A stretch of 64,000 nt of DNA from Candidatus Hydrothermarchaeum profundi (GTDB lineage Archaea > Hydrothermarchaeota > Hydrothermarchaeia > Hydrothermarchaeales > Hydrothermarchaeaceae): NCBI GenBank assembly GCA_002011125.2, contig MTMF02000009.1:482995-546994 (forward strand), in the 5' to 3' direction. Under the pieces are notes generated by a model, which did not search any database, was not told the origin of the DNA, and saw only the letters and a list, made by a program, of their open reading frames with translations. A program made the position numbers and the translations under genes. Each line of letters begins with the position of its first letter. The stretch's first letter is position 1. Shown here in pieces: positions 1-64,000 of this stretch.

Positions 1-834
1 AATTTCAGCGTTTTCCCTTTCAGCTACCTCTCCTGCCACTCTAAGAAGGTCTAAAGCCTTTCTCGCATCACCATGCTCACGAGCAGCAAGAGCAGCGCAA
101 AGAGGAATAACGAACTCATCCAATACTCCCGGCTTGAAAGCCATTTCCGCTCTCTGTCTAAGTATATCCTCAAGTTGCCTTGCGTTATACGGTGAAAATA
201 CTAATTCCTCCTCGCTTAAAGAACTTTGAACTCTAGGATCTAGGTAATTTGTGAATCTCAGATCGTTAGAAATCCCTACAATACTTACCTTAGCGTTTTT
301 AAGTTCAGAATTTATTCTTGTTAGATTATATACTACAGTATCACCACTTTTACTTACTAGCTTATCTATTTCATCTAGAATTATTATTACACATCTATTT
401 TCCTCATCTATAGATTTTTTAAAGGCGTTGTAGACTTTATCTGTGGGCCATCCAGTAAACGGTATTTTTTCTCCAAAATGTTTAGCGAGATTTGCCAAAA
501 TCCTATACTGCGTATCAGTTACTTCGCAATTTAGATAGATAGGCGTAACAGGATAGAAGTTAGTATTTTTCTTTAATGTTTCAACTAATAAATCACATAC
601 AAATTTTGTTACAATAGTTTTTCCTGTACCATTTTTTCCATAAATTAGAATATTGGAGGGAGTTTCTCCTTTTAATGCCGGAGCAAGTATCGTAGCAAGT
701 TGTTTAATCTCTGATTCTCTATGAGGGAGCTCTGAAGGTGTATAAGAATGCCTGAGTATATCTTTATCTTTAAATAGTGGTTCTTTCGATAGAATAGATT
801 CAAATATGCCACTAAACGAACTTTTAAGGTCCAT
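1..834 (-). CDS. cdc6: Orc1/Cdc6 origin-recognition AAA+ ATPase (3' end cut by window)
   Basis: Reading leftward from the ATG at 834, the frame is open to the window edge (278 codons), so the C-terminal winged-helix domain is missing only because the window ends. The product is the archaeal replication initiator that binds origin boxes and loads MCM. Visible: Walker A GKNGTGKT (about residue 65-72), Walker B IIILDEID (about 150), a sensor-1 like GISND, and the sensor-2 region HGDARKALDLLR. Order and spacing match the Orc1/Cdc6 family. It is divergent from an AT-rich gap with two origin-recognition-box-like repeats, the usual place for an archaeal oriC. No truncation or odd residue seen in the part present. 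Confidence 0.95.
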   Translation of the reverse strand, partial: MDLKSSFSGIFESILSKEPLFKDKDILRHSYTPSELPHRESEIKQLATILAPALKGETPSNILIYGKNGTGKTIVTKFVCDLLVETLKKNTNFYPVTPIYLNCEVTDTQYRILANLAKHFGEKIPFTGWPTDKVYNAFKKSIDEENRCVIIILDEIDKLVSKSGDTVVYNLTRINSELKNAKVSIVGISNDLRFTNYLDPRVQSSLSEEELVFSPYNARQLEDILRQRAEMAFKPGVLDEFVIPLCAALAAREHGDARKALDLLRVAGEVAERENAEI

Positions 835-1061
835 ACGAAACCCCGGCCTTTAATTTCATGTTTTCACCCACAGCTCCATAAGAAATAAAGGTTTTCTGTA
901 AAACTTCGTAGTAGAGATAGTTTAAATTAATATTTAATGCTTTTGTGTCGACAACTAATACTTCCTATGGAGTTAATTATCTTGAGTAATTTAAAGGGTA
1001 AGGTAGCCCCGAAAGATTGTTTAAAAAATTATTGCAAAAATATTTAATGACAAGAGGGTAT

Positions 1062-1080
1062 TATTTCCACTGGAAATTTG
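1062..1080 (-). repeat. Origin recognition box 1 (mini-ORB-like)
   Basis: First copy of the 19-base direct repeat containing TTTCCACTGGAAA. The reverse complement reads as the ORB core TTTCCAGTGGAAA. Confidence 0.75.
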
Positions 1081-1106
1081 ACTGTTTTAATATTTCTATA
1101 CCCTTA

Positions 1107-1125
1107 TATTTCCACTGGAAATTTG
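1107..1125 (-). repeat. Origin recognition box 2 (mini-ORB-like)
   Basis: Second copy, identical over 19 bases, 45 bases from the first, same orientation. A GGG on the minus strand follows the dyad after a short A/T spacer, as in longer ORB elements. Confidence 0.75.
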
Positions 1126-1379
1126 CAGAATACTGTGTGTGCTTTAAATACTGGAGATATTCCAACGACAAAATTTAAAAAGGAATTTATTAATGTCTCC
1201 TTTAGCATATTTACTTCATATAATAACTTACTGTTTTTATTCAAAAATTTATCCGACTTAATAAGTTTTCAATAAATATTTATAGTAGTAAGTGAAAGAA
1301 AAGATAGGGGATTTTTGATTAAAACTTTTTTGTAATACCATTATAGTAATTTATTTGCATTAGAAATATAGGGGTCTCT

Positions 1380-1904
1380 CTAGTATTCCAGCTTATTTAG
1401 CTGTTGTCGTAATTTATCCAATTTCACTTTTATTGGCTTTAAACCTTCAGCATCATGATTCTCAAATAAAAACCTATATAGAGAATGATATTTTATTGAC
1501 AAATCAAAATATCGTAATTCTAATTTTTTTGGGTCTTCATAGTGCTTAATTAAATCTTCCTTCAAAAAGTTGATGTCATTTTCAAGATCTTTAATTATTC
1601 TCTGTGAAAAAAGATCCCATTTAACTATAGAATGATCTCTTCTTGTAAAACCTTTTTCTATTATTATTTTACTGACAGAGTAATCTTCATAAGGTTCCGA
1701 GTTTCCTAAAATATATCCGAGTTTATTCTCCGAATTCTCTTCTGGAAAAATCTTATAAATTATGTATTCGTTTTCAAGCTCTTCTAAATAATTATTCAAT
1801 ATTTTTAAATTCTTTCTGTCAGTTAGTTCATTCCAAACTATCTCAATTTCATCATTAAAAGCAATAAAGAGCGAGTATACTATAGAAAGTATTAATTTTT
1901 TCAT
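1380..1904 (-). CDS. Hypothetical protein, 174 aa
   Basis: I do not recognise a family. The protein is charged and mostly helical in appearance, with a Lys/Glu-rich C-terminal half (from about residue 100) that could form a helical bundle or short coiled coil. The first 16 residues are hydrophobic (MKKLILSIVYSLFIAF) but there is no clear cleavage site. It lies just downstream of the UPF0147 gene (4 bases between stop and start), so the two are probably cotranscribed leftward toward the origin. The gene is AT-rich like its neighbours. Confidence 0.6.
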   Translation of the reverse strand: MKKLILSIVYSLFIAFNDEIEIVWNELTDRKNLKILNNYLEELENEYIIYKIFPEENSENKLGYILGNSEPYEDYSVSKIIIEKGFTRRDHSIVKWDLFSQRIIKDLENDINFLKEDLIKHYEDPKKLELRYFDLSIKYHSLYRFLFENHDAEGLKPIKVKLDKLRQQLNKLEY

Positions 1905-1908
1905 CTAA

Positions 1909-2163
1909 TTAACTTATTTTGATAGTTTCTAATTCGCTCGACACATTCCATACGATAGTCCTAGCATGAATAGGAAGATTTCTATCGTTACTAATCTCTT
2001 CTAGTATGTATATTGCAGAAGAAACTCTTACCCCTAAATCCTCCTTATCGTTTAAAAGTATATTTTTTGCTTCTTCTGCCGATCTTCTAATATTTCTAGG
2101 AACAGAAGTGTCTTCAATAAGCTGATCTAAAACTTCTGCTACCTGTTTTATTTTCTTCTCCAT
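1909..2163 (-). CDS. UPF0147 family protein
   Basis: An 84-residue all-helical protein matching the archaeal UPF0147 family in length and in the pattern VPRNIRRSAEEAK ... VRVSSAIYILEEIS ... LPIHARTIVW. The family is widespread in archaea and its role is not established. It is transcribed leftward, divergent from the p27-type zinc protein at 2212 with a 48-base shared promoter gap, and is followed by a 174-residue unknown gene. Confidence 0.85.
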   Translation of the reverse strand: MEKKIKQVAEVLDQLIEDTSVPRNIRRSAEEAKNILLNDKEDLGVRVSSAIYILEEISNDRNLPIHARTIVWNVSSELETIKIS

Positions 2164-2211
2164 ATCAATACCTCCATAATAATAAATATAACTCCATTAA
2201 TAAAAATTACC

Positions 2212-2511
2212 ATGGAAAAGGAAAAAGCTTTGAAAGAGATGGCAGATCTTCTATTATCCAAAGCTACGATGTTAAGATACCACTGTGCGGAATGTAAATC
2301 TCCCTTATTTGAGAAAGACGGTAAGATAATATGTCCCGTCTGTGGAGAATTTGATCGAAAATCAGCGAAAGAGAAAAAGAAGAAATCCCATACTAGGGAT
2401 ATACTAAAGAAAAAAAGAGATGAATTGCTTAAACAATTAGAGAAGGAGAAAGATCCAAAAAAAATTTCGGAACTTGCAGAAGCGATAAGCAAGCTTGAAA
2501 AAATACTCTAA
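2212..2511 (+). CDS. Sjogren's/scleroderma autoantigen 1 (p27) family zinc protein
   Basis: A 99-residue protein. The N-terminal helix (ALKEMADLLLSKATML) is followed by a four-cysteine zinc ribbon (CAEC about residues 25-28, CPVC about 41-44) and a lysine-rich helical tail. This arrangement is that of the autoantigen p27 / UPF0330 family found in most archaea. The exact role is unknown. It converges on glyS, whose stop lies 5 bases beyond its own stop. Confidence 0.85.
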   Translation: MEKEKALKEMADLLLSKATMLRYHCAECKSPLFEKDGKIICPVCGEFDRKSAKEKKKKSHTRDILKKKRDELLKQLEKEKDPKKISELAEAISKLEKIL

Positions 2512-2515
2512 AAGT

Positions 2516-4225
2516 TTATATATTCTCAATAGTAATTTCGCCTTTAAGTAGATTTTTAATTATCTTAGAAACATCTTTAATATGGACTCTAAATTGTTTC
2601 GTCGTATCTCTATCTCTAATCGTCACCATATCGTCTTTAAGGCTCTCAAAGTCTACGGTAATAGCATACGGCACACCGATCTCATCAACTCGAGCATATC
2701 TTCTTCCAATAGAGTCATTTTCATCATAAGTGACATAAAATCCTTCATTTTTTAATGAATCATAGATTCTCTTAGCGACTTCATTAAGTTGGGGTTTATT
2801 TATCAAAGGAAATACAGCTACTTCTATAGGAGCTAAAGGTTTCTTTAACATTAACACTACTTTATTATCCCTCTCGGTATAGGCTGTTTCTAACATGCAG
2901 TAGAGTATCCTGTCAATTCCATATGAGGGCTCTATAACATGAGGAGTTATTTTCTCTCCAGTAATAGTTTCTTCAACATACTTAACTTCTAGATATCTCT
3001 CATCCAATTTGATTTTCTGGCCCATTATCTCAATCTCAATAAACCCAGATTCCAAAAAATCTCTGACGCCTTCATCACCGATTGAATTTATCTTATTTAC
3101 TATTTCACCTACCATTTGCTTAAACCGAGGCCCTAATTCTCGCATATTAGGGATTAAAATCTCTTTCTTTTTCTTTTTAGGCTTTGAATATTGTTTGAAT
3201 GCTTTAAGTTCTGTTTTACTCTCTTTTTCATGGGATTCTAAATCATAGCAGGTTCTATCCGCTATACCTACTACTTCAACCCATCCAAATCTTTCAGTAG
3301 AAACTTCAGCATCCCAACAATCTGCTGCATAATGAGCCATCTCATTTTGTGCATGTTGCCTAAATCTAATTTTTTGAGAGGGAATTCCAATTTCTAACAA
3401 AAATTCCTGAGTAAGAATTATTTGATAGGCCAGTAACTCATGAGCAATAATATTCTTTTTAACAGCATCTCCAGCAGTGATTATAATTTCTTTTCCATCT
3501 CTAGGAAGTAATCTCAATTTTTTATTAGCAACGGACGAAAATCCTTTATGAGTCTTATCCTCAGGATCAACGAATATTTCAACTTCCGCCTGGCTAAACT
3601 CTCTAAGCCTTAGGAGGCCTTGCCGTGGTGAGATTTCATTTCTATAGGCTTTTCCCAATTGAGCAACTCCAAAAGGTAATTTTTTTCTATAAAAGGAATA
3701 AAGGCGATTAAAAAGAACAAACATATTTTGAGCAGTCTCCGGTCTTAAATATCCCACCTTTCTTTCTCCGGGACCAATATGTGTTTTGAACATTAAATTA
3801 TAGCTCCAAACACCGCTAAGTTCTCCTCCACAGTCAGGACATTTTATGCGTTTTTCTCTAATTAGGTCTTCCAATTCCTTAAATGATAAACCGTCTAATT
3901 TAATGTCTAAAACAGAAGTAATTAAATGATCAGCTCTGAAAGGAGTTCTACATTTTTTACATTCCACCATAGGATCAACAAAACTTTCTACATGGCCGCT
4001 AGCAATAAAGACTTCTTCAGGCCCAATTGTAGGTGAAAATATTTCAAGATATCCCTCTTTAACACAGTAAAACTCTCGCCACTTGTCTTCTATCTTCTTC
4101 TTTAAAGTAGCTCCAAGAGGTCCATAGTCATAAAATCCGCTAACGCCACCATAAATCTCGAAGCTAGGCCAAAAGAATCCTCTCCGAAGGGCAAGCTCCA
4201 TTACTTTGTCGTGCTTATCGGCCAA
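2516..4225 (-). CDS. glyS: Glycyl-tRNA synthetase (class II, dimeric type)
   Basis: 569 residues, the usual length for archaeal GlyRS. It charges tRNA-Gly. The opening KVMELALRRGFFWPSFEIYG followed by GGVSGFYDYGPLG is diagnostic; class II motif 2 appears as YRNEISPRQGLLRLREFSQAE and motif 3 as HVIEPSYGIDRILY. The C-terminal anticodon-binding domain begins near APIEVAVFPL. A CxxC...CxxC insertion (CKKC about residue 88, CPDC about 134) may bind zinc. It is the last gene of a leftward run starting with mazG at 7140 and is 51 bases downstream of a small membrane-protein gene. Confidence 0.97.
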   Translation of the reverse strand: MADKHDKVMELALRRGFFWPSFEIYGGVSGFYDYGPLGATLKKKIEDKWREFYCVKEGYLEIFSPTIGPEEVFIASGHVESFVDPMVECKKCRTPFRADHLITSVLDIKLDGLSFKELEDLIREKRIKCPDCGGELSGVWSYNLMFKTHIGPGERKVGYLRPETAQNMFVLFNRLYSFYRKKLPFGVAQLGKAYRNEISPRQGLLRLREFSQAEVEIFVDPEDKTHKGFSSVANKKLRLLPRDGKEIIITAGDAVKKNIIAHELLAYQIILTQEFLLEIGIPSQKIRFRQHAQNEMAHYAADCWDAEVSTERFGWVEVVGIADRTCYDLESHEKESKTELKAFKQYSKPKKKKKEILIPNMRELGPRFKQMVGEIVNKINSIGDEGVRDFLESGFIEIEIMGQKIKLDERYLEVKYVEETITGEKITPHVIEPSYGIDRILYCMLETAYTERDNKVVLMLKKPLAPIEVAVFPLINKPQLNEVAKRIYDSLKNEGFYVTYDENDSIGRRYARVDEIGVPYAITVDFESLKDDMVTIRDRDTTKQFRVHIKDVSKIIKNLLKGEITIENI

Positions 4226-4276
4226 GTTTCCTCACCAGTCTTCTAATAAGCTAACGAATATTTAGTAGACGCCTGA

Positions 4277-4513
4277 CTATTTTTTCTTTCTTTTTTTCTT
4301 GGCTTTCCCTTTTTTATCATCGTAAAGAGAAATAGGACAACTCCCTCTTCTCCGATCTAGGAACACCAATATAATTCCAGCTCCAATCAAGATAAACGGC
4401 AAAATAAATTTTACGCTCTGAAATGTTGTGATTATAAAAAGTCCTCCAAATGCACCTATCACAGCGGCTATAATTGCCCCTATGGATATCAACAGCTTTT
4501 TTGAAGATACCAT
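4277..4513 (-). CDS. Small membrane protein, two TM helices
   Basis: 78 residues: a hydrophobic helix (about 8-28, LISIGAIIAAVIGAFGGLFI), a second one (about 33-52, VKFILPFILIGAGIILVFL), then a very basic tail ending KKGKAKKKRKKK. No family recognised. It sits 4 bases after the CBS-domain gene and upstream of glyS on the same strand, so it is probably cotranscribed with both. Confidence 0.7.
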   Translation of the reverse strand: MVSSKKLLISIGAIIAAVIGAFGGLFIITTFQSVKFILPFILIGAGIILVFLDRRRGSCPISLYDDKKGKAKKKRKKK

Positions 4514-4517
4514 TGTT

Positions 4518-5366
4518 TTATCTCAACGCTTTTAATAAATTCGTATCTTTCACAATACCTATTATTCTACCCTCAGCATCTATCACAGGCACTTGTTCAA
4601 TTCTTGCGTCAGCCATCCTTTTCGAGCACTCAGAAACCGGAGTCTTTCTAGTCACGGTCACGACTTTTTTAACCATTAGATCACGAACGAGTATGTCTGG
4701 AACTTCGAATTTTTTTTTCATTATATAAACAACGCTTTTACTATCCCATCCCCATCTATCGCCTTCAGTACCGCTTGATATCTCTGACTTTTCTGTAGAT
4801 TCGGTTAATTCTATAACTTTAAGTATATCTGTATCTCCAATCACTCCTACAAGAGTGTTATCAGAATCCAGCACGGGCAGCGCTCTCGTTTTAGCGAGGC
4901 TCATTATTTGATATGCAACTTTTAGGGGCGTTCCGTCCCAAATTGCGGTCAGTGAGTCGTCCATGTACTTTTCAATAGGCTCTGATATGTCCATTTTTGC
5001 AAGCGCTCTCCATACAATATCGCTTATCGTAACTATCCCTATTAGATCAGAATTTTCCACTACAGGAAGCCTGCGGAAGCCTTTTTCTTTAAATATTTTG
5101 GCCGCTTCAGAAATATCAGCGTCAGGGGAAATTGTCATTACAGTTCTAGTCATAAGTAAAGCAAGTTGACTTTCATCGGGATTTCTAGAAAAATCGTTTC
5201 TAGTTACTACTCCCACAATCTCTTTAGTTCCTCTTTTTACTACGGGCAAACCAGAAACGTTGCTTTTTAAAAGTAATTCTAATGCATCGCTGGCATTGCC
5301 AGGAACCTCAGCATATACTACATCTTTAGTCATTATGTCTTTAACCAGCATTGGAAAAACCTCCAT
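4518..5366 (-). CDS. Four-CBS-domain protein
   Basis: 282 residues made almost entirely of CBS motifs. Four units are visible, each with the pattern V..IM...V.....TPV.E......I...PV.D..G.IVGIV: starting near VKDIMTKDVVY (residue 7), ARTVMTISPD (about 73), IEKYMDDSLTAI (about 133) and VRDLMVKKVVTV (about 222). CBS pairs usually bind adenosine nucleotides and act as energy or ligand sensors; no catalytic domain is attached here. The start could be the ATG at 5366 or the internal one giving MLVKDIM at 5351. It directly follows a UspA gene (0-base gap), another ATP-binding stress family. Confidence 0.93.
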   Translation of the reverse strand: MEVFPMLVKDIMTKDVVYAEVPGNASDALELLLKSNVSGLPVVKRGTKEIVGVVTRNDFSRNPDESQLALLMTRTVMTISPDADISEAAKIFKEKGFRRLPVVENSDLIGIVTISDIVWRALAKMDISEPIEKYMDDSLTAIWDGTPLKVAYQIMSLAKTRALPVLDSDNTLVGVIGDTDILKVIELTESTEKSEISSGTEGDRWGWDSKSVVYIMKKKFEVPDILVRDLMVKKVVTVTRKTPVSECSKRMADARIEQVPVIDAEGRIIGIVKDTNLLKALR

Positions 5367-5795
5367 TTATTTATGCACTACTAATACAGGACAAGCGGAA
5401 GTCCTAACCACTTTCTCGGTTACACTCCCTAATAAGAAGCGATCAAGTCCTGTCCTACCTGCCGTGCCCATTACTATTAAATCTACCCCTTTTTCTTTAG
5501 ATATCCTAACAATATCTTCTGATGGAACACCCTCCTCAAGTATATTCTCAAATTTTACTCGGTTCTCTTTTGCTACTTTTTCGATTTTTTCAAGAGCTTT
5601 TTTACCTTCGTCTTCAAGAAGTTCTCGCATGTTTTCCCATATTGCTTCTGTAGGCACTCCTGTGAAGGCTGATACGTCTATTACATAGAGGCCGTAGACC
5701 TTAGCATTCACAGCCTTAGCTAACTTTACGCCATGTTCAACAGCTAGCTCTGCAGTATCAGATCCATCGGTAGGTATTAATATCTTTTTATACAT
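5367..5795 (-). CDS. Universal stress protein (UspA family)
   Basis: 142 residues, a single Usp domain of normal length. The N-terminal strand KILIPTDGSD, and the C-terminal ATP-binding signature GTAGRTGLDRFLLGSVTEKV (G-2x-G-9x-G-S/T) followed by CPVLVV, define it; because the signature is intact, an ATP-binding subclass is likely. The start overlaps the end of the amidohydrolase gene by 19 bases and its stop abuts the CBS gene, so all three are translationally close-packed in one leftward operon. Confidence 0.95.
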   Translation of the reverse strand: MYKKILIPTDGSDTAELAVEHGVKLAKAVNAKVYGLYVIDVSAFTGVPTEAIWENMRELLEDEGKKALEKIEKVAKENRVKFENILEEGVPSEDIVRISKEKGVDLIVMGTAGRTGLDRFLLGSVTEKVVRTSACPVLVVHK

Positions 5796-6856
5796 TTTGA
5801 CCCCTTAACGAGTGCCCTGATGTCTTTTATTTCGAATCTGTGTAGAATAGCTATTATCGGGTCATATATATATTTTCTGTTATGGAAAATTAAGAAGTCT
5901 GCTTTAGCTCCTTCTTTAATTGCATTATCTTCTAAACCAAGAACGCGCCTACCGTTTAATGTCGCAGCTTTCAATATCCTCTCTCCATTAAATCTATAGT
6001 CTTTGGATAGTCCTCTTATAATCTTAAACGCGAATTCCATCTCTCGCAACATATTTAATGAATTTACCATAACGTTATCAGTTCCAAAAGCAGCTAATGT
6101 ATTACTTAAAATCTCTTTAATAGGAGGGATACCCACCCCAAGCATGGCATTTGCTCTAGGGCAAAGCACTACCGGAAGATTTTTTGAAAACACTAGCTCA
6201 AGGCTTTCTTCATTCACATTAGTTAGATGAACTAGAAAATCAGGCTCTAGTTTTAAGGCTTCCTCTAAATCATCCCTTACCTCTCCTGCGTGAATTGCCA
6301 GCAACTTTCCAGAACTTTTTACAGCGGTTGAGATTTTTTTAAGTTCAGTTTCATTATAGGAGCTGATACTGCTTATGCCGATTCCATTACTCTCGTTTAG
6401 GACGCTTTGAATAGGGTCTCCATCAGGCCTACCGAGAATAACAGCTTCATGAAGAGGCGTTAAGCATCCTTTTAATTTTTTAATCCCTTCTACTCCCCCC
6501 TCCCTAAAATCGCAGAAAGATGTTGTTCCGCTTGAAATCATTTCTTTAAGAGAGGCTTTTATTCCAGGAATTATGTTTCTTTTAAGAATCTTAAACTTTA
6601 TACTCTCTTTTCCAACCCTCTTCTCAATAGGCTCATAAGCCCCAATGTCCTGCGCGATGCCGTCTCCTAAATGTACATGGGCATTGGTAAAAGAGGGAAC
6701 TACATATCCTCTTTTAACGTCGATAGCTCTCTTTTTTGGAGTTTTTCCCTCTCCTATTTCAGTAATAACGCCATCTTCTACTACTAAATATCCTCGGGTT
6801 ATCTCAAATTCCTCTCCCTCTAAAATAATTGCGTTATTAAAGATCATACTTTTCAT
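5777..6856 (-). CDS. Amidohydrolase superfamily protein (cytosine deaminase/chlorohydrolase-like)
   Basis: About 359 residues. It has the composite beta-sandwich plus TIM-barrel layout: N-terminal sandwich, then PSFTNAHVHLGD with the HxH metal pair, a later metal histidine region (LAIHAGEVRD), a second His (VHLTNV) and the catalytic Asp in AFGTDNVMVN. This points to a metal-dependent hydrolase of the cytosine deaminase / SAH deaminase group; the substrate is not readable from sequence. I chose the ATG at 6856 because it overlaps the mazG stop as ATGA; an ATG nine bases upstream is also possible. Lying between mazG and uspA suggests nucleotide or nucleobase housekeeping. Confidence 0.85.
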   Translation of the reverse strand: MKSMIFNNAIILEGEEFEITRGYLVVEDGVITEIGEGKTPKKRAIDVKRGYVVPSFTNAHVHLGDGIAQDIGAYEPIEKRVGKESIKFKILKRNIIPGIKASLKEMISSGTTSFCDFREGGVEGIKKLKGCLTPLHEAVILGRPDGDPIQSVLNESNGIGISSISSYNETELKKISTAVKSSGKLLAIHAGEVRDDLEEALKLEPDFLVHLTNVNEESLELVFSKNLPVVLCPRANAMLGVGIPPIKEILSNTLAAFGTDNVMVNSLNMLREMEFAFKIIRGLSKDYRFNGERILKAATLNGRRVLGLEDNAIKEGAKADFLIFHNRKYIYDPIIAILHRFEIKDIRALVKGSKCIKRY

Positions 6857-7140
6857 TTTTCGCATTGGCAGGGGGCTTGCCTACAGTAGTTGCACACACC
6901 CGGATATTTACGACTCAAGGAATCCTCAAGATCTATATTAAGTAAATTTGCCAAGGAAGTTGTCCACGCGATTACATCAGCGAGTTCGTTCTCAATAGAT
7001 TGAGCATCTCCTTTACGCAAGGCCTGTGAGAGTTCTCCTATCTCCTCTAAAAGCCATAGAAAAGTTTTATCAACGCCTCTCTTTTTATCTTTTTCATAGT
7101 ATAGCACTCGCATTAAGGATTGAAATTCTTTAATATCCAT
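6853..7140 (-). CDS. MazG-like nucleotide pyrophosphohydrolase
   Basis: 95 residues, one MazG-like all-alpha domain. The metal-binding pattern EExxE...ExxD is visible as WLLEEIGELSQALRKGD followed by ENELADVIAW. The family hydrolyses (d)NTPs to monophosphates. The tail CNYCRQAPCQCEK carries four cysteines and may bind a metal, an addition seen in several archaeal homologues. First gene of the leftward mazG-amidohydrolase-uspA-CBS-membrane protein-glyS run; the promoter lies in the 66-base divergent gap shared with the zinc-ribbon gene at 7207. Confidence 0.9.
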   Translation of the reverse strand: MDIKEFQSLMRVLYYEKDKKRGVDKTFLWLLEEIGELSQALRKGDAQSIENELADVIAWTTSLANLLNIDLEDSLSRKYPGVCNYCRQAPCQCEK

Positions 7141-7206
7141 TAATATCCAAATATGGTAATGGTGATAAATAATTTACTCAACGTTAAAAATAAATATGAA
7201 TGAGTA

Positions 7207-7419
7207 ATGAACCAACTCGAGAGCTTCCGGCAGAAAAAAAAGGAAATGGGGGTTACCCACAAAGAGGACATGAGGGTAATAGAGAGGCTAGTGAAGCTTA
7301 ACCCGGGGATTGTCAAATGCCCTAACTGTGGAGAACCTCTAGAAGTTCATCACTGGGTAAGAGAGGAAGAAGTGAGGATACCTATTTTCAAGTGCCGTGC
7401 TTGTGGTTTTTTGGGGTAA
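7207..7419 (+). CDS. Small zinc-ribbon protein, 70 aa
   Basis: 70 residues: a charged N-terminal half, then a ribbon CPNCGEPLEVHHW ... FKCRACGF with two CxxC knuckles (about residues 38-41 and 63-66). Nothing in it points to a defined function; small proteins of this kind often bind nucleic acid or a larger partner. It has its own divergent promoter region with mazG and is followed by a hairpin at 7436-7457. Confidence 0.7.
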   Translation: MNQLESFRQKKKEMGVTHKEDMRVIERLVKLNPGIVKCPNCGEPLEVHHWVREEEVRIPIFKCRACGFLG

Positions 7420-7435
7420 CCTAAGATAAACAAAA

Positions 7436-7457
7436 AACGAGGTGATAACGCCTCGTT
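7436..7457 (+). terminator. Hairpin after the zinc-ribbon gene
   Basis: AACGAGG (7436-7442) and CCTCGTT (7451-7457) form a 7-bp stem with an 8-base loop, followed by an AT-rich run (AATTAACTTATTTTAT). It lies 17 bases past the stop. It could be a terminator or processing signal; an operator for the next gene is also possible. Confidence 0.45.
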
Positions 7458-7554
7458 AATTAACTTATTTTATAGTTTATTTAGGAACTCTAGAATCTTA
7501 TTTCACCAAAACAAGGGCAAGGAATATATATCCACAAATTGGACATTCTCGGAC

Positions 7555-8043
7555 ATGCATTTTAGTAACTATATTAGCAAAGCTGCCGCAAAAAAATGTT
7601 TAAGAAATGTAGCCGAAGTTTCGGTTACACCTACAGCTTTGAAGCAAACTCCGAAAGAGAATTTAAAATTTCTTGAAGAAAATGGAATTAAAATACGCAT
7701 AGTTAATAGGCGGGGTAGACCGAGGAGGCTAGTTGAAAAGGATATTAGGAGAATACTAGCGATTAGAAGGGACAGTGGGCTGAGCTTTTATAGGATCTCT
7801 AGAATGTTAGGCATCCCAAAAAGCACGGTATTTGACTATTTTAGAAGATATTCTACCGAGGAACTTGATGGCAAATATATAGAGGAGCTTAAAATAAGTG
7901 AGGCGAGGTCTTTATTTCACCAGCTAATGAAATCCGATATAGACGATCAAATAATTGCTCTAGCTAAGCAGGGTTATGAAAGCAATGACTTAGCGGAGAT
8001 AGAAGAAATAATGAGAGAGATAAAGGAGTTAATTTTTATATAG
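7555..8043 (+). CDS. HTH DNA-binding protein (resolvase/transposase-type helix-turn-helix)
   Basis: 162 residues. The central part (about 50-100) has RGRPRRL followed by IRRILAIRRDSGLSFYRISR and MLGIPKSTVFDYFRRY, a good helix-turn-helix of the Hin/HTH_38 type in which the first helix ends GLS and the recognition helix is IPKSTVFDY. No recombinase catalytic domain is attached, so a regulator is most likely. An AATATATAT box at 7523-7531 lies about 25-30 bases before the ATG, which suggests a leaderless transcript. It ends 21 bases before the Sec61-beta gene. Confidence 0.7.
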   Translation: MHFSNYISKAAAKKCLRNVAEVSVTPTALKQTPKENLKFLEENGIKIRIVNRRGRPRRLVEKDIRRILAIRRDSGLSFYRISRMLGIPKSTVFDYFRRYSTEELDGKYIEELKISEARSLFHQLMKSDIDDQIIALAKQGYESNDLAEIEEIMREIKELIFI

Positions 8044-8064
8044 TTAGGTTTAAAAATCTGATAT

Positions 8065-8232
8065 ATGGTAAAGAGGAAGAAAAGCAAAGTTTCAATGCCC
8101 GCGTCTGGCGCTGGTCTAGTTCGGTATGTGGACGAGGAGGGTAGGGGAATAAAGTTCAAGCCTGAGCATGTCCTCGCTGCCGCAGTGGGATTTATAATAA
8201 TAGAAGTAGCGCTGAAGATGGGGCTTATCTAG
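8065..8232 (+). CDS. secG: Preprotein translocase subunit Sec61-beta
   Basis: A 55-residue gene. It opens with a basic stretch MVKRKKSKVSMPASGAGL and then VRYVDEEGRGIKFKPEHVLA, the family hallmark, followed by one C-terminal TM helix (about residues 37-53, LAAAVGFIIIEVALKMGLI). Sec61-beta is the small tail-anchored subunit of the archaeal SecYE-beta protein channel. It lies between the HTH gene and hemD, two genes upstream of srp19, another protein-targeting gene. Confidence 0.93.
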   Translation: MVKRKKSKVSMPASGAGLVRYVDEEGRGIKFKPEHVLAAAVGFIIIEVALKMGLI

Positions 8233-8279
8233 TTTTGAAGTAACTTTAGCATTATAGTTACATAAAAAGGAGCACTTAA

Positions 8280-8984
8280 ATGAAGATTGCCATAACTAGA
8301 CCCCGAGAGAAGGCGGATGAAACAATTAAGAGGGTAGAAAATAAGGGCTGGAAGGCAGTAATAATCCCTGGAGTCGAGATAATCCCAAGGGCCGAAGAAG
8401 AAGTTAAAAAAGAAATAGGAAGGTTAGAAGAATATCACTGGCTTATTCTTACTAGTGCTTCAGGTGCTGAAATAATGTTGCAATATTTTGGTGAAGAGTT
8501 AAAAAAGGTAAAGTTAGCTGTGATAGGACCAAAAACTAAGAAAGTATTAGAAGAAAAAGGTGTTAATGTAGACCTCGTACCTAAAGAATATAAAGGAGAA
8601 AATTTGGCAGAAGAACTGATATCGCGAGGGGTAGATGGTACAAAGATTTTAGTTGCAAGAGCGTCTATTGGGAGAGAGGTTTTAATAGAGAGGCTTAGAA
8701 GACATGCTGAGATAAATGAGGTCGTGCTTTATGATGTTGCACAGCCGAGGGATATCCCAGACAGTAAGATAATGGATGGGGTAGATGCAGTAATTTTTAC
8801 TAGCTCTCAAAGTGTTAAAAACCTATACAAGGCATGGGGAGAAGAGTTCGGTAAACTCCTTAAAAATAAGAAAATTTGTGCGATAGGGCCTATAACCGCC
8901 GGAACCTTAAGAGGATTAGGTGTAAGAGTGGATGTAATGCCAGAAGAGTATACAGTTGACGCTTGTCTGGAGGCCCTACGATGA
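8280..8984 (+). CDS. hemD: Uroporphyrinogen-III synthase
   Basis: 234 residues, the normal size. HemD closes and inverts ring D of hydroxymethylbilane to make uroporphyrinogen III for heme, siroheme, F430 or cobamides. The N-terminal KIAITRPREKADETIKRVE, the mid motif DAVIFTSSQSVKNL, and the later ICAIGPITAGTLRGLGV and MPEEYTVDACLEAL are family landmarks. No other tetrapyrrole genes are nearby. Its stop overlaps the srp19 start (ATGA), so the two are translationally coupled. Confidence 0.93.
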   Translation: MKIAITRPREKADETIKRVENKGWKAVIIPGVEIIPRAEEEVKKEIGRLEEYHWLILTSASGAEIMLQYFGEELKKVKLAVIGPKTKKVLEEKGVNVDLVPKEYKGENLAEELISRGVDGTKILVARASIGREVLIERLRRHAEINEVVLYDVAQPRDIPDSKIMDGVDAVIFTSSQSVKNLYKAWGEEFGKLLKNKKICAIGPITAGTLRGLGVRVDVMPEEYTVDACLEALR

Positions 8985-9259
8985 GAGACAAGATTGTTAT
9001 TTGGCCAGCGTATATAGATTCTCATAAATCTAGATCAGAGGGAAGAAAAATATCAGAAAAAGAAGCTATACCCTCTCCTACACTTGAGGAGATTAAAGCC
9101 GCTGCGGATAAAATTGGACTTAATCCCATTGTGGAAAAAGATAAGGCCTTTCCTAGGGAGTGGTGGGAGGTGAGTGGAAGAGTTCTAGTTGATAAAAGAA
9201 AGCCAAAGAGTTTGTTGCTTAAGGATATAGCCCGCGAAATAAGAAGGAGTAGAGGATAA
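8981..9259 (+). CDS. srp19: Signal recognition particle 19 kDa protein (SRP19)
   Basis: About 92 residues from the ATG at 8981, which overlaps the hemD stop. SRP19 binds the tips of helices 6 and 8 of 7S RNA and prepares the SRP54 site. Diagnostic pieces: IVIWPAYIDSHKSRSEGRKI at the N-terminus, then AIPSPTLEEIKAAADKIGL and a basic C-terminus with REWWEVSGRVLVDKRKP. A further upstream start at 8963 is possible but would lengthen the overlap. Followed at once by the DUF2769 gene. Confidence 0.95.
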   Translation: MRDKIVIWPAYIDSHKSRSEGRKISEKEAIPSPTLEEIKAAADKIGLNPIVEKDKAFPREWWEVSGRVLVDKRKPKSLLLKDIAREIRRSRG

Positions 9260-9550
9260 ATGTCAGTGAATATTAATCTATCCAATATAAGAAAATGTAT
9301 ATGCGGTAAATGTCCTAGTTTTCCTGGAAAGTTGAACGAAATTGTTAGGTTCACGATGCCCGGTCTTTACTGTGCTGCTGGTAAAAGCCGATCAAAAATA
9401 GAAAGAAAAGGCTGTATTTGCAAAGATTGTTTGGTGCAAATTGAAAACAGTTTATTAGGGTCCTATTACTGTATAGGTGGAAGGGCATATGTGGAAGCGC
9501 GTGAATTGATTGATAAACGAGACAAGCCCATATCTACTATAGCACGCTGA
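9260..9550 (+). CDS. DUF2769 cysteine-rich protein
   Basis: 96 residues with many cysteines: CICGKCPSF (about 13-21), CAAG, then GCICKDCLVQ and YYCIGGRAY. This pattern of short CxCxxC clusters is that of DUF2769, a small family common in methanogens and related archaea, probably metal or Fe-S binding. It begins directly after the srp19 stop, so it is the last gene of the hemD-srp19 run. Confidence 0.8.
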   Translation: MSVNINLSNIRKCICGKCPSFPGKLNEIVRFTMPGLYCAAGKSRSKIERKGCICKDCLVQIENSLLGSYYCIGGRAYVEARELIDKRDKPISTIAR

Positions 9551-9632
9551 TAGTCATCATAAAATTATATTTCTGTAATAGGAAATGAAGCCTTTGAGAA
9601 GGCAGAAAAAGACGGTAAAGCTTAGTTCCGAC

Positions 9633-10358
9633 TTATAGAAAATTCTGTCTTTTTAAATACTTCACTGTTTCTTTAAAATCTTTTTCTAGATCTCTTGGGC
9701 GATATTCAACGCAGAGCTGAGATTTTCTAAGCATCTTAACTATTTTTTCAAAATTAAGAAGCCCCTGCCCAGGCGGTTTTGATTCTGTATCCTTTAAATG
9801 GACTTCTGCTAGTTTATCTCTGAAGCGTAATAAAGTGTTTTCAACATCCTCGCCACAGTCGTAGATATGCCCTGTGTCGGCCATTAATTTTACATTATCT
9901 CTATTTATTGTAGAAACTAGGGAATCGACATCTACTAATGAAGGCAAAAAAGAAGTCTTAATAGGACTTAATCCCTCAATTAATATGCATATTTCGCCTG
10001 CGAACTTAGAAAGATTCCTAAAAATGTTTACGCATTCCCCAAAAGTATTTTCCATAAAATTAAACCCATATGCCGGTACGGTAATTACATTCCCTGCTCC
10101 AACATTCCTTGCTAGCGTAATTGACTCTTTTATGTGTTTGACTGCAGCTTTTCGAACTCCTTTATCCCTGCTAAGAAGATTAAGTCGATGAAGAAGATAT
10201 GCTTGCACTGATCTTACTTCAATTTCATATGAAGATAAGGCATTGAGATCCCTTTCACCTGTGCAAATCATTTCAAGCCACAGCCTGTGAGCTTGAATCT
10301 GAAATAGCTTATCTTCAAGGGAATTACCAGGAACGCAAAACTCTGCAAATCCAAGCAT
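9633..10358 (-). CDS. Sugar phosphate isomerase/epimerase family TIM-barrel protein
   Basis: 241 residues, length of the xylose isomerase-like / AP-endonuclease-2 superfamily. Signs: barrel strands with metal-ligand candidates VKLMADTGHIYD, AEVHLKDTE (the HLKD motif) and a last CVEYRP. It could be an isomerase, epimerase or endonuclease IV relative; EndoIV-specific metal clusters are not obvious. Divergent from the PHP-domain gene at 10394. A more distant relative is encoded at 51870-52580. Confidence 0.8.
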   Translation of the reverse strand: MLGFAEFCVPGNSLEDKLFQIQAHRLWLEMICTGERDLNALSSYEIEVRSVQAYLLHRLNLLSRDKGVRKAAVKHIKESITLARNVGAGNVITVPAYGFNFMENTFGECVNIFRNLSKFAGEICILIEGLSPIKTSFLPSLVDVDSLVSTINRDNVKLMADTGHIYDCGEDVENTLLRFRDKLAEVHLKDTESKPPGQGLLNFEKIVKMLRKSQLCVEYRPRDLEKDFKETVKYLKRQNFL

Positions 10359-10393
10359 AAGTTAAATATATTCCATAGTTTAATTTAGCTTCT

Positions 10394-11044
10394 ATGTTTG
10401 ACTTTCATGTACACTCTATATTTAGTGATGGAGAATTAATACCCGCCGAGATAGCTCAGAGATGCTCTATCCTAGGACATAAAGCCGTGGCTATTACTGA
10501 TCATGCTGACAAATCAAATTTAGAACTTATATTATCAAATCTAGTACCCGCGTGCGAGGACCTAAATAAATACGTAGATATTGAAGTTTTACCGGGAATT
10601 GAAATAACGCACTCTCCTATTGATATGCTTGAAGATCTTATCAAAAAGTCAAAAAAGCTAGGAGCAAAAGTTATCATCGTTCATGGTGAAACGCTTGTAG
10701 AACCGGTTCCCAAAGGAACAAATCTCGCCGCAGTAAAAATCCCTGAGGTAGACATTTTAGCTCATCCCGGTCTTCTTACAGTAGAAGAAGCGGAATTAGC
10801 GAAAGAGAACGGCATATTCTTAGAACTCTCAGCAAGAAAGGGGCATTGTTTATCAAATGGGCATGTTGCTATGGTGGCAAATGAAGTAAAAGCGGATTTA
10901 TTAGTTAATACAGATGCACATTCTCCAAGTGATTTTATAACGGAAAAAGAGGCTTATAATGTAGCTAGAGGATCAGGCTTGTCTGAGAAAAATTCAGGAA
11001 TTGTTATAAGTGTTAATCCCCAAAGGTTTCTAAAGAATATATAA
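10394..11044 (+). CDS. PHP-domain phosphoesterase (histidinol phosphatase type)
   Basis: 216 residues. All PHP metal motifs are present: DFHVHSIFSDGE (motif 1), VAITDHAD (motif 2), IVHGETL and ILAHPGLL (motif 3), and LVNTDAHSP (motif 4). The length matches stand-alone archaeal PHP proteins of the histidinol-phosphatase / RNase P p30-like group. Position upstream of gar1 hints at RNA metabolism, and some archaeal Rpp30 proteins (RNase P component 3) are PHP-like, but Rpp30 usually lacks the complete metal set that is present here. Substrate not assignable. Confidence 0.85.
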   Translation: MFDFHVHSIFSDGELIPAEIAQRCSILGHKAVAITDHADKSNLELILSNLVPACEDLNKYVDIEVLPGIEITHSPIDMLEDLIKKSKKLGAKVIIVHGETLVEPVPKGTNLAAVKIPEVDILAHPGLLTVEEAELAKENGIFLELSARKGHCLSNGHVAMVANEVKADLLVNTDAHSPSDFITEKEAYNVARGSGLSEKNSGIVISVNPQRFLKNI

Positions 11045-11080
11045 GCTTTTCGAAAATTTTATATAAGAGGAGGATATTGT

Positions 11081-11347
11081 TTGAGGTCCTTAGGTAAGGT
11101 TATCAATATTACTAGAGGGGGGGATATAATTTTAAGGGGAGGAGAAATTCCAGCTCTTTTTTCACAGGTTGGGACAAAAACGTCTAAAATCGGAAAAGTG
11201 AAAGATATTATCGGCCCAGTATCTAATCCCTATATTGTAGTAAAGCCGATAAAGAATTTTACAGAAGAGGAATTGCAATCACTAAAAAATGAAACCCTCT
11301 ACGAATATAGGAGGAAACGTAGTGGAAAAAAAAGTAGAGTACATTGA
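11081..11347 (+). CDS. gar1: H/ACA ribonucleoprotein subunit Gar1
   Basis: 88 residues from a TTG start preceded by a strong Shine-Dalgarno (GAGGAGG around 11069-11075). Gar1 is part of the H/ACA snoRNP that guides pseudouridylation with Cbf5, Nop10 and L7Ae. The single beta-barrel is recognisable by [17 protein letters not shown] and [20 protein letters not shown], ending in a basic tail. It overlaps the tfb start region by 26 bases, the common archaeal gar1-tfb arrangement. Confidence 0.92.
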
Positions 11348-12242
11348 AGAATGCCCAGAATGTGGCTGTAGGAGTATAACGAGAGATTATGAGAGAGCAG
11401 AAATAGTGTGTAATGAATGTGGCCTGGTAATAGATGAAAAAATCATGGATACAGGCCCGGAGTGGAGAGCCTTCGATTATGAACAAAGGGTTAAGAGAAG
11501 CAGGGTTGGAGCCCCAATGACGTATACAATCCATGATAAGGGTCTTTCCACGGTTATTGACTGGAGGAACCGGGATAGCTATGGAAAAGACATCGTGAGG
11601 CATAGAGCACAACTTCACCGGATGAGGAAGTGGCAGCAGAGGATCAGGGTCTCTAACGCTACTGAGCGCAACCTCGCCTTCGCCTTAACAGAGCTAGACC
11701 GTGTCGCATCACGCCTAGGCCTGCCGAGGAACGTACGGGAGACGGCCGCGGTAGTCTACCGCAGGGCAGTGGAAAAAGGCCTTATACGCGGAAGAAGCAT
11801 AGAAGGCGTAGCCGCCTCAGCCCTTTATGCTGCATGCCGGCAGTGCCGGGTGCCTAGGACCCTTGACGAGATCGCTGACGCGGCCAAGCTCAACCGGAAA
11901 GAGATCGGCAGGACATACCGCTTCGTAGCCAGGGAGCTAGGCATCAACCTTAACCCGACCACGCCCATAGACTACGTGCCCAGGTTCGGCTCAGCCCTCA
12001 AGCTCTCAGGCGAGGTCCAGAGCAAGGCCATCGAGATACTTAAGAAGGCCATGGAGCAAGAGCTCACCTCAGGCAGGGGGCCTACGGGCGTCTCAGCCGC
12101 GGCGATATACATCGCCAGCGTCCTGCTCGGCGAAAGAAGGACCCAGCGGGAGGTCGCCGACGTAGCCGGCGTAACCGAGGTCACCATCAGAAACAGATAC
12201 AAGGAGCTAGCCGAAAGACTAGACATCGAAATCACCATCTAA
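11322..12242 (+). CDS. tfb: Transcription initiation factor IIB (TFB)
   Basis: About 306 residues from the GTG at 11322, chosen because AGGAGG sits at about 11309-11314; an earlier ATG at 11289 would only add 11 residues inside gar1. TFB joins TBP-bound promoters to RNA polymerase. Visible: N-terminal zinc ribbon (CPECG about residue 10, CNECG about 30), B-reader/linker [11 protein letters not shown], and two cyclin folds (about 105-200 and 205-300) ending in an HTH. The C-terminal two thirds (from about 11640) is strikingly G+C rich (40 of 60 bases in 11701-11760) while the zinc-ribbon part is ordinary (26 of 60 in 11341-11400). Confidence 0.96.
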
Positions 12243-12273
12243 GACTACTTTTTCTCAAAAAAAGGGAAAAAAA

Positions 12274-12341
12274 GCAAAGGTAAGAGAAGCCTGGAGTTGG
12301 TGGCAAATTCGGGGGATAGGGGAGAACTCTCTTACCTTTGC
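12274..12341. ncRNA. Long-stem hairpin between tfb and pyrF (possible structured RNA or bidirectional terminator)
   Basis: GCAAAGGTAAGAGA (12274-12287) is exactly complementary to TCTCTTACCTTTGC (12328-12341), a perfect 14-bp stem around a G-rich 40-base loop that itself contains a short GCC/GGC pairing and a GGGGGATAGGGG run. It lies in the convergent gap of tfb and pyrF with no U-run right after it. It could be a terminator for both genes, or a small RNA. Confidence 0.45.
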
Positions 12342-12471
12342 CTGGTTACTAAAAATGATAATTTACATATAAAAAACTTTTGTATGAATATTCAAACTAT
12401 TTATACATTATAAGGATTTAAATTTGGATAAAAATTGGATAAAAGTCATAATATTTTAAAATTTATTGGAT

Positions 12472-13110
12472 TTATATACAAATTGTTCCTATTATTTTTG
12501 AAAATTCTTCAGTAGCTTCCCGTGGGTCAGAAGCTTGATATATCCCTCTTCCTATTATTTCAAAATCTGCACCTGATCTTATAGCATCACCTACCTTAGC
12601 GCCCTGTGCCTTTATACCGGGGGATATTATTATGAGATCTCCCACAGTTTTTCGTAATATCTTTATTCTTTCAGGCCTTGTTGCAGGAGCTACAATGCCA
12701 TATGCATAGCGTCTAGCTATCTCTGCTATCCTTTCTGCTCCAGTAGTAAGGAAATCTTTTGAGCCTGGATGGCTCATTTCTGCTACTACAAAAATTTCGG
12801 CGACTTCTGAGCATGCTTTTATTACGTCTTCGCCAACGAAGCCGTGAACAATTACGTAATCAGCCCCGTTATTTTGAGCTAGCTGGCAAATTTTTTGGCT
12901 TATTATGGGGATATCAGCTACTTTAAAGTCTGCTATTATTGGATTTCCGAATTTCTTCAACTCTCGTAAAAACCTTATTCCTGTTGGAAGAATTAAGGGA
13001 TATCCGACTTTTATTGCGTCAACTAAATCGGATACTTCTCCCGCTATCCGTAAAGCTTCTTTTTTCGAATCCACATCTAAGGCCAGTATGATACCACTCT
13101 TTTTTTTCAA
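12472..13110 (-). CDS. pyrF: Orotidine 5'-phosphate decarboxylase
   Basis: About 212 residues from the TTG at 13110, which overlaps the stop of the upstream gene (TTGA); the longer frame to 13209 runs inside the neighbour and adds unrelated sequence. It decarboxylates OMP to UMP. Landmarks: IILALDVDSKKEA, the catalytic Asp-x-Lys-x2-Asp as IIADFKVADIP, mid ISPGIKAQG and the phosphate-binding GADFEIIGRGIY. Length is normal for archaeal OMP decarboxylase. Cotranscribed with deoxyhypusine synthase. Confidence 0.94.
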   Translation of the reverse strand: MKKKSGIILALDVDSKKEALRIAGEVSDLVDAIKVGYPLILPTGIRFLRELKKFGNPIIADFKVADIPIISQKICQLAQNNGADYVIVHGFVGEDVIKACSEVAEIFVVAEMSHPGSKDFLTTGAERIAEIARRYAYGIVAPATRPERIKILRKTVGDLIIISPGIKAQGAKVGDAIRSGADFEIIGRGIYQASDPREATEEFSKIIGTICI

Positions 13111-14009
13111 TCCAATCTCTCCATTAGTGCAGCTACTATTAGAGGGAATAGTACGGTAACGTCCCCTACTACTGATACGAATTTCCCTGTTTCTCTTCCT
13201 TTTCCCCACGAAATGCCTTCTTCCAGCTTAGCGCCGCTGAGACTTCCTGCTTCATCTCTATCCATGGTTATTTGAATCCCGTAGTCGATCCCATCTTTAA
13301 GGAGATTGGCTCCAAGAATATAATGTTTTGGAACACCTCCGCCAAGAAATACTCCTCCCGTTTTTTCGGATTGGAATACCATTTCTACCAGATCATGCAT
13401 GTCTTTTAATGAATTTAATACTATCTTATTATGTTGAGAGAAAAAATAAAGCTGTAATCCCAGCATAGAGTCTATTAATGCCGGCGAGAATATTGGCACT
13501 TTTTTTTCGTAGGCGTTACGTAGTATTGACTCCTCATCATCTATTCTTGAACCTATCTCCCATAATAGTTCTTTGACTGAGATATTCTCTCTCTTCTCTT
13601 CACTTATGTCACCTAGCATTTCTTGGACTTTATCTTCGAAGGTCTCGAAGTTACCGATTTTTGTATAAATGTTCCCGATTCTCCCGATCTTCTTTTTCTT
13701 TAATTTTCTATCATCTGCTGTAAAGTCTCCTACATAGTGGCAGCCTTTAAAAGACTCTATGAGGTCATGAACCATATTGGCTCCGTTTGTAACTATAGCG
13801 TCTACGTATCCTTTTCTAATGAGTTCGGATACAATGCCTCGTAAACCTGAAGCGGATAATGGTCCGGCCATTCCTAGAAATACTGTTGATTCTTTAATCA
13901 TTTCCTCAAAAATGTCTACAGCCTTAGCGACACTTCCAGCTCCTAAAACTCCTGCTTTTTTATACTCATGAATTAAAGAATTAACACTCATTATTCCTCT
14001 TATTTTCAT
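13107..14009 (-). CDS. dys: Deoxyhypusine synthase
   Basis: About 300 residues. It transfers the aminobutyl group of spermidine to a lysine of aIF5A using NAD. Landmarks: VFLGMAGPLSASGLRGIV near the N-terminus, VDAIVTNGANMVHDL (NAD site), IFSPALIDSMLG, VFLGGGVPKHYILGANLL, and DYGIQITMDRDEAGSLSGA. The active-site lysine lies in EEGISWGKGRETG (the WGK motif). I chose the ATG at 14009; a TTG at 14027, directly after the upstream stop, would add six residues. It follows the membrane coiled-coil gene immediately and overlaps pyrF. Confidence 0.95.
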   Translation of the reverse strand: MKIRGIMSVNSLIHEYKKAGVLGAGSVAKAVDIFEEMIKESTVFLGMAGPLSASGLRGIVSELIRKGYVDAIVTNGANMVHDLIESFKGCHYVGDFTADDRKLKKKKIGRIGNIYTKIGNFETFEDKVQEMLGDISEEKRENISVKELLWEIGSRIDDEESILRNAYEKKVPIFSPALIDSMLGLQLYFFSQHNKIVLNSLKDMHDLVEMVFQSEKTGGVFLGGGVPKHYILGANLLKDGIDYGIQITMDRDEAGSLSGAKLEEGISWGKGRETGKFVSVVGDVTVLFPLIVAALMERLD

Positions 14010-14027
14010 ATTCCCTACTTTTTTCAA

Positions 14028-15449
14028 TTATTTCACCTTTTTAAGCTCTTTCAAGGCTTTTTCTAATTCGTATAGTCTTGCCATAATGTCGTTTATCTTA
14101 TTTTCTACCCTCTTTTTTTCAGAGTTATAGGTCCTACCGGTTATCTCTCCAGAAGCCTTCTTTCTTCTTAACTCTTCGAGCACGATATCCATTTTTTCTT
14201 TTTCTTTTTTCAGGTCTCTGATTTCTTTTGCTATACTAACTCTTTTATTTACAGTTTCAATTTTCTTCTCGAAACCTGTGAAAGTCCTTCTCTTAAGGTT
14301 ATTTATTACCCGGAATTCTTGTAGCGTTTTCCTCTTTTCTAACATACTTCTTGTCACATAAACCATACCAATAGACAGGGCAAGTATTACTGCTATGAAA
14401 GCGGCCAAAAAGTTGTTTATATTGAAGCTCTTTTCTTCTGACTTTATAACAATAGGACTCTCTTGGAGTCCTTCGATTCTCTCATCAAGGCTTTTTCCTA
14501 TCTCCTCTATTTGTCTTTCAAGGGCTGATTGAACGCCTAGATTTGCTAAATTTTTAGCTTGTAGTGCTAGCCGATACGAATCCCTAGCATATTCAATAGA
14601 GTCAGTAGAGCTTATGTATGCTTCATAGGGAGAATACTCTGGGTATTCGGGATTGTTTTTAATTCTCGCTATTACAACAAGGTCCTTTGCTTTCTCTAAA
14701 AGCGCATATGCTTTATTATATGTATCGTTTGCATTACTCAGATTTATATTGTGTTCTGCGGCGTTAGTTATTCCGCTCCGGGTATCATTAATGATGAACT
14801 CTGCCTCTAAGATGAAATCCTCGGCTTTCTTTATTTGTTCCTCAGCGAGTTCTTTGTAGTTAGCATACTCTATTTTTACTGGGAAGCCGTCTCTAATAGC
14901 GGATAAATCTTTAATTGTTATAGGTATTGCTTCATAGGATATTTTTTCTCTCCCTCCCTCTAGAGTCTTATCAGCTGGAGGAGTTATATTGCCGAACTGG
15001 TATCCTACGGGAGTTTTAAACTCAATGTAGACCCTTCCGGGTATCCATGGATATTTACCTAGCGCTAAGCCGCTTAAAACGTTTATGTTTTCACCTCTAA
15101 AGAGCATATCCGTTCTGCGATATTTGAGTATAATCCATCTCTTCTCTCCTCGCCACATTGTCAGGTTTACTGTTATAATCGTATTTTTATTTGAAGTAAA
15201 AACGCTGTATTTAGAGGGTTCACCTATGACTTCTACCTCTACATCTTGGGCATCTCCTCTAGCAAAATAAATCGAATCTCTAAAAAGATTACCAGTAGGA
15301 CCTCCGACATTCTCTATATGGATGTTCTCCTCAACTAAAAAATCGTTTTCACCAAGAGTGTAGCTCAGGTTATGTGCCTTGATAAGTATCTCCTGAGCAT
15401 TAACTCCGGGTACGAAAATAATAAACAAAACTAAATAGGCTAATTTCAT
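14028..15449 (-). CDS. Membrane-anchored protein with extracellular domain and cytoplasmic coiled coil
   Basis: 473 residues, family not recognised. A signal peptide (1-18, MKLAYLVLFIIFVPGVNA) is followed by a beta-rich outside domain of about 190 residues, a helical stretch, one TM helix (about 346-368, NFLAAFIAVILALSIGMVYV) and a strongly charged tail with heptad-like KKEKEKMDIVLEELRRKK, probably a coiled coil inside the cell. The topology suggests a surface sensor or tether. It is the first gene of the leftward run with dys and pyrF. Confidence 0.75.
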   Translation of the reverse strand: MKLAYLVLFIIFVPGVNAQEILIKAHNLSYTLGENDFLVEENIHIENVGGPTGNLFRDSIYFARGDAQDVEVEVIGEPSKYSVFTSNKNTIITVNLTMWRGEKRWIILKYRRTDMLFRGENINVLSGLALGKYPWIPGRVYIEFKTPVGYQFGNITPPADKTLEGGREKISYEAIPITIKDLSAIRDGFPVKIEYANYKELAEEQIKKAEDFILEAEFIINDTRSGITNAAEHNINLSNANDTYNKAYALLEKAKDLVVIARIKNNPEYPEYSPYEAYISSTDSIEYARDSYRLALQAKNLANLGVQSALERQIEEIGKSLDERIEGLQESPIVIKSEEKSFNINNFLAAFIAVILALSIGMVYVTRSMLEKRKTLQEFRVINNLKRRTFTGFEKKIETVNKRVSIAKEIRDLKKEKEKMDIVLEELRRKKASGEITGRTYNSEKKRVENKINDIMARLYELEKALKELKKVK

Positions 15450-15573
15450 CTCTATTTCTTTTTATACCCAGTTTAATTTAAATTTTTGTGGGAAAAATTT
15501 TTAGCTCTTTATTGCAACAGCAAGAGATTATTTCCTGCACTTGTTATGGTTATCAAAAGCATTTTAAACGTTG

Positions 15574-15583
15574 AATATAAATA
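15574..15583 (+). promoter_or_regulatory. TATA box of tRNA-Tyr
   Basis: AATATAAATA centred about 28 bases before the first tRNA base, the normal archaeal distance. Confidence 0.6.
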
Positions 15584-15606
15584 CGGGAAAATTAGAGAAG
15601 TCCTTA

Positions 15607-15680
15607 CCCGGCGTAGCTCAACCTGGTAGAGCGGTGGACTGTAGATCCACTGGTTGCTGGTTCAAATCCGGCCGCCGGGA
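15607..15680 (+). tRNA. tRNA-Tyr (GTA)
   Basis: 74 bases. Acceptor CCCGGCG pairs with CGCCGGG, discriminator A; the anticodon loop CTGTAGA gives GTA; the T-arm is GCTGG-TTCAAAT-CCGGC. CCA is not encoded. No intron. The C1-G72 pair is the archaeal tRNA-Tyr identity element. Its last eight bases plus eight following ones recur at 17973 and, slightly changed, at 19247. Confidence 0.95.
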
Positions 15681-15688
15681 CTACTAAA
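15673..15688. repeat. tRNA-Tyr 3' end repeat, copy 1 (candidate attachment site)
   Basis: CGCCGGGACTACTAAA, comprising the last 8 bases of tRNA-Tyr and 8 downstream. Repeated exactly at 17973-17988 and with two changes at 19247-19262. Confidence 0.55.
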
Positions 15689-15788
15689 ATTCTACTACTC
15701 TTTTTAGCTGAGCAGTAAAAGATCCCCAGATTTTGAGCTTGGTGGATAAGAAGCTATATCTTAAAAGAAAAAGCTGGAGATTAATTTA

Positions 15789-15840
15789 ATTCCGCACAGC
15801 TGGTTAAAACGGTGGTATTCTTGCGGAATCTTTATAAATA
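15789..15840 (+). promoter_or_regulatory. Promoter with inverted repeat before the MNT gene
   Basis: ATTCCGCA (15789-15796) and TGCGGAAT (15822-15829) form an 8-bp inverted repeat; the right arm touches the TATA box TTTATAAATA (15831-15840). A repressor bound here would block TBP/TFB, as expected for an autoregulated toxin-antitoxin operon. Confidence 0.5.
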
Positions 15841-15860
15841 ATGGAACAAAAATGTTACAC

Positions 15861-16406
15861 ATGGAACAAAATTTAATCTTCGAAATTGTGGATGCCCTTC
15901 TAGGCGAGGAGCTTCATGCAAGGGCGCTGGCTAAAAAGCTGAAAACCAACCACATGACGGTTGTGAGAAAGTTGAGGGGGCTTGTAGAGGAGAATGTGTT
16001 AGACTTTAGGCTGGAGGGAAGAAATAAGGTCTACTTCCTTAAAAAGAGCGTGGAGGCTAGGAGCTATGCAATCATGACAGAACTCTATAAGTTGAACAAA
16101 ACGCTGAGGAGGTATCCAGAATTGAGAAATATAGTTGCGAGCATCCAGAAAAACGCAAAGATAAAGCTTGCCGTTCTCTTTGGGAGCTATGCAAAAGGTA
16201 TAGCAAAGGAAGGCAGTGACATAGACCTTTTCATAGAAACAAGAGATAGGAGCCTGAAACGGGAGTTGGAACTTCTGAATTCAAAGCTGAGCGTTAAAAT
16301 TGGAGATTACGACAAGTCAAGTCTGCTCATTGGGGAAATTGAGAAAAATCATGTAATAGTAAAAGGAGCAGAATTGTACTATGAGAAAAACAGGTTTTTT
16401 TACTAA
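15861..16406 (+). CDS. HTH + MNT-type nucleotidyltransferase (antitoxin of a HEPN-MNT pair)
   Basis: About 181 residues. N-terminal winged helix (about 1-65, LHARALAKKLKTNHMTVVRK) followed by a minimal nucleotidyltransferase with LAVLFGSYAKG and the catalytic SDIDLFI. MNT proteins paired with HEPN partners act as antitoxins, in known cases by AMP-ylating the HEPN protein. I prefer the ATG at 15861 because the TATA box at 15831-15840 predicts a leaderless start there; an ATG at 15852 is in frame too. The 3' end overlaps the HEPN gene by 26 bases. Confidence 0.85.
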   Translation: MEQNLIFEIVDALLGEELHARALAKKLKTNHMTVVRKLRGLVEENVLDFRLEGRNKVYFLKKSVEARSYAIMTELYKLNKTLRRYPELRNIVASIQKNAKIKLAVLFGSYAKGIAKEGSDIDLFIETRDRSLKRELELLNSKLSVKIGDYDKSSLLIGEIEKNHVIVKGAELYYEKNRFFY

Positions 16407-16854
16407 GTTGCATGAAGAAGGCAAGCTACAACTTGCTGAACCCAGTGAGGAGATAAAGGCAGCCTACCTGAAAAAATCTGAAAGCTACCTTGTATCCGCA
16501 AAGCTCCTCTTAGATAATGGTAGGCTAGAAGAATCCGTTTCTATGGCATACTATAGCATGTATTACATACTTCTCGCCCTACTTTTCAGGGTCGGTATAA
16601 AATGTGAAAATCACTCTGCTGCAATAATTCTGCTTAAAAAGATATTCAACATAGATAACTCAGAGATATCTTCAGCTAAAAGGGAGAGGATTGACAAGCA
16701 GTACTATGTCGATTTCTCCAGTGTCGAGGAAGAAGTCGAAGAATTAATTACTACAGCAGAGAGGTTCAATTCCAAAATTCTAGACTTTATAGAGAAACTG
16801 AATAGTGAAAAGATATCAGAGTTCAGGAAGAAGATGGAAAAGCTACTGAGGTAA
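16381..16854 (+). CDS. HEPN-domain protein (probable RNase toxin of HEPN-MNT pair)
   Basis: 157 residues. The helical core KSESYLVSAKLLLDNGRLEE and SVSMAYYSMYYILLALLFRV is typical HEPN. The active motif normally reads R-x4-6-H; here RVGIKCENHS has seven residues between R and H, so the exact catalytic Arg is uncertain. HEPN toxins cleave RNA and are neutralised by the MNT partner encoded just upstream and overlapping. The tail is a charged helix. Confidence 0.82.
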   Translation: MRKTGFFTKLHEEGKLQLAEPSEEIKAAYLKKSESYLVSAKLLLDNGRLEESVSMAYYSMYYILLALLFRVGIKCENHSAAIILLKKIFNIDNSEISSAKRERIDKQYYVDFSSVEEEVEELITTAERFNSKILDFIEKLNSEKISEFRKKMEKLLR

Positions 16855-17052
16855 TATGCCAACCTTCATGGGATATTATAAAAATTATTAAAAGATTTTT
16901 GTCCTGATTTTTGGTTCAAGGTTTTTCACTTTTAAAGCCTTTCTAATGGGTTAGATTTTTTTCATTTTTCACTTTTCCAGTGCTCTTGGAAAATATATTA
17001 GGTGTTTAATTGAGAATAAAAAGTGTTAATGAGTATGTTAGGTTGTTAGAAG

Positions 17053-17883
17053 ATAAAGGAAGTTTTAGCTTTATTTTTAATCTTTCTAGTGGTATCTTCT
17101 CTTGGATGTGCTGCGCCTACTAGCGTTAAAAAGAGAGATTTCGTTCAGCAACATGGTGTCCTCTCTTCCTTTGATGATCTAAAGAACTGCGGTTATGATG
17201 AAGAACTAATAGCTTTAATACAGAGTTTTTCAGAGCTAGATGCGGGGTTCGATCAGTCCCTTGCTGCTGGGGTTGCAGTAAAGATTTCTTCAGGATTAGA
17301 AGAACTTGAACCTATCGATCCCACGAGGCTTGAAGACTATGAGAGCTTCAAAAGAAACGTAGAGAGATTTAACAGGGTCTCTGATATAATCAAGGAGAAC
17401 ACTGGTAAGGATTTTGGAAAAATAACGATATCGCGAGGTAAATACGACGAAATAATGTCAACTGCAGTGAAATACGCTCCTCTTGTCAACTCTTATAACG
17501 AGCTAATCGAATCGTCTAAAAATCTTGATCCAGAGGATGAGGACTCGGTAAGGAGATTTTATATCGCGCTATTCCTAGTAGGCGTGGATATTGCGCTAAT
17601 AAACTCGGGGGCAATCTACAAAGGGACATATAAGTCGGTCTGGGAGATAAACCAAGCGCTTGGACTGAGAGAAGTTGTTCCTTTCATAGGATACAAAGGA
17701 TATGGTTTTCTCCTTTCATCCATACACTGGACGTTAAGGGGGTATATTGAAGGGTTTAAGAACGACGTTTATGAAGTTTTATTAGATGAGACCACGCAAG
17801 ACCTTAAACGGGGCCTTAAGAACAAAGGAAAAGACATAAGCGCAACTATTGAAAAAACTCTACAGAGGTTATTGAGACGATAG
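17053..17883 (+). CDS. Predicted lipoprotein, unknown function; start codon unclear
   Basis: 264 residues from the GTG at 17089, but the reading frame is open back to 17050 and encodes a clear lipoprotein signal: KEVLALFLIFLVVSSLGCAA, with lipobox SLGC. No ATG, GTG or TTG lies before this signal; the only start-like triplet is ATA at 17053 (giving a normal basic n-region), just after an in-frame TAG at 17047. Either initiation is at AUA, or the start was lost and translation begins inside the signal at GTG. The mature part is mostly helical with a hydrophobic stretch YIALFLVGVDIALINSGAIY near residue 155. No family recognised. Confidence 0.6.
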   Translation: MKEVLALFLIFLVVSSLGCAAPTSVKKRDFVQQHGVLSSFDDLKNCGYDEELIALIQSFSELDAGFDQSLAAGVAVKISSGLEELEPIDPTRLEDYESFKRNVERFNRVSDIIKENTGKDFGKITISRGKYDEIMSTAVKYAPLVNSYNELIESSKNLDPEDEDSVRRFYIALFLVGVDIALINSGAIYKGTYKSVWEINQALGLREVVPFIGYKGYGFLLSSIHWTLRGYIEGFKNDVYEVLLDETTQDLKRGLKNKGKDISATIEKTLQRLLRR

Positions 17884-17921
17884 AGTGATCCAAGAAGTAG
17901 GATCTCTTTAAGATGTAGTAA

Positions 17922-18176
17922 TCAGTAGACGGAAACTTCACTCTCTAGTTCAGATCCTAGTATTCTTCTATTCGCCGGGACTACTAAATCTTCCAATCCG
18001 GGCGTGATTCTTGCCCTATTTCTGCGTGTTTTTTCCATTCCGCTTCTACGTCTAATTAAAAAACTATCATCAAATGTTTTAGATGGAGCATCCAAAAAAT
18101 AGGAAATCCTATCGTTCAGGCTATCGGGGGGATTTCTAAGATTCTCGGGAGAGACCTGATAGAAAGCCTCAAAACG
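17922..18176 (-). pseudogene. Gene remnant (84-codon C-terminal fragment), contains the tRNA-end repeat
   Basis: A frame open from a stop at 18177-18179 to TGA at 17922-17924, with no start before an internal Met. The residues look like real protein (for example RRNRARITPGLEDLVVPANR). A second short remnant follows at 18188-18283 (minus strand, ending GRPLAHPIAAGEIRLEA). A decayed relative of the first fragment is readable around 19247-19290 (ITPE-stop-KILAVPA) and a trace of it just after tRNA-Tyr (ILVVPAA). Family unknown. The region 17884-18286 has no intact gene. Confidence 0.45.
17973..17988. repeat. tRNA-Tyr 3' end repeat, copy 2
   Basis: 16 bases identical to 15673-15688. It lies inside the coding remnant at 17922-18176. 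Confidence 0.55.
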
Positions 18177-18286
18177 CTATTTAATACTTAGGCTTCCAGT
18201 CTGATTTCTCCGGCAGCGATAGGGTGAGCCAAGGGCCTACCCTCATAGAAGTCCCTCATCACCTTGTCAATCTTCCGCGAGATCGA

Positions 18287-18796
18287 TTAAATATCTTCTA
18301 TTTTCCGGATAGCTTCTTCTATTATCTTTGGTTCGATCCAGTATTCCTCGGGCTTTTCTATAAATTTCTCTAGTAATGCTACAGCATCTCTTCTGTCAAT
18401 TACTCCTCTTTTTGTTGCCTCAAATATAATCCCAATGGTACCTTTGACCTGTAATCCTTCATTTTTTGCGGCGTCTCTACCTTCCCCTTCGTTCATGAGG
18501 ACAAGAGAAGCTCCAACTTCTCTTGCCAACTGGATGGAATCGGCCTCCCCCTTGTGAATGCGATACTTTTTAATCAAGTGTTCAGAAGAGGATTCAGGAT
18601 TTTTAATGTAGATGCTCTTGTCTATGTAATTCTGGATGAGTTCTGCATCTTCTTTTTCTAGGAGAGTTCCCTCTTCAACAACCTCTCTATAAACCTCACT
18701 TGTAATCGCCACTTTTTTATACAATGAGAAAAGGACATCCAAGCGACCTATTTTAGCGAGGTGAATTAGAGGCGTAGAATCGCTCACCACGATCAT
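18287..18796 (-). CDS. PIN-domain toxin (DUF3368 type)
   Basis: 169 residues. VVSDSTPLIHLAKIGRLDVL gives the first acidic residue (D6), RIHKGEADSIQLA gives the second set (E84, D86), and the C-terminal GTIGIIFEATKRG is typical of DUF3368. PIN toxins cut RNA with a cluster of acidic residues. The third acidic position, usually an Asp in LLIDD, reads LVLMNEGEGR here (N102), so activity may be reduced or carried by E103. Its start overlaps the antitoxin by 4 bases. Confidence 0.87.
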   Translation of the reverse strand: MIVVSDSTPLIHLAKIGRLDVLFSLYKKVAITSEVYREVVEEGTLLEKEDAELIQNYIDKSIYIKNPESSSEHLIKKYRIHKGEADSIQLAREVGASLVLMNEGEGRDAAKNEGLQVKGTIGIIFEATKRGVIDRRDAVALLEKFIEKPEEYWIEPKIIEEAIRKIEDI

Positions 18797-19098
18797 GTAG
18801 TGTCCTCGGCGAGTTCTTCTTTACCGTAGTGGATATACACTCCTCTTTTTCCAAGCTCCTCTAACGTCTCCCGTAGGGTGAGGCCCATAATATCTGCAGC
18901 TTCGCGCATAGTTATTTTGCCCTCTCTGTATAATTCTGCCACTTCATCTATGGACTCTTTTTTGCTGTACTCTCTAAGTATTCTCCTTATTCCGTCCCTT
19001 ATAACTTCTGAAAGATTAGAATAGTGTTTGCCTATTAGATATTTCTCTACGTCTTTTTCCAATTCTCTGGGTATAGTTATAGTTTTTTTCACATACAT
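18793..19098 (-). CDS. Antitoxin: ribbon-helix-helix + UPF0175 domain
   Basis: 101 residues. The first half KKTITIPRELEKDVEKYL ... YSNLSEVIRDGIRRIL is a ribbon-helix-helix DNA-binding fold; the second half ITMREAADIMGLTLRETLEE and LGKRGVYIHYGKEEL is UPF0175. This two-part protein is the usual antitoxin next to DUF3368 PIN toxins, and probably represses its own operon. The overlap with the toxin gene is 4 bases. Confidence 0.87.
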   Translation of the reverse strand: MYVKKTITIPRELEKDVEKYLIGKHYSNLSEVIRDGIRRILREYSKKESIDEVAELYREGKITMREAADIMGLTLRETLEELGKRGVYIHYGKEELAEDTT

Positions 19099-19433
19099 AT
19101 TTAATACCTCTTTTATGCGTATTGAATATTTAACGATATTAATTTTTTATCAACAACTCAACCAAGCTAATAAAATAGTTTTAGGCGTTTTTAGTTAGTA
19201 GTTTTAATTGTATGTTTTCTAGTTAAAACCTAAGCTTTTATCTAGTCGCTGGGACTGCTAAAATCTTCTACTCTGGCGTAATTTTTACCTATTTTTTGAA
19301 AATAGTTAGGGGTTTTCTTGCTCGATGTATCGTATTTTTTCTATTTCACTTCTATTTAACCAAATCTCCTCTTTAGAGTAGAACAAGCTGAAGCAAACCG
19401 GCTGATAGTTTTTTATTCTAGTTTGTTTTTTGG
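19099..19433. other. Gap with gene debris and third tRNA-end repeat
   Basis: 335 bases with no intact gene. It holds the antitoxin promoter (AT-rich, near 19100-19140) and a decayed copy of the remnant seen at 17922-18176 (minus strand around 19247-19300, with stops). Nothing else recognised. Confidence 0.5.
19247..19273. repeat. tRNA-Tyr 3' end repeat, copy 3 (diverged)
   Basis: CGCTGGGACTGCTAAAATCT differs from copy 1 at two of the first 16 bases and continues with TTCTACTC, resembling both the tRNA-Tyr flank (TTCTACTACTC) and copy 2 (TCTTCCAATC). Confidence 0.45.
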
Positions 19434-19910
19434 CTACTTAGTAAAATAGGATGTCAATATCTCTATAAATTTCTCTGGATCCCTAGTAGTTAATACAAGA
19501 GCCCTGAACACTCCGTTCTTTTTCTCAATTTCTACGGCAGGCTTATGCATACTCACATAAGCTAACCTTCTTCTCCAAATTCTAAGACCCCAACCTACAT
19601 ACCAAGGGATCTTTTCAATTACCCGGACTTTTTTGATTTCATTAAATGAGATCCTATAAGTAAAAGGGGGCATTATGGCTTCTACACCCTTAGATGTTAT
19701 TCTAAACCGCATATTAAAAAAGGACCAATACGCTACTACAAGAATAGTGCTTACGGCCGCAAGGAGAGTAGGAGGGGCATCTGACATTTTATAAATACCT
19801 ACAAGAGAGAATAATGTCGCGACGATCAAAAACAGAACAGAGCATAGAAAGATCGCTCTTATTCTAAAGGAATATGGTGCACTCTCTTCGTACATAATCG
19901 CGGACATCAT
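19434..19910 (-). CDS. Membrane protein with PH-like domain, 158 aa
   Basis: Two TM helices near the N-terminus (about 21-42, IFLCSVLFLIVATLFSLVGI, and 47-66) are followed by a beta-rich domain beginning FRITSKGVEAIMPPFTYRIS and NEIKKVRVIEKIPW, which resembles bacterial PH-like domains (DUF304 group). Ends with a helix EKFIEILTSYF, the usual terminal helix of PH folds. Function unknown. Stand-alone gene between the accessory segment and the 5S rRNA. Confidence 0.65.
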   Translation of the reverse strand: MMSAIMYEESAPYSFRIRAIFLCSVLFLIVATLFSLVGIYKMSDAPPTLLAAVSTILVVAYWSFFNMRFRITSKGVEAIMPPFTYRISFNEIKKVRVIEKIPWYVGWGLRIWRRRLAYVSMHKPAVEIEKKNGVFRALVLTTRDPEKFIEILTSYFTK

Positions 19911-20060
19911 TTTTTTAGATATTTATAACTTGGCATTATAACTGGCCACAATATCCCCTCCGATTTCTATGAATCTTTTTGTTAATGTATTTTAAGCCGT
20001 TAACATTATATCAATTTACCAGCCATTACTAATACTAGGACTGAAATAAAGCGTTACGAA

Positions 20061-20074
20061 AAGTTTATATATAG
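20061..20074 (+). promoter_or_regulatory. BRE/TATA promoter of 5S rRNA
   Basis: GAAAAGTTTATATATAG, a strong purine-rich BRE plus TATA, about 30-40 bases before the 5S start. Probably also drives the downstream tRNA genes. Confidence 0.65.
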
Positions 20075-20103
20075 ATATAATAATGTCATGGTTACCATAC
20101 ATT

Positions 20104-20228
20104 GGGTATGGCGGCCATAGCGGAGGGGCCACACCCGTTCCCATCCGAACACGGAAGTAAAGTCCTCCAGCGATCCTGGCGGTACTATGGTGCGCGAGCC
20201 CATGGGAAACCAGGGACGCCGCCAGCCC
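20104..20228 (+). rRNA. rrf: 5S ribosomal RNA
   Basis: About 125 bases. The terminal helix pairs TGGCGGC (20109-20115) with GCCGCCA (20218-20224). Conserved loops include ACACCCGTTCCCATCCGAAC and GGAAGTAAAG followed by TACTATGGTG. Ends are approximate by a few bases. No 16S or 23S is next to it, so the 5S is unlinked or the operon lies elsewhere. Confidence 0.93.
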
Positions 20229-20282
20229 ACTTAAAATCACCCAAGAGAGTGATCAAAATAGTTTGTGATAGGTATCTAGATA

Positions 20283-20357
20283 GCCCTGGTAGTGTAGCGT
20301 GGCCTATCATACGGGACTGTCACTCCCGTGACTCGGGTTCAAATCCCGACCAGGGCG
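20283..20357 (+). tRNA. tRNA-Asp (GTC)
   Basis: Acceptor GCCCTGG pairs with CCAGGGC, discriminator G. Anticodon loop CTGTCAC gives GTC between CGGGA and TCCCG. T-loop GGGTTCAAATCCC. No intron, no encoded CCA. Confidence 0.94.
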
Positions 20358-20405
20358 CCTCCCAAAAGGAGTATGAAGGGGACGCGAAAATGAGGCAGAG
20401 CAAAT

Positions 20406-20519
20406 GGGCCCGTAGCTCAGTCTGGCTAGAGCACCGGCCTTTTAACAGTCCTTTTCACTGCGTTACTGGAAGGGTTGAAAGAAAGCCGGGTGTCGCGGGT
20501 TCAAATCCCGTCGGGCCCG
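20406..20519 (+). tRNA. tRNA-Lys (TTT) with a 39-base intron
   Basis: Acceptor GGGCCCG pairs with CGGGCCC, discriminator G. The anticodon stem CCGGC/GCCGG encloses loop CTTTTAA (anticodon TTT at 20441-20443). The intron (about 20445-20483) sits after position 37, the canonical archaeal place, where a bulge-helix-bulge is cut by the splicing endonuclease. Exact borders may shift by one base. Confidence 0.9.
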
Positions 20520-20545
20520 CTAGCTAAATAAAGGGGGATGAGAAA

Positions 20546-20785
20546 ATAGTAAAGGTAGATATATCGAAACATGAGTTGGTTCCAAAACATGAAATACTTC
20601 CAAAGGAGGAGGTTGAGAGGGTATTAGAAAAATATAATATTACAAAAGGTCAGATTCCTAAAATATTGGAATCTGATCCGATGGTGAAAAAAATCAAGGC
20701 GAAGCCAGGGGACGTTATAAAGATAACTAGAAAAAGCAAGACCGCTGGGGAGAGCATTTATTACAGGGTAGTGGTTTCTGATTGA
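20546..20785 (+). CDS. rpoH: DNA-directed RNA polymerase subunit H (Rpo5)
   Basis: Rpb5-like C-terminal domain. From the TTG at 20576 the protein would be 69 residues, starting [13 protein letters not shown]. The conserved archaeal N-terminus extends further ([14 protein letters not shown]) and is present in frame upstream, but with no ATG, GTG or TTG. AGGGGGATGAG (20532-20542) is a good ribosome-binding site just before ATA at 20546, so I set the start there. Typical motifs: [19 protein letters not shown] and [11 protein letters not shown]. First gene of the polymerase operon; rpoB'' starts 10 bases after its stop. Confidence 0.9.
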
Positions 20786-20794
20786 GGTGATAGA

Positions 20795-22279
20795 GTGATC
20801 GATACTAAACCGGTTATGCGTGCGTTTCTTAAGAAACGTGAGCTCGTTAGGCAACATATAGATTCTTTCAATGATTTCGTTGAAAACAGGCTACAGCAGA
20901 TCGTTGATGAAACTAAAGAAATTGAGACCGATGTAGGAGTAACTGTTCGCTTTGGTAAAATCGAAGTGGAAAAAGCTGAGGTTATAGAAGCTGATGGAGC
21001 GAGGAATAGAATAAAACCGTTTGAAGCTCGGCTGAGAAATTTGAGCTATTTTTCTCCGATTTATCTGGAAATGACTCCAATTAAAGATGATCAGGAAGGG
21101 GAGACAGAGAGAGTCAAAATAGGAATGCTGCCGACCATGATTAAATCAAAAATATGTAACTTGTATGGCTTGACGAGGGAGGAGCTTATTGAAGCGGGTG
21201 AAGACCCATTAGATCCTGGCGGTTATTTCATTGTTAACGGCTCTGAGAGGGCTTTAGTTACAATAGAAGATCTCGCTCCTAATAAAATAATGCTTGAAAG
21301 AACAGAGAAATATAACCGAATAACTGAAGTAGCCAAAGTATTTTCTAAGAGAGGGGGATTTAGAGCCTTAGTTACCGTTGAAAGGGATAAAGAGGGAATG
21401 ATTGGTGTTTCATTTCCTTCAGTGCCCGGGAATATTCCTTTTGTCATACTTATGAGAGCATTGGGGGTGGAAACAGATCAGGGCATAGTAAATACGATTT
21501 CCGATGATCCTGAGATAATTCAGACAATATTAGAGAATCTGGAAGAGTTTCTTGAGGTAAAAAGCTCGGCTGATGCTATGGAAATAATTGGAAAGAAAGT
21601 CGCTGCAGGTCAGACTAGAGACTACAGGCTTAAGAGAGCTGAGCAGGTTATAGATAGATATCTGCTCCCGCACATAGGAGTTGAACCTGAAGACAGAATA
21701 AGGAAAGCATATTATCTTGGCAGAATGGTATTAAGGGTATTAGAACTTGCTCTTGGAAGGAGAGAGCCTGATGATAAAGATCACTATGCTAATAAGAGGC
21801 TTCGTTTAGCAGGGGACCTGATGGAGGACCTTTTCAGAGTGGCGTTTTATAATCTTACTAGAGATATAAAATACCAGCTGGAAAGAGCAGTTGTCCGCGG
21901 TAAAGAGCCCTCTGTGCAAACCGCTGTGCGTGCTGATGTTCTTACCGAGAGGATACGCCATGCTCTCGCTACTGGCAATTGGGTCGGAGGTAGGGCGGGA
22001 GTTAGTCAGTTGCTTGATAGGACAAATTACATATCGGTATTATCTCATCTGAGAAGGGCGGTTTCACCTTTAAGCCGGTCTCAACCGCATTTCGAAGCTA
22101 GGGATCTTCATCCGACTCAATGGGGTAAGATTTGTCCAAGTGAAACTCCAGAAGGCCCTAACTGTGGTCTGGTTAAAAATCTAGCTTTAGCATGTGAGTT
22201 CTCTACGGGTTATGATGAAACATTACTTTTACCGAAGTTATACGAATTAGGGGTTAAGAAGATTCAGAAGACAGGGTGA
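20795..22279 (+). CDS. rpoB2: RNA polymerase subunit B'' (Rpo2 N-terminal part)
   Basis: 494 residues from a GTG start. It is the N-terminal half of the second-largest subunit: protrusion, lobe and fork. Landmarks: [20 protein letters not shown], the lobe, and fork region [19 protein letters not shown] followed by [20 protein letters not shown] at the C-terminal end. The split position is the standard one for B''/B' archaea. Its stop overlaps the B' start by 4 bases, so both halves are made together. Confidence 0.97.
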
Positions 22280-24096
22280 AAAAAATGGAAGCTAATATAT
22301 ATGTTAATGGCAACCTCATAGGCACTCATTCAAATCCTTTAGAGTTTGTTAAGGAGTTAAAAGAGCTCAGAAGGAAGGGAAAAATCTCCGGGCAGACCAA
22401 CATAGCTTATTTTGAGGATACCAATGAGGTAGTAATTAATACGGATGCCGGTAGGGCTAGGAGGCCTCTTATAGTCGTAGAGAATGGGGTACCTAAGCTT
22501 AAGGAATCCCATGTAGAGGCACTAAAGAAAGGGGAAATGGATTGGGATGACCTGGTATCTAAAGGAATTGTTGAGTATTTGGACTCAGAAGAAGAGGAAA
22601 ACGCCTATATAGCGGTTAAGGCCGAAGAGCTTACGCCTGAGCATACTCACCTGGAGATTGATCCTCTTTTCATGCTTGGCATTTGTACGGCTATTCTCCC
22701 CTTTCCCGAGTACAACTCTTCTCCCAGGAACACTATGGGTGCAGGTATGTCAAAACAGGCCTTAGGCTTTTACTCTTCAAATTATAAGTATAGGGTTGAT
22801 ACGAGAGGACATCTACTTCATTATCCACAGAAGTCTCTTGTTCAAACTGAGGTGATGGATAGTATTGGTTACAATAATAGAGCTAGTGGTCAGAATTTTG
22901 TAGTTGCTGTGCTATCCTACGCCGGGTATAATATGGAAGATGCCTTGGTACTCAATAAAGCCTCGATAGAGCGTGGATTAGGCAGGTCAACATTCTTTAG
23001 AGCATATGAGGCTGAGGAAAGGCGTTATCCTGGAGGACAACTCGACAAGTTTGAGTTGCCAGATGAAGAAATAAGAGGCTATCGTTCTGAAGAAGATTAT
23101 GCTCATCTGGGAGAGGATGGTCTAGTAGAACTTGAGGCTGATGTTAATTCTGGGCAGGTATTAATAGGAAAGACGTCACCTCCTAGATTTTTAGAGGAGA
23201 TAAGTGAGTTTGGAATAGCACGTGAAAAAAGAAGAGAGACGTCTGTAACCGTTAGACATGGGGAGACAGGTACAGTTGACTTTGTAATGCTAACTGAAAA
23301 TGTAGGTGGGAATAGACTCGCAAAAGTTAGGGTTAGAGATCAGAGAATACCTGAGCTGGGCGATAAATTTGCTTCTAGACATGGGCAAAAGGGCGTGATA
23401 GGTGCTATAGTTCCACAGGAGGATCTTCCTTTTACGGAGGAGGGAATTATTCCTGACCTTATAATTAATCCGCATGCCATACCCTCTAGGATGACGGTGG
23501 GTCAGGTTCTAGAGATGATCGGAGGCAAGGTCGCTTCCTTAGAGGGGAAGAATACGGATGGAACAGCGTTTTCAGGGAATACTGAGGAAGAGCTAAGAAG
23601 GGCTCTTAAAGAGAATGGCTATAAGTCGACCGGCAGAGAAGTCATGTATAATGGGATGACTGGAGAGAAAATAGAAGCAGAGGTTTTCATAGGGGTTGCG
23701 TATTATCAGAAACTTCATCATATGGTTGCAGGTAAGATTCACGCAAGATCAAGAGGCCCTGTGCAGGTATTGACTAGGCAACCTACGGAAGGAAGAGCCC
23801 GAGAGGGTGGCTTGAGGTTTGGTGAGATGGAGAGAGACTGTCTTATAGGCTATGGTGCAGCCTTGTTACTCAAAGAGAGACTATTAGATGAATCTGATCG
23901 ATATGTGATGAACGTTTGCGAGAAATGTGGTTCAATAGCAGTCCATGATAAAATTAGAGATACTATCTACTGCTCTATTTGTGGAAGAGATATTGATGCG
24001 GCTGAAGTAGAAGTAAGCTATGCATTTAAATTACTCCTAGATGAGTTGAAATCGCTAGGAATAAATCCTAAGCTTATTTTGGGTGAAAAGGCATAA
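22276..24096 (+). CDS. rpoB1: RNA polymerase subunit B' (Rpo2 C-terminal part)
   Basis: 606 residues; starts at GTG 22276 (or the ATG three codons later). Carries the hybrid-binding region ([14 protein letters not shown]), the conserved [15 protein letters not shown], the switch region [20 protein letters not shown] and a C-terminal zinc ribbon (CEKCG ... CSICG, about residues 556-575). Completes the second-largest subunit with B''. Followed 10 bases later by rpoA1. Confidence 0.97.
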
Positions 24097-24106
24097 GGTG
24101 GTATGA

Positions 24107-27931
<3,825 letters not shown>

Positions 27932-27932
<1 letters not shown>

Positions 27933-28234
27933 TGGTTAATGTTGACAGAGCAATACGAGTTGCGGTAGACACAGGAGATGTATTAATGGGTGAGAGGGAG
28001 ACTCTTAAGGCAGTAAAGAACGGGGAATGCAAGCTGGTAATAGTTGCTTCTAATTGCCCTTCTAATCTAAGAGAAGATTTAGAGAGGTTTGCAAAGATTT
28101 CTGGTGTACAAATCTACGAATATAAGGGTTCTAGCCTTGACTTAGGTGCTGTATGCGGCAGGCCTCATGTTATATCAATGCTTGGAGTTAAAGAAGCAGG
28201 CGATTCAGATATTTTTGAACTTGGTAGGAGGTAA
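27932..28234 (+). CDS. rpl30e: Ribosomal protein L30e (eL30)
   Basis: 100 residues. L7Ae-like fold with RAIRVAVDTGDVLMGERETL, KLVIVASNCPSNLREDLERF and the closing YKGSSLDLGAVCGRPHVISM. Binds large-subunit rRNA at a kink-turn; in this operon position it is universal in archaea. Its start overlaps the rpoA2 stop. Confidence 0.95.
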
Positions 28235-28238
28235 TCTC

Positions 28239-28658
28239 TTGAAGTCGCTCAAGCTATCTTCTGAGGATATACGATATATTGCCCTCTTTGAGAATCTAAC
28301 TGGAGCAGTTACAAAGGACTGCATTCCAGATGACAACGAGAACAAGATCACTTTCATCGTAAGAAAAGGAGACATGGGCTTAGCCATTGGAAAAAAAGGG
28401 ACAAATATCCAGAAAGTAAAGCAAACCTTAGGAAAAAAAGTTGAGGTCATTGAGCATTCCGATGATCCCAAAGAGTTTCTGAGGAATCTCTTCTCTCCCT
28501 ATAGGGTTAAAAAAGTAAATATAACAGAAAAAGTTGCCCACGTTGAAATCGATGAACGTGACAAAGCCATGGCGATTGGTAGAAAGGGAAAAAATTTAGA
28601 AAAGATAAAGTTATTAGCAAAAAGACATCATGATGTTCATGATATAATAGTAATTTGA
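28239..28658 (+). CDS. nusA: Transcription factor NusA (archaeal, two KH domains)
   Basis: 139 residues from the TTG at 28239, preceded by GGAGG at 28226-28231; the longer frame from 28146 runs inside L30e. Two KH domains are seen through their loops [13 protein letters not shown] (about 47) and [13 protein letters not shown] (about 113). Archaeal NusA lacks the bacterial N-terminal and S1 domains. Likely RNA-binding factor acting with the polymerase made from the same operon. Confidence 0.94.
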
Positions 28659-28668
28659 GGTGCAAGTG

Positions 28669-29106
28669 ATGGCCAAAAAAACTACAGGAGAATTTGCAGG
28701 TAGGAAGCTAAAACTCCGTAGGAAGACGTTTAGATGGAACGATCCAAAATATAAAAAGAGAGTTCTAAAACTAAAGGAAAAGTCAAATCCTCTAGAAGGA
28801 GCTCCTATGGCGAGGGGAATCGTACTCGAGAAGGTGGGTATAGAAGCTAAACAACCAAATTCAGCAATAAGAAAATGTGTCCGAGTACAGCTCATAAAAA
28901 GCGGCAGACAGGTCACCGCATTCACGCCTGGAAACAGGGCAATAGATTTTATCGACGAGCATGATGAAGTAATTATTGATGGAATAGGCGGTAGAAAAGG
29001 AGGTAGTATGGGAGACATCCCTGGAGTAAGATTTAAGGTTATAGCGGTTAACAATGTTAGTCTTAAGGAACTTGTAAGGGGGAGAAAAGAGAAACCCATA
29101 AGGTGA
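28669..29106 (+). CDS. rps12: Ribosomal protein S12 (uS12)
   Basis: 145 residues from the ATG at 28669 (GAGGTG upstream). Decoding-site protein: basic N-terminus, [17 protein letters not shown]-like segment (around residue 64), and [18 protein letters not shown]. The stop overlaps the S7 start. Normal length. Confidence 0.96.
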
Positions 29107-29702
29107 TGGGATTGAAGATATTTGGTATATGGGATACTAGCGGTGTAGAGGTCAGAGATCCGGGTTTAAAATCGTATATTAATTTGAAGCCGTATTATGT
29201 TCCTCACAGTGGAGGAAGACATGCAAAAAAACCGTTTGGTAAATCTGAAATTAATATAGTTGAAAGACTTATTAATAGGATAGCAGTTACGGGGCATGAG
29301 GGTAAAAAACATAAAAGGACTAGCGGGAGGAATACCGGAAAGAAAATCCTTCATAGTAGAATTGTCAAAGAGGCCTTTGAGATTATAGAAAAAAGAACAA
29401 AGAAAAACCCAATCCAGGTGCTAGTAGATGCGTTAGCTAATGCTGCGCCTAGGGAAGATACAACTCGGATTAGATATGGAGGTATAGTATATCACCAGAG
29501 TGTTGATATATCGCCGCAGAGGAGATTGGATCTCGCATTGAGATATATAACTGTAGGTGCAGCTAAATCCGCTTTTAGAACCAAGAAATCAATAGCTGCT
29601 GCCCTCGCAGACGAAATAATAGCGGCAGCAAACTATGATATGAAATGCTACTCAATATCTAAGAAGGAAGAGCTGGAAAGGATAGCCAAAGCTGCAAGGT
29701 GA
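29106..29702 (+). CDS. rps7: Ribosomal protein S7 (uS7)
   Basis: 198 residues from the ATG at 29106 (a GTG one codon earlier is possible). Assembly initiator of the 30S head. Landmarks: [40 protein letters not shown] and [19 protein letters not shown]. Overlaps S12 and EF-2 genes by a few bases. Confidence 0.96.
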
Positions 29703-29707
29703 TAACT

Positions 29708-31867
29708 ATGGGTAGAAGAGAAGAGATGATCAAAAAAATCGAGAAGCTCATGAATGAGAGAGATAGAATCAGAAATATGGGTATAGTGGCTCACATAGAT
29801 CATGGGAAAACTACTTTAAGTGATCATCTTCTCGCAGGGGCCGGCATGATTTCTACCGAACTTGCAGGTCAACAGCTCTATCTAGATTCTGACATATTAG
29901 AGCAGACTAGGGGTATAACAATTGATGCAGCAAATTGTTCAATGGTCCACGAATATAAGGGAGAGTCGTATCTTATTAACATGATAGACACCCCAGGGCA
30001 TGTTGACTTCGGGGGGGACGTCACGAGGGCTATGAGGGCGGTAGATGGAGTTATAGTTGTAGTTGATGCGGTAGAAGGAACCATGCCACAAACTGAAACT
30101 GTTTTGAGGCAAGCGTTGAAAGAGAGGGTGAAACCTATTCTGTTTATAAATAAGGTTGATAGACTCATCAACGAGTTAAAGCTAACGCCTGAAGAAATGC
30201 AACGTCGATTCATCATGATAATAACAGAATTCAATAAAATAGTTAGGGACATGGCACCTCCAGAGTTTAAAGATAAGTGGCAAGTAAAAGTTGAAGATGG
30301 AAGCGTCTCCTTCGGTTCAGCGTATCACAGGTGGGCTATAAATGTTCCTTTGATGAAAGAGAGTGGGCTGACCTTCAAGGATATTATAGAATATAATGAG
30401 AAAGGTAATCACAAGGAGCTTCGGTTAAAGGCCAAGATTCATGAGGTTATACTGGATATGGTAACGAAACACCTGCCCAGTCCAGTTGAAGCGCAGAAAT
30501 ATAGAATACCTAACATTTGGCCTGGCGACATAAATAGTCCTGAGGGACAAGCTATGTTGAATTGTGACCCGGATGGTAAGCTGGCTATAATGATTACAGA
30601 TCTAACAGTAGACCCTCAGGCAGGTGAGGTAGCTACGGGGAGAATTTTCTCAGGAACTTTAAAGAAGAGTCAAGAGGTATATCTGCACAACTTAAAAACT
30701 AAGGCTAGGGCTCAGCAGGTTGGCGTATATTTTGGCCCTGAAAGGATGCCGACGGCCTATGTTAAAGCAGGCAACATCGCTATGATTACTGGACTTAAAA
30801 ATGTGCAGGCAGGTGAAACGGTATCTGAAGGAGAAGGATTATCTGAGCCTTTCGAGGAGATAAAGCATGTATCTGATCCGGTTATAACCGTGGCAGTGGA
30901 AGCGAAGAATACAAAGGACCTACCTAAGCTAATAGAAATACTGAATGTTACTGCAAGAGAGGATCCTACAATAAGGGTTGAGATTAACGAAGAGACAGGA
31001 GAGCATCTGCTCTCAGGCATGGGTGAATTGCATCTTGAAGTTCTTACATATAGGATTAGAGAAAAAGGCGTTGACATAGAAGTATCCCCTCCAATAGTGG
31101 TATACCGTGAATCAGTGCAAAAAATCTCTCCAGTAATAGAGGGGAAATCTCCTAATAAGCATAATAAATTCTATCTTCAGGTAGAACCTCTTGAGCCTGA
31201 AGTGCTCCAGGCTTTAGTATCAAAAGAAATAAAATATGATAGACTTAAGGGCAAAGAGCTAGCGGATGCTTTTATGAAACATGGTATGAACAAAGCTGAG
31301 GCTAAAGGCGTTATAGATGTCTATGAGAACAATGTTTTAGTTGATGTTACTAGGGGTATACAATATCTTAACGAAGTCATATCGCTAGTGCAAGAAGGCT
31401 TCCGTGAAGCTATGGAAGATGGGCCTCTCGCAAAAGAAAAATGCTTAGGTGTTAAGGTTAAGCTAACGGACGCAAAGTTGCATGAGGACTCTATTCACCG
31501 CGGCCCCGCCCAAGTGATTCCAGCGGTTAGGGACGCTATACGGCAAGCCATGCTTCAGGCGGGAGCGCTTTTATTAGAACCAAAGCAAAAGGTATTTATC
31601 CATGTGCCGCAGGATTATATGGGAGCAGCTACTAGGGAGATCCAGAGTAGAAGAGGCCAGATCCTTGACATCCGGCAGGAGGACGGGCTTGTAGTAATGG
31701 AATCTAAGTGCCCTGTGTCAGAGATGTTTGGATTTGCTGGGGATATCAGGTCTGCCACGGAGGGCAGAGCTCTTTGGTCAACTGAGCTGGTTGGATTTGA
31801 AAAATTGCCGGCCGAGCTTCAAGACCAGGTTATAAGTGAAATAAGAAAGAGGAAAGGTTTAAATTAA
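29708..31867 (+). CDS. fusA: Translation elongation factor 2
   Basis: About 719 residues from the ATG at 29708; a GTG at 29699 overlaps the S7 stop and is an alternative. It is the translocase GTPase. G1 [10 protein letters not shown]3 DTPGHVDF, G4 NKVD are all intact; switch region [14 protein letters not shown]. The diphthamide histidine region reads [18 protein letters not shown], with the His present. Domains II-V complete, ending [18 protein letters not shown]. Normal archaeal length. Confidence 0.97.
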
Positions 31868-31912
31868 CAAAAAATAAGTTCATTTGCAAGAAAGATAAAT
31901 AGGAGGTATAAT

Positions 31913-33199
31913 ATGGCTGAGAAACCACATCTAAACTTGGTATTTATTGGACATGTAGATCACGGCAAGTCCACCGCCGTGGGCAGGCTTCTCTTTGAGT
32001 TAAAGGCAGTTGGAGAGCATGTATTGAGACAATATAAAGAAGAAGCCGAGAAGATAGGGAAGGCTACCTTTGAGTTTGCATGGGTGATGGACAGACTAAA
32101 GGAAGAAAGGCAAAGAGGCCTGACTATAGATATATCTCACACTAAGTTGGAAACCGATAAATATTATTTCACCGTTATTGATGCTCCAGGGCATAGAGAT
32201 TTCGTTAAAAACATGATTACTGGAGCTAGCCAGGCAGATGCCGCAGTACTGGTAGTTGACGTGGCACAGAAAGATGAAAAAGGCGGACTAATGCCTCAGA
32301 CTAAAGAGCACGTTTTCCTGTCCAGAACCCTTGGTATAGGGCAGATAATTGCAGCGATTAACAAGATGGACACAGTAAATTACGACCAAAAGAAATTCGA
32401 GGAAACAAAAGCACAGCTTGAGAAGCTTTTCCAGATAGTAGGCTATAAGTCTGATCAAATAATTTATCTGCCAATGTCTGCTCTGAAAGGCGATAATGTA
32501 ACTACTAAGAGCGATAAGATGCCGTGGTGGGATGGTCCAACTCTCAAGGAAGCTATCGATATGCTTAAGGTGCCTGAGAAACCCACGCATTTGCCACTTC
32601 GCATACCTATCCAAGATGTCTATTCTATAACGGGCATAGGTACTGTTCCAGTAGGCAGAGTAGAGACAGGCGTACTAAAGGTAGGCGATAAGGTTGTCTT
32701 TGAGCCGGCAGGAGTTACAGGTGAAGTAAAGAGTATAGAAATGCACCACGAGTCTATCCCTAAAGCCGAGCCTGGAGACAATATAGGTTTTAACGTGAGA
32801 GGCGTAGGCAAAAATGATATAAGAAGAGGAGACGTATGCGGACATCCTGATAATCCTCCAACAGTAGCAAAGGAGTTTACCGCCCAGATAGTAGTACTCC
32901 AGCATCCAAGCGCTATAACAGTGGGCTATACGCCTGTGTTCCATTCACACACAGCTCAAGTGGCTTGCAGAATTACAGAGTTGATCAGTAAGCTTGATCC
33001 AAGGACAGGCAATGTCCTAGAAGAGAATCCGAAATTCTTAAAGACTGGAGATGCAGGGGTTATTAGAGTAGAGCCTACTAGGCCCATGGTAATCGAGAAA
33101 GTCAAAGAGATACCCCAGATGGGCCGATTTGCTATTCGGGACATGGGTATGACGGTTGCAGCAGGCATGGTAGTTAACATTACTCCGGCGAAGAAATAA
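31913..33199 (+). CDS. tuf: Translation elongation factor 1-alpha
   Basis: 428 residues. Delivers aminoacyl-tRNA to the ribosome. G1 [10 protein letters not shown]3 DAPGHRDF, G4 NKMD, then SALKGDN; domain II/III complete. AGGAGG at 31901-31906 lies 6-11 bases before the ATG. G+C is higher than the preceding genes, consistent with codon selection in a very highly expressed gene. Followed 15 bases later by rps10. Confidence 0.97.
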
Positions 33200-33214
33200 T
33201 ATAAGGGACGCAAT

Positions 33215-33523
33215 ATGCAGAAGGCAAGAATAAAGCTCAGTGGAACAGATCATAAGAAGCTAGAAGAGGTCTGTGCTCAGGTTAAAGAGATTGCCAAGAA
33301 GACAGGGGTAGATATGGCTGGGCCTATACCCCTACCAACCAAGAGGCTGAGAGTACCGGTAAGAAAATCACCATCTGGAGATGGAACGGCCACTTGGGAG
33401 AAATGGGAAATGAGGATTCACAAGCGCTTGATAGACATTGAGGCGGATGAGAGGACTATGAGGCAGATAATGCGGGTTAAAGTACCTGACGGCGTTAACA
33501 TCGAAGTTGAGCTTAGAGCATAA
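33215..33523 (+). CDS. rps10: Ribosomal protein S10 (uS10)
   Basis: 102 residues. [39 protein letters not shown] and a C-terminal strand [11 protein letters not shown] identify it. Last gene of the superoperon; the tRNA-Ser gene follows 52 bases later. Confidence 0.96.
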
Positions 33524-33575
33524 TTCTTGCCTTTTAGGAAATTTTTTATTAGGGTATTATATAAGGATGTTTTAT

Positions 33576-33695
33576 GCCGGGGTAGTCTAGACCGGTAAGG
33601 CGCAGGCCTGGAGTTTTATCTAATATATTCTAGTTAGGAAACCAGATAGCCTGTGTTGCTCATGCAACGCGGGAGTTCAAATCTCCCCCCCGGCG
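33576..33695 (+). tRNA. tRNA-Ser (GGA) with a 34-base intron
   Basis: Acceptor GCCGGGG pairs with CCCCGGC, discriminator G. Anticodon stem CAGGC/GCCTG with loop CTGGA(G)A, anticodon GGA at 33610-33612. The intron (about 33614-33647) is at the canonical 37/38 place. The long variable arm TGTTGCTCATGCAACGC confirms a class II tRNA of the Ser type. Confidence 0.9.
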
Positions 33696-33833
33696 CTCAT
33701 TAAAATCCTTCATCAAAGCACGATTCATGCTTATTTTCCGCAGATTTACCCTAATTATCTTGTGCTATTTTTTCATTCACCCTTTAATTCACTCTCAGAT
33801 TTGAACTTGTATCTAATTTTCAGATCAGCAGAG

Positions 33834-34118
33834 CTAACCTTTTTCTATCACTCTCTCTATATAGTCCGTTATCTCTTTGCTTAGAGCCGGATTGAGGGAT
33901 ACTGTTTTCCCACCCTTATGTAAAAGGAGATAACCGTCCTCCACAAGAACCTTGACGAGCCCTTTAATCCGCTTCCCATTCCTCTTGACTTTTTTGGAAA
34001 GCCAGTTAATCAGGGTGTCTACGGGCAAATACTTCGCTCCCCAACAACCTTTTCTTAACAACCTGTTCATTATGTCGGCTTTTATTTCCGCATCGCTTTT
34101 GACTGACATAAAGTTCAC
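33834..34118 (-). CDS. Hypothetical protein, probable winged helix, 94 aa
   Basis: A basic, helical protein with a likely wHTH (ILSEK-like turns: VDTLINWLSKKVKRNGKRIK then VLVEDGYLLLHKGGKTVSLN, the last part shaped like a wing). It is divergent from the wHTH gene at 34180 across a 61-base gap holding promoters for both. Probably a small DNA-binding partner; family not recognised. Confidence 0.6.
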   Translation of the reverse strand: MNFMSVKSDAEIKADIMNRLLRKGCWGAKYLPVDTLINWLSKKVKRNGKRIKGLVKVLVEDGYLLLHKGGKTVSLNPALSKEITDYIERVIEKG

Positions 34119-34140
34119 TTATAATACCTTTTAAAGGAAA

Positions 34141-34150
34141 AATATAAATA
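34141..34150 (+). promoter_or_regulatory. TATA box of the wHTH gene at 34180
   Basis: AATATAAATA, preceded by a purine-rich GGAAA BRE, 30-39 bases before the ATG. A second TATA-like run (TTATAATA, 34119-34126) could serve the divergent gene. Confidence 0.5.
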
Positions 34151-34179
34151 CTTTTATCCTCCAATTTGTTCTTGAGAAG

Positions 34180-34557
34180 ATGCCAGAAGAGCTGTACACA
34201 AAAAAAGAATACGGGTCGTTACTGATAAAGACCCTGGGAGACTCGCCAAAGCTGAGGATAATAGATTTCTTCCTAGACAACCCTATGTTCGACTTTACCA
34301 AGAAAGAAGTCATCGAAGCCCTAGGAATGAGCAAGCAAACCCTCTACAAGTACTTCCCGGATTTGGAAGAATATGGGGTGATCGAAGTTTCTAGGAAGAT
34401 AGGAAAAGCCAAACTCTACAAGATAAACTTGAAGCATCCCCTAGTCAGTATGCTTAGGGAATACGAGAAAAAAATCTCGCTTCAAATAGCAGAGAAAGAA
34501 AGAGCCAAACTTCAAGAACCCGTGCCAACGCAGCCCAGGGAAAAATTGAAAACTTAA
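34180..34557 (+). CDS. Winged-helix transcriptional regulator, 125 aa
   Basis: A wHTH at residues about 20-75: LGDSPKLRIIDFFLDNP, then DFTKKEVIEALGMSKQTLYK and a wing with VIEVSRKIGKAKLYKIN. C-terminal helix rich in Lys/Glu (YEKKISLQIAEKERAK) may dimerise. Typical archaeal regulator of neighbouring mobile or accessory genes. Short transcript leader judged from the TATA box. Confidence 0.72.
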   Translation: MPEELYTKKEYGSLLIKTLGDSPKLRIIDFFLDNPMFDFTKKEVIEALGMSKQTLYKYFPDLEEYGVIEVSRKIGKAKLYKINLKHPLVSMLREYEKKISLQIAEKERAKLQEPVPTQPREKLKT

Positions 34558-34750
34558 ATCGGCTAACCGCAAAAACCTAAAACCACCAAAAACGGCCATT
34601 ATAAGTTTTTAAGTTCAGACCTGAATATTTACCTAGCCCTCGGCGCTTTTTTTACCGGTAAATTAGGGAAAGACAAAGACTATCTAGGAAAGGGCTATTT
34701 ATGTCTAATTGCCCCAAGACGTCCATAAAAAATGTTTACATCTACTAGGA

Positions 34751-35240
34751 TCATGCTCTCATCCTTTCCCAGATTATTTTCCTGATTTCTCGCTTCTCTT
34801 CTTCAAGAGACATCTCAGACTGGGTCCCGACAAGATTGAATAACGCTTTATCCACCCTGGATGAGGGGAAGTGCTGCATGAACTCCTCTTCTGGGGTGAG
34901 AACTTTCCGATGGATCTTCGACTTCCGGATGAACTCACCGTACCGAATAAACGTATCTGAGGAGATCGTGGAGGGCATGTGGTTATACTTCTTCTTTATT
35001 TTCGATATACCGACCTCTCCTCCTGTGAAAGCCTTTCCCACAGAACTCTGCCAATCTTGAGCCCGTTCTCTGTCAGGCTGAAGACCTCGATCTTCATTTC
35101 TTTTATCTGGGCCGGGGGGAGGTTTTCCACACACTATTCATCTGCTACTTTAAGGTAGTCCCCGTCGAAAATCTCCACAGGTTTTTCTTCTATCTCTAAG
35201 GCTCAAATCTGATTCAAAGTTTCTCTGTAGTTGAAGACCT
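34751..35240 (-). pseudogene. Frameshifted remnant of an archaeal unknown-family gene
   Basis: The open frame 34751-35134 starts with an implausible Pro/Gly/Arg-rich sequence, whereas other minus-strand frames read like protein: MKIEVFSLTENGLKIGRVLW then ERLSQEERSVYRK before a stop, continuing in the first frame as KKKYNHMP... and ...YGEFIRKSKIHRKVL. Upstream, KPVEIFDGDYLKVADE ends in a stop. Joining the pieces needs at least two frameshifts. The pattern LTENGLKIG...KYNHMP is that of a small archaeal protein often next to PIN or wHTH genes. Considered decayed. Confidence 0.6.
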
Positions 35241-35297
35241 TCCTTGAAGGCAAGTTTGGCCTAGGGGGTCGCAATTTATGGGTTTCGGGTGGGTAAT

Positions 35298-35333
35298 AAA
35301 TGACAACCTAAATGACAACCTAAACGACAACCA
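35298..35333. repeat. Three 12-base tandem repeats at the fic stop
   Basis: AATGACAACCTA-like unit three times (AAATGACAACCT, AAATGACAACCT, AAACGACAACCA), directly beyond the fic stop codon on the minus strand. Function unknown; probably slippage. Confidence 0.5.
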
Positions 35334-36371
35334 TCATTTAAGTTCATAATGGGCGCCTCTCCCGCTTCCTTTGAGTTCTATCACATCCATTTTGACGAGT
35401 TTTGATAGTTCCTTTAAGGCTGCCTGCCTGGTGATTTTAAACATATTTGCCACATTTCCTGCCGTTATCCTTCCGTTTCTCTGCATGAATTCTATTATTT
35501 TCATTTGTCTTTCGGTTAAAGCAATCTGTCCTTTTTCCTTTCTTTTTCTTCCTTCAACAGAGAGCTGTAGAACTTTTTCTTTAACCCTTGATATTGAAAT
35601 CTTTACTCCTTCTGTGAAATACTCAAGCCATGGGGTCAAATCAAGTGCGTTCTGATCAACCGATTTTAGAGCTTCATAATAGGCTCTTCTGTCACTGTCA
35701 TAATAATCATCCAGTGTAAAGAACCTTTTGATGTCAAATTCTCTTAGATAGAGAATAAGGGTGGCAAGTGCCCTTGCGGTTCTTCCATTTCCGTCTGCAA
35801 AGGGATGAACCCTCACGAATTCATAGTGGGAAATGCCAGCAACAATAACAGGATGAAGTTCAAGAGTTTCTTTGGAATTAAGCCATTTGATAAAGTTTTT
35901 CATCAATTCGGGGACTTCCTCTGACGGTGGAGGCATGAATATAACCTGGCCTGTAATTCTATTGCCAACATAGACCAGAATTTTTCTGTATTTTCCTTCC
36001 CATTCTGGATTATCAAGCGTGTCTTTTGTTATGTCTTTATGCAACTTTAAGATGTGTTCCTCTGTAATCTTTCCGTTTTTCTGATATTTTTCTATGTTTT
36101 CAAGCACTTTTAGATAATTCAGGACTTCCTGTTTTGCCCTTCTTGTCGCGGTTACCTTTCTTCCCTGTGCGAGGTTGCTTACTTCCTCAAGAGTTAATGG
36201 ATTTCCTTCAATGGCTGTGGATGCATGGGTTGCCCTGATTAGGGCTTCTCTTCTCAAAGATATCTCCCATTTAGGAATGAGATATGCATTCAGAATAACC
36301 TCTCTTGCCGAGGTAATTTCAACGAGGTTGTTGACTATGGCGTTCGTGTATCTGAAATTTGGCTTAAGCAT
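35334..36371 (-). CDS. Fic-family protein with C-terminal winged helix
   Basis: 345 residues. The Fic core has the full motif HPFADGNGRTAR (residues 189-200), and the inhibitory helix motif S/T-x3-E-G-N appears near the N-terminus as STAIEGN (51-57), a class II self-inhibited Fic. Fic proteins transfer AMP or other nucleotides to protein targets. C-terminal wHTH (about 280-340, RQMKIIEFMQRNGRITAGNV). It overlaps the methylase gene by 8 bases, so it belongs to the same operon and may regulate it or act as a toxin arm. Confidence 0.9.
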   Translation of the reverse strand: MLKPNFRYTNAIVNNLVEITSAREVILNAYLIPKWEISLRREALIRATHASTAIEGNPLTLEEVSNLAQGRKVTATRRAKQEVLNYLKVLENIEKYQKNGKITEEHILKLHKDITKDTLDNPEWEGKYRKILVYVGNRITGQVIFMPPPSEEVPELMKNFIKWLNSKETLELHPVIVAGISHYEFVRVHPFADGNGRTARALATLILYLREFDIKRFFTLDDYYDSDRRAYYEALKSVDQNALDLTPWLEYFTEGVKISISRVKEKVLQLSVEGRKRKEKGQIALTERQMKIIEFMQRNGRITAGNVANMFKITRQAALKELSKLVKMDVIELKGSGRGAHYELK

Positions 36372-39300
36372 TTTCTCCCTCTATCACTTTAACCCAAGGG
36401 TGGGATTTTATCTTTTTAATAGTTTCCATTATCTCCCCATCCGCAGTTATCTCCTCATAGACCTTTTCAATGGCTGTCATCTTTTCTTCATCCGACCCCA
36501 ACTCTTCAATATCAATAAGATAGGGCTCCACCAGTTCGGCAAGATTGGTGGGCACGCCGTCTTCTTGGAATTTTTCTTTGAAGTATAATGAATAAATTAA
36601 AGAATCAAGTATTTTTCCAGAAAAAAAATCAATAATTTTAGAAACTTGATGAGCATTATTATTGAGAAAAATTAAGTAACTTGACAGTTTTAAAAATCCT
36701 GTAATTTTTTCGGGGATTATAATTGGAAGATCTTTTAGAAACGAAATTGGATATCTTAAAGAACCTTGTGGGATTCTAGCAGAATAGAATTTTTTCTTGT
36801 GAATCCAGTTAAATAATTTTGAATTCAACAACGTTAAAATATACTTATTTTTCTCGATGTCGTTTGTACTAAAAGAATGGACAGCAACTAATAAACCAAT
36901 GCCTTCAGTGTCAATAGCTGCAGTTAATTTTTTTGCAACCCCTCGAATTATTATTTTGTTTTTCTGTAAAAACAAATCTTTTGTGTCATCAGATAGAGGA
37001 GCACTCTCAATGGAGATATGCGGAAAATTGAAATTCTTTTTATAGATTTTTACATTTTTACCCCACAAAAATCCATAAGGTTTTATGTAGCTATTTGTTA
37101 CGATTTTGCAAGATTTTTTGTCAGTCTTTCCTTCGTGTATATAGGACTCCATATTCCAATATTCAAATCCCATGACCCCTGTTCGAACATCTCCGACCTG
37201 TCCCAATGGAACTGAATTAGAACTACTTGAGCTGAGTATTTCATTTACACTCTTATCACTGAAGACTTGGAAATGTCCACTGGCAGAATCAATTAATTCG
37301 CTTTTTTTGATAGATTTGCCTTTATTTTTATTTAAAGTTCCTAGTTCTTTTTCGGATTCAATTATGATAATTTTTACTTGATAGTCTCTTTCATTTTTTT
37401 CTTTTCTTAGGATCATTACAGCTGTCGAAACTAAAGCATCTTGGAAGATACTCTTTGCTTTTGAAAAATCAATTATTTCCCTGATAGTACAATTTTTTAA
37501 AAGAAAATCTCTTAACTTTTTCCCGTAATCTGCAACAAAATATTTGTTAGATGTAATATAACCCATAAGCCCCTTTTCGTTCAAAACATTGATTGATTTT
37601 TCAAAGAACAGAATGTAGATATCATACGGCCCGTATGCAGTAGAATAAATTTTATTAAATATCTTTTTTTCAGCAGGGATCTTTGAGGCTTTCACATATG
37701 GTGGATTCCCTATCAAAATATCGAAACCTCTTTCACCTTTTGGTCTATCAGGATCAAAAACTTCATAGAACTCAAAGCCCCAATGGAAGGGGTGGAGGGC
37801 CTCAAGCTCTTCTTTGGAGATTTTGATTTTGTAATCCACAGTAAGCATCCTGTGGAATTTTTCATTGAGCTCTGGTCTGAACTTCTCGTTAATCCGCTCG
37901 ATGTCCCTTTTCAAATTCTCGGCAATCTTCGGGTCAGTAGTGGCTTTGTATTGATCAAGAAGAGCCCCCTTTGCTTTTATTATTTGCATTGTCGTATCTG
38001 CAGAGTCCAGGGTCGTCTGTTCCACAAGGGGGGCTTCCACAAAGCCGATTAGACTGTTGCCGTGCATGATATTGTAATCGATGTTGGGGAGGGGTTCCAC
38101 GCTCTCGATACTCAGGTCAGAGATCATGGAAAGCCACAGCCTGAGCTTTGCGATTTCGACAGCCCCATCCTCTAAATCGACGCCGTAGATGTTTTGGGTG
38201 GCTATGATCCTCTTAAAATAATAATCTGGGGAACCATAACTATCAATGGCCTTGTTCTCGGCGGAAAAAACCAACTCGTCTTTAAGAATTCTATAGCACT
38301 TGCGATAGAGGGCAAGAAGTATCTTGTGGGCGGCCATGAGAAATGCTCCGCTCCCGCAGGCGTTATCCAGCACCCGGAGTTCTTTCAAAATATTGAAATA
38401 GAGATAGGAGACCCTGTCAATTTCATTTTTGGAGAATTCCTGCTTGTCCAGCAATTCGGACCAGATGTTCTTGTAATCTGTCCCAAACCTCTCGTTCAGC
38501 CTGTCCCGTAGATATGGATAGATGGTGTTCATGGATATGTATTCGGTTATTTCCGAGGGGGTATAATAGGCCCCCTTGCACTTCCTCCCTGTTACACTCT
38601 GCTCGAAAATGTGGCCGAGTATCGAGGGAGTCAGGACGACCGCATCCTCATGCCGTTCCTCAACGACCCACTCATAGGAGTCAAAGAGTCTGAAAATCTC
38701 TCCCCATATCCCGTCCTTTATCGATATCTCATTATCAATCTCAACCTCCTTCTTTCTAAAAAGACCTCCATTGAGATAGGGAATGTTTCCAAGATTTACT
38801 CCGTTCACTTCGATTTTTTCATGAAAAGGGTGGTCATAGTTGAAGGCATTGAAGAAGAGGGGTTTGAGGTAGTCGTTGAAGAAATTCCTTTTTTTGTCCC
38901 TGTTTCTATAGAGATTTGTTAAGTAATCCTTTTCTATAATCTCTCTGCTTTGGAGGAAATAGATGAAAATAATCCTATCAAGAAGCACTTGGGAATAAAA
39001 CCATCTCTCATCGTCATCCAGTCCCTTTAGCGAATCTGAAAGTCTGGTCTTTATAACCTTATATTCATCATAGAACTTCTTTACAAGGGGTTTGGTATCA
39101 AAAAGTGCCTGGAAACTGTCATTGTATGCTTTGTCTTCATATTTCAGGGCATTCAGCAACTGGAGCCTGCTCAGCTTTGTATAGTCCCTCTCCCTGCGGT
39201 TCTTGTCATAGACGAACTTGAAAGGAGTATGGTATTCAGAGAATATATAGTAAACGTCGAAGTCATTATCTATGAAAATGTAGTAGGGCGTCATATGGAC

Positions 39301-39480
39301 ACCCTTCTTTTCTCGAAATAATTGATAGGCGTGTGAGTAATTCAAATCATCAGTGAAATAATACTTGGCTTTATGCTCCCTGTCGATCCAGAAAGTCTCC
39401 TCATCAATGTATACAAAACCCTTATCATGGAAAAAATGCTCCTCAAAGTCTTCCCTCGAAGAGATGTCTTCAAACTTCAT
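36364..39480 (-). CDS. Eco57I/TaqI-type N6-adenine DNA methyltransferase (large, defence-type)
   Basis: 1038 residues. N-terminal helical region (about 100-260) with FYSQVLLDRIIFIYFLQSRE; motif X area GAYYTPSEITEYI (about 303-315); SAM-binding motif I LDNACGSGAF (371-380); catalytic NPPY in ILIGNPPYVKASKIP (about 600); C-terminal TaqI-like target recognition region with PQGSLRYPISFLKDLPIII. Architecture is like type IIG and PglX/BREX or DISARM-I methylases; no PD-(D/E)XK nuclease motif is evident. Start overlaps the helicase by 4 bases. Confidence 0.9.
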   Translation of the reverse strand: MKFEDISSREDFEEHFFHDKGFVYIDEETFWIDREHKAKYYFTDDLNYSHAYQLFREKKGVHMTPYYIFIDNDFDVYYIFSEYHTPFKFVYDKNRRERDYTKLSRLQLLNALKYEDKAYNDSFQALFDTKPLVKKFYDEYKVIKTRLSDSLKGLDDDERWFYSQVLLDRIIFIYFLQSREIIEKDYLTNLYRNRDKKRNFFNDYLKPLFFNAFNYDHPFHEKIEVNGVNLGNIPYLNGGLFRKKEVEIDNEISIKDGIWGEIFRLFDSYEWVVEERHEDAVVLTPSILGHIFEQSVTGRKCKGAYYTPSEITEYISMNTIYPYLRDRLNERFGTDYKNIWSELLDKQEFSKNEIDRVSYLYFNILKELRVLDNACGSGAFLMAAHKILLALYRKCYRILKDELVFSAENKAIDSYGSPDYYFKRIIATQNIYGVDLEDGAVEIAKLRLWLSMISDLSIESVEPLPNIDYNIMHGNSLIGFVEAPLVEQTTLDSADTTMQIIKAKGALLDQYKATTDPKIAENLKRDIERINEKFRPELNEKFHRMLTVDYKIKISKEELEALHPFHWGFEFYEVFDPDRPKGERGFDILIGNPPYVKASKIPAEKKIFNKIYSTAYGPYDIYILFFEKSINVLNEKGLMGYITSNKYFVADYGKKLRDFLLKNCTIREIIDFSKAKSIFQDALVSTAVMILRKEKNERDYQVKIIIIESEKELGTLNKNKGKSIKKSELIDSASGHFQVFSDKSVNEILSSSSSNSVPLGQVGDVRTGVMGFEYWNMESYIHEGKTDKKSCKIVTNSYIKPYGFLWGKNVKIYKKNFNFPHISIESAPLSDDTKDLFLQKNKIIIRGVAKKLTAAIDTEGIGLLVAVHSFSTNDIEKNKYILTLLNSKLFNWIHKKKFYSARIPQGSLRYPISFLKDLPIIIPEKITGFLKLSSYLIFLNNNAHQVSKIIDFFSGKILDSLIYSLYFKEKFQEDGVPTNLAELVEPYLIDIEELGSDEEKMTAIEKVYEEITADGEIMETIKKIKSHPWVKVIEGENA

Positions 39481-42400
39481 TCTAAGGCCTCACTGCAAAC
39501 GATGTAGGTAAGGGGATCCTCTTTCTCCTCAATCTCCTCAACCATTCTCGCAAGATTGTGGTCATAATACAATATCTCAAGTTTCTTCATCAACTCTTCC
39601 CCCTTAATCTCGTTGTTTTTAATCAATGTTAACTGTTTGTTCAACGGCTTTGATGGAATCTCTGTGGTGAAGACCCTTTCAAACTCTACGATCTTCGATA
39701 TTAGGTCTTCCTTCTCTTTCGCATCTTCGAATTCTGATACCTCGACCTCTTTTCGAAACTCGTTTAGGGCTTTTTTGATATACCTCTGGCCGGTAGTGAG
39801 CTTCACTTTCTCCCCGGCATCTTCGGCCTCTTTAACCATCTGGGAAAACTTCTTCTTCATATCAGAAACCGTCTTGTTATATCCTGGCGGAATCTTGAGC
39901 ACCGGCTCATCCTTATTACATTTTATGATTTTGAGAATCTTAGCCTCATCTTCAAAGACGATATTACCCTTCGGGTCCAGTAAGTATAGCCTCTTGTAGT
40001 TGCCTTTCTTCAAAAACACAAACCGATACTTGTTCCCATCTGGTGATTGTCTGGCGCTCCTGACCCCCATGGAGATATTTTTAATCCTTTCAAGGAGTTC
40101 AGGCTCTTCTTTCTGGAGTTTTCTGATGATATCCTCTGCCTCAGATACCTTTACTTTCTCATCCTCTTCTTCAAACCGGTCAAGCTCTTCTGGGTTCTCG
40201 TCATATATTGCATACATGGCTTCGGTGTTCAACATTTCCCTAGTATGGAGGATGTACGTATCCTCGCCGATGGCAGTATGTATCTCTTTTATTCTAATAT
40301 CGAGTTTTTCCTTAAGCTTCAGGTTCTTCTCAAGCTTTTTCTCAGGGAGAAAATTGTAAACTCTGATAACCTCGGCCTCTGTTCCGATCCGATCCACCCT
40401 GCCAATCCTCTGAATCAGTCTGACTGGGTTCCAGTGAAGGTCGTAGTTAATAACATCAGAGCAGTCCTGTAGATTTAAGCCTTCTGAGAGGACATCTGTT
40501 GATATTAGGATATCTATCTCTTCCTCTCCATTTTCAAACGTATATTGATTAGAGCGTGGAGCGAACCGTCCAACAACCTTATGCCGGTCTTTAGTATTAC
40601 CGGTTATGACCTCCATGTTCCTCTTGAAGTGACCTTTAAGTTCTTCATAGATATAATTGGCTGTGTCCACGAATTCTGTAAAAACAAGAACCTTCTTTCC
40701 CTTGAGTTCCGGGGATTTTAATTTAGTCATTAGTTCGCGAAGTTTTGTATCAGTCCATAGCCCGGGAATATCCTTTACAAGACCGAATATCTCCTCCAAA
40801 ATCCTCAGGTCTGAACTGATATCGGCTTCAAGAGCCGGGACATCAAAATCTTTTATGTCATATTTCTCTGACAGGCCTTCAATATTCTGCAAAATCTCAG
40901 CAAGGTCCTCATCTTCCTCAATTTGCGAGTCATAGATGACCTTCTGGACCTCTTCCCCAGCAGGTACATATCCTTTTTTTAATGCTTCAAGAAAAATTGT
41001 ATTGATTTTTATAAAGTTCTCAATGCTTCTTTTGAAGGCAAAGCTTGAGCTCTCAAACCTTTTGAAGAGACCTGATCTCACAAGTCCCTTGAGATTCTGT
41101 CCTGCACTTTTCAGTTCGAGATAAGGATGTTTATTCTGTTTGGCTGGCAATACGTAATCATAAAGGCCGTATCTTGCAAGAGTTAGCCTAGATAACGACT
41201 CGTAAACCCTGTCGTAGATGCCTTCATAAACCTCGTCTATACTGTAACTCAAGGTCTTCAAGTCCCTCTCGGGGAAATAGTTTCTTTTCTTGCCGATTCT
41301 AACATAATACTTTCCGTTATTATCCTTTTTTCCATAATATTTTATGATCTGCTTTCTCGTCCTTCTGACAAGGAGATGGCTCAAGATGCTTGAAAGAGCG
41401 GCTTCACCGTTTTCAACAGTCTTGAAGAACTCTTTGAGGTTTGCCGGGGCCACGGGAATTTTAGTCCTGTCCTTTGCATGAAAGAGCTTAATCTGATAGT
41501 AAATATCTAGTGGCGTATTGTTTAGAGGGGTTGCTGTTAAAAGAACCGTCTTTCTCCTTGATGTGAAGGGCTGGAGCAGTTCATATCTCTTGGTGTTGGG
41601 GTATCTGAAATTGTGACTCTCATCGATTAGGACAATATCACAGTTCTCGTATCTCTTAAGTAGGTTCTTATTTCTATCACTCAGCATGCTCATGGACAAA
41701 ACCTTGGCTCCGAGTTCGTATTTCTCGTTGGATTCTTCCCACATATCCACAAGCGACTTGGGACAGATTATCAGCGGTTTATAACCATAAACATCGGCGA
41801 AATATTTGAGGACACCTGAGCCGATATAGGTCTTTCCCAACCCAACAACATCAGAAATAAAGGCACCATTGTACTGTTTGATTATGGATATTGCAGTTTT
41901 AACAGCCACTTCCTGAAAGTTGGTGAGAGTCGGCAGAGTGTCCTTCCAGAACAGCTTGATATCCTTTTCCTCCTCAAGCCGGTCTTCCACCAAATGGTAG
42001 AGGGTTTTGAGATATAGTTCGTATGGCGTGACTTCAGCTATGGGCCAGGAGACTTTTAACAGTTCCATTAAGCTTTCATCAAAATTTTCTGAGTTTTTCC
42101 ATAAATCCATGAACCATTTTGTCAAATCTTCATGGTCTCTTTCGTCTCGTGTTTTGATATTGAGTTCCGTATTGTGATACATCCCTGCCATTGACAGATT
42201 GCTTGATCCGATGATTGCCATACCCGGGCCATATTGGGCTCGAAGATCTGGCGGATAGTCGAAAATATATGCCTTGCTGTGAAGCCTCCCCCGCGTATAA
42301 ACTCTCACCCGGATTTTCTCTTTGGAAATCAACTCAGCAAGGTTATACATCCACCCCTCATTTTCATCGGTTTGATCCATCCCTTCGAGAGTAGATTTAA

Positions 42401-42719
42401 CTCGTTGCTTAGTATCGTCCAATTTTTGTTTTTTCTTCCCAAATTCAATTTTTTTATTTGCAGACTTTACACGTTCGAGATGGTTATATCCTTCTGCCAA
42501 CTGTTCTATTGTTTCTCTATCCGATGTGTTACCTATCAAAAGCCGGAGCTTTTTGAATCCTTCCCTATTCAATTCCCTCTGAATGCCACTAAATCCGCTG
42601 AGAAAGAAGTAGCCAATTGCGAATTTTGCTTCTACACTCCCATCAAGGGCTTTCTTTACATTATAAAGGAGTTGCCTTTCGATGACATCTTTATTGTTAT
42701 CTATTATATTGGATGCCAT
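39477..42719 (-). CDS. PLD-nuclease + SNF2-family helicase fusion
   Basis: 1080 residues. N-terminal phospholipase-D-like domain with one HKD motif (H147-x-K149-x4-D154, then GSSNLS at 171-176), so probably dimeric. SNF2/RapA-type motor follows: Walker A VVGLGKT (about 291-297), DEAH-like box IDESHNF (about 365), LTATPLNN, and motif VI QRIGRVDRIGTEAEV. Such fusions are partners of methylases in restriction-like systems. It is the first large gene of the operon; a 26-codon reading frame overlaps its start. Confidence 0.93.
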   Translation of the reverse strand: MASNIIDNNKDVIERQLLYNVKKALDGSVEAKFAIGYFFLSGFSGIQRELNREGFKKLRLLIGNTSDRETIEQLAEGYNHLERVKSANKKIEFGKKKQKLDDTKQRVKSTLEGMDQTDENEGWMYNLAELISKEKIRVRVYTRGRLHSKAYIFDYPPDLRAQYGPGMAIIGSSNLSMAGMYHNTELNIKTRDERDHEDLTKWFMDLWKNSENFDESLMELLKVSWPIAEVTPYELYLKTLYHLVEDRLEEEKDIKLFWKDTLPTLTNFQEVAVKTAISIIKQYNGAFISDVVGLGKTYIGSGVLKYFADVYGYKPLIICPKSLVDMWEESNEKYELGAKVLSMSMLSDRNKNLLKRYENCDIVLIDESHNFRYPNTKRYELLQPFTSRRKTVLLTATPLNNTPLDIYYQIKLFHAKDRTKIPVAPANLKEFFKTVENGEAALSSILSHLLVRRTRKQIIKYYGKKDNNGKYYVRIGKKRNYFPERDLKTLSYSIDEVYEGIYDRVYESLSRLTLARYGLYDYVLPAKQNKHPYLELKSAGQNLKGLVRSGLFKRFESSSFAFKRSIENFIKINTIFLEALKKGYVPAGEEVQKVIYDSQIEEDEDLAEILQNIEGLSEKYDIKDFDVPALEADISSDLRILEEIFGLVKDIPGLWTDTKLRELMTKLKSPELKGKKVLVFTEFVDTANYIYEELKGHFKRNMEVITGNTKDRHKVVGRFAPRSNQYTFENGEEEIDILISTDVLSEGLNLQDCSDVINYDLHWNPVRLIQRIGRVDRIGTEAEVIRVYNFLPEKKLEKNLKLKEKLDIRIKEIHTAIGEDTYILHTREMLNTEAMYAIYDENPEELDRFEEEDEKVKVSEAEDIIRKLQKEEPELLERIKNISMGVRSARQSPDGNKYRFVFLKKGNYKRLYLLDPKGNIVFEDEAKILKIIKCNKDEPVLKIPPGYNKTVSDMKKKFSQMVKEAEDAGEKVKLTTGQRYIKKALNEFRKEVEVSEFEDAKEKEDLISKIVEFERVFTTEIPSKPLNKQLTLIKNNEIKGEELMKKLEILYYDHNLARMVEEIEEKEDPLTYIVCSEALE

Positions 42720-42784
42720 CTCTTCTCCTCCTCAACCACACTTGCGTAATTGTCGATGATCCTTTCTGCCGGGTTCATATTCAT
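42704..42784 (-). CDS. Short leader reading frame upstream of the helicase (26 aa)
   Basis: GGGGGATG places a ribosome-binding site and ATG at 42784; the frame encodes MNMNPAERIIDNYASVVEEE and ends 16 bases inside the helicase gene. It could be a coupling or regulatory leader, or the remnant of an upstream gene. No homology known. Confidence 0.3.
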   Translation of the reverse strand: MNMNPAERIIDNYASVVEEEKRWHPI

Positions 42785-43086
42785 CCCCCATATATGGGTC
42801 TTATTTTATGTCCCTTTCCCAAGGATGCGCAAGAAAGGTGTTCGGTTAAAATTAGGTGGGTTTAGTATAAAAAATATCCGAAAACCAAAATTAGGATTTA
42901 CTAGTAGAGCTCCGCCGAAACATCGCCCCGGCGTACGTCTACTCTAACTTTATATACATAGTCTGTCTGAAAATATGCGTTAATGAGAGAGGAATAAGTT
43001 AATAGTATTTCCTCTGCGACTCGCTGAAGAAGCTGTGTAAAATAGATAAAATTTTATTTCGGTAAAAATCTTTCTAAACTTAATAA
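42785..43086. other. Promoter gap between the defence operon and tRNA-Leu
   Basis: 302 bases. AT-rich, no gene seen. It should hold the leftward promoter of the helicase operon and the rightward one of tRNA-Leu, but I cannot assign clear TATA boxes. Confidence 0.4.
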
Positions 43087-43172
43087 GCGGGGGTGCCCGA
43101 GATTGGTCAAAGGGGACAGGCTTAGGACCTGTTAGCTTAGTGCTTGCGAGGGTTCGAATCCCTTCCCCCGCA
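43087..43172 (+). tRNA. tRNA-Leu (TAG)
   Basis: 86 bases. Acceptor GCGGGGG pairs with CCCCCGC, discriminator A. Anticodon stem ACAGG/CCTGT with loop CTTAGGA (anticodon TAG). Long variable arm (TAGCTTAGTGCTTGC region) as in class II tRNAs. No intron. Confidence 0.93.
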
Positions 43173-43363
43173 TTTAATATTTTTTCTTGTACAAATTTAA
43201 TGCTTTTTATCTGTTTTACCGGTAAAAAACTGCATTATCATTCAACATCGAAAAACCCATTATTCGAAGGAATGAGGGACTCTAAAAAGTCCGTAGCCAT
43301 TCCATTATTGTTTTCTTACGAAGAGTGAAACTTTAATAGAATGCGCATCCAACTTAAAAAGGA

Positions 43364-43705
43364 ATGTTTGAAATTTTAAAAATAGATAAAATTAAGAGAG
43401 GAAGGATTTATTCTTTGAAAGTCGGGGAGAGGGAAATAAGGATTCTCCTCACATTTCATGCAGTTGAACGGGCGAGGGTCTGGAATTTAAAAGATAAACA
43501 TGTGCTGTCTGCTATTTTATACCCGGAAGAAGTGTTAGAGGGACATCGCCGCAGATTCATCGCCCACAAGAGGAGAGGAAGACATTTAATAAGAGCAGTT
43601 TATGAGTATGATAAAATGTTGCCCGTCGTTATAACAGTGTATTATCCGTATAAAGAGAGATATTTCAAAGGAGGCAAGACTTTTGCAGATAAGATACTCC
43701 CCTGA
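43364..43705 (+). CDS. DUF4258-type protein (probable RelE-fold toxin)
   Basis: 113 residues. ILLTFHAVERARVWNLKDKH and VLEGHRRRFIAHKRRGRHLI then IRAVYEYDKMLPVVITVYYP is the DUF4258 pattern, a RelE/BrnT-like fold with basic catalytic candidates (His, Arg). It overlaps the DUF2283 gene by 23 bases; this pair is a recognised toxin-antitoxin-like arrangement in archaea and bacteria. Confidence 0.8.
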   Translation: MFEILKIDKIKRGRIYSLKVGEREIRILLTFHAVERARVWNLKDKHVLSAILYPEEVLEGHRRRFIAHKRRGRHLIRAVYEYDKMLPVVITVYYPYKERYFKGGKTFADKILP

Positions 43706-43895
43706 TGCAGACGTTCTAATAATCAAGCTGAGAGAAGGCAAACCCATGGATTCAAGGGATGTCGCAGAGGGCATCATCGCCCATTATTCGAAGGATAAAA
43801 AAATCCTAGAGATAGAGATCTTGGATGCTTCCAAGGTTGTTCAGCTTAAGGACTTAAGCCTTTCGATAAAGGGGCTAGAAGCTGTTAAGGCTTAA
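43683..43895 (+). CDS. DUF2283 protein (probable antitoxin)
   Basis: 70 residues. The family hallmark is the start MQIRYSPDADVLIIKLREG, then AEGIIAHYSKDKKILEIEIL and DASKVV. DUF2283 proteins are small partners encoded after DUF4258 genes. The overlap with the toxin suggests coupled translation. The antitoxin role is inferred from the pairing. Confidence 0.85.
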   Translation: MQIRYSPDADVLIIKLREGKPMDSRDVAEGIIAHYSKDKKILEIEILDASKVVQLKDLSLSIKGLEAVKA

Positions 43896-44282
43896 AAAGA
43901 ACCTTACCAGCAAATTCGTACTGGGATTCCTCCCCCCTACCTCCCCTACACTTATTTTAACATCTAGGAAACAGGGCATTTCTATCTAGAGTTTGGTTAT
44001 TAAGTATGTGAAGTTTACGGAGCGATAGCGGAGTTAGATGGCTTTGTCTGCAAGATAGAGGATGAAATATTAGAATAGGGTCAAAATAATTAAAGTTCTA
44101 GAAGTTTGCATGTTTATTTCATTGATAATGGAACAATCAGAAAGGGAAATGATGTCTTCACATTAATTGAAAGACCTAGAGAAGCCAGAAGTGCTGTCAT
44201 TGAGGTAATATAGAAGAAACAGGTGAGACGCTGTTCTCTGAGAGATGCATAAGAATGAGAAATATATCAGGGGAGTTATAAT
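43896..44282 (+). pseudogene. Gene debris; includes a copy of the 3' end of the 54.8-56.3 kb propeller gene
   Basis: 387 bases without an intact gene. Readable plus-strand fragments: GAIAELDGFVCKIEDEILE (about 44010-44078) and YFIDNGTIRKGNDVF...EVI (about 44110-44211). Bases 44202-44247 then match 56202-56248 (GAAACAGGTGAGACGCTGTT and CTCTGAGAGATG), encoding EETGETLFSERC as at the C-terminus of the propeller protein. So this is a decayed paralogue or a transferred fragment. Confidence 0.55.
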
Positions 44283-44726
44283 TTATATCTCCTTCACGAA
44301 GTGGGTGCCCAAGCGTGAGAGTTCTGCAATGAGGTAAGGGAATTCGTAGACCTTTTCGCGCCTGAAGCCCATCTTTTCCATAGTTCTCATGGAGGCTATA
44401 TTGCCTTTTCTGACGAAGGCGATTATCCTCTTTACTCCCATTTCTTTAAGGACTTTTTCCGTCTCCTCCATCAACATTGTGCCAATTCCTTTCCTCCTGT
44501 AGCTTTTCAAAACTCCGATAGCAATAAGCTCTGCTGTTCTGCTCCCTTGGGAAATACGGCAGTAGGTGAAACCAACCTGTTTATCTTCATCCTTCGCAAA
44601 CAGTATCAGTCTTCTGGAAGATATTATGAAGAGGAGGTTTGCTGTAATGAGCCACCCACAGGTTCTATAGCATAGTTTAATGGCCATTAAGACCTCGTCC
44701 GACTTTTCGATCCGTATCTCAGCCAT
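44283..44726 (-). CDS. GNAT N-acetyltransferase
   Basis: 147 residues. The acetyl-CoA site is SYRRKGIGTMLME (motif A, R/Q-x-x-G-x-G/A), preceded by strand AELIAIGVL and followed by RIIAFVRKGNIASMRTMEKM and GFRREKVY (motif B). It resembles RimI-type ribosomal/protein acetyltransferases. It is 4 bases after the SpoIIM-like gene on the same strand. Confidence 0.88.
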   Translation of the reverse strand: MAEIRIEKSDEVLMAIKLCYRTCGWLITANLLFIISSRRLILFAKDEDKQVGFTYCRISQGSRTAELIAIGVLKSYRRKGIGTMLMEETEKVLKEMGVKRIIAFVRKGNIASMRTMEKMGFRREKVYEFPYLIAELSRLGTHFVKEI

Positions 44727-44730
44727 TTTT

Positions 44731-45402
44731 CTATTTTACCTCCAAATAAGCTGCCAAAAGTAAAAGCAATTGTATGAATATTACCTTCCTTAAGGTTTCT
44801 CCCCCTACTATTCTCTCTTGTAACTCCCTAGTGAAGCCTTCAAAATCTTCCTTAAATAACGTGACTTTTAGGTCACGAGCTATGTTGAGAGCTATTACAA
44901 CACTTGCAACCATAGCTGGGAACTCAATGAGTCCATGAGGCATCAAAGAGCTGAGAAAATATCTGATGGGATAATGGGTCAAGAGGAGTCCCATAACAAC
45001 CCCATTAACCCCGATAGCAAAGAGAGGCACAAAGTTCAGGAAAAAATAGCACGACCGGAAGAAGGGACTAAAGTCTTTGAAAGGTGGATGAAGGGCCTCA
45101 GCCACCTTATAGAGGGGCTTGGTTAAGGTCTTTAGTAAACCGTAGGTTTCCTCCGGTAAAACTGTGTATACTTTCACCTCAATCAAGACGAAAAGAATCC
45201 CCAAATAAATGATAGTGAGGGAGGCGAGAGAGTTCTTCAAGAATATCTGGAAGAAAGGATTTCCGCCTGAAACAGGTGCAAAGAGACTTGGAAGTGATGA
45301 AATCTTCTCCATGGCAGCATCAGAATAGCTAGGAACAAGTCCAAAAAGGAGTCCGATAGTAAACAGGTAGAGCCAAACTAAAAGAGTGAGCTGTAAGGCC
45401 AT
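44731..45402 (-). CDS. SpoIIM-like membrane protein (DUF95)
   Basis: 223 residues with about five TM helices. Landmarks of the stage-II sporulation protein M / DUF95 family: FLKNSLASLTIIYLGILFVL, NGVVMGLLLTHY, and LMPHGLIEFPAMVASVVIAL. In archaea the family has no sporulation role and its function is unknown, sometimes near vesicle or ABC genes. Forms a pair with the GNAT gene. Confidence 0.85.
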   Translation of the reverse strand: MALQLTLLVWLYLFTIGLLFGLVPSYSDAAMEKISSLPSLFAPVSGGNPFFQIFLKNSLASLTIIYLGILFVLIEVKVYTVLPEETYGLLKTLTKPLYKVAEALHPPFKDFSPFFRSCYFFLNFVPLFAIGVNGVVMGLLLTHYPIRYFLSSLMPHGLIEFPAMVASVVIALNIARDLKVTLFKEDFEGFTRELQERIVGGETLRKVIFIQLLLLLAAYLEVK

Positions 45403-45612
45403 GTAGAAATTATATTAAGGAAATATTTATAGATTTTATTTGGTTTTCTTTTTACAACAAATAATTTTCCAGATAAGGCTTTCTTCTTCCTTGATTAAGA
45501 TGATTAATAAGACTAAATAGTATCTTCTAGTGAATTTAGGATTCAATGTTCAATATAGTAAATTGTGCATTATTTTTTTTAAGTTTGATAAAGAAGATAA
45601 TGTAGTAGCCCT

Positions 45613-46359
45613 ATGGGAACAAAAAATAGGAAAGCTGGCAGCCATAGCGTCCATTGGGGCGCTGTTGCAGATTCAGATGATGAGGTTAAATCGTTCATAA
45701 TTGGAGCTGTGGAAAAACCTAGGTGGATAGAATCGCTGGAGTTGCATGATAGAAAGATAGACACCTACTTTTCAAAGGGTGAATACTTGAACACCTGTAC
45801 CATAATCGTTAACAACGAGATTTGGACGGCCTATCCTTTTATCTCCAGTGGAGTGGTCCATAGGATTCAGATAGATGAGATTGAGGAATGGGAGAACGGT
45901 ATTGAGGCGCAAATTCATGGTGGCCTAGAGGACGCTTCTATAACATTTTTTGACACCATGTATTTTAAGAACAAAGACACCTATAAAGGGGGGGAGAAAT
46001 ACAGATTTTCTATTTCAGCCTTGGCATATGCCCTATCTAAGGCTGACTCCAGAGTTATCAAAGATATTGATGGAATGGAATTCTCAACTGAAGGACTAGC
46101 CGGATATTTTCCCTTCGGTGAAGGGGATGTTGATGACTTTCTCTTTCAGACCCCGGTAAAGGAAGTCTCAGAACTAGGCTTTGGGGATAAGAGGGTTTAT
46201 AAAGTCAAGGCAGCTCTTTTCAGGGCAGATTACGGCTCAAGGGATGTGGATATTTTCATCTATGCTTCAGAAAAGGCGACCAAGGGCTATGTTCCAAAGG
46301 TAGGCGAGGACATCGGTGGGCTTCTCTGGCTACAGGGGTATCTCACTGGAGATGAATGA
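45613..46359 (+). CDS. Hypothetical protein, 248 aa
   Basis: No family recognised. Cytosolic by appearance: no signal or TM. Aromatic and acidic (VHWGAVADSDDEVKSFIIGA, EYLNTCTIIVNNEIWTAYPF, DIGGLLWLQGYLTGDE). The many Trp, beta-rich strands and closing WLQGYL are reminiscent of small accessory proteins of immunity or OB/SH3-like type, but I cannot place it. Stand-alone gene; its TATA box may lie in the AT-rich region around 45560-45580. Confidence 0.6.
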   Translation: MGTKNRKAGSHSVHWGAVADSDDEVKSFIIGAVEKPRWIESLELHDRKIDTYFSKGEYLNTCTIIVNNEIWTAYPFISSGVVHRIQIDEIEEWENGIEAQIHGGLEDASITFFDTMYFKNKDTYKGGEKYRFSISALAYALSKADSRVIKDIDGMEFSTEGLAGYFPFGEGDVDDFLFQTPVKEVSELGFGDKRVYKVKAALFRADYGSRDVDIFIYASEKATKGYVPKVGEDIGGLLWLQGYLTGDE

Positions 46360-46545
46360 GTTCTATAACTTCCATGGAGTCGTTGGAGAAGGGGTTTTTA
46401 GCTAGGGTGATGGTGTTCCATGTTTTTTGACGGTTCAACTGCATAGGCATATTTATTCTATGTCTGTTCCCGAATAAAAAAATTGGTCCTCTGGGAAAAA
46501 TAGTTATTTAAGAAATTAGAATTCTAATTTGTCGGAGGTGCACGA

Positions 46546-46782
46546 ATGATTGCAAAGCAGGGGGACAAGATTGTCCTGATTGAGCCTGTCAGGAGCGAAT
46601 TCAGCGATACCGTTTATCCACCCGGAACCGAAGGAGTAGTTGTTGAAGTATATGCGAGCCCTGAAGAGGGCTACGCTGTTGACCTGAGCATCCCTGACGA
46701 CACCCAGCCCGGAGGGTACCGATATGATAACGTAGTCTTATCTCCCGAGCAGTTCAGGATCGTTGATTTCGAGGAAAAATAA
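46546..46782 (+). CDS. DUF4926-like small protein
   Basis: 78 residues, beta-rich SH3-like: KQGDKIVLIEPVRSEFSDTV, YPPGTEGVVVEVY and GYAVDLSIPDD. DUF4926 proteins are common in accessory regions, often as partners of another small gene. AGGTG 6 bases before the ATG is a good ribosome-binding site. Confidence 0.75.
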   Translation: MIAKQGDKIVLIEPVRSEFSDTVYPPGTEGVVVEVYASPEEGYAVDLSIPDDTQPGGYRYDNVVLSPEQFRIVDFEEK

Positions 46783-46834
46783 AATTAGCTCCTTGGCGTC
46801 TTATGACCTTGTGCCTTCCTGCCTTCGATAGCAA

Positions 46835-47392
46835 TCATCGAGGCCGATATATGAGCCGTAGATTTGGCCAGGTGTATCCAAAGGCAATAGTCATCCATGC
46901 TTCTTGGAGAAGCTCTTCTCTTTTTCCTTCTACTTCCCGACAATTAAAACGATTTTCAAATCCTTCATCGAATGAGAGTATTATTTCTCGATCAGAGAAA
47001 TTTTCAAAAAGGTTTCTCATGAACCTAAGAACAGGAAGATCTAGTGGGGGAGTTGTGCGATAAAATTCATTTACTTTTTCCATGGTTCCGAATTCCAATG
47101 TATCCCAACCAGGTATGTTAAGCTGTTTTGCTAACTTACGATAGTAACGAATCATAGATTCTCCATTATAGTCGCCATATAGGGCGGTATAGACTTCATT
47201 TTTCAGCTCAAATACCAAGAAGCGTTCTTTACGGTCTTTGGGGATATTGAATAATTCTTCAATAGAGTAATTATGTTGAAGTTCTTCAAAATCAAGATTC
47301 CAAGCTACCTCTTTAGCTAATTTTAATATTTTTTCAGTTATACCATTTTTGTCGTTTTTTAGCTCGACCGCACCATAAAAGAAGAGGCTCAT
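46835..47392 (-). CDS. Hypothetical protein, 185 aa
   Basis: Family not recognised. Mixed alpha/beta, acidic N-terminal part and conserved-looking aromatic ends (IPGWDTLEFGTMEKVNEFYR; WMTIAFGYTWPNLRLIYRPR). No signal or TM. It is on the same strand as the 156-residue unknown upstream (79-base gap), possibly one transcript. Confidence 0.6.
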   Translation of the reverse strand: MSLFFYGAVELKNDKNGITEKILKLAKEVAWNLDFEELQHNYSIEELFNIPKDRKERFLVFELKNEVYTALYGDYNGESMIRYYRKLAKQLNIPGWDTLEFGTMEKVNEFYRTTPPLDLPVLRFMRNLFENFSDREIILSFDEGFENRFNCREVEGKREELLQEAWMTIAFGYTWPNLRLIYRPR

Positions 47393-47471
47393 TTTATTCC
47401 TTTAATTCCCATTCAATTTTGTGAGGCAAGCATATATTCCATATTTAATTCCACTAGTATCTTACTCATTA

Positions 47472-47942
47472 TTATTCAAATCTTTCTTTCTCTTTATCGA
47501 TTATCGAGTATATTATCTTTTTAATGTCTCTTATTTCCTTGGTCTCTGCGCCTCTTACCACTACCTCTACCGCCCAACCACCGATCCTAGTATAGGGCAG
47601 AACCACCTTCATCATACTCTTCTCATCCCCGGGAGGGATGAATGTGATCTCCAAATCAATTCCATCCTTCTCCGGGTAGAATGGTATCTCTTTAGGAATA
47701 TGCCGTCTTAACCTCACAGGCTGTATCTTATCTCGTTCCTTCTCTTCTTTTACAAGCTTCTCGTAATCTGGATTTGGTATGTATTGCACATTATTGCTGT
47801 AGTCTATCCACAGGCCGTAGGCGTGTTTTTTTACATCGAAGTTCTTAAAATGCTCAAAGTAGGCGGTCTGGCTTTTTATTTCCTTCGCAATATGCTGGAC
47901 TATGTCTTCCATGACCCTCCGATCGGGAATTTCAATTTTCAT
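47472..47942 (-). CDS. Hypothetical protein, 156 aa
   Basis: Family not recognised. Begins MKIEIPDRRVMEDIVQHIAK; central beta-rich part with RRHIPKEIPFYPEKDG and ends with a helix KEIRDIKKIIYSIIDKEKER. No signal, TM or known motif. Likely cotranscribed with the gene at 46835. Confidence 0.58.
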   Translation of the reverse strand: MKIEIPDRRVMEDIVQHIAKEIKSQTAYFEHFKNFDVKKHAYGLWIDYSNNVQYIPNPDYEKLVKEEKERDKIQPVRLRRHIPKEIPFYPEKDGIDLEITFIPPGDEKSMMKVVLPYTRIGGWAVEVVVRGAETKEIRDIKKIIYSIIDKEKERFE

Positions 47943-48108
47943 TTAATTTATATTATAGATGTTTTGAAGATTAATACTTTTACCTTAGGAGTAATACGTT
48001 AGGTGTAGGCATTACTGCTACTACTTTGACTCGAAGAAAAAATATAATAAAGAAAGACATCTTCTAGTTGGGAAAGCTTTAATACAGAAGATAGATAATT
48101 ATAGAATC

Positions 48109-48312
48109 ATGTGCCTTATACCGCCTGAGCATATGAGGCGCTATGAGCAGGGGGAGGTACCTTTAGGTAAGGAGTTTGAATGTAGAAACTGTGGAGAATC
48201 CGGGATAGTGAATGTATGGAAGAACAAGCGGCCAGTATGCCCGAAATGTGGCTCCTCTGATGTAATCCTAACTCCTGGCGGGACTCATATGCCTGATGGT
48301 TGCCGCGACTAA
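48109..48312 (+). CDS. Small zinc-ribbon protein, intact paralogue
   Basis: 67 residues: MCLIPPEHMRRYEQGEVPLG, then two zinc knuckles ECRNCGESGIVNVWKNKRPV and CPKCGSSDVI and TPGGTHMPDG. A near-identical gene lies at 53050-53296, where it is frameshifted. The DNA of the two copies is about 92% identical over the ribbon part (48181-48298 against 53124-53240). Small rubredoxin/ribbon-like; function unknown. Confidence 0.75.
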   Translation: MCLIPPEHMRRYEQGEVPLGKEFECRNCGESGIVNVWKNKRPVCPKCGSSDVILTPGGTHMPDGCRD

Positions 48313-50639
48313 CAGGGTGGTTTTTTAACATGTTTTATTGTTAGGACACCTGTCATGGAGTACTCGATCAGGGTCCTCGGTGCCCCGGGTATGAATCTTT
48401 TCTCTCCCCTGTCAAGGGCTTCTTCTTCTTTCCAGAGGGATAAGCCGTGGTATGGGAAGTCTGGGTCGTTTATCTTCGCCCATGGCCAGCCGAGGGCGGG
48501 TTCGCCGTCCTTGACTAATATTATATCGCTCTTAGAAGCCACGGCTAGCTTAAGCTCTTTTTGCGTTATCCTTGTGGCCCAGAAGACCTTGTCTCTTAGA
48601 GCTTCTGACAGCGCTGTTACCTTGCTGGTTATCTCGTAGGCTGTTTCAGCAGGCTCTAGGTCTATGAATCCAACGTAGGCGTCATCTATGATGAAGTGAA
48701 GGCTGGGGGCTCCATCGTTTACTACGTACTGGGCCTTTAAGCCTTCTCCAAGGCTCAGGGCGGCCTTCGGTTCGAACTCGCTGTACGCCAGAAGGGTCTT
48801 AACTTTTGCTGGGGCTATGCTCATTCTGTAGTTCTCGGAGCTCGTTACTAGGTAGTCTTTTCCCTCGTAGGCGAAGACCCCGCCTGCCTCTGGGCCTGCG
48901 AGGACCTTGCCGAGCCTTATCCTCACCGGGGGCCCGCTGTCATGGAGGTAGAGGGAGTCATAGAGGGAGTCGCCTTCGATGTCTTTTATCGGTGAGAGGG
49001 TGTAGACCTCCCCTGATTCTCCTTTGATGTCCACGCTCAGCAGGGTCTCGTAGTCTCCTACTTCCTCTGGGAGCTTGTGCACGGTTACAGGGAGGGATGT
49101 TGTAACCCCCCCGATGGCGGCGGAGATGATGCCTGAGCCGGGGGCTTCAGGGGAGAAGGCGAGGGTCTCCCCGGTCTGGGAAATTCTGAACTCCGTTGAA
49201 CTCCAGGAGACCTCTACAGGGTTGCCCGCGGGGCCGTAGGCAGTGAAGGTGGCTTGCTCGCCCTCATAGAAGCACGTGCGGTTACCCGGGGTGCCTATTG
49301 TCACCCCGCCGGTAATAGTTGCATTTCCTTTTTCAACACAATGAGCTATACCATTGCCGCTTATCCCTCCGAACACGTAGTTATCCGGAGCCTCTTCTGG
49401 CGACATTTTAAAGGAAAAAGTAACGCTATGATAACCCGACCCTTCGCGAATACAGGTAAACTTGAATTTTTTAGTCCAGCGTTCACCTGGCCTAAGAAGG
49501 GGATATACTGTGCCGTCCTTTTCTAACTCCAAACTACCTTTAGCAGTGGGTTCTATTTCCACATTTTTTAATTCAGTTGGTAGTTGTCCTTCTTCTAACT
49601 CCCCCTTAGGAAGGTTCTGGATAATGAATGTTGCTTCAAAAGAATTGCCCACAGAAAGACTAATTTCATGGGGAATTATCATAATTTTAACCGTGCCAGC
49701 TTGTATAGTTTGTTGTCCTCCAACTCCGGTAATTGTAGCTTCTTTAGTTATAATTGGTATTAGATATTTTTCATCAACGCATTCAGCAGTGCCTCTTATC
49801 CATATAGATACGTCAATAAGATTACTCGGCTCCTCCACCTGTGGAACCCAATAGCCAACACTAGCGCCATATCTACCTTTTCCGCCGTGGCAAATATAAT
49901 AAAAGGTTGTTTGGTAATGCTCCCCAGATTTAAGGATTCCAATCTCTTTTGAACTGCTTATCGTACCCACAGGAATATCCCAGACTTCGGGCCATATCGC
50001 TGCATATTTTATATCTGTAGGTTTTCCTTCCTTTAACTCCTCGGCTGGTAAGTTCCAGATTTCAAAATCCGCCTTAAAAATACTTTCAGGAGGAAGGCTT
50101 ATTCTTTCCGGACGCATTTTAAATTTAATAGTCCCCATCCGTTTAACCACCCAACTGAAATGGCTGGTGTTTCCTTCTATATACGCCTCTCCAGGTCCCA
50201 CCACCACCCTCTGATCCTGGAGGAGCTCGACTTCTCCCCTGCCATTAACGGTGAGGAGGATGGGTGGCGCTACTTCTGTCTTGTTCGCGGTTATGTTGTA
50301 GAGGGAGCTGTCTAGGGCTATCTTGATGGTCACTGGCTTCTTGAAGGCTATGCCCTCTGGTCCGAGGCGGTATGGCTGCCCGATGACTGGCATCTCCCTC
50401 AGAGCCTTTGGTAGTTCATCTACGGAGGTAGCCTCACAGGTGACGGTGGTTTCCTTCTTTAAGGCGCCCTCTGGCACATCTACCAACACTCTGCCGTTGT
50501 CGCAGCTGAGGTTACCGCCCCCGGGGCCTATGATCGCTGAGGCTACTGCGATTTCGCCTGGGCCGTGGAGGAGAAATAACAGGGCAACACTCGTGGCTAA
50601 GGCAGCCAATAATAAGAGATAAGTCTTACTCCTACCCAT
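48309..50639 (-). CDS. Large secreted ZU5/Ig-like multidomain protein
   Basis: 776 residues. Signal peptide or anchor (about 6-25, TYLLLLAALATSVALLFLLH), then a ZU5-like domain (about 36-130) with IIGPGGGNLSCDNGRVLVDV and PEGALKKETTVTCEA. Residues about 170-440 are two tandem copies of a roughly 130-residue beta domain (KMRPERISLPPESIFKADFE; IPHEISLSVGNSFEATFIIQ), an Ig-like unit with EGEQATFTAYG, and a further beta-rich C-terminal half. The two-copy part (about 49320-50130) is AT-rich against a G+C-rich remainder. Probably a cell-surface adhesion or scaffold protein. It precedes the aspartyl protease. Confidence 0.8.
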   Translation of the reverse strand: MGRSKTYLLLLAALATSVALLFLLHGPGEIAVASAIIGPGGGNLSCDNGRVLVDVPEGALKKETTVTCEATSVDELPKALREMPVIGQPYRLGPEGIAFKKPVTIKIALDSSLYNITANKTEVAPPILLTVNGRGEVELLQDQRVVVGPGEAYIEGNTSHFSWVVKRMGTIKFKMRPERISLPPESIFKADFEIWNLPAEELKEGKPTDIKYAAIWPEVWDIPVGTISSSKEIGILKSGEHYQTTFYYICHGGKGRYGASVGYWVPQVEEPSNLIDVSIWIRGTAECVDEKYLIPIITKEATITGVGGQQTIQAGTVKIMIIPHEISLSVGNSFEATFIIQNLPKGELEEGQLPTELKNVEIEPTAKGSLELEKDGTVYPLLRPGERWTKKFKFTCIREGSGYHSVTFSFKMSPEEAPDNYVFGGISGNGIAHCVEKGNATITGGVTIGTPGNRTCFYEGEQATFTAYGPAGNPVEVSWSSTEFRISQTGETLAFSPEAPGSGIISAAIGGVTTSLPVTVHKLPEEVGDYETLLSVDIKGESGEVYTLSPIKDIEGDSLYDSLYLHDSGPPVRIRLGKVLAGPEAGGVFAYEGKDYLVTSSENYRMSIAPAKVKTLLAYSEFEPKAALSLGEGLKAQYVVNDGAPSLHFIIDDAYVGFIDLEPAETAYEITSKVTALSEALRDKVFWATRITQKELKLAVASKSDIILVKDGEPALGWPWAKINDPDFPYHGLSLWKEEEALDRGEKRFIPGAPRTLIEYSMTGVLTIKHVKKPPC

Positions 50640-50701
50640 AAATATAGATTAGCTCTTGGAATAAAGAATTTTCCTTTTCCTGCATTATAGACTTGGTAAT
50701 A

Positions 50702-51628
50702 CTATTTTTTCTCATGAATTATCAGAAGTTTTAGCTTGGGGTCTAGGGTGTAGATGACCTGGTTTAGCACGCTCTGGCCGAGCATTGGGTAAATCCACAT
50801 GGGTTGCTGCATGAGAAACACTAAGCTGTCGTTGAAGGTAAGGTTGTCGATCTGTAGGTTGGCGAAGGCGTAGTCGAGCCTCCCGAGGTTAGGTGTTTCA
50901 AAGCCGGTTTTCTTCCTCTCTATCCCCAGCTCCTCAACAGTGCTGGGAGGCAAGGTTGTGTCGCTTAACCCCGTGTCCAGGAAGAAAGACACCTCTCTAC
51001 CGTTTATCTTCCCCGGGAGAAAAACGATTCCATTCTCTATCCTCAAGGGGATAACAGCAAGGGCTTCTCCCGGCAGGCTACCCGGCTCTCGGACTACAAT
51101 GATGTTGCTCTCCGCGTCAATCGTCCACTGATACCTCAAGATGATGTCTGTTCCAAGGAAGCCGTCGATTCCGGGGAAGACCTCCTCCCGGTAGACCTTA
51201 ACAGGATAATCCCTGTAGGTGTCGTTGAAAAGCCTGAAGGATAGCCTCGCCTCCCCCACGAGTATCGGCTTGCCCATGGAGTCCCTCCAGCTCGTATCCT
51301 TGACAGGAAGCAGTTCTAAGCCGAGCTCTCTGGCGAGCCTCGAGGATACTAGGGTCCCCACGATAGCCCCGGTGTCCCAGCTGAAAAACTTGGAGAAACT
51401 CTGGAACTCCACTTCAACACCGAAGACCCTGTTGTCCCTCCCTGGGGCTTTGCTTCCAAGGATCGGCACGAGCTCAGCCCGGAAGCCTCGTTGGAGGTAG
51501 TCTTTTTCTTCAATCCCAGGCTTCTGATGAGTTTCTCCCGTCTGCCGGAAAAAAAGTATTAAGACTGCAAACACCATGAGAGCCAGCAGTAATGGCAGGA
51601 AACGGAGGTTGTTAGATACCAGGGACAT
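50702..51628 (-). CDS. Membrane-anchored two-lobed retropepsin-like aspartyl protease
   Basis: 308 residues. N-terminal TM/anchor (LRFLPLLLALMVFAVLILFF). Two D-T-G active motifs occur in one chain: SWDTGAIVGTLVS (about residue 81) and FFLDTGLSDTTLPP (about 217), each followed by a helix ELGLELL or ELGI and a partner strand with FLGTDI or MLGQSV. So two retropepsin lobes are fused, like pepsin, rather than a homodimer. Probably a surface protease; 62 bases upstream (in transcription) of the ZU5 protein, which could be substrate or partner. Confidence 0.82.
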   Translation of the reverse strand: MSLVSNNLRFLPLLLALMVFAVLILFFRQTGETHQKPGIEEKDYLQRGFRAELVPILGSKAPGRDNRVFGVEVEFQSFSKFFSWDTGAIVGTLVSSRLARELGLELLPVKDTSWRDSMGKPILVGEARLSFRLFNDTYRDYPVKVYREEVFPGIDGFLGTDIILRYQWTIDAESNIIVVREPGSLPGEALAVIPLRIENGIVFLPGKINGREVSFFLDTGLSDTTLPPSTVEELGIERKKTGFETPNLGRLDYAFANLQIDNLTFNDSLVFLMQQPMWIYPMLGQSVLNQVIYTLDPKLKLLIIHEKK

Positions 51629-51869
51629 TAATATAAAATTACTCGGCGAATAAAAAAAATTTTTCTTCTCTAGTTAATCGTAACTAGGCGGGAATAAACC
51701 CTAAAAAATGAGGTCTGGAATAACTTGAAGTGAGCAATCTGATATCCCCGAACTTTTAGTGAAATTCTTAAGGAAAAATTAGAAAGTACCCCATGGGTAT
51801 AGGCAATGAAGAGTTCCGTCCATGAGCTTTCCAACATAACTGTAAAAAGGCCCCTGTCAGGGTGGTTAT

Positions 51870-52580
51870 CTACAAAATTTTTTCAAGGCCCCTGATATCT
51901 TTTCTTAGATGAGTGGTATAGCGGGGCAGGTACTCTAATATTATATTGCCCTGCCAGCCTTTACTTTGTAATAGTTTGACTACTTCAGCGCAGAAACTGT
52001 CAATAGGCAGATGATGCTCCTTTTCTCCTTTTGCAGATAGGTGTACCACCCTTATATTATGCCAATAGCTTTCTATGATCCGAAGTATCAATGAATTATC
52101 CCGTATGTGAGATACATCTAATGTCATGGGCAGCCCTCTTTCAACTATTTCTAGGGGCTGAAACAGCCTTTTCCTTCCTCTGAAGGTTTCAATACAAAAC
52201 TTGGCATCTGAACCTTCCTGCAGTCTCCTTAGGAACATTAAAGCTTTCTCCTGAAGCGTGGCTCTGTTAGATTTAACTTGGTTAGGATGAACTGTAACAT
52301 CTCTAACACCAAGAGCATTTGCAAATTCTAAGGTCTTTTTACCCCAGGTTAAAAAAGCCTCTTCCGAGATCCTCCCCTGCGTGGCATGTATAGACAGTAT
52401 CTCTAATTTCTCCTTTAAGAAAAACTCCAGTACTTCCTTCAGTCTATCCTCTATGGGAAGCCAGAGTTCCTGATATCGCCACGGCAAGGCGAGTTCTATG
52501 GGAAAATCTACATCAGAAAAGCTCTCTAGGTCCTCGAGTCTGTCAAAGCTAACTCTGCCGCCTATTCTAACAGCTGCCAT
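51870..52580 (-). CDS. Sugar phosphate isomerase/epimerase-like TIM-barrel protein
   Basis: 236 residues. Xylose isomerase-like barrel with metal ligands plausible in ILSIHATQG, DVTVHPNQV, KFCIETFRG, TLDVSHIRD, VVHLSAKGE and a last ILEYLP. A distant relative of the protein at 9633-10358. Stand-alone leftward gene. Substrate unknown. Confidence 0.8.
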   Translation of the reverse strand: MAAVRIGGRVSFDRLEDLESFSDVDFPIELALPWRYQELWLPIEDRLKEVLEFFLKEKLEILSIHATQGRISEEAFLTWGKKTLEFANALGVRDVTVHPNQVKSNRATLQEKALMFLRRLQEGSDAKFCIETFRGRKRLFQPLEIVERGLPMTLDVSHIRDNSLILRIIESYWHNIRVVHLSAKGEKEHHLPIDSFCAEVVKLLQSKGWQGNIILEYLPRYTTHLRKDIRGLEKIL

Positions 52581-52704
52581 ATACTTTAATAATGAGCCCC
52601 TAGATAGTTTTTTAAGTATTGGGAACCGTTTTTAGTAATAGCGACTTGAAGAGCCTGCAAGGAATAGATATAAGAGATTAGAAAATAAAAAGAGGGGAGA
52701 CATT

Positions 52705-52944
52705 ATGTCGAAACAAACTATCAAGAAAAAATATATTGGCTCTGCTACTATGCAAGACAACGGCACGATTTTACTACAACTTCGAGCCGAAAGCTCTGAG
52801 GGCACTATCGGTGATGTGCTGTTGAAGTATCCACCCCAGCATCCACAATATCGCAAAATCCTCCGGCATGTTGGTGGATTAAAACCGGGCGAGTGCAAAC
52901 CTGTTTCACCTTGGCCTGAAGAAGAGAATTCAAAGTATAGCTGA
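52705..52944 (+). CDS. Hypothetical protein, 79 aa
   Basis: A small basic protein with QTIKKKYIGSATMQDNGTIL, PPQHPQYRKILRHVGGLKPG and a Pro-rich end. GAGGGGAGA before the ATG is a fine ribosome-binding site. No family recognised. It precedes the broken zinc-ribbon paralogue at 53050 and the repeat-protein cluster. Confidence 0.6.
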   Translation: MSKQTIKKKYIGSATMQDNGTILLQLRAESSEGTIGDVLLKYPPQHPQYRKILRHVGGLKPGECKPVSPWPEEENSKYS

Positions 52945-53049
52945 AAGGTAGGACCAATACTTTTCTTTAGAGCTCTTTTTTTGATTATTAAAACAAAACA
53001 ATAAATACTCCATACCATTACTAATAAAATAAAGGGAAGGGCTGTTGCA

Positions 53050-53296
53050 ATGTGCATTATACCTCCGGAAGTAGCAGATGCCTATGAAAAGGGGGGAGGT
53101 ACCCCTGGGCAGGGAGTTCGACTGTAGAAACTGTGGAGAATCCGGGATAGTGAATGTGTGGAAGAACAAGCAACCGGTATGCCCAAAATGTGGCTTCCCT
53201 GATGTAATCCTAACTCCTGGCGGGACTCATATGCTTAATAGACCTATTTTCTGGTACAGGCTACAATGGTGGCTTTCCCATCTTCTCCTAAACTAG
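53050..53296 (+). pseudogene. Frameshifted zinc-ribbon paralogue
   Basis: ATG at 53050 opens MCIIPPEVADAYEKG, as in the intact copy at 48109, but a G run (GGGGGG at 53091-53096, one base longer than expected) shifts the frame. The rest (EVPLGREFDCRNCGESG and CPKCGFPDVI) is open from 53078. Either real decay or a sequencing/assembly error at the homopolymer; a fix would give a protein of about 80 residues with a different tail. Confidence 0.65.
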
Positions 53297-53598
53297 ATTC
53301 CGCAAGATTTTTGATGTTGGAAGGAGAAATTATTTTAAAAATGAAGTTGCTTTCCAAGGAAGAAAGGGAATATTTCGAGGACCTCGAGAAGAATTTCGAC
53401 AGCCATGTGGAGAAGTACAGGGAAGAAAAGGAAAGGCAGCTGAAAGAAGGAAAGAGGAAAGAACTCGAGGAGGAACTCAGAGGCATAGAGGGTTACCTGG
53501 AAGGTATTTGGAGAGGAGAAATTTCTGACATCCAGGTAAATATCAGGTTCCATAGCGCTAAGTTACAGGTACTTAAAGAGGTTCTTGAAATTTGTTGA
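53266..53598 (+). CDS. Coiled-coil protein, 110 aa
   Basis: The best start is unclear: 53266 overlaps the zinc-ribbon frame; ATG at 53314 or 53341 (KLLSKEEREYFEDLEKNF) is more natural. The rest is a long Glu/Lys-rich helix (EKYREEKERQLKEGKRKELE) ending with VLKEVLEI. Probably a coiled-coil partner of the following LRR protein. No family. Confidence 0.55.
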   Translation: MVAFPSSPKLDSARFLMLEGEIILKMKLLSKEEREYFEDLEKNFDSHVEKYREEKERQLKEGKRKELEEELRGIEGYLEGIWRGEISDIQVNIRFHSAKLQVLKEVLEIC

Positions 53599-54437
53599 TA
53601 GAAAAAATGAAAGAACTCGACGAGAGTTTTATTTCGGGTGTAATTATAGAGGAACTCTGGAAAGACGAGGACAAGGTTGAACAACAGGGTAGTGGTTGGT
53701 TTTCCAGAGAGGGAGAGTGGAGTTGTAACCTTAGAGAGGTAAAAGTAGACGATGTCAAGAAGCTCCGGGAGGGAGGCTACGAAGTATCTGCAACCTGCAA
53801 CATGGAAATCCAAACAGCACAAGTATATTCCTTTGACCATCCCCCAAAAGAAGCTCTTGGACGGGTAACGGTAAAAGTAAACGAGGACCTCAAGGTGGAG
53901 GAGTTCGATTATAAATGGATGAGCGAAGCTTTGGGTGGGCGATGTGGCTATAGCTTGGAAGAGATAACTGAGTGCAGGGACCTGCAGATGCTAGAGTTGG
54001 AATATCAGAAGCTCACCGAGCTACCTCCCGAGATAGGAGAGCTAAGGGACCTTAGGTATCTGATTATAAGAGGTAATTCCCTAACTCAGCTTCCACCAGA
54101 GATAGGGAAGCTTAAAAACTTGGAGTATCTTGATTTATGCTTAAACCGCCTTACTGCTCTCCCAGCAGAAATAGGAGAGCTTCGAAGCTTGTGGAAGCTT
54201 GATTTAAGGAGCAACCAACTCACTCGTCTTCCAGTTGAGATCAGGAACTTAACAAATCTGAGGTATCTCTACCTAGGAAATAATAAATTCTCTAAGGATG
54301 AAAAATCAAGGATCAGGGAGTTCCTGCCGAGGTGCCGGGTTTCCTTCTGGTTCTGGGGACCGCATTACGGCGTGTTTTTAGGGAATTTGGATGAGGAGTT
54401 AGAGGAGTTAGAGGAATCATTCAGGAGGCACTCATAA
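53592..54437 (+). CDS. Leucine-rich-repeat protein with an N-terminal shared domain
   Basis: 281 residues (TTG 53592 or ATG 53607). Residues about 1-120 are a domain with WFSREGEWSCNLREVKVDD and YEVSATCNMEI...VTVKVNEDLKVEEFDYKW, closely like the whole of the next protein. Residues about 130-240 are four or five 23-residue LRRs (LTELPPEIGELRDLRYLIIR) of the bacterial/plant 'LPxEIGxLxxL' type. Then an acidic tail. Cytosolic. LRRs suggest protein binding. Overlaps the next gene at the stop. Confidence 0.82.
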   Translation: MLIEKMKELDESFISGVIIEELWKDEDKVEQQGSGWFSREGEWSCNLREVKVDDVKKLREGGYEVSATCNMEIQTAQVYSFDHPPKEALGRVTVKVNEDLKVEEFDYKWMSEALGGRCGYSLEEITECRDLQMLELEYQKLTELPPEIGELRDLRYLIIRGNSLTQLPPEIGKLKNLEYLDLCLNRLTALPAEIGELRSLWKLDLRSNQLTRLPVEIRNLTNLRYLYLGNNKFSKDEKSRIREFLPRCRVSFWFWGPHYGVFLGNLDEELEELEESFRRHS

Positions 54438-54841
54438 TGAAAATGCTTACAAAGGAAGTTATAGAGAAACTGGTACGCCGGGAGCTTGAAAAAGGTGAAA
54501 AGGAATTTGGGGAGTTATTCACAGCAGCTCAAGAAGGGAGGATAACTTGGGAGGAATTCAGGGATAAGAGCAGGACGCTACAAGGCTACGGCGTCTGGTG
54601 GAGCTCGGAGGCGCACTATTCCCTTGGAAAGGTGGAGGTAAACGAGGTCAACGAGCTGGGAGATGGTCTCTATGAAATCTCCGCGACATGTGACATGTTT
54701 TACGAGAGCGGGCATATAGTCTGGGGTGAAGGAGGAGAACTCGAAGAGTATGCCATAAGGCCTAAAAAAGCATCTGTAAAGATAAAGCTCAGGGTCAATG
54801 ACGCTCTTAAGGTGGAGGAGTTCAACTTCCGGTGGATTTGA
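54437..54841 (+). CDS. Paralogue of the LRR protein's N-terminal domain, 134 aa
   Basis: Shares VWWSSEAHYSLGKVEVNEVN, YEISATCDMFY and VKIKLRVNDALKVEEFNFRW with the N-terminal domain at 53592, so the two arose by duplication; this one lacks the LRRs. Unknown family. The beta-propeller gene starts 1 base after its stop. Confidence 0.75.
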   Translation: MKMLTKEVIEKLVRRELEKGEKEFGELFTAAQEGRITWEEFRDKSRTLQGYGVWWSSEAHYSLGKVEVNEVNELGDGLYEISATCDMFYESGHIVWGEGGELEEYAIRPKKASVKIKLRVNDALKVEEFNFRWI

Positions 54842-54842
54842 A

Positions 54843-56255
54843 ATGAAATTAAGGTTGAAGGAATTGGAGAAAGCCGAGAACGTGACCATTGAGCTAGGCG
54901 ATGACCTGGTCTGGGTGGGAGCAGAGAACGGCTTTTATAAAATAGACAGGGTAAGAAAGCAGGTATTGGAGAGGTTCCCTATAAGGGAGAGGGTTTTCCC
55001 GGAGAAGGAATCGGTAAGGGTGGCCATCGACGGCGACTGCGGGATACTTTGGCTCGCTGCCGAGGGGTGCGTGGTGAGGTTTGACGGGAGAGAACTCAGA
55101 AGGTTCACTCCTGAAGACGGGCTCCCAGAGGAGTCCCCTGACTGCATTGGAGTAGATGAGAGGGGAAGAGCATGGGTTGGCTACTCTGGGGTAATATGTT
55201 GGTTCGACGGAGCGAGATGGCACAGGGTGGAGCTGGAGTTCAAGCATTCCACGTTCACCCCGGGTGCAGATGTAATAGGTTTCGATGGCATGGGCGGGGT
55301 ATACGCGGCTGACACCCATGTGCTGTCCGTGGTTAAAGGAGAAACCTATGAGTGGGTGGTGCTTAATGAGGATTTCAACACGATTGATAGTGGCGACACT
55401 CCGGAATGCATTCACATAGCTGGTGATGGTTCGGTCTGGGTAGGCACATGGGGAAATGGAATGATAGTGGTAAAGGAAGGAGCCGTTAAAAGACTGGCTT
55501 CTGGGGGCTATGAGCGCGTTGAAAGTCCTCGGGGCATGAGAGAGGATTCAAAGGGCAATCTGTGGCTGTGCTGCAGTAGGAGCCTTTTCAGGATAGATAA
55601 ATTTAAAATAGAGGAGTACAGCCTTAGGGGCAAGATACCCGGGGTTGTGGTAGACTTCAGGGTGGACAAGGATGGCAATTTCTGGCTTCTTACCAAGCCC
55701 GGCAACGAAGTGCTGGTGTTGCCGCAGAGGGAGATTCTCGCCCCATTGGAGGTGAGAGAAGCGAAGGGGAAATTTAGCGGGCTTCCCGTGGTGAGGGTAA
55801 GCGGTTTCGAGTATGTTGATGCTAGCTTGAATGCGGATTTCTGGAGCACGAAGGAGCACAAGAGGATGGCGAGGATATGCATGAAAAAGTCTTTCGGGCT
55901 TTTTTTGCGCAAACTTTGGCTGTTTTTGGGCATACGCCTAAGAAAGGTAAACGAGGAAAAGCTGAGAGAAGCAGACGAGAAAGCCTTGGCTAAGCTCCGA
56001 GGGGAGGTAATGGAGGAGATGCTCAGGCTGGGGGAGAGGCTTAAGGAAAAAGGGCTGGAGAAGTGTCTGCGGGCTTTCATGGGTGCCCATGGCCTGGCAA
56101 TCCCTGCCCTTGCGGAGAGGATAAAGTACAGAGGCAGGGATGCCTGGGTCTTCGCGGCTAACTGGGGGTTCGGTTCTATGGATTATAGTCACATAATCTT
56201 GGAGGTAATAGATGAAGAAACAGGTGAGACGCTGTTCTCTGAGAGATGTAGATGA
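54843..56255 (+). CDS. Beta-propeller protein (two-component-regulator propeller type) with C-terminal helical domain
   Basis: 470 residues from the ATG at 54843. Residues about 20-300 hold propeller blades with the WVG/WLA signature: DDLVWVGAENGFYKIDR, GILWLAAEGCVVRFDG, RAWVGYSGVICWFDG, GSVWVGTWGNGMIVV and GNLWLCCSRSLFRID. C-terminal half (about 330-470) is helical with ISHIILEVIDEETGETLFSE-like end. Cytosolic; no histidine-kinase part. The C-terminal DNA is repeated in debris at 44202. Confidence 0.75.
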   Translation: MKLRLKELEKAENVTIELGDDLVWVGAENGFYKIDRVRKQVLERFPIRERVFPEKESVRVAIDGDCGILWLAAEGCVVRFDGRELRRFTPEDGLPEESPDCIGVDERGRAWVGYSGVICWFDGARWHRVELEFKHSTFTPGADVIGFDGMGGVYAADTHVLSVVKGETYEWVVLNEDFNTIDSGDTPECIHIAGDGSVWVGTWGNGMIVVKEGAVKRLASGGYERVESPRGMREDSKGNLWLCCSRSLFRIDKFKIEEYSLRGKIPGVVVDFRVDKDGNFWLLTKPGNEVLVLPQREILAPLEVREAKGKFSGLPVVRVSGFEYVDASLNADFWSTKEHKRMARICMKKSFGLFLRKLWLFLGIRLRKVNEEKLREADEKALAKLRGEVMEEMLRLGERLKEKGLEKCLRAFMGAHGLAIPALAERIKYRGRDAWVFAANWGFGSMDYSHIILEVIDEETGETLFSERCR

Positions 56256-56295
56256 TGAGTAAGCAGGCGAGGATTAAAACCAGAAAGTGAAGGCG

Positions 56296-57831
56296 ATGAC
56301 CCATAGGCCCCTTGAACCTGATGTGGAGAAGATGAAGGCAAAAGGAGATGTTGCAGGGCTGATAGAAGCCCTCAGCTATGGGGACCCCGAGATTCGGATA
56401 AAGGTCGTGGGGACTCTAGAGGAGATGGATGTCAAAAAGACAATAAAGCCCCTCCTACATGCCTTAAAGGACCCCAAGGTCGAGTACTGGGCGGAGTTGG
56501 TTCTGAGGAGAATCGTTAACCCCCAGGTGATTGAGCCTTTGATTCAGGCATTGAAGGACGAGAATCAGCGGGTTCGCTGGCAAGCCAGCTTGCTCCTTGC
56601 GATAATAGGGGAACCCGCAGTAGGACCCTTAATAGAGGTCTTGGAGGATGAAAATCCAGATGCCAAGGAGTATGCCGCCTGGACTCTAGGGGAGCTCGAG
56701 GATAGAAGGGCGGTGAAACCTCTTATTAGGGCTTTAAAGGACGGGCATGGAGGGGTTCGGCGGAACGTTGCTATGGCTCTCGGGAAGATAGCAGATGAAA
56801 GAGCAGTGGAGGCGCTGATAGATACCCTGATGGACGAGGAGATGGAGGTTCGAGAGGAGGCAGCTCTGGCCCTGGGCAAAATAGGGGACGAAAGAGCCCT
56901 AAAACCCTTGCTTCTGCTCTTGGAGGAGGACGATGAGGAACTGCGAAAGGTTGTGGGAGAAGCCCTTGGAGGCTTAGGGAAGCCTGCGGTCGGGCCTTTA
57001 ATCCAAGCCCTGGAAGATAAAGACGACAGTATTCGATACATAGCGGCGGTGGCCCTGGGATTGATAAAAGATGCTGGGGCGGTGAAGCCTCTTATCCGGG
57101 CCCTCGATGACCCCGTGCCCCGAGTCAGGTCAAGGGCAGCCCGGGCCTTGGGAAACATCGGTGACAAAAGAGCAAGAGAGCCTCTCCTCAAGGCCCTGAA
57201 GGACGGAGATGTGGAAGTAAGGCGGGACGCAGCAGATTCCCTTAGCAGGATAGGGAGCACGGAGGTGGTGGAGGCCCTGGTTCAGGCACTGAAGGATGAG
57301 GATAAGTGGGTTCGGACGCATGCTGTCTGGGGGCTTGGCAGGATAAGGCGCGGGGGAGTAGTGGAGCCCCTTATTGGTGCTCTGAAAGATAGAGACGGGT
57401 GGGTCCGGTGGAGCGCCGTTCAAGCTCTGGGAGAATTAGGCGATAAAAGAGCCGTAGAGCCCCTGATACGCGCTTTGGAGGAAGACGAGGACGTTAGCGT
57501 TCGGAGCTTTGCTGCCATTGCTCTCGGGAAGATAGGGATGAAAGAAGCGACAGGGGCTTTAATCAAGGCTCTAAAAGATAAAGACTGTGAGGTCAGATAT
57601 TGGGCTGTGTGGGCTCTTGGAGAGATCAGAGGCAGGAAAGCCATAGAACCGCTAATCCAGGCGCTAAGGGATGATGACTGGGGTGTCAGGTCCGAGGCAG
57701 CCCGGGTTCTTGGAGAGATTGGAAGCAAGAAGGCTGTGGAGGCCCTGCGCAGAGCCCTGGAGGATGAGGATGAAGGGGTACGGCGCGCTGTGGAGGAGGG
57801 TCTTAGATTTTCGTCTCTGGAACTGAGGTGA
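56296..57831 (+). CDS. HEAT/PBS-lyase repeat protein, about 511 aa
   Basis: A solenoid of about 15 repeats of 31 residues with the pattern KPLIRALKDxxxxVRxxAAxALGxIGDERA. Examples: AVKPLIRALKDGHGGVRRNV, VEALIDTLMDEEMEVREEAA. PBS-lyase/HEAT repeats act as protein scaffolds. No catalytic part. The DNA is G+C rich. A GTG at 56287 is an alternative start. Follows the propeller gene by 40 bases. Confidence 0.92.
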   Translation: MTHRPLEPDVEKMKAKGDVAGLIEALSYGDPEIRIKVVGTLEEMDVKKTIKPLLHALKDPKVEYWAELVLRRIVNPQVIEPLIQALKDENQRVRWQASLLLAIIGEPAVGPLIEVLEDENPDAKEYAAWTLGELEDRRAVKPLIRALKDGHGGVRRNVAMALGKIADERAVEALIDTLMDEEMEVREEAALALGKIGDERALKPLLLLLEEDDEELRKVVGEALGGLGKPAVGPLIQALEDKDDSIRYIAAVALGLIKDAGAVKPLIRALDDPVPRVRSRAARALGNIGDKRAREPLLKALKDGDVEVRRDAADSLSRIGSTEVVEALVQALKDEDKWVRTHAVWGLGRIRRGGVVEPLIGALKDRDGWVRWSAVQALGELGDKRAVEPLIRALEEDEDVSVRSFAAIALGKIGMKEATGALIKALKDKDCEVRYWAVWALGEIRGRKAIEPLIQALRDDDWGVRSEAARVLGEIGSKKAVEALRRALEDEDEGVRRAVEEGLRFSSLELR

Positions 57832-57884
57832 GATAGCATGCTGTAGGTTCTGCGTGGCAGGTACATATAGCGAGGGGTAATGAA

Positions 57885-58340
57885 ATGGGAAGGTTAATTT
57901 ATGCTGGATTAAACGGAGAAGCCGTTTGGAAGTATGTCCCCATAGTTCAGGACAGCGAGCAATACAGGATTGCAGAGGAGCTTGGGATAGGGAGAATGGA
58001 ATACCCCCTGAGCAGGGTCCCTTACTGCAGGCACAAGAAACATGAGGAAGAGGAGTGCCCGGAGGAGTGCGAGTGGGACGACTGCCCCTTCGCCGGAGAT
58101 ATACTGTTTCTTCGGAGGGATGACCTGCCAAGGCTCAAGAAAGCCCTGGAGCCGCACCTCGGGGAAATCGAGAAGTACGAGAAGGAGCGTGGAGACAGAG
58201 ATTCCATCCGGGTTAGAAGGCTCATAAATCTTACAGAGAAATACCCAGACATCCACTTCTGGAGGATGGTGAAGGCAATTGTCGAGTATATGGAGAGAAC
58301 GGACTTGGACGCTTATGAGTTCTGGGGAGAATACGAATGA
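57885..58340 (+). CDS. Hypothetical Cys/His-rich protein, 151 aa
   Basis: No family recognised. A metal-binding-like cluster CRHKKHEEEECPEECEWDDC (about 47-67) lies between an N-terminal beta part and a helical C-terminus ending YMERTDLDAYEFWGEYE. No TM. Probably cotranscribed with the HEAT gene and the next gene. Confidence 0.6.
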   Translation: MGRLIYAGLNGEAVWKYVPIVQDSEQYRIAEELGIGRMEYPLSRVPYCRHKKHEEEECPEECEWDDCPFAGDILFLRRDDLPRLKKALEPHLGEIEKYEKERGDRDSIRVRRLINLTEKYPDIHFWRMVKAIVEYMERTDLDAYEFWGEYE

Positions 58341-58360
58341 CCCGTCCATGGTGAGGTAGC

Positions 58361-58810
58361 ATGGGGACGTACCACGCAATAGCTCCGGTTGACTGGTCCA
58401 AACTCTGGAGGGAGGTCATGCCCTCGTGGTACCGGTGCTTGAAGGGGAAAGACCTGAAAACCTTTGCAGACACTTTTGTCAAGGACCGGAGGGAGTACGA
58501 TGATATCAACGATACCTTCTTCACGGAGGTGTTGGAGGAGTGGCATAGGGTATTGAAGACCCTGCCCGACGGGTGGCATGCTGACTTTGACTGGCTGTCC
58601 CGGTCAGGGATATTCCGTGCCTTCCGCTGCGAGGGGTACGCGCACCAGGAATACATAGAGGAACTGGATGCAACGGACCTTCTAATCAATGCGGTGGTTC
58701 AGCACGCCGGGGTTGTGCTCTCTGGGAGAGACAGGTTTTCCTTCTCGCCCTATGACAGGTTCTATAGCAAGTTGCACGACTACCCAGAGATACAGGTGGG
58801 CTGGCACTAA
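58361..58810 (+). CDS. Hypothetical protein, 149 aa
   Basis: No family recognised. Starts MGTYHAIAPVDWSKLWREVM, mostly helical, aromatic. Ends FSPYDRFYSKLHDYPEIQVGW. It is preceded by a small gap with GAGGTAGC and followed by a frameshifted gene. No TM or signal. Confidence 0.58.
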   Translation: MGTYHAIAPVDWSKLWREVMPSWYRCLKGKDLKTFADTFVKDRREYDDINDTFFTEVLEEWHRVLKTLPDGWHADFDWLSRSGIFRAFRCEGYAHQEYIEELDATDLLINAVVQHAGVVLSGRDRFSFSPYDRFYSKLHDYPEIQVGWH

Positions 58811-58814
58811 GAAC

Positions 58815-59173
58815 ATGTACTTCTTCCTCGACGTGCTGTTTCATCGAAGGGAGGTTAAAAAGGGATTCGTCTACGAGGACCGGGGCGTCGTGGATAAGGA
58901 AATCATTGACCTTTTGAGGTACCTGCTTTTTGGGTCCGCACCCTACCCGGGTCGATTCTCTGCCCCGCCGGTTGCGACTGGCCCTGGGGAAACATATGGA
59001 TAATCCAGGGGTATCTCCTGCCCGGGGAGGCGAAAAAGCTGAGCTCCTACTGGGCCGAGATAACCAAGCACATGAATCCGGAGGAGGACGAGCTTTCCAC
59101 AATATTCTGCGACTGCGTACAGCGTTCAGCCAGGGCGAACGCAGGCTTAATCACCCTTTATGATAGCTTGTAG
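58815..59173 (+). pseudogene. Frameshifted gene after the 149-aa unknown
   Basis: ATG at 58815 gives MYFFLDVLFHRREVKKGFVY then DRGVVDKEIIDLLRYLLFG and runs out at 59003, while another frame continues WGNIWIIQGYLLPGEAKKL and SYWAEITKHMNPEEDELSTI to TAG at 59171. The frame changes somewhere around 58950-58990. Joined, the product would be about 119 residues. True decay or a sequencing error cannot be told apart here. Confidence 0.55.
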
Positions 59174-59372
59174 GAAAAACGGAAAACTTTTATCCTTCTT
59201 CAAAACGTCGAAGAATGTGGATGAGAGGTTCTCGACCGATTCGGTGGCAATCCTCGTTTAGACGTAGAGACTCCCAGTTCTTCTGTTCATTACCTACAAA
59301 ATCTGCGCACTTGATTGATAGAATCATAGTCCCCTAGCAACTTATAAGAACTCTCGAGGAGTATAAAAGCCC

Positions 59373-59786
59373 ATGGGAAAAAACCTCCTTGTCAGCCTGA
59401 ACCTGGGTTCTGCAATCGCCGGGGAAGCCGAGCCGGTTTACTTTGAAGACCAGGAGCTAGAGGAGCTCAGGAGAGCTACTGGCAAAAAGCCTGGCTTCCG
59501 CTTTCTCCGGGAGGTGCTGTTCTCTCCCGCCTCCGAGGTGCCCCCTGAGAGCCTGCCGAGGCTTATCAGGGACTTAGCCGGGCTGTTGCTTCCCTACTAC
59601 GGGCTCTCCCGGAGGAGCAGGGGCATCGTGATAGAGCTTATAACCAGGGCGGCGGACGCCATCGAAGAAAAAGATGCCCTCTGCCTCTGGGACAGCGACG
59701 CCGTGGGCAAGATAGACTATGAGAAGGCCGTAAAAAAGGTTGAAGATTTCTATCCAGAGAAGGAGAAGGGCAGGGACATAAAATAG
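59373..59786 (+). CDS. Hypothetical protein, 137 aa
   Basis: No family recognised. N-terminal MGKNLLVSLNLGSAIAGEAE, then a helical bundle (PESLPRLIRDLAGLLLPYYG; RGIVIELITRAADAIEEKDA). Acidic-basic tail. No TM. Upstream gap of 199 bases holds nothing clear. Confidence 0.55.
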   Translation: MGKNLLVSLNLGSAIAGEAEPVYFEDQELEELRRATGKKPGFRFLREVLFSPASEVPPESLPRLIRDLAGLLLPYYGLSRRSRGIVIELITRAADAIEEKDALCLWDSDAVGKIDYEKAVKKVEDFYPEKEKGRDIK

Positions 59787-59796
59787 GGTGATAAGT

Positions 59797-59898
59797 TTGA
59801 ATATAACCATTAGAGATGTGGACGAAAAGGTCTTCAGGGAATTTAAGGCTGAGGCGATGAGGGATGGAACACGCCTTAGGGGAGCGCTAACAGATTGA
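59797..59898 (+). pseudogene. Truncated VapB-type antitoxin
   Basis: TTG start gives MNITIRDVDEKVFREFKAEA and then stops at 33 residues (normal about 60-90). The start is typical VapB. A frameshift in the C-terminal part is likely. It lies just before the broken vapC. Confidence 0.6.
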
Positions 59899-59920
59899 TG
59901 AGATACTTTATGGTGGTTAG

Positions 59921-60283
59921 ATGGCAGTGTTCATCGACTCCAGCGCGTTCATAGCGTACTACAACAGAGGGACCTCCGCCACAGAGCCTCAGGGAATTAA
60001 TAAAGAATTGCGTTAAGGGAGCCTTTGGGGAGTTCTTCACCTCTGACTACGTGGTTCGAGAGGCAGTCACCGTAACGCTCCTTAAAACCGGCTTGAAGAG
60101 AGCCGTTGAACTCGGGGATTACCTATTAAACTCGGAGGTCACATTACTCGAAGTTGACGGAGACATCTTCAAAGAGGCTTGAGAGGAGTTCAAGACACCG
60201 AGGCTAAGCTTCACGGGATAGACAAGATTCTGACATTTGACAAGGGATTCAAAGGAATAAAAGGGATAAAAGCCATACTCTAG
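59921..60283 (+). pseudogene. Decayed VapC-type PIN toxin
   Basis: ATG at 59921 gives AVFIDSSAFIAYYNRG, the PIN start, then the frame breaks. Later frames give GAFGEFFTSDYVVREAVTVT, LLNSEVTLLEVDGDIFKEA followed by TGA, and the end DKILTFDKGFKGIKGIKAIL to TAG. At least two frameshifts and a stop; non-functional. Confidence 0.65.
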
Positions 60284-60292
60284 GGAGTAATT

Positions 60293-63200
60293 TTAATCCA
60301 AAAGTTGCTCCAGGAGGGTCCTATACGCCTCAGAGGGCTCAACTCCTGAGAGCTCTATCAATTCCTTCAAATCCTCTATCCATCCCTTCCGTACGTAAGT
60401 CCTGTACATCTCTCTGAGGAATTCTTCTGGGAACTCGGGTTCGATGCCGGTAACCCATATCCAGTCCGCGACTCTACTTGCCCATCCCCTCTTCACCAGA
60501 GCTCTGTATCCCTTCTGGATGGTTTTCTCCGAGGGTTTAACCCCCGTTGCCTCTGCTAGGGCTTCTAGTTGGTCAAACTCTAGGTTCCGCATAATGGCGA
60601 TATATCTTTTTTGAACGAGCTCCCCGGGAAGCTCTGGTTCGACTCCTGTCAGCTCCACTAACTCTTTAAAGATATCCGGGTTTCCCCTCTCTAGGAACAT
60701 CCTGTAAACTTTTTGAAGGGTCTCCTCATGGGGGCTGGTTAGGGTAACCTCTACCAGAAATTTCACGCTGGTGTCCCAGCCCTTCCGTAGGTAGGTTTTA
60801 TATATCTCCTGGAGGAATTCTTCTGGGAACTCGGGTTTAACCCCTGTGGCTATAACCAGTTCCTTGAAAAACGGCAGCCACCCCTTCTGCACTAGAGCCA
60901 TGTAGCCTTCCTGCACGATCTCCTCAAAGGGCTCTACCCCCGTGAATTCTCTAAACCTTTTAAACTCATCTGGCCATCCCTCAGCCACGACGTTTATGTA
61001 CGCCTCTTGGATAAACTCCTCGGGCAACTCCGGCTCAACCCCAGTAACCTCCTTTAACTCCTCTAGGAGATACATCGGCCTCCCCTCTTCGATGAAAGTT
61101 CTGTACACTCTCTGAACAGTTTCTCCTGGTAACTCTGGCTTAACTCCCGTAATCTCTACCAGATACACCAGGCTACTGGACCATCCCCTCTCTACGATGG
61201 TTTCATAAGCCTCCTGGAGGAATTCTTCTGGGAACTCGGGTTTAACCCCGGTAGCTATTACCAGCTCTTTCAGCTGCTTTAGGCTTCCATCCCTTACGAG
61301 GTCCCTGTACACTTCTTGTAGGAGATCCTCCGGTGGCTTGACCCCTGTGGTGTCTATCAGCTCCTTGAAATGTTCGAACCACTCTGAGGGAGGCAGCCCT
61401 TCTTGTACGCTCCATTCTACGAGGCTCCGATATTTTTTCCTGACAGCGTCCTCCGATGGCTTAACCCCTGTACGCCTCATTAATGCACCCAGATGGGACA
61501 GCCAGCCCTTCTCTAGGAAGGTTTTGCAGGCCTCCTGGACGAAGTCCTCCGATGGCTTAACCCCGGTAAGCTCCATCAGCTCCCAGATATCGTTCAACCA
61601 CACTTCCTGCAGAAAGGTTTTATAGGTCTCCTGGACGAACTCCTCGGGCAGCTCTGGCTCTACCCCTGTGAGCTGCATCAGCGCCTCTACACCCGAGATG
61701 TTTCTTTCCAGCACGAAGTCTCTGTATTTCTCCTGGATCTTTCCTATGAGCATTTCTTTGTCTATGCCACGGGACTCGGCATAGGCAAAAAATCCCGAAG
61801 CCAAGGTAAAAAGTTTCAAAAGCCACTCCAGGAGGCTTCTGCCAGGCTTGATTCCTGTGAACTCCATTAATTCCTTCAAGCTCTTTGGCTTCCCTTTTTG
61901 TATGAGGTTTGTATAGGCTTTCTGAATAAAATCCTCCGAGAGTCTGGGCTCAATCCCCGTGGCTTTCACCAGTTCTTTTAGATAACTTATCTGTCCATTC
62001 ACCACCAAAGCCTTGTATCCCTCTTGAACCACCTTCTCCGACGGTTTAATCCCTGTGGCCTTTATCAGTTCCTTGAATTCGCGGATTTCATTAAGCCAGC
62101 AAATCCTCGTCATTTTCGCTATAAAAAGCGAATACTGTTCTTGGACAAAGCCCTCGGGTAACCTTGGTTTAACACCCGTGGATTTTGCCGCATCTTTAAG
62201 GCGCTTTAGGTTTCTGCCGATTGAATGGCGCTCCGTGCACGCTAATCTTACGCATTCCTTGTAGCACTCTTGGATGGCTTCATCCTCCAACTCGATTCCC
62301 AGAGCTCTGGCCGCGATTATAAAATCGTACACTCTGTGTCTTTGCTTGCAGCTCCGGTAGATTTCCTGAATATTTTCCTCCATCAGCTTGGTCCCTGTAA
62401 CTTCTGCTATAATCACGAAATCGCACAGCCTGTTTCCCTTCTTGTATTTCTGGTAGACTTCTTGCAGGAAGGCGTTAGAGAACTTGGGCTTGATCTCTGT
62501 AACTTTTACGAATTCCCTTAACCCGGGCAAATCACATCCGCCCTTCAGAGCGAGATATTCATATGCCTCCTGAACCACTCGCTCAGCCGGGTCTATCCTC
62601 ACAAACTCCTTAAACTCTCTAAAGCGCTCCACCCCTTGGTACTTCATAATGTACTTGTACCTTCTCTGAACATCTCCCCAGCGTATCTTGAATCCTGTTA
62701 CCTCCACCAGTTCTTTTATCACCCAAGGAGGAGCATGCCCTTCTCCCACCAGAACTTGATAAGCCCTACGAACAGCTTCCTCGGATAACCTGGGCTTGAC
62801 CCCTGTAAGTTCGATGAGGTATTTTAAGCTGCCCGACCATGTATCCCTTATAATAGCTTTGTATGCTCTCTGGAGGAATTCCTCTGGGAACTCGGGTTTT
62901 ACCCCTGTGGCTATTATGAGTTCTTTCAGTGGTTTCAAGCTTCCATCCCTTACGAGGTCCCTGTACACTTCTTGTAGGAGATCCTCCGGTGGCTTGACCC
63001 CTGTGGTGTCTATCAGCTCCTTGAAATGTTCGAACCACTCTGAGGGAGGCAGCCCTTCTTGTATGCTCCATTCTACGAGGCTCCGATATTTTTTCCTGAC
63101 AGCATCCTCTGATGGCTTAACCCCTGTACGCCTTATCAGTGCTTTTAGGTGAAGGAAGCACTCCTGCTTCAAGAAGGTTTTGCAGGCCTTCTGGACGAAC

Positions 63201-63463
63201 TCCTCCGATGGCTTAACCCCGGTAAGCTCCATCAGCTCCCAGATATCATCTACCCGCTCTTTCCGGAGATAGCTTCTGTACGCCTCCTGGACGAACTCCT
63301 CGGGCAGCTCTGGCTCTACCCCTGTGAGTTGCATCAGCGCCTCTACACCCGAGATGTTTCTTTCCAGCACGAAGTCTCTGTATTTCTCCTGGATCTTTCC
63401 TATGAGCATTTCTTTGTCTATGCCCTTGGACTCGGCGTAGGCTAGCAAATCCAAAGGTAACAT
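60293..63463 (-). CDS. Giant alpha-solenoid repeat protein, PPR-like, 1056 aa
   Basis: About 28 tandem repeats of 31-36 residues with the pattern TGVKPsEEFVQxAYkxLxxxG..LKELIE. Each unit reads as two helices separated by the GVKP turn, similar to the pentatricopeptide repeat (helix-turn-helix, GxxPd). Two halves are near duplicates: residues 1-240 and about 556-780 share YAESKGIDKEMLIGKIQEKY and many identical repeats. No signal or TM. PPR proteins bind RNA; here the assignment is only from the pattern, and other solenoids (TPR, Sel1-like) cannot be excluded. Confidence 0.8.
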   Translation of the reverse strand: MLPLDLLAYAESKGIDKEMLIGKIQEKYRDFVLERNISGVEALMQLTGVEPELPEEFVQEAYRSYLRKERVDDIWELMELTGVKPSEEFVQKACKTFLKQECFLHLKALIRRTGVKPSEDAVRKKYRSLVEWSIQEGLPPSEWFEHFKELIDTTGVKPPEDLLQEVYRDLVRDGSLKPLKELIIATGVKPEFPEEFLQRAYKAIIRDTWSGSLKYLIELTGVKPRLSEEAVRRAYQVLVGEGHAPPWVIKELVEVTGFKIRWGDVQRRYKYIMKYQGVERFREFKEFVRIDPAERVVQEAYEYLALKGGCDLPGLREFVKVTEIKPKFSNAFLQEVYQKYKKGNRLCDFVIIAEVTGTKLMEENIQEIYRSCKQRHRVYDFIIAARALGIELEDEAIQECYKECVRLACTERHSIGRNLKRLKDAAKSTGVKPRLPEGFVQEQYSLFIAKMTRICWLNEIREFKELIKATGIKPSEKVVQEGYKALVVNGQISYLKELVKATGIEPRLSEDFIQKAYTNLIQKGKPKSLKELMEFTGIKPGRSLLEWLLKLFTLASGFFAYAESRGIDKEMLIGKIQEKYRDFVLERNISGVEALMQLTGVEPELPEEFVQETYKTFLQEVWLNDIWELMELTGVKPSEDFVQEACKTFLEKGWLSHLGALMRRTGVKPSEDAVRKKYRSLVEWSVQEGLPPSEWFEHFKELIDTTGVKPPEDLLQEVYRDLVRDGSLKQLKELVIATGVKPEFPEEFLQEAYETIVERGWSSSLVYLVEITGVKPELPGETVQRVYRTFIEEGRPMYLLEELKEVTGVEPELPEEFIQEAYINVVAEGWPDEFKRFREFTGVEPFEEIVQEGYMALVQKGWLPFFKELVIATGVKPEFPEEFLQEIYKTYLRKGWDTSVKFLVEVTLTSPHEETLQKVYRMFLERGNPDIFKELVELTGVEPELPGELVQKRYIAIMRNLEFDQLEALAEATGVKPSEKTIQKGYRALVKRGWASRVADWIWVTGIEPEFPEEFLREMYRTYVRKGWIEDLKELIELSGVEPSEAYRTLLEQLLD
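61128..61790. repeat. Internal segmental duplication, copy 2
   Basis: Nearly identical DNA to about 62750-63440, offset about 1640 bases, within the giant repeat gene. The stretches 61300-61475 and 62955-63133 differ by only a few bases. Recent tandem duplication or gene conversion. Confidence 0.7.
62750..63440. repeat. Internal segmental duplication, copy 1
   Basis: Partner of the repeat at 61128-61790. Confidence 0.7.
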
Positions 63464-63534
63464 GCTAATAGATTTTTAACGTGTAGAGTTAAAAGTTTTA
63501 TTGTATAAATGAAAAGAGTTTAAAACAAGGAGAA

Positions 63535-64000
63535 ATGAGGGCTGAGGAAAATACTGAAGATTTACTTAGGGCTTTGAAATCTGACGCAGATACTGTCCAA
63601 GCCCTAGAGGGAAAGAGGCTTGGAGTGTCTGAGCCTCACGCTTCTTCTGCCAGGCATCGCAAGATTATGTCATTCTTCATCCTGGGAGTATTGCCCATCT
63701 CCCTAGCGGGATTGATGGTGTTTTTCCTTGCCACAAGGGCACCGATGCTCCTCCTGCTCCTTATACTGCTCTACGGTCTTGAACTCCTATTATTTATCGT
63801 GTTCTCCTTTGACCTAAGTTCAGTCGTTAAAGGCAGCCTGGTGTTCAAGGCGTCTATGGTTGATATGAGGTCTAGAGGGCTAACCGAGATATCAAGGGAT
63901 GTCTGGAAGTATGGGCATTTGAAGATTCTCAGGTTGTCTCATAACCGCATCGCCCATCTGCCGCCAGAGATAGGTGAACTCGAGGACTTAGAGGAGCTTG
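63535..64000 (+). CDS. Membrane leucine-rich-repeat protein (3' end cut by window)
   Basis: ATG at 63535 (AAGGAGAA upstream) opens a frame to the window edge. Residues about 45-100 have two hydrophobic helices (MSFFILGVLPISLAGLMVFF; LLLLLILLYGLELLLFIVFS). From about residue 117 LRRs begin: LTEISRDVWKYGHLKILRL, RIAHLPPEIGELEDLEEL, the same type as in the LRR protein at 53592. Divergent from the giant repeat gene. Function unknown. Confidence 0.75.
   Translation, partial: MRAEENTEDLLRALKSDADTVQALEGKRLGVSEPHASSARHRKIMSFFILGVLPISLAGLMVFFLATRAPMLLLLLILLYGLELLLFIVFSFDLSSVVKGSLVFKASMVDMRSRGLTEISRDVWKYGHLKILRLSHNRIAHLPPEIGELEDLEEL

What the first reader, a model, noticed from the sequence alone, without database searches (positions are those of the whole stretch)
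60293..63463. PPR-like giant solenoid in an archaeon with a near-exact internal duplication
Seen: about 28 units of the TGVKP type and near-identical DNA over about 175 bases and more between 61300-61475 and 62955-63133. Known: PPR proteins are typical of eukaryotes and rare outside. If these are PPRs, an RNA-binding code could be present; the duplication shows that repeat number is still changing.
Basis: partly seen in the sequence, partly recalled or inferred. Interest (0 to 1): 0.6.

Follow-up and report, generated by a model that had tools for sequence, protein, structure and literature searches.

The report
Undescribed archaeal helical-repeat protein family
This gene encodes a giant all-helical repeat protein of a family absent from the protein-family databases searched here and found mainly in tiny symbiont-type archaea; its shape most resembles the RNA-binding PPR proteins of plants, but it lacks their sequence signature and their RNA-reading code.

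Summary
Window 60293-63463 (-) is one 1056-aa ORF with 29 'TG[VI][KE]P' anchors (units of 32 or 34 aa, some longer) and near-identical DNA between its halves. It is not a PPR, TPR or Sel1 protein by sequence (Pfam, NCBIfam). AlphaFold gives an all-helix two-helix solenoid (pLDDT 88 for aa 807-1056), and Foldseek's top 12 PDB hits are PPR proteins, but only by local fold (TM 0.27-0.36). Helix B is about one turn shorter than in PPR. The positions equivalent to PPR code residues 5 and 35 are near-invariant (Q; S/P), so a PPR-style RNA code is unlikely.

It belongs to an undescribed archaeal family with shared N- and C-caps, found in about 5% of sampled Woesearchaeota/Nanoarchaeota genomes (18/378; 16/371), but in no other of 23 genomes of its own phylum and none of 395 bacteria-centred genomes.

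The 'near-exact duplication' is not a fresh repeat-number change. Two old, capped halves are joined by a hinge, and short tracts (dS 0.03-0.05) alternate with saturated ones (dS 1-1.8): patchy gene conversion.

Most likely role: a modular binding scaffold; ligand unknown. In relatives, the gene often sits beside ribosomal-protein genes (7 of 21 loci; 1 of 20 random regions), a weak lead.

The parts
60293..63463 (-). 1056-aa repeat protein, whole ORF
   Evidence: the only match in its own 2.19-Mb genome at E<=0.1
63326..63463 (-). N-cap of first half (aa 1-46, '..AESKGIDKEMLIGKIQEKYRDF..')
   Evidence: aligned with the N-termini of L028 and L027; helices 4-12, 17-33, 37-47
61859..63325 (-). first repeat array, aa 47-535 (14 units, several degenerate in aa 256-428); basic half (pI 8.7 for aa 1-552)
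61790..61858 (-). internal C-cap-like end and hinge, aa 536-558 ('TGIKPGRSLLEWLLKLFTLASGF')
   Evidence: resembles the C-terminal cap; aa 542-558 is the only stretch under pLDDT 50 in the full-length model
61670..61807 (-). second N-cap (aa 553-598), near-identical to the first
60350..61669 (-). second repeat array, aa 599-1038 (13 units, most regular); acidic half (pI 4.7 for aa 553-1056)
60293..60349 (-). C-cap (aa 1039-1056, 'SGVEPSEAYRTLLEQLLD') and stop; same kind of end in L027 and L028
63284..63424 (-). converted tract 1, one mismatch to 61628-61768
   Evidence: exact runs 95+45; dS 0.03 for aa 14-60
63201..63247 (-). converted tract 2, identical to 61545-61591
   Evidence: exact run 47; no difference in aa 73-87
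62939..63103 (-). converted tract 3, one mismatch to 61283-61447
   Evidence: exact runs 39+125; dS 0.05 for aa 113-175
61283..61768 (-). partner copy of the converted tracts in the second half

Best explanation
It is a large, probably cytosolic alpha-solenoid of an archaeal repeat family not found in the family libraries searched here ('TGxKP repeats': helix A of 14 residues, short turn, helix B of 11, loop TGxKP). It consists of two complete, capped solenoids fused head to tail through a hinge. The conserved T, G, P, Q and Y look like the structural core (inferred). The variable residues on one side of helix A, in the A-B turn and at the start of helix B form the surface that binds a partner (inferred). 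The protein works as a modular scaffold that holds a macromolecular ligand, more probably protein or ribonucleoprotein than bare RNA read by a PPR code. Its two halves carry opposite net charge and so may hold different partners (inferred). Repeats spread and homogenise by short-tract gene conversion between the halves. Shown: ORF, repeat anatomy, caps, family, predicted fold, mosaic tracts. Inferred: location, binding role, partner, conversion as the cause of the mosaic.
For: Repeats, caps and halves. Full-length model all-helical, mean pLDDT 79.8 from 3 sequences, lowest at the hinge; C-terminal 250 aa pLDDT 88, pTM 0.72. PDB top 12 by Foldseek are PPR solenoids (names checked). Relatives with the same caps in Woesearchaeota (L028 472 aa, BLASTP E 1e-56; L027 362 aa, E 8e-46). 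Family in 18/378 and 16/371 genomes of the relatives' class and phylum. N-cap profile also finds L074 and L087, which were not used to build it. Variable positions 15, 17, 18, 22, 24-27, 29 and 30 against near-invariant 1, 5, 13 and 16. Mosaic of dS 0.03-0.05 tracts and dS 1-1.8 tracts.
Against: No partner, expression or phenotype data. Surface assignment rests on sequence variability and analogy with PPR (helix a lines the inside, PMC4837458), not on measured coordinates. The mosaic could also come from a recent partial duplication later broken up by conversion from other donors. Both structure models use shallow alignments and the full-length pTM is only 0.36.
Confidence: 0.62

Rival explanations
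1. It is an RNA- or ribosome-binding solenoid that works like PPR proteins (helix A faces RNA) but without the 5/35 code, perhaps acting in translation or RNA maturation.
For: Foldseek top hits are PPR, including mitoribosomal and RNA-polymerase-associated ones. First half is basic, pI 8.7. In relatives 7 of 21 loci lie by ribosomal-protein genes (S7/EF-2, S12, L1-L10, L21e/SRP54, L44e, L15e, S8e) against 1 of 20 random regions, one-sided Fisher 0.026; two others lie by what read as tRNA-synthetase genes (L086, L091; by eye).
Against: Equivalents of code positions invariant; second half and most relatives acidic; no ribosomal genes near the window copy; the neighbourhood test was by eye, unblinded and small, and drops to 0.046 one-sided if one orthologous pair is counted once.
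Confidence: 0.25
2. It is a true, highly diverged PPR protein acquired from a eukaryote or shared by descent.
For: Fold ranking; unit pattern with helix A of 14, G, helix B, G-[VI]-K-P; one relative (L086) has a weak Pfam PPR match, E 0.01.
Against: No PPR match in the window protein at E 10 or in nine other relatives at E 1; hhalign against a PPR consensus aligns 6 columns only, within the range of shuffled controls; low TM-scores; distribution is archaeal as far as sampled.
Confidence: 0.08
3. It belongs to a variable, conflict-type island (HEAT, LRR, TPR, SUKH, serpin neighbours) and serves as an inhibitor, immunity or capture protein.
For: GC-rich stretch with HEAT x2, LRR, propeller, aspartyl protease, TPR, SUKH-1 and serpin genes; scattered distribution.
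Against: No PADLOC match; no toxin recognised beside it; relatives sit in other, often housekeeping, contexts.
Confidence: 0.12

Closest known systems
Pentatricopeptide repeat (PPR) proteins, e.g. PPR10 and designed dPPR
   Same: Two-helix solenoid; helix A about 14 residues ending near a Gly; G-[VI]-K-P in the inter-repeat loop; top PDB fold matches.
   Different: Period 32/34 not 35; helix B 11 not 14; no Pfam PPR match; code positions 5 and 35 near-invariant Q and S/P; poor global superposition (TM 0.27-0.36 for the top 12) (PMC4837458).
TPR and Sel1 repeat proteins
   Same: Helical-hairpin solenoids of similar period; appear lower in the fold list (Sel1 rank 27, consensus TPR rank 33).
   Different: No TPR or Sel1 Pfam match to this protein; a real TPR protein about 5 kb downstream is recognised at once by the same library.
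TGxKP-repeat proteins of Woesearchaeota and Nanoarchaeota (L027, L028, L029; unnamed)
   Same: Same repeat; N-cap and C-cap shared with L027 and L028; significant by sequence.
   Different: Most relatives are single units of about 300-500 aa or carry extra domains; the window protein is a fusion of two whole units with converted tracts.
HEAT / alphaRep-type archaeal solenoids
   Same: Modular helical solenoids; two HEAT proteins lie in the same island.
   Different: The repeat protein has no HEAT match.

Membership tests
PPR | Match to Pfam PPR models | tested here: not met
   No PPR family among matches to E 10; 9 of 10 relatives none to E 1, L086 only E 0.01, under cut-off.
PPR | 35-residue unit with two helices of 14 residues | tested here: not met
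   Units 32/34; helices about 14 and 11 in the predicted model; PPR reference values in PMC4837458.
PPR | PPR-type two-helix solenoid fold | tested here: inconclusive
   Foldseek ranks 1-12 all PPR, best E 7e-4, but TM 0.27-0.36; VIA Z at most 7.5, best local match 66 residues at 2.1 A to a chain of the mitochondrial small subunit.
PPR | Variable code residues at positions 5 and 35 | tested here: not met
   Equivalent positions are Q in 36 of 38 units and S/P in 34 of 38. Equivalence rests on aligning the Gly that ends helix A.
PPR | Sequence-specific single-stranded RNA binding | not testable with these tools
   Needs an experiment.
TPR | Match to Pfam TPR models | tested here: not met
   None to E 10.
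Sel1 | Match to Pfam Sel1 model | tested here: not met
   None to E 10.
Archaeal TGxKP-repeat family (defined here) | Repeat profile match | tested here: met
   A1 profile: L028 E 3e-136, L027 1e-83, L029 1e-52; A3 profile: 1060 bits for the window protein.
Archaeal TGxKP-repeat family (defined here) | N-cap 'AESxG...QxKY' | tested here: met
   Twice in the window protein, in L027 and L028, and found in L074 and L087 by a profile not built on them.
Archaeal TGxKP-repeat family (defined here) | Absent from curated libraries | tested here: met
   Only short, mutually inconsistent Pfam and NCBIfam matches.

The most novel reading that the evidence does not exclude
A prokaryotic, mainly DPANN-archaeal, PPR-like solenoid family that binds RNA or the ribosome by a surface other than the PPR code, i.e. 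an independent invention (or ancient sister) of the PPR architecture tied to translation.
Probability: 0.17. Interest if true: 0.8.

Novelty: new variant of a known kind. Interest (0 to 1): 0.5.

Why it matters
The family is absent from Pfam and NCBIfam as searched here, it is spread over reduced-genome archaea where little is annotated, and it shows a PPR-like architecture outside the eukaryotes where PPRs abound. If it binds RNA it would bear on whether the PPR fold arose more than once. The window copy, with two fused units and crisp conversion tracts, shows how such solenoids are edited in nature.

Tried and rejected
1) Pfam and NCBIfam hits to UPF0154, Cdh1_DBD, HBB, UBA_8, HHH_3, M3 peptidase and the like: short, mutually inconsistent stretches summed over repeats; rejected as repeat artefacts. 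2) Single-protein and alignment scans for relatives in genome contigs and viral contigs found nothing or had no usable pattern; an exact degenerate DNA pattern then found three archaeal relatives, while its five bacterial hits look like chance (none of three of those genomes matched on re-search). 3) BLAST-type search in 61 relatives found only itself. 4) G099 (weak with A1) did not reappear with A3. 5) Viral origin: no viral contig has the pattern and the viral structure library gives no match at E 1e-3 or better, its best being mostly ankyrin-type solenoids. 7) Plasmid and phage protein searches failed on a frame error and were not repeated. 9) Promoter and terminator scan: nothing above chance, bacterial model only. 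10) Literature: no paper holds both 'DPANN' and 'pentatricopeptide', nor two of 'Woesearchaeota', 'repeat protein' and 'TGIKP'; the held library is partial.

Full report
What is there. The ORF at 60293-63463 on the minus strand codes for 1056 aa and is the only such gene in its 2.19-Mb genome, deep inside a 1.9-Mb contig, so a stray contig is unlikely. It has 29 'TG[VI][KE]P'-type anchors; most units are 32 or 34 aa, a few 33, 35, 36 or 41. The 34-aa form has two extra loop residues ('TGVEP-EL-PEEFVQEAY') that the 32-aa form lacks ('TGVKP-SEDFVQEAC').

Two fused units. Residues 1-46 and 553-598 are the same N-cap, shared with the N-termini of two Woesearchaeota proteins. The protein ends in a short cap ('GVEPSEAYRTLLEQLLD'), as L027 and L028 do ('GIEPSEEIYRALIEY', 'GIEPSKEVYQSLVDYL'), and a similar cap ('GIKPGRSLLEWLLKLF') ends the first half. 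In the full-length model the only stretch under pLDDT 50 is 542-558, the joint. So this is two whole solenoids in a row. The first half is basic (pI 8.7), the second acidic (pI 4.7).

The duplication. Over the first 200 residues the halves alternate between near-identical tracts (aa 14-60, dS 0.03; 73-87, no difference; 113-175, dS 0.05) and tracts near or at saturation at synonymous sites (61-72, dS 1.5; 88-112, dS 1.0; 176-200, dS 1.8); beyond 200 the halves are diverged throughout. Runs of identity this long are not expected from the same number of mismatches scattered at random (P about 5e-5). The simplest reading is an old unit duplication with recent short-tract gene conversion. A recent partial duplication later broken up by conversion from lost donors cannot be excluded. 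Either way the tracts do not show a recent change of repeat number.

Which fold. Residues 807-1056 were predicted from an alignment of window and Woesearchaeota segments: pLDDT 88, pTM 0.72, helices of about 14 and 11 residues in turn. Foldseek against the PDB puts PPR proteins in ranks 1-12 (best E 7e-4), with Sel1 at rank 27 and consensus TPR at rank 33; TM-scores of these are low, 0.27-0.36 (identities of the chains). VIA-align gives Z of at most 7.5, in the range common for helical repeats; the best local match is chain 4 of a mitochondrial small-subunit intermediate (66 residues, 2.1 A), the chain letter under which other such entries hold the PPR protein mS39/PTCD3. The fold is therefore PPR-like locally, with a different superhelix.

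Which family. Pfam and NCBIfam have no model for it: no PPR, TPR or Sel1 at E 10. Profile against consensus PPR aligns only 'GVKP', within the range of shuffled controls. In PPRs each unit has 35 residues, helices at 1-14 and 17-30, and code residues at 5 and 35 (PMC4837458). Aligning the Gly that closes helix A, position 5 falls on Q (36 of 38 units) and position 35 on S or P (34 of 38). A residue that does not vary cannot read different bases, so a PPR-type code is not supported.

Relatives. Own phylum: 1 of 23 genomes. Archaea-centred sample: only G241 beside itself at the stricter profile. Class of L028's genome: 18 of 378; phylum of L029's genome: 16 of 371 (the samples overlap). The named records are Woesearchaeota and Nanoarchaeota. 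Bacteria-centred sample: 0 of 395, with no positive control in that set. The closest relatives are L028 (BLASTP E 1e-56) and L027 (E 8e-46). Relatives vary widely: neighbouring paralogs in one genome (L074, L077), copies with an extra N-terminal domain (L082, L084, L090) or C-terminal domain (L078, L079, L080). The scattered distribution and presence in one member of another phylum suggest horizontal transfer, not tested by a tree. The gene's GC (0.49) is above that of most of the window (0.33-0.43) and also above that of the relatives' genes (0.32-0.36), so composition does not point to them as recent donors.

Function. Variable positions lie on one side of helix A, in the A-B turn and at the start of helix B; T1, P5, Q13 and Y16 hardly vary. 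This is the pattern of a scaffold with a constant core and a tunable surface (inference). As a lead to the partner, 7 of 21 relatives' loci lie near ribosomal-protein genes, one of them 33 bp upstream of L1-L10 on the same strand; a control of 20 random regions from the same genomes has one such region. The test was by eye and unblinded. The window copy does not share this context: its neighbours are HEAT, LRR, propeller, TPR, SUKH-1, protease and serpin genes.

Verdict. A real, undescribed archaeal solenoid family; PPR-like in fold, not shown to be PPR; best read as a modular binding scaffold. Only 12 bacterial PPR proteins were known when counted in the paper read here (PMC2824747, 2010); a PPR-like family in reduced archaea would be of interest if RNA binding were shown.

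Noticed in passing
window 48000-64000 and L095 1-8400: GC-rich stretch (genes up to 0.57 against about 0.40) crowded with interaction-type genes: HEAT (56287-57831; L095:732-2261), LRR (53592-54437; 63535 onward with an apparent N-terminal membrane segment), propeller, ZU5, aspartyl protease, TPR, SUKH-1, serpin.
   Followed up: partly
L082, L084, L078, L085, L096, L077, L093: Repeat-family genes next to ribosomal-protein, EF-2 or SRP54 genes in Woesearchaeota/Nanoarchaeota-type genomes; possible link to translation (7/21 against 1/20 random regions).
   Followed up: partly
window 54437-54841 and L095:6897-7286: Two small proteins sharing 'GYGVWWS' with no Pfam match; look like paralogs of an unnamed family.
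   Followed up: no
window 20406-20519 and 33576-33695: tRNA matches long enough to hold introns, found by Rfam but not by ARAGORN in bacterial mode.
   Followed up: no
L122 (G753:C30:1-10000): Tandem array of about 20 similar short orphan genes on one strand (mostly 110-170 aa, some up to 284) in a genome of the Woesearchaeota class that also has several repeat-family paralogs.
   Followed up: no
L078, L079, L080 C-termini: Conserved C-terminal domain ('RTWxRxxxDIFDN...KATDFKNR'); L078 has no Pfam match at E 1.
   Followed up: no
L083 2580-3706: Repeat gene appears split: N-cap ORF (81 aa) just upstream of the 291-aa ORF on the same strand.
   Followed up: no
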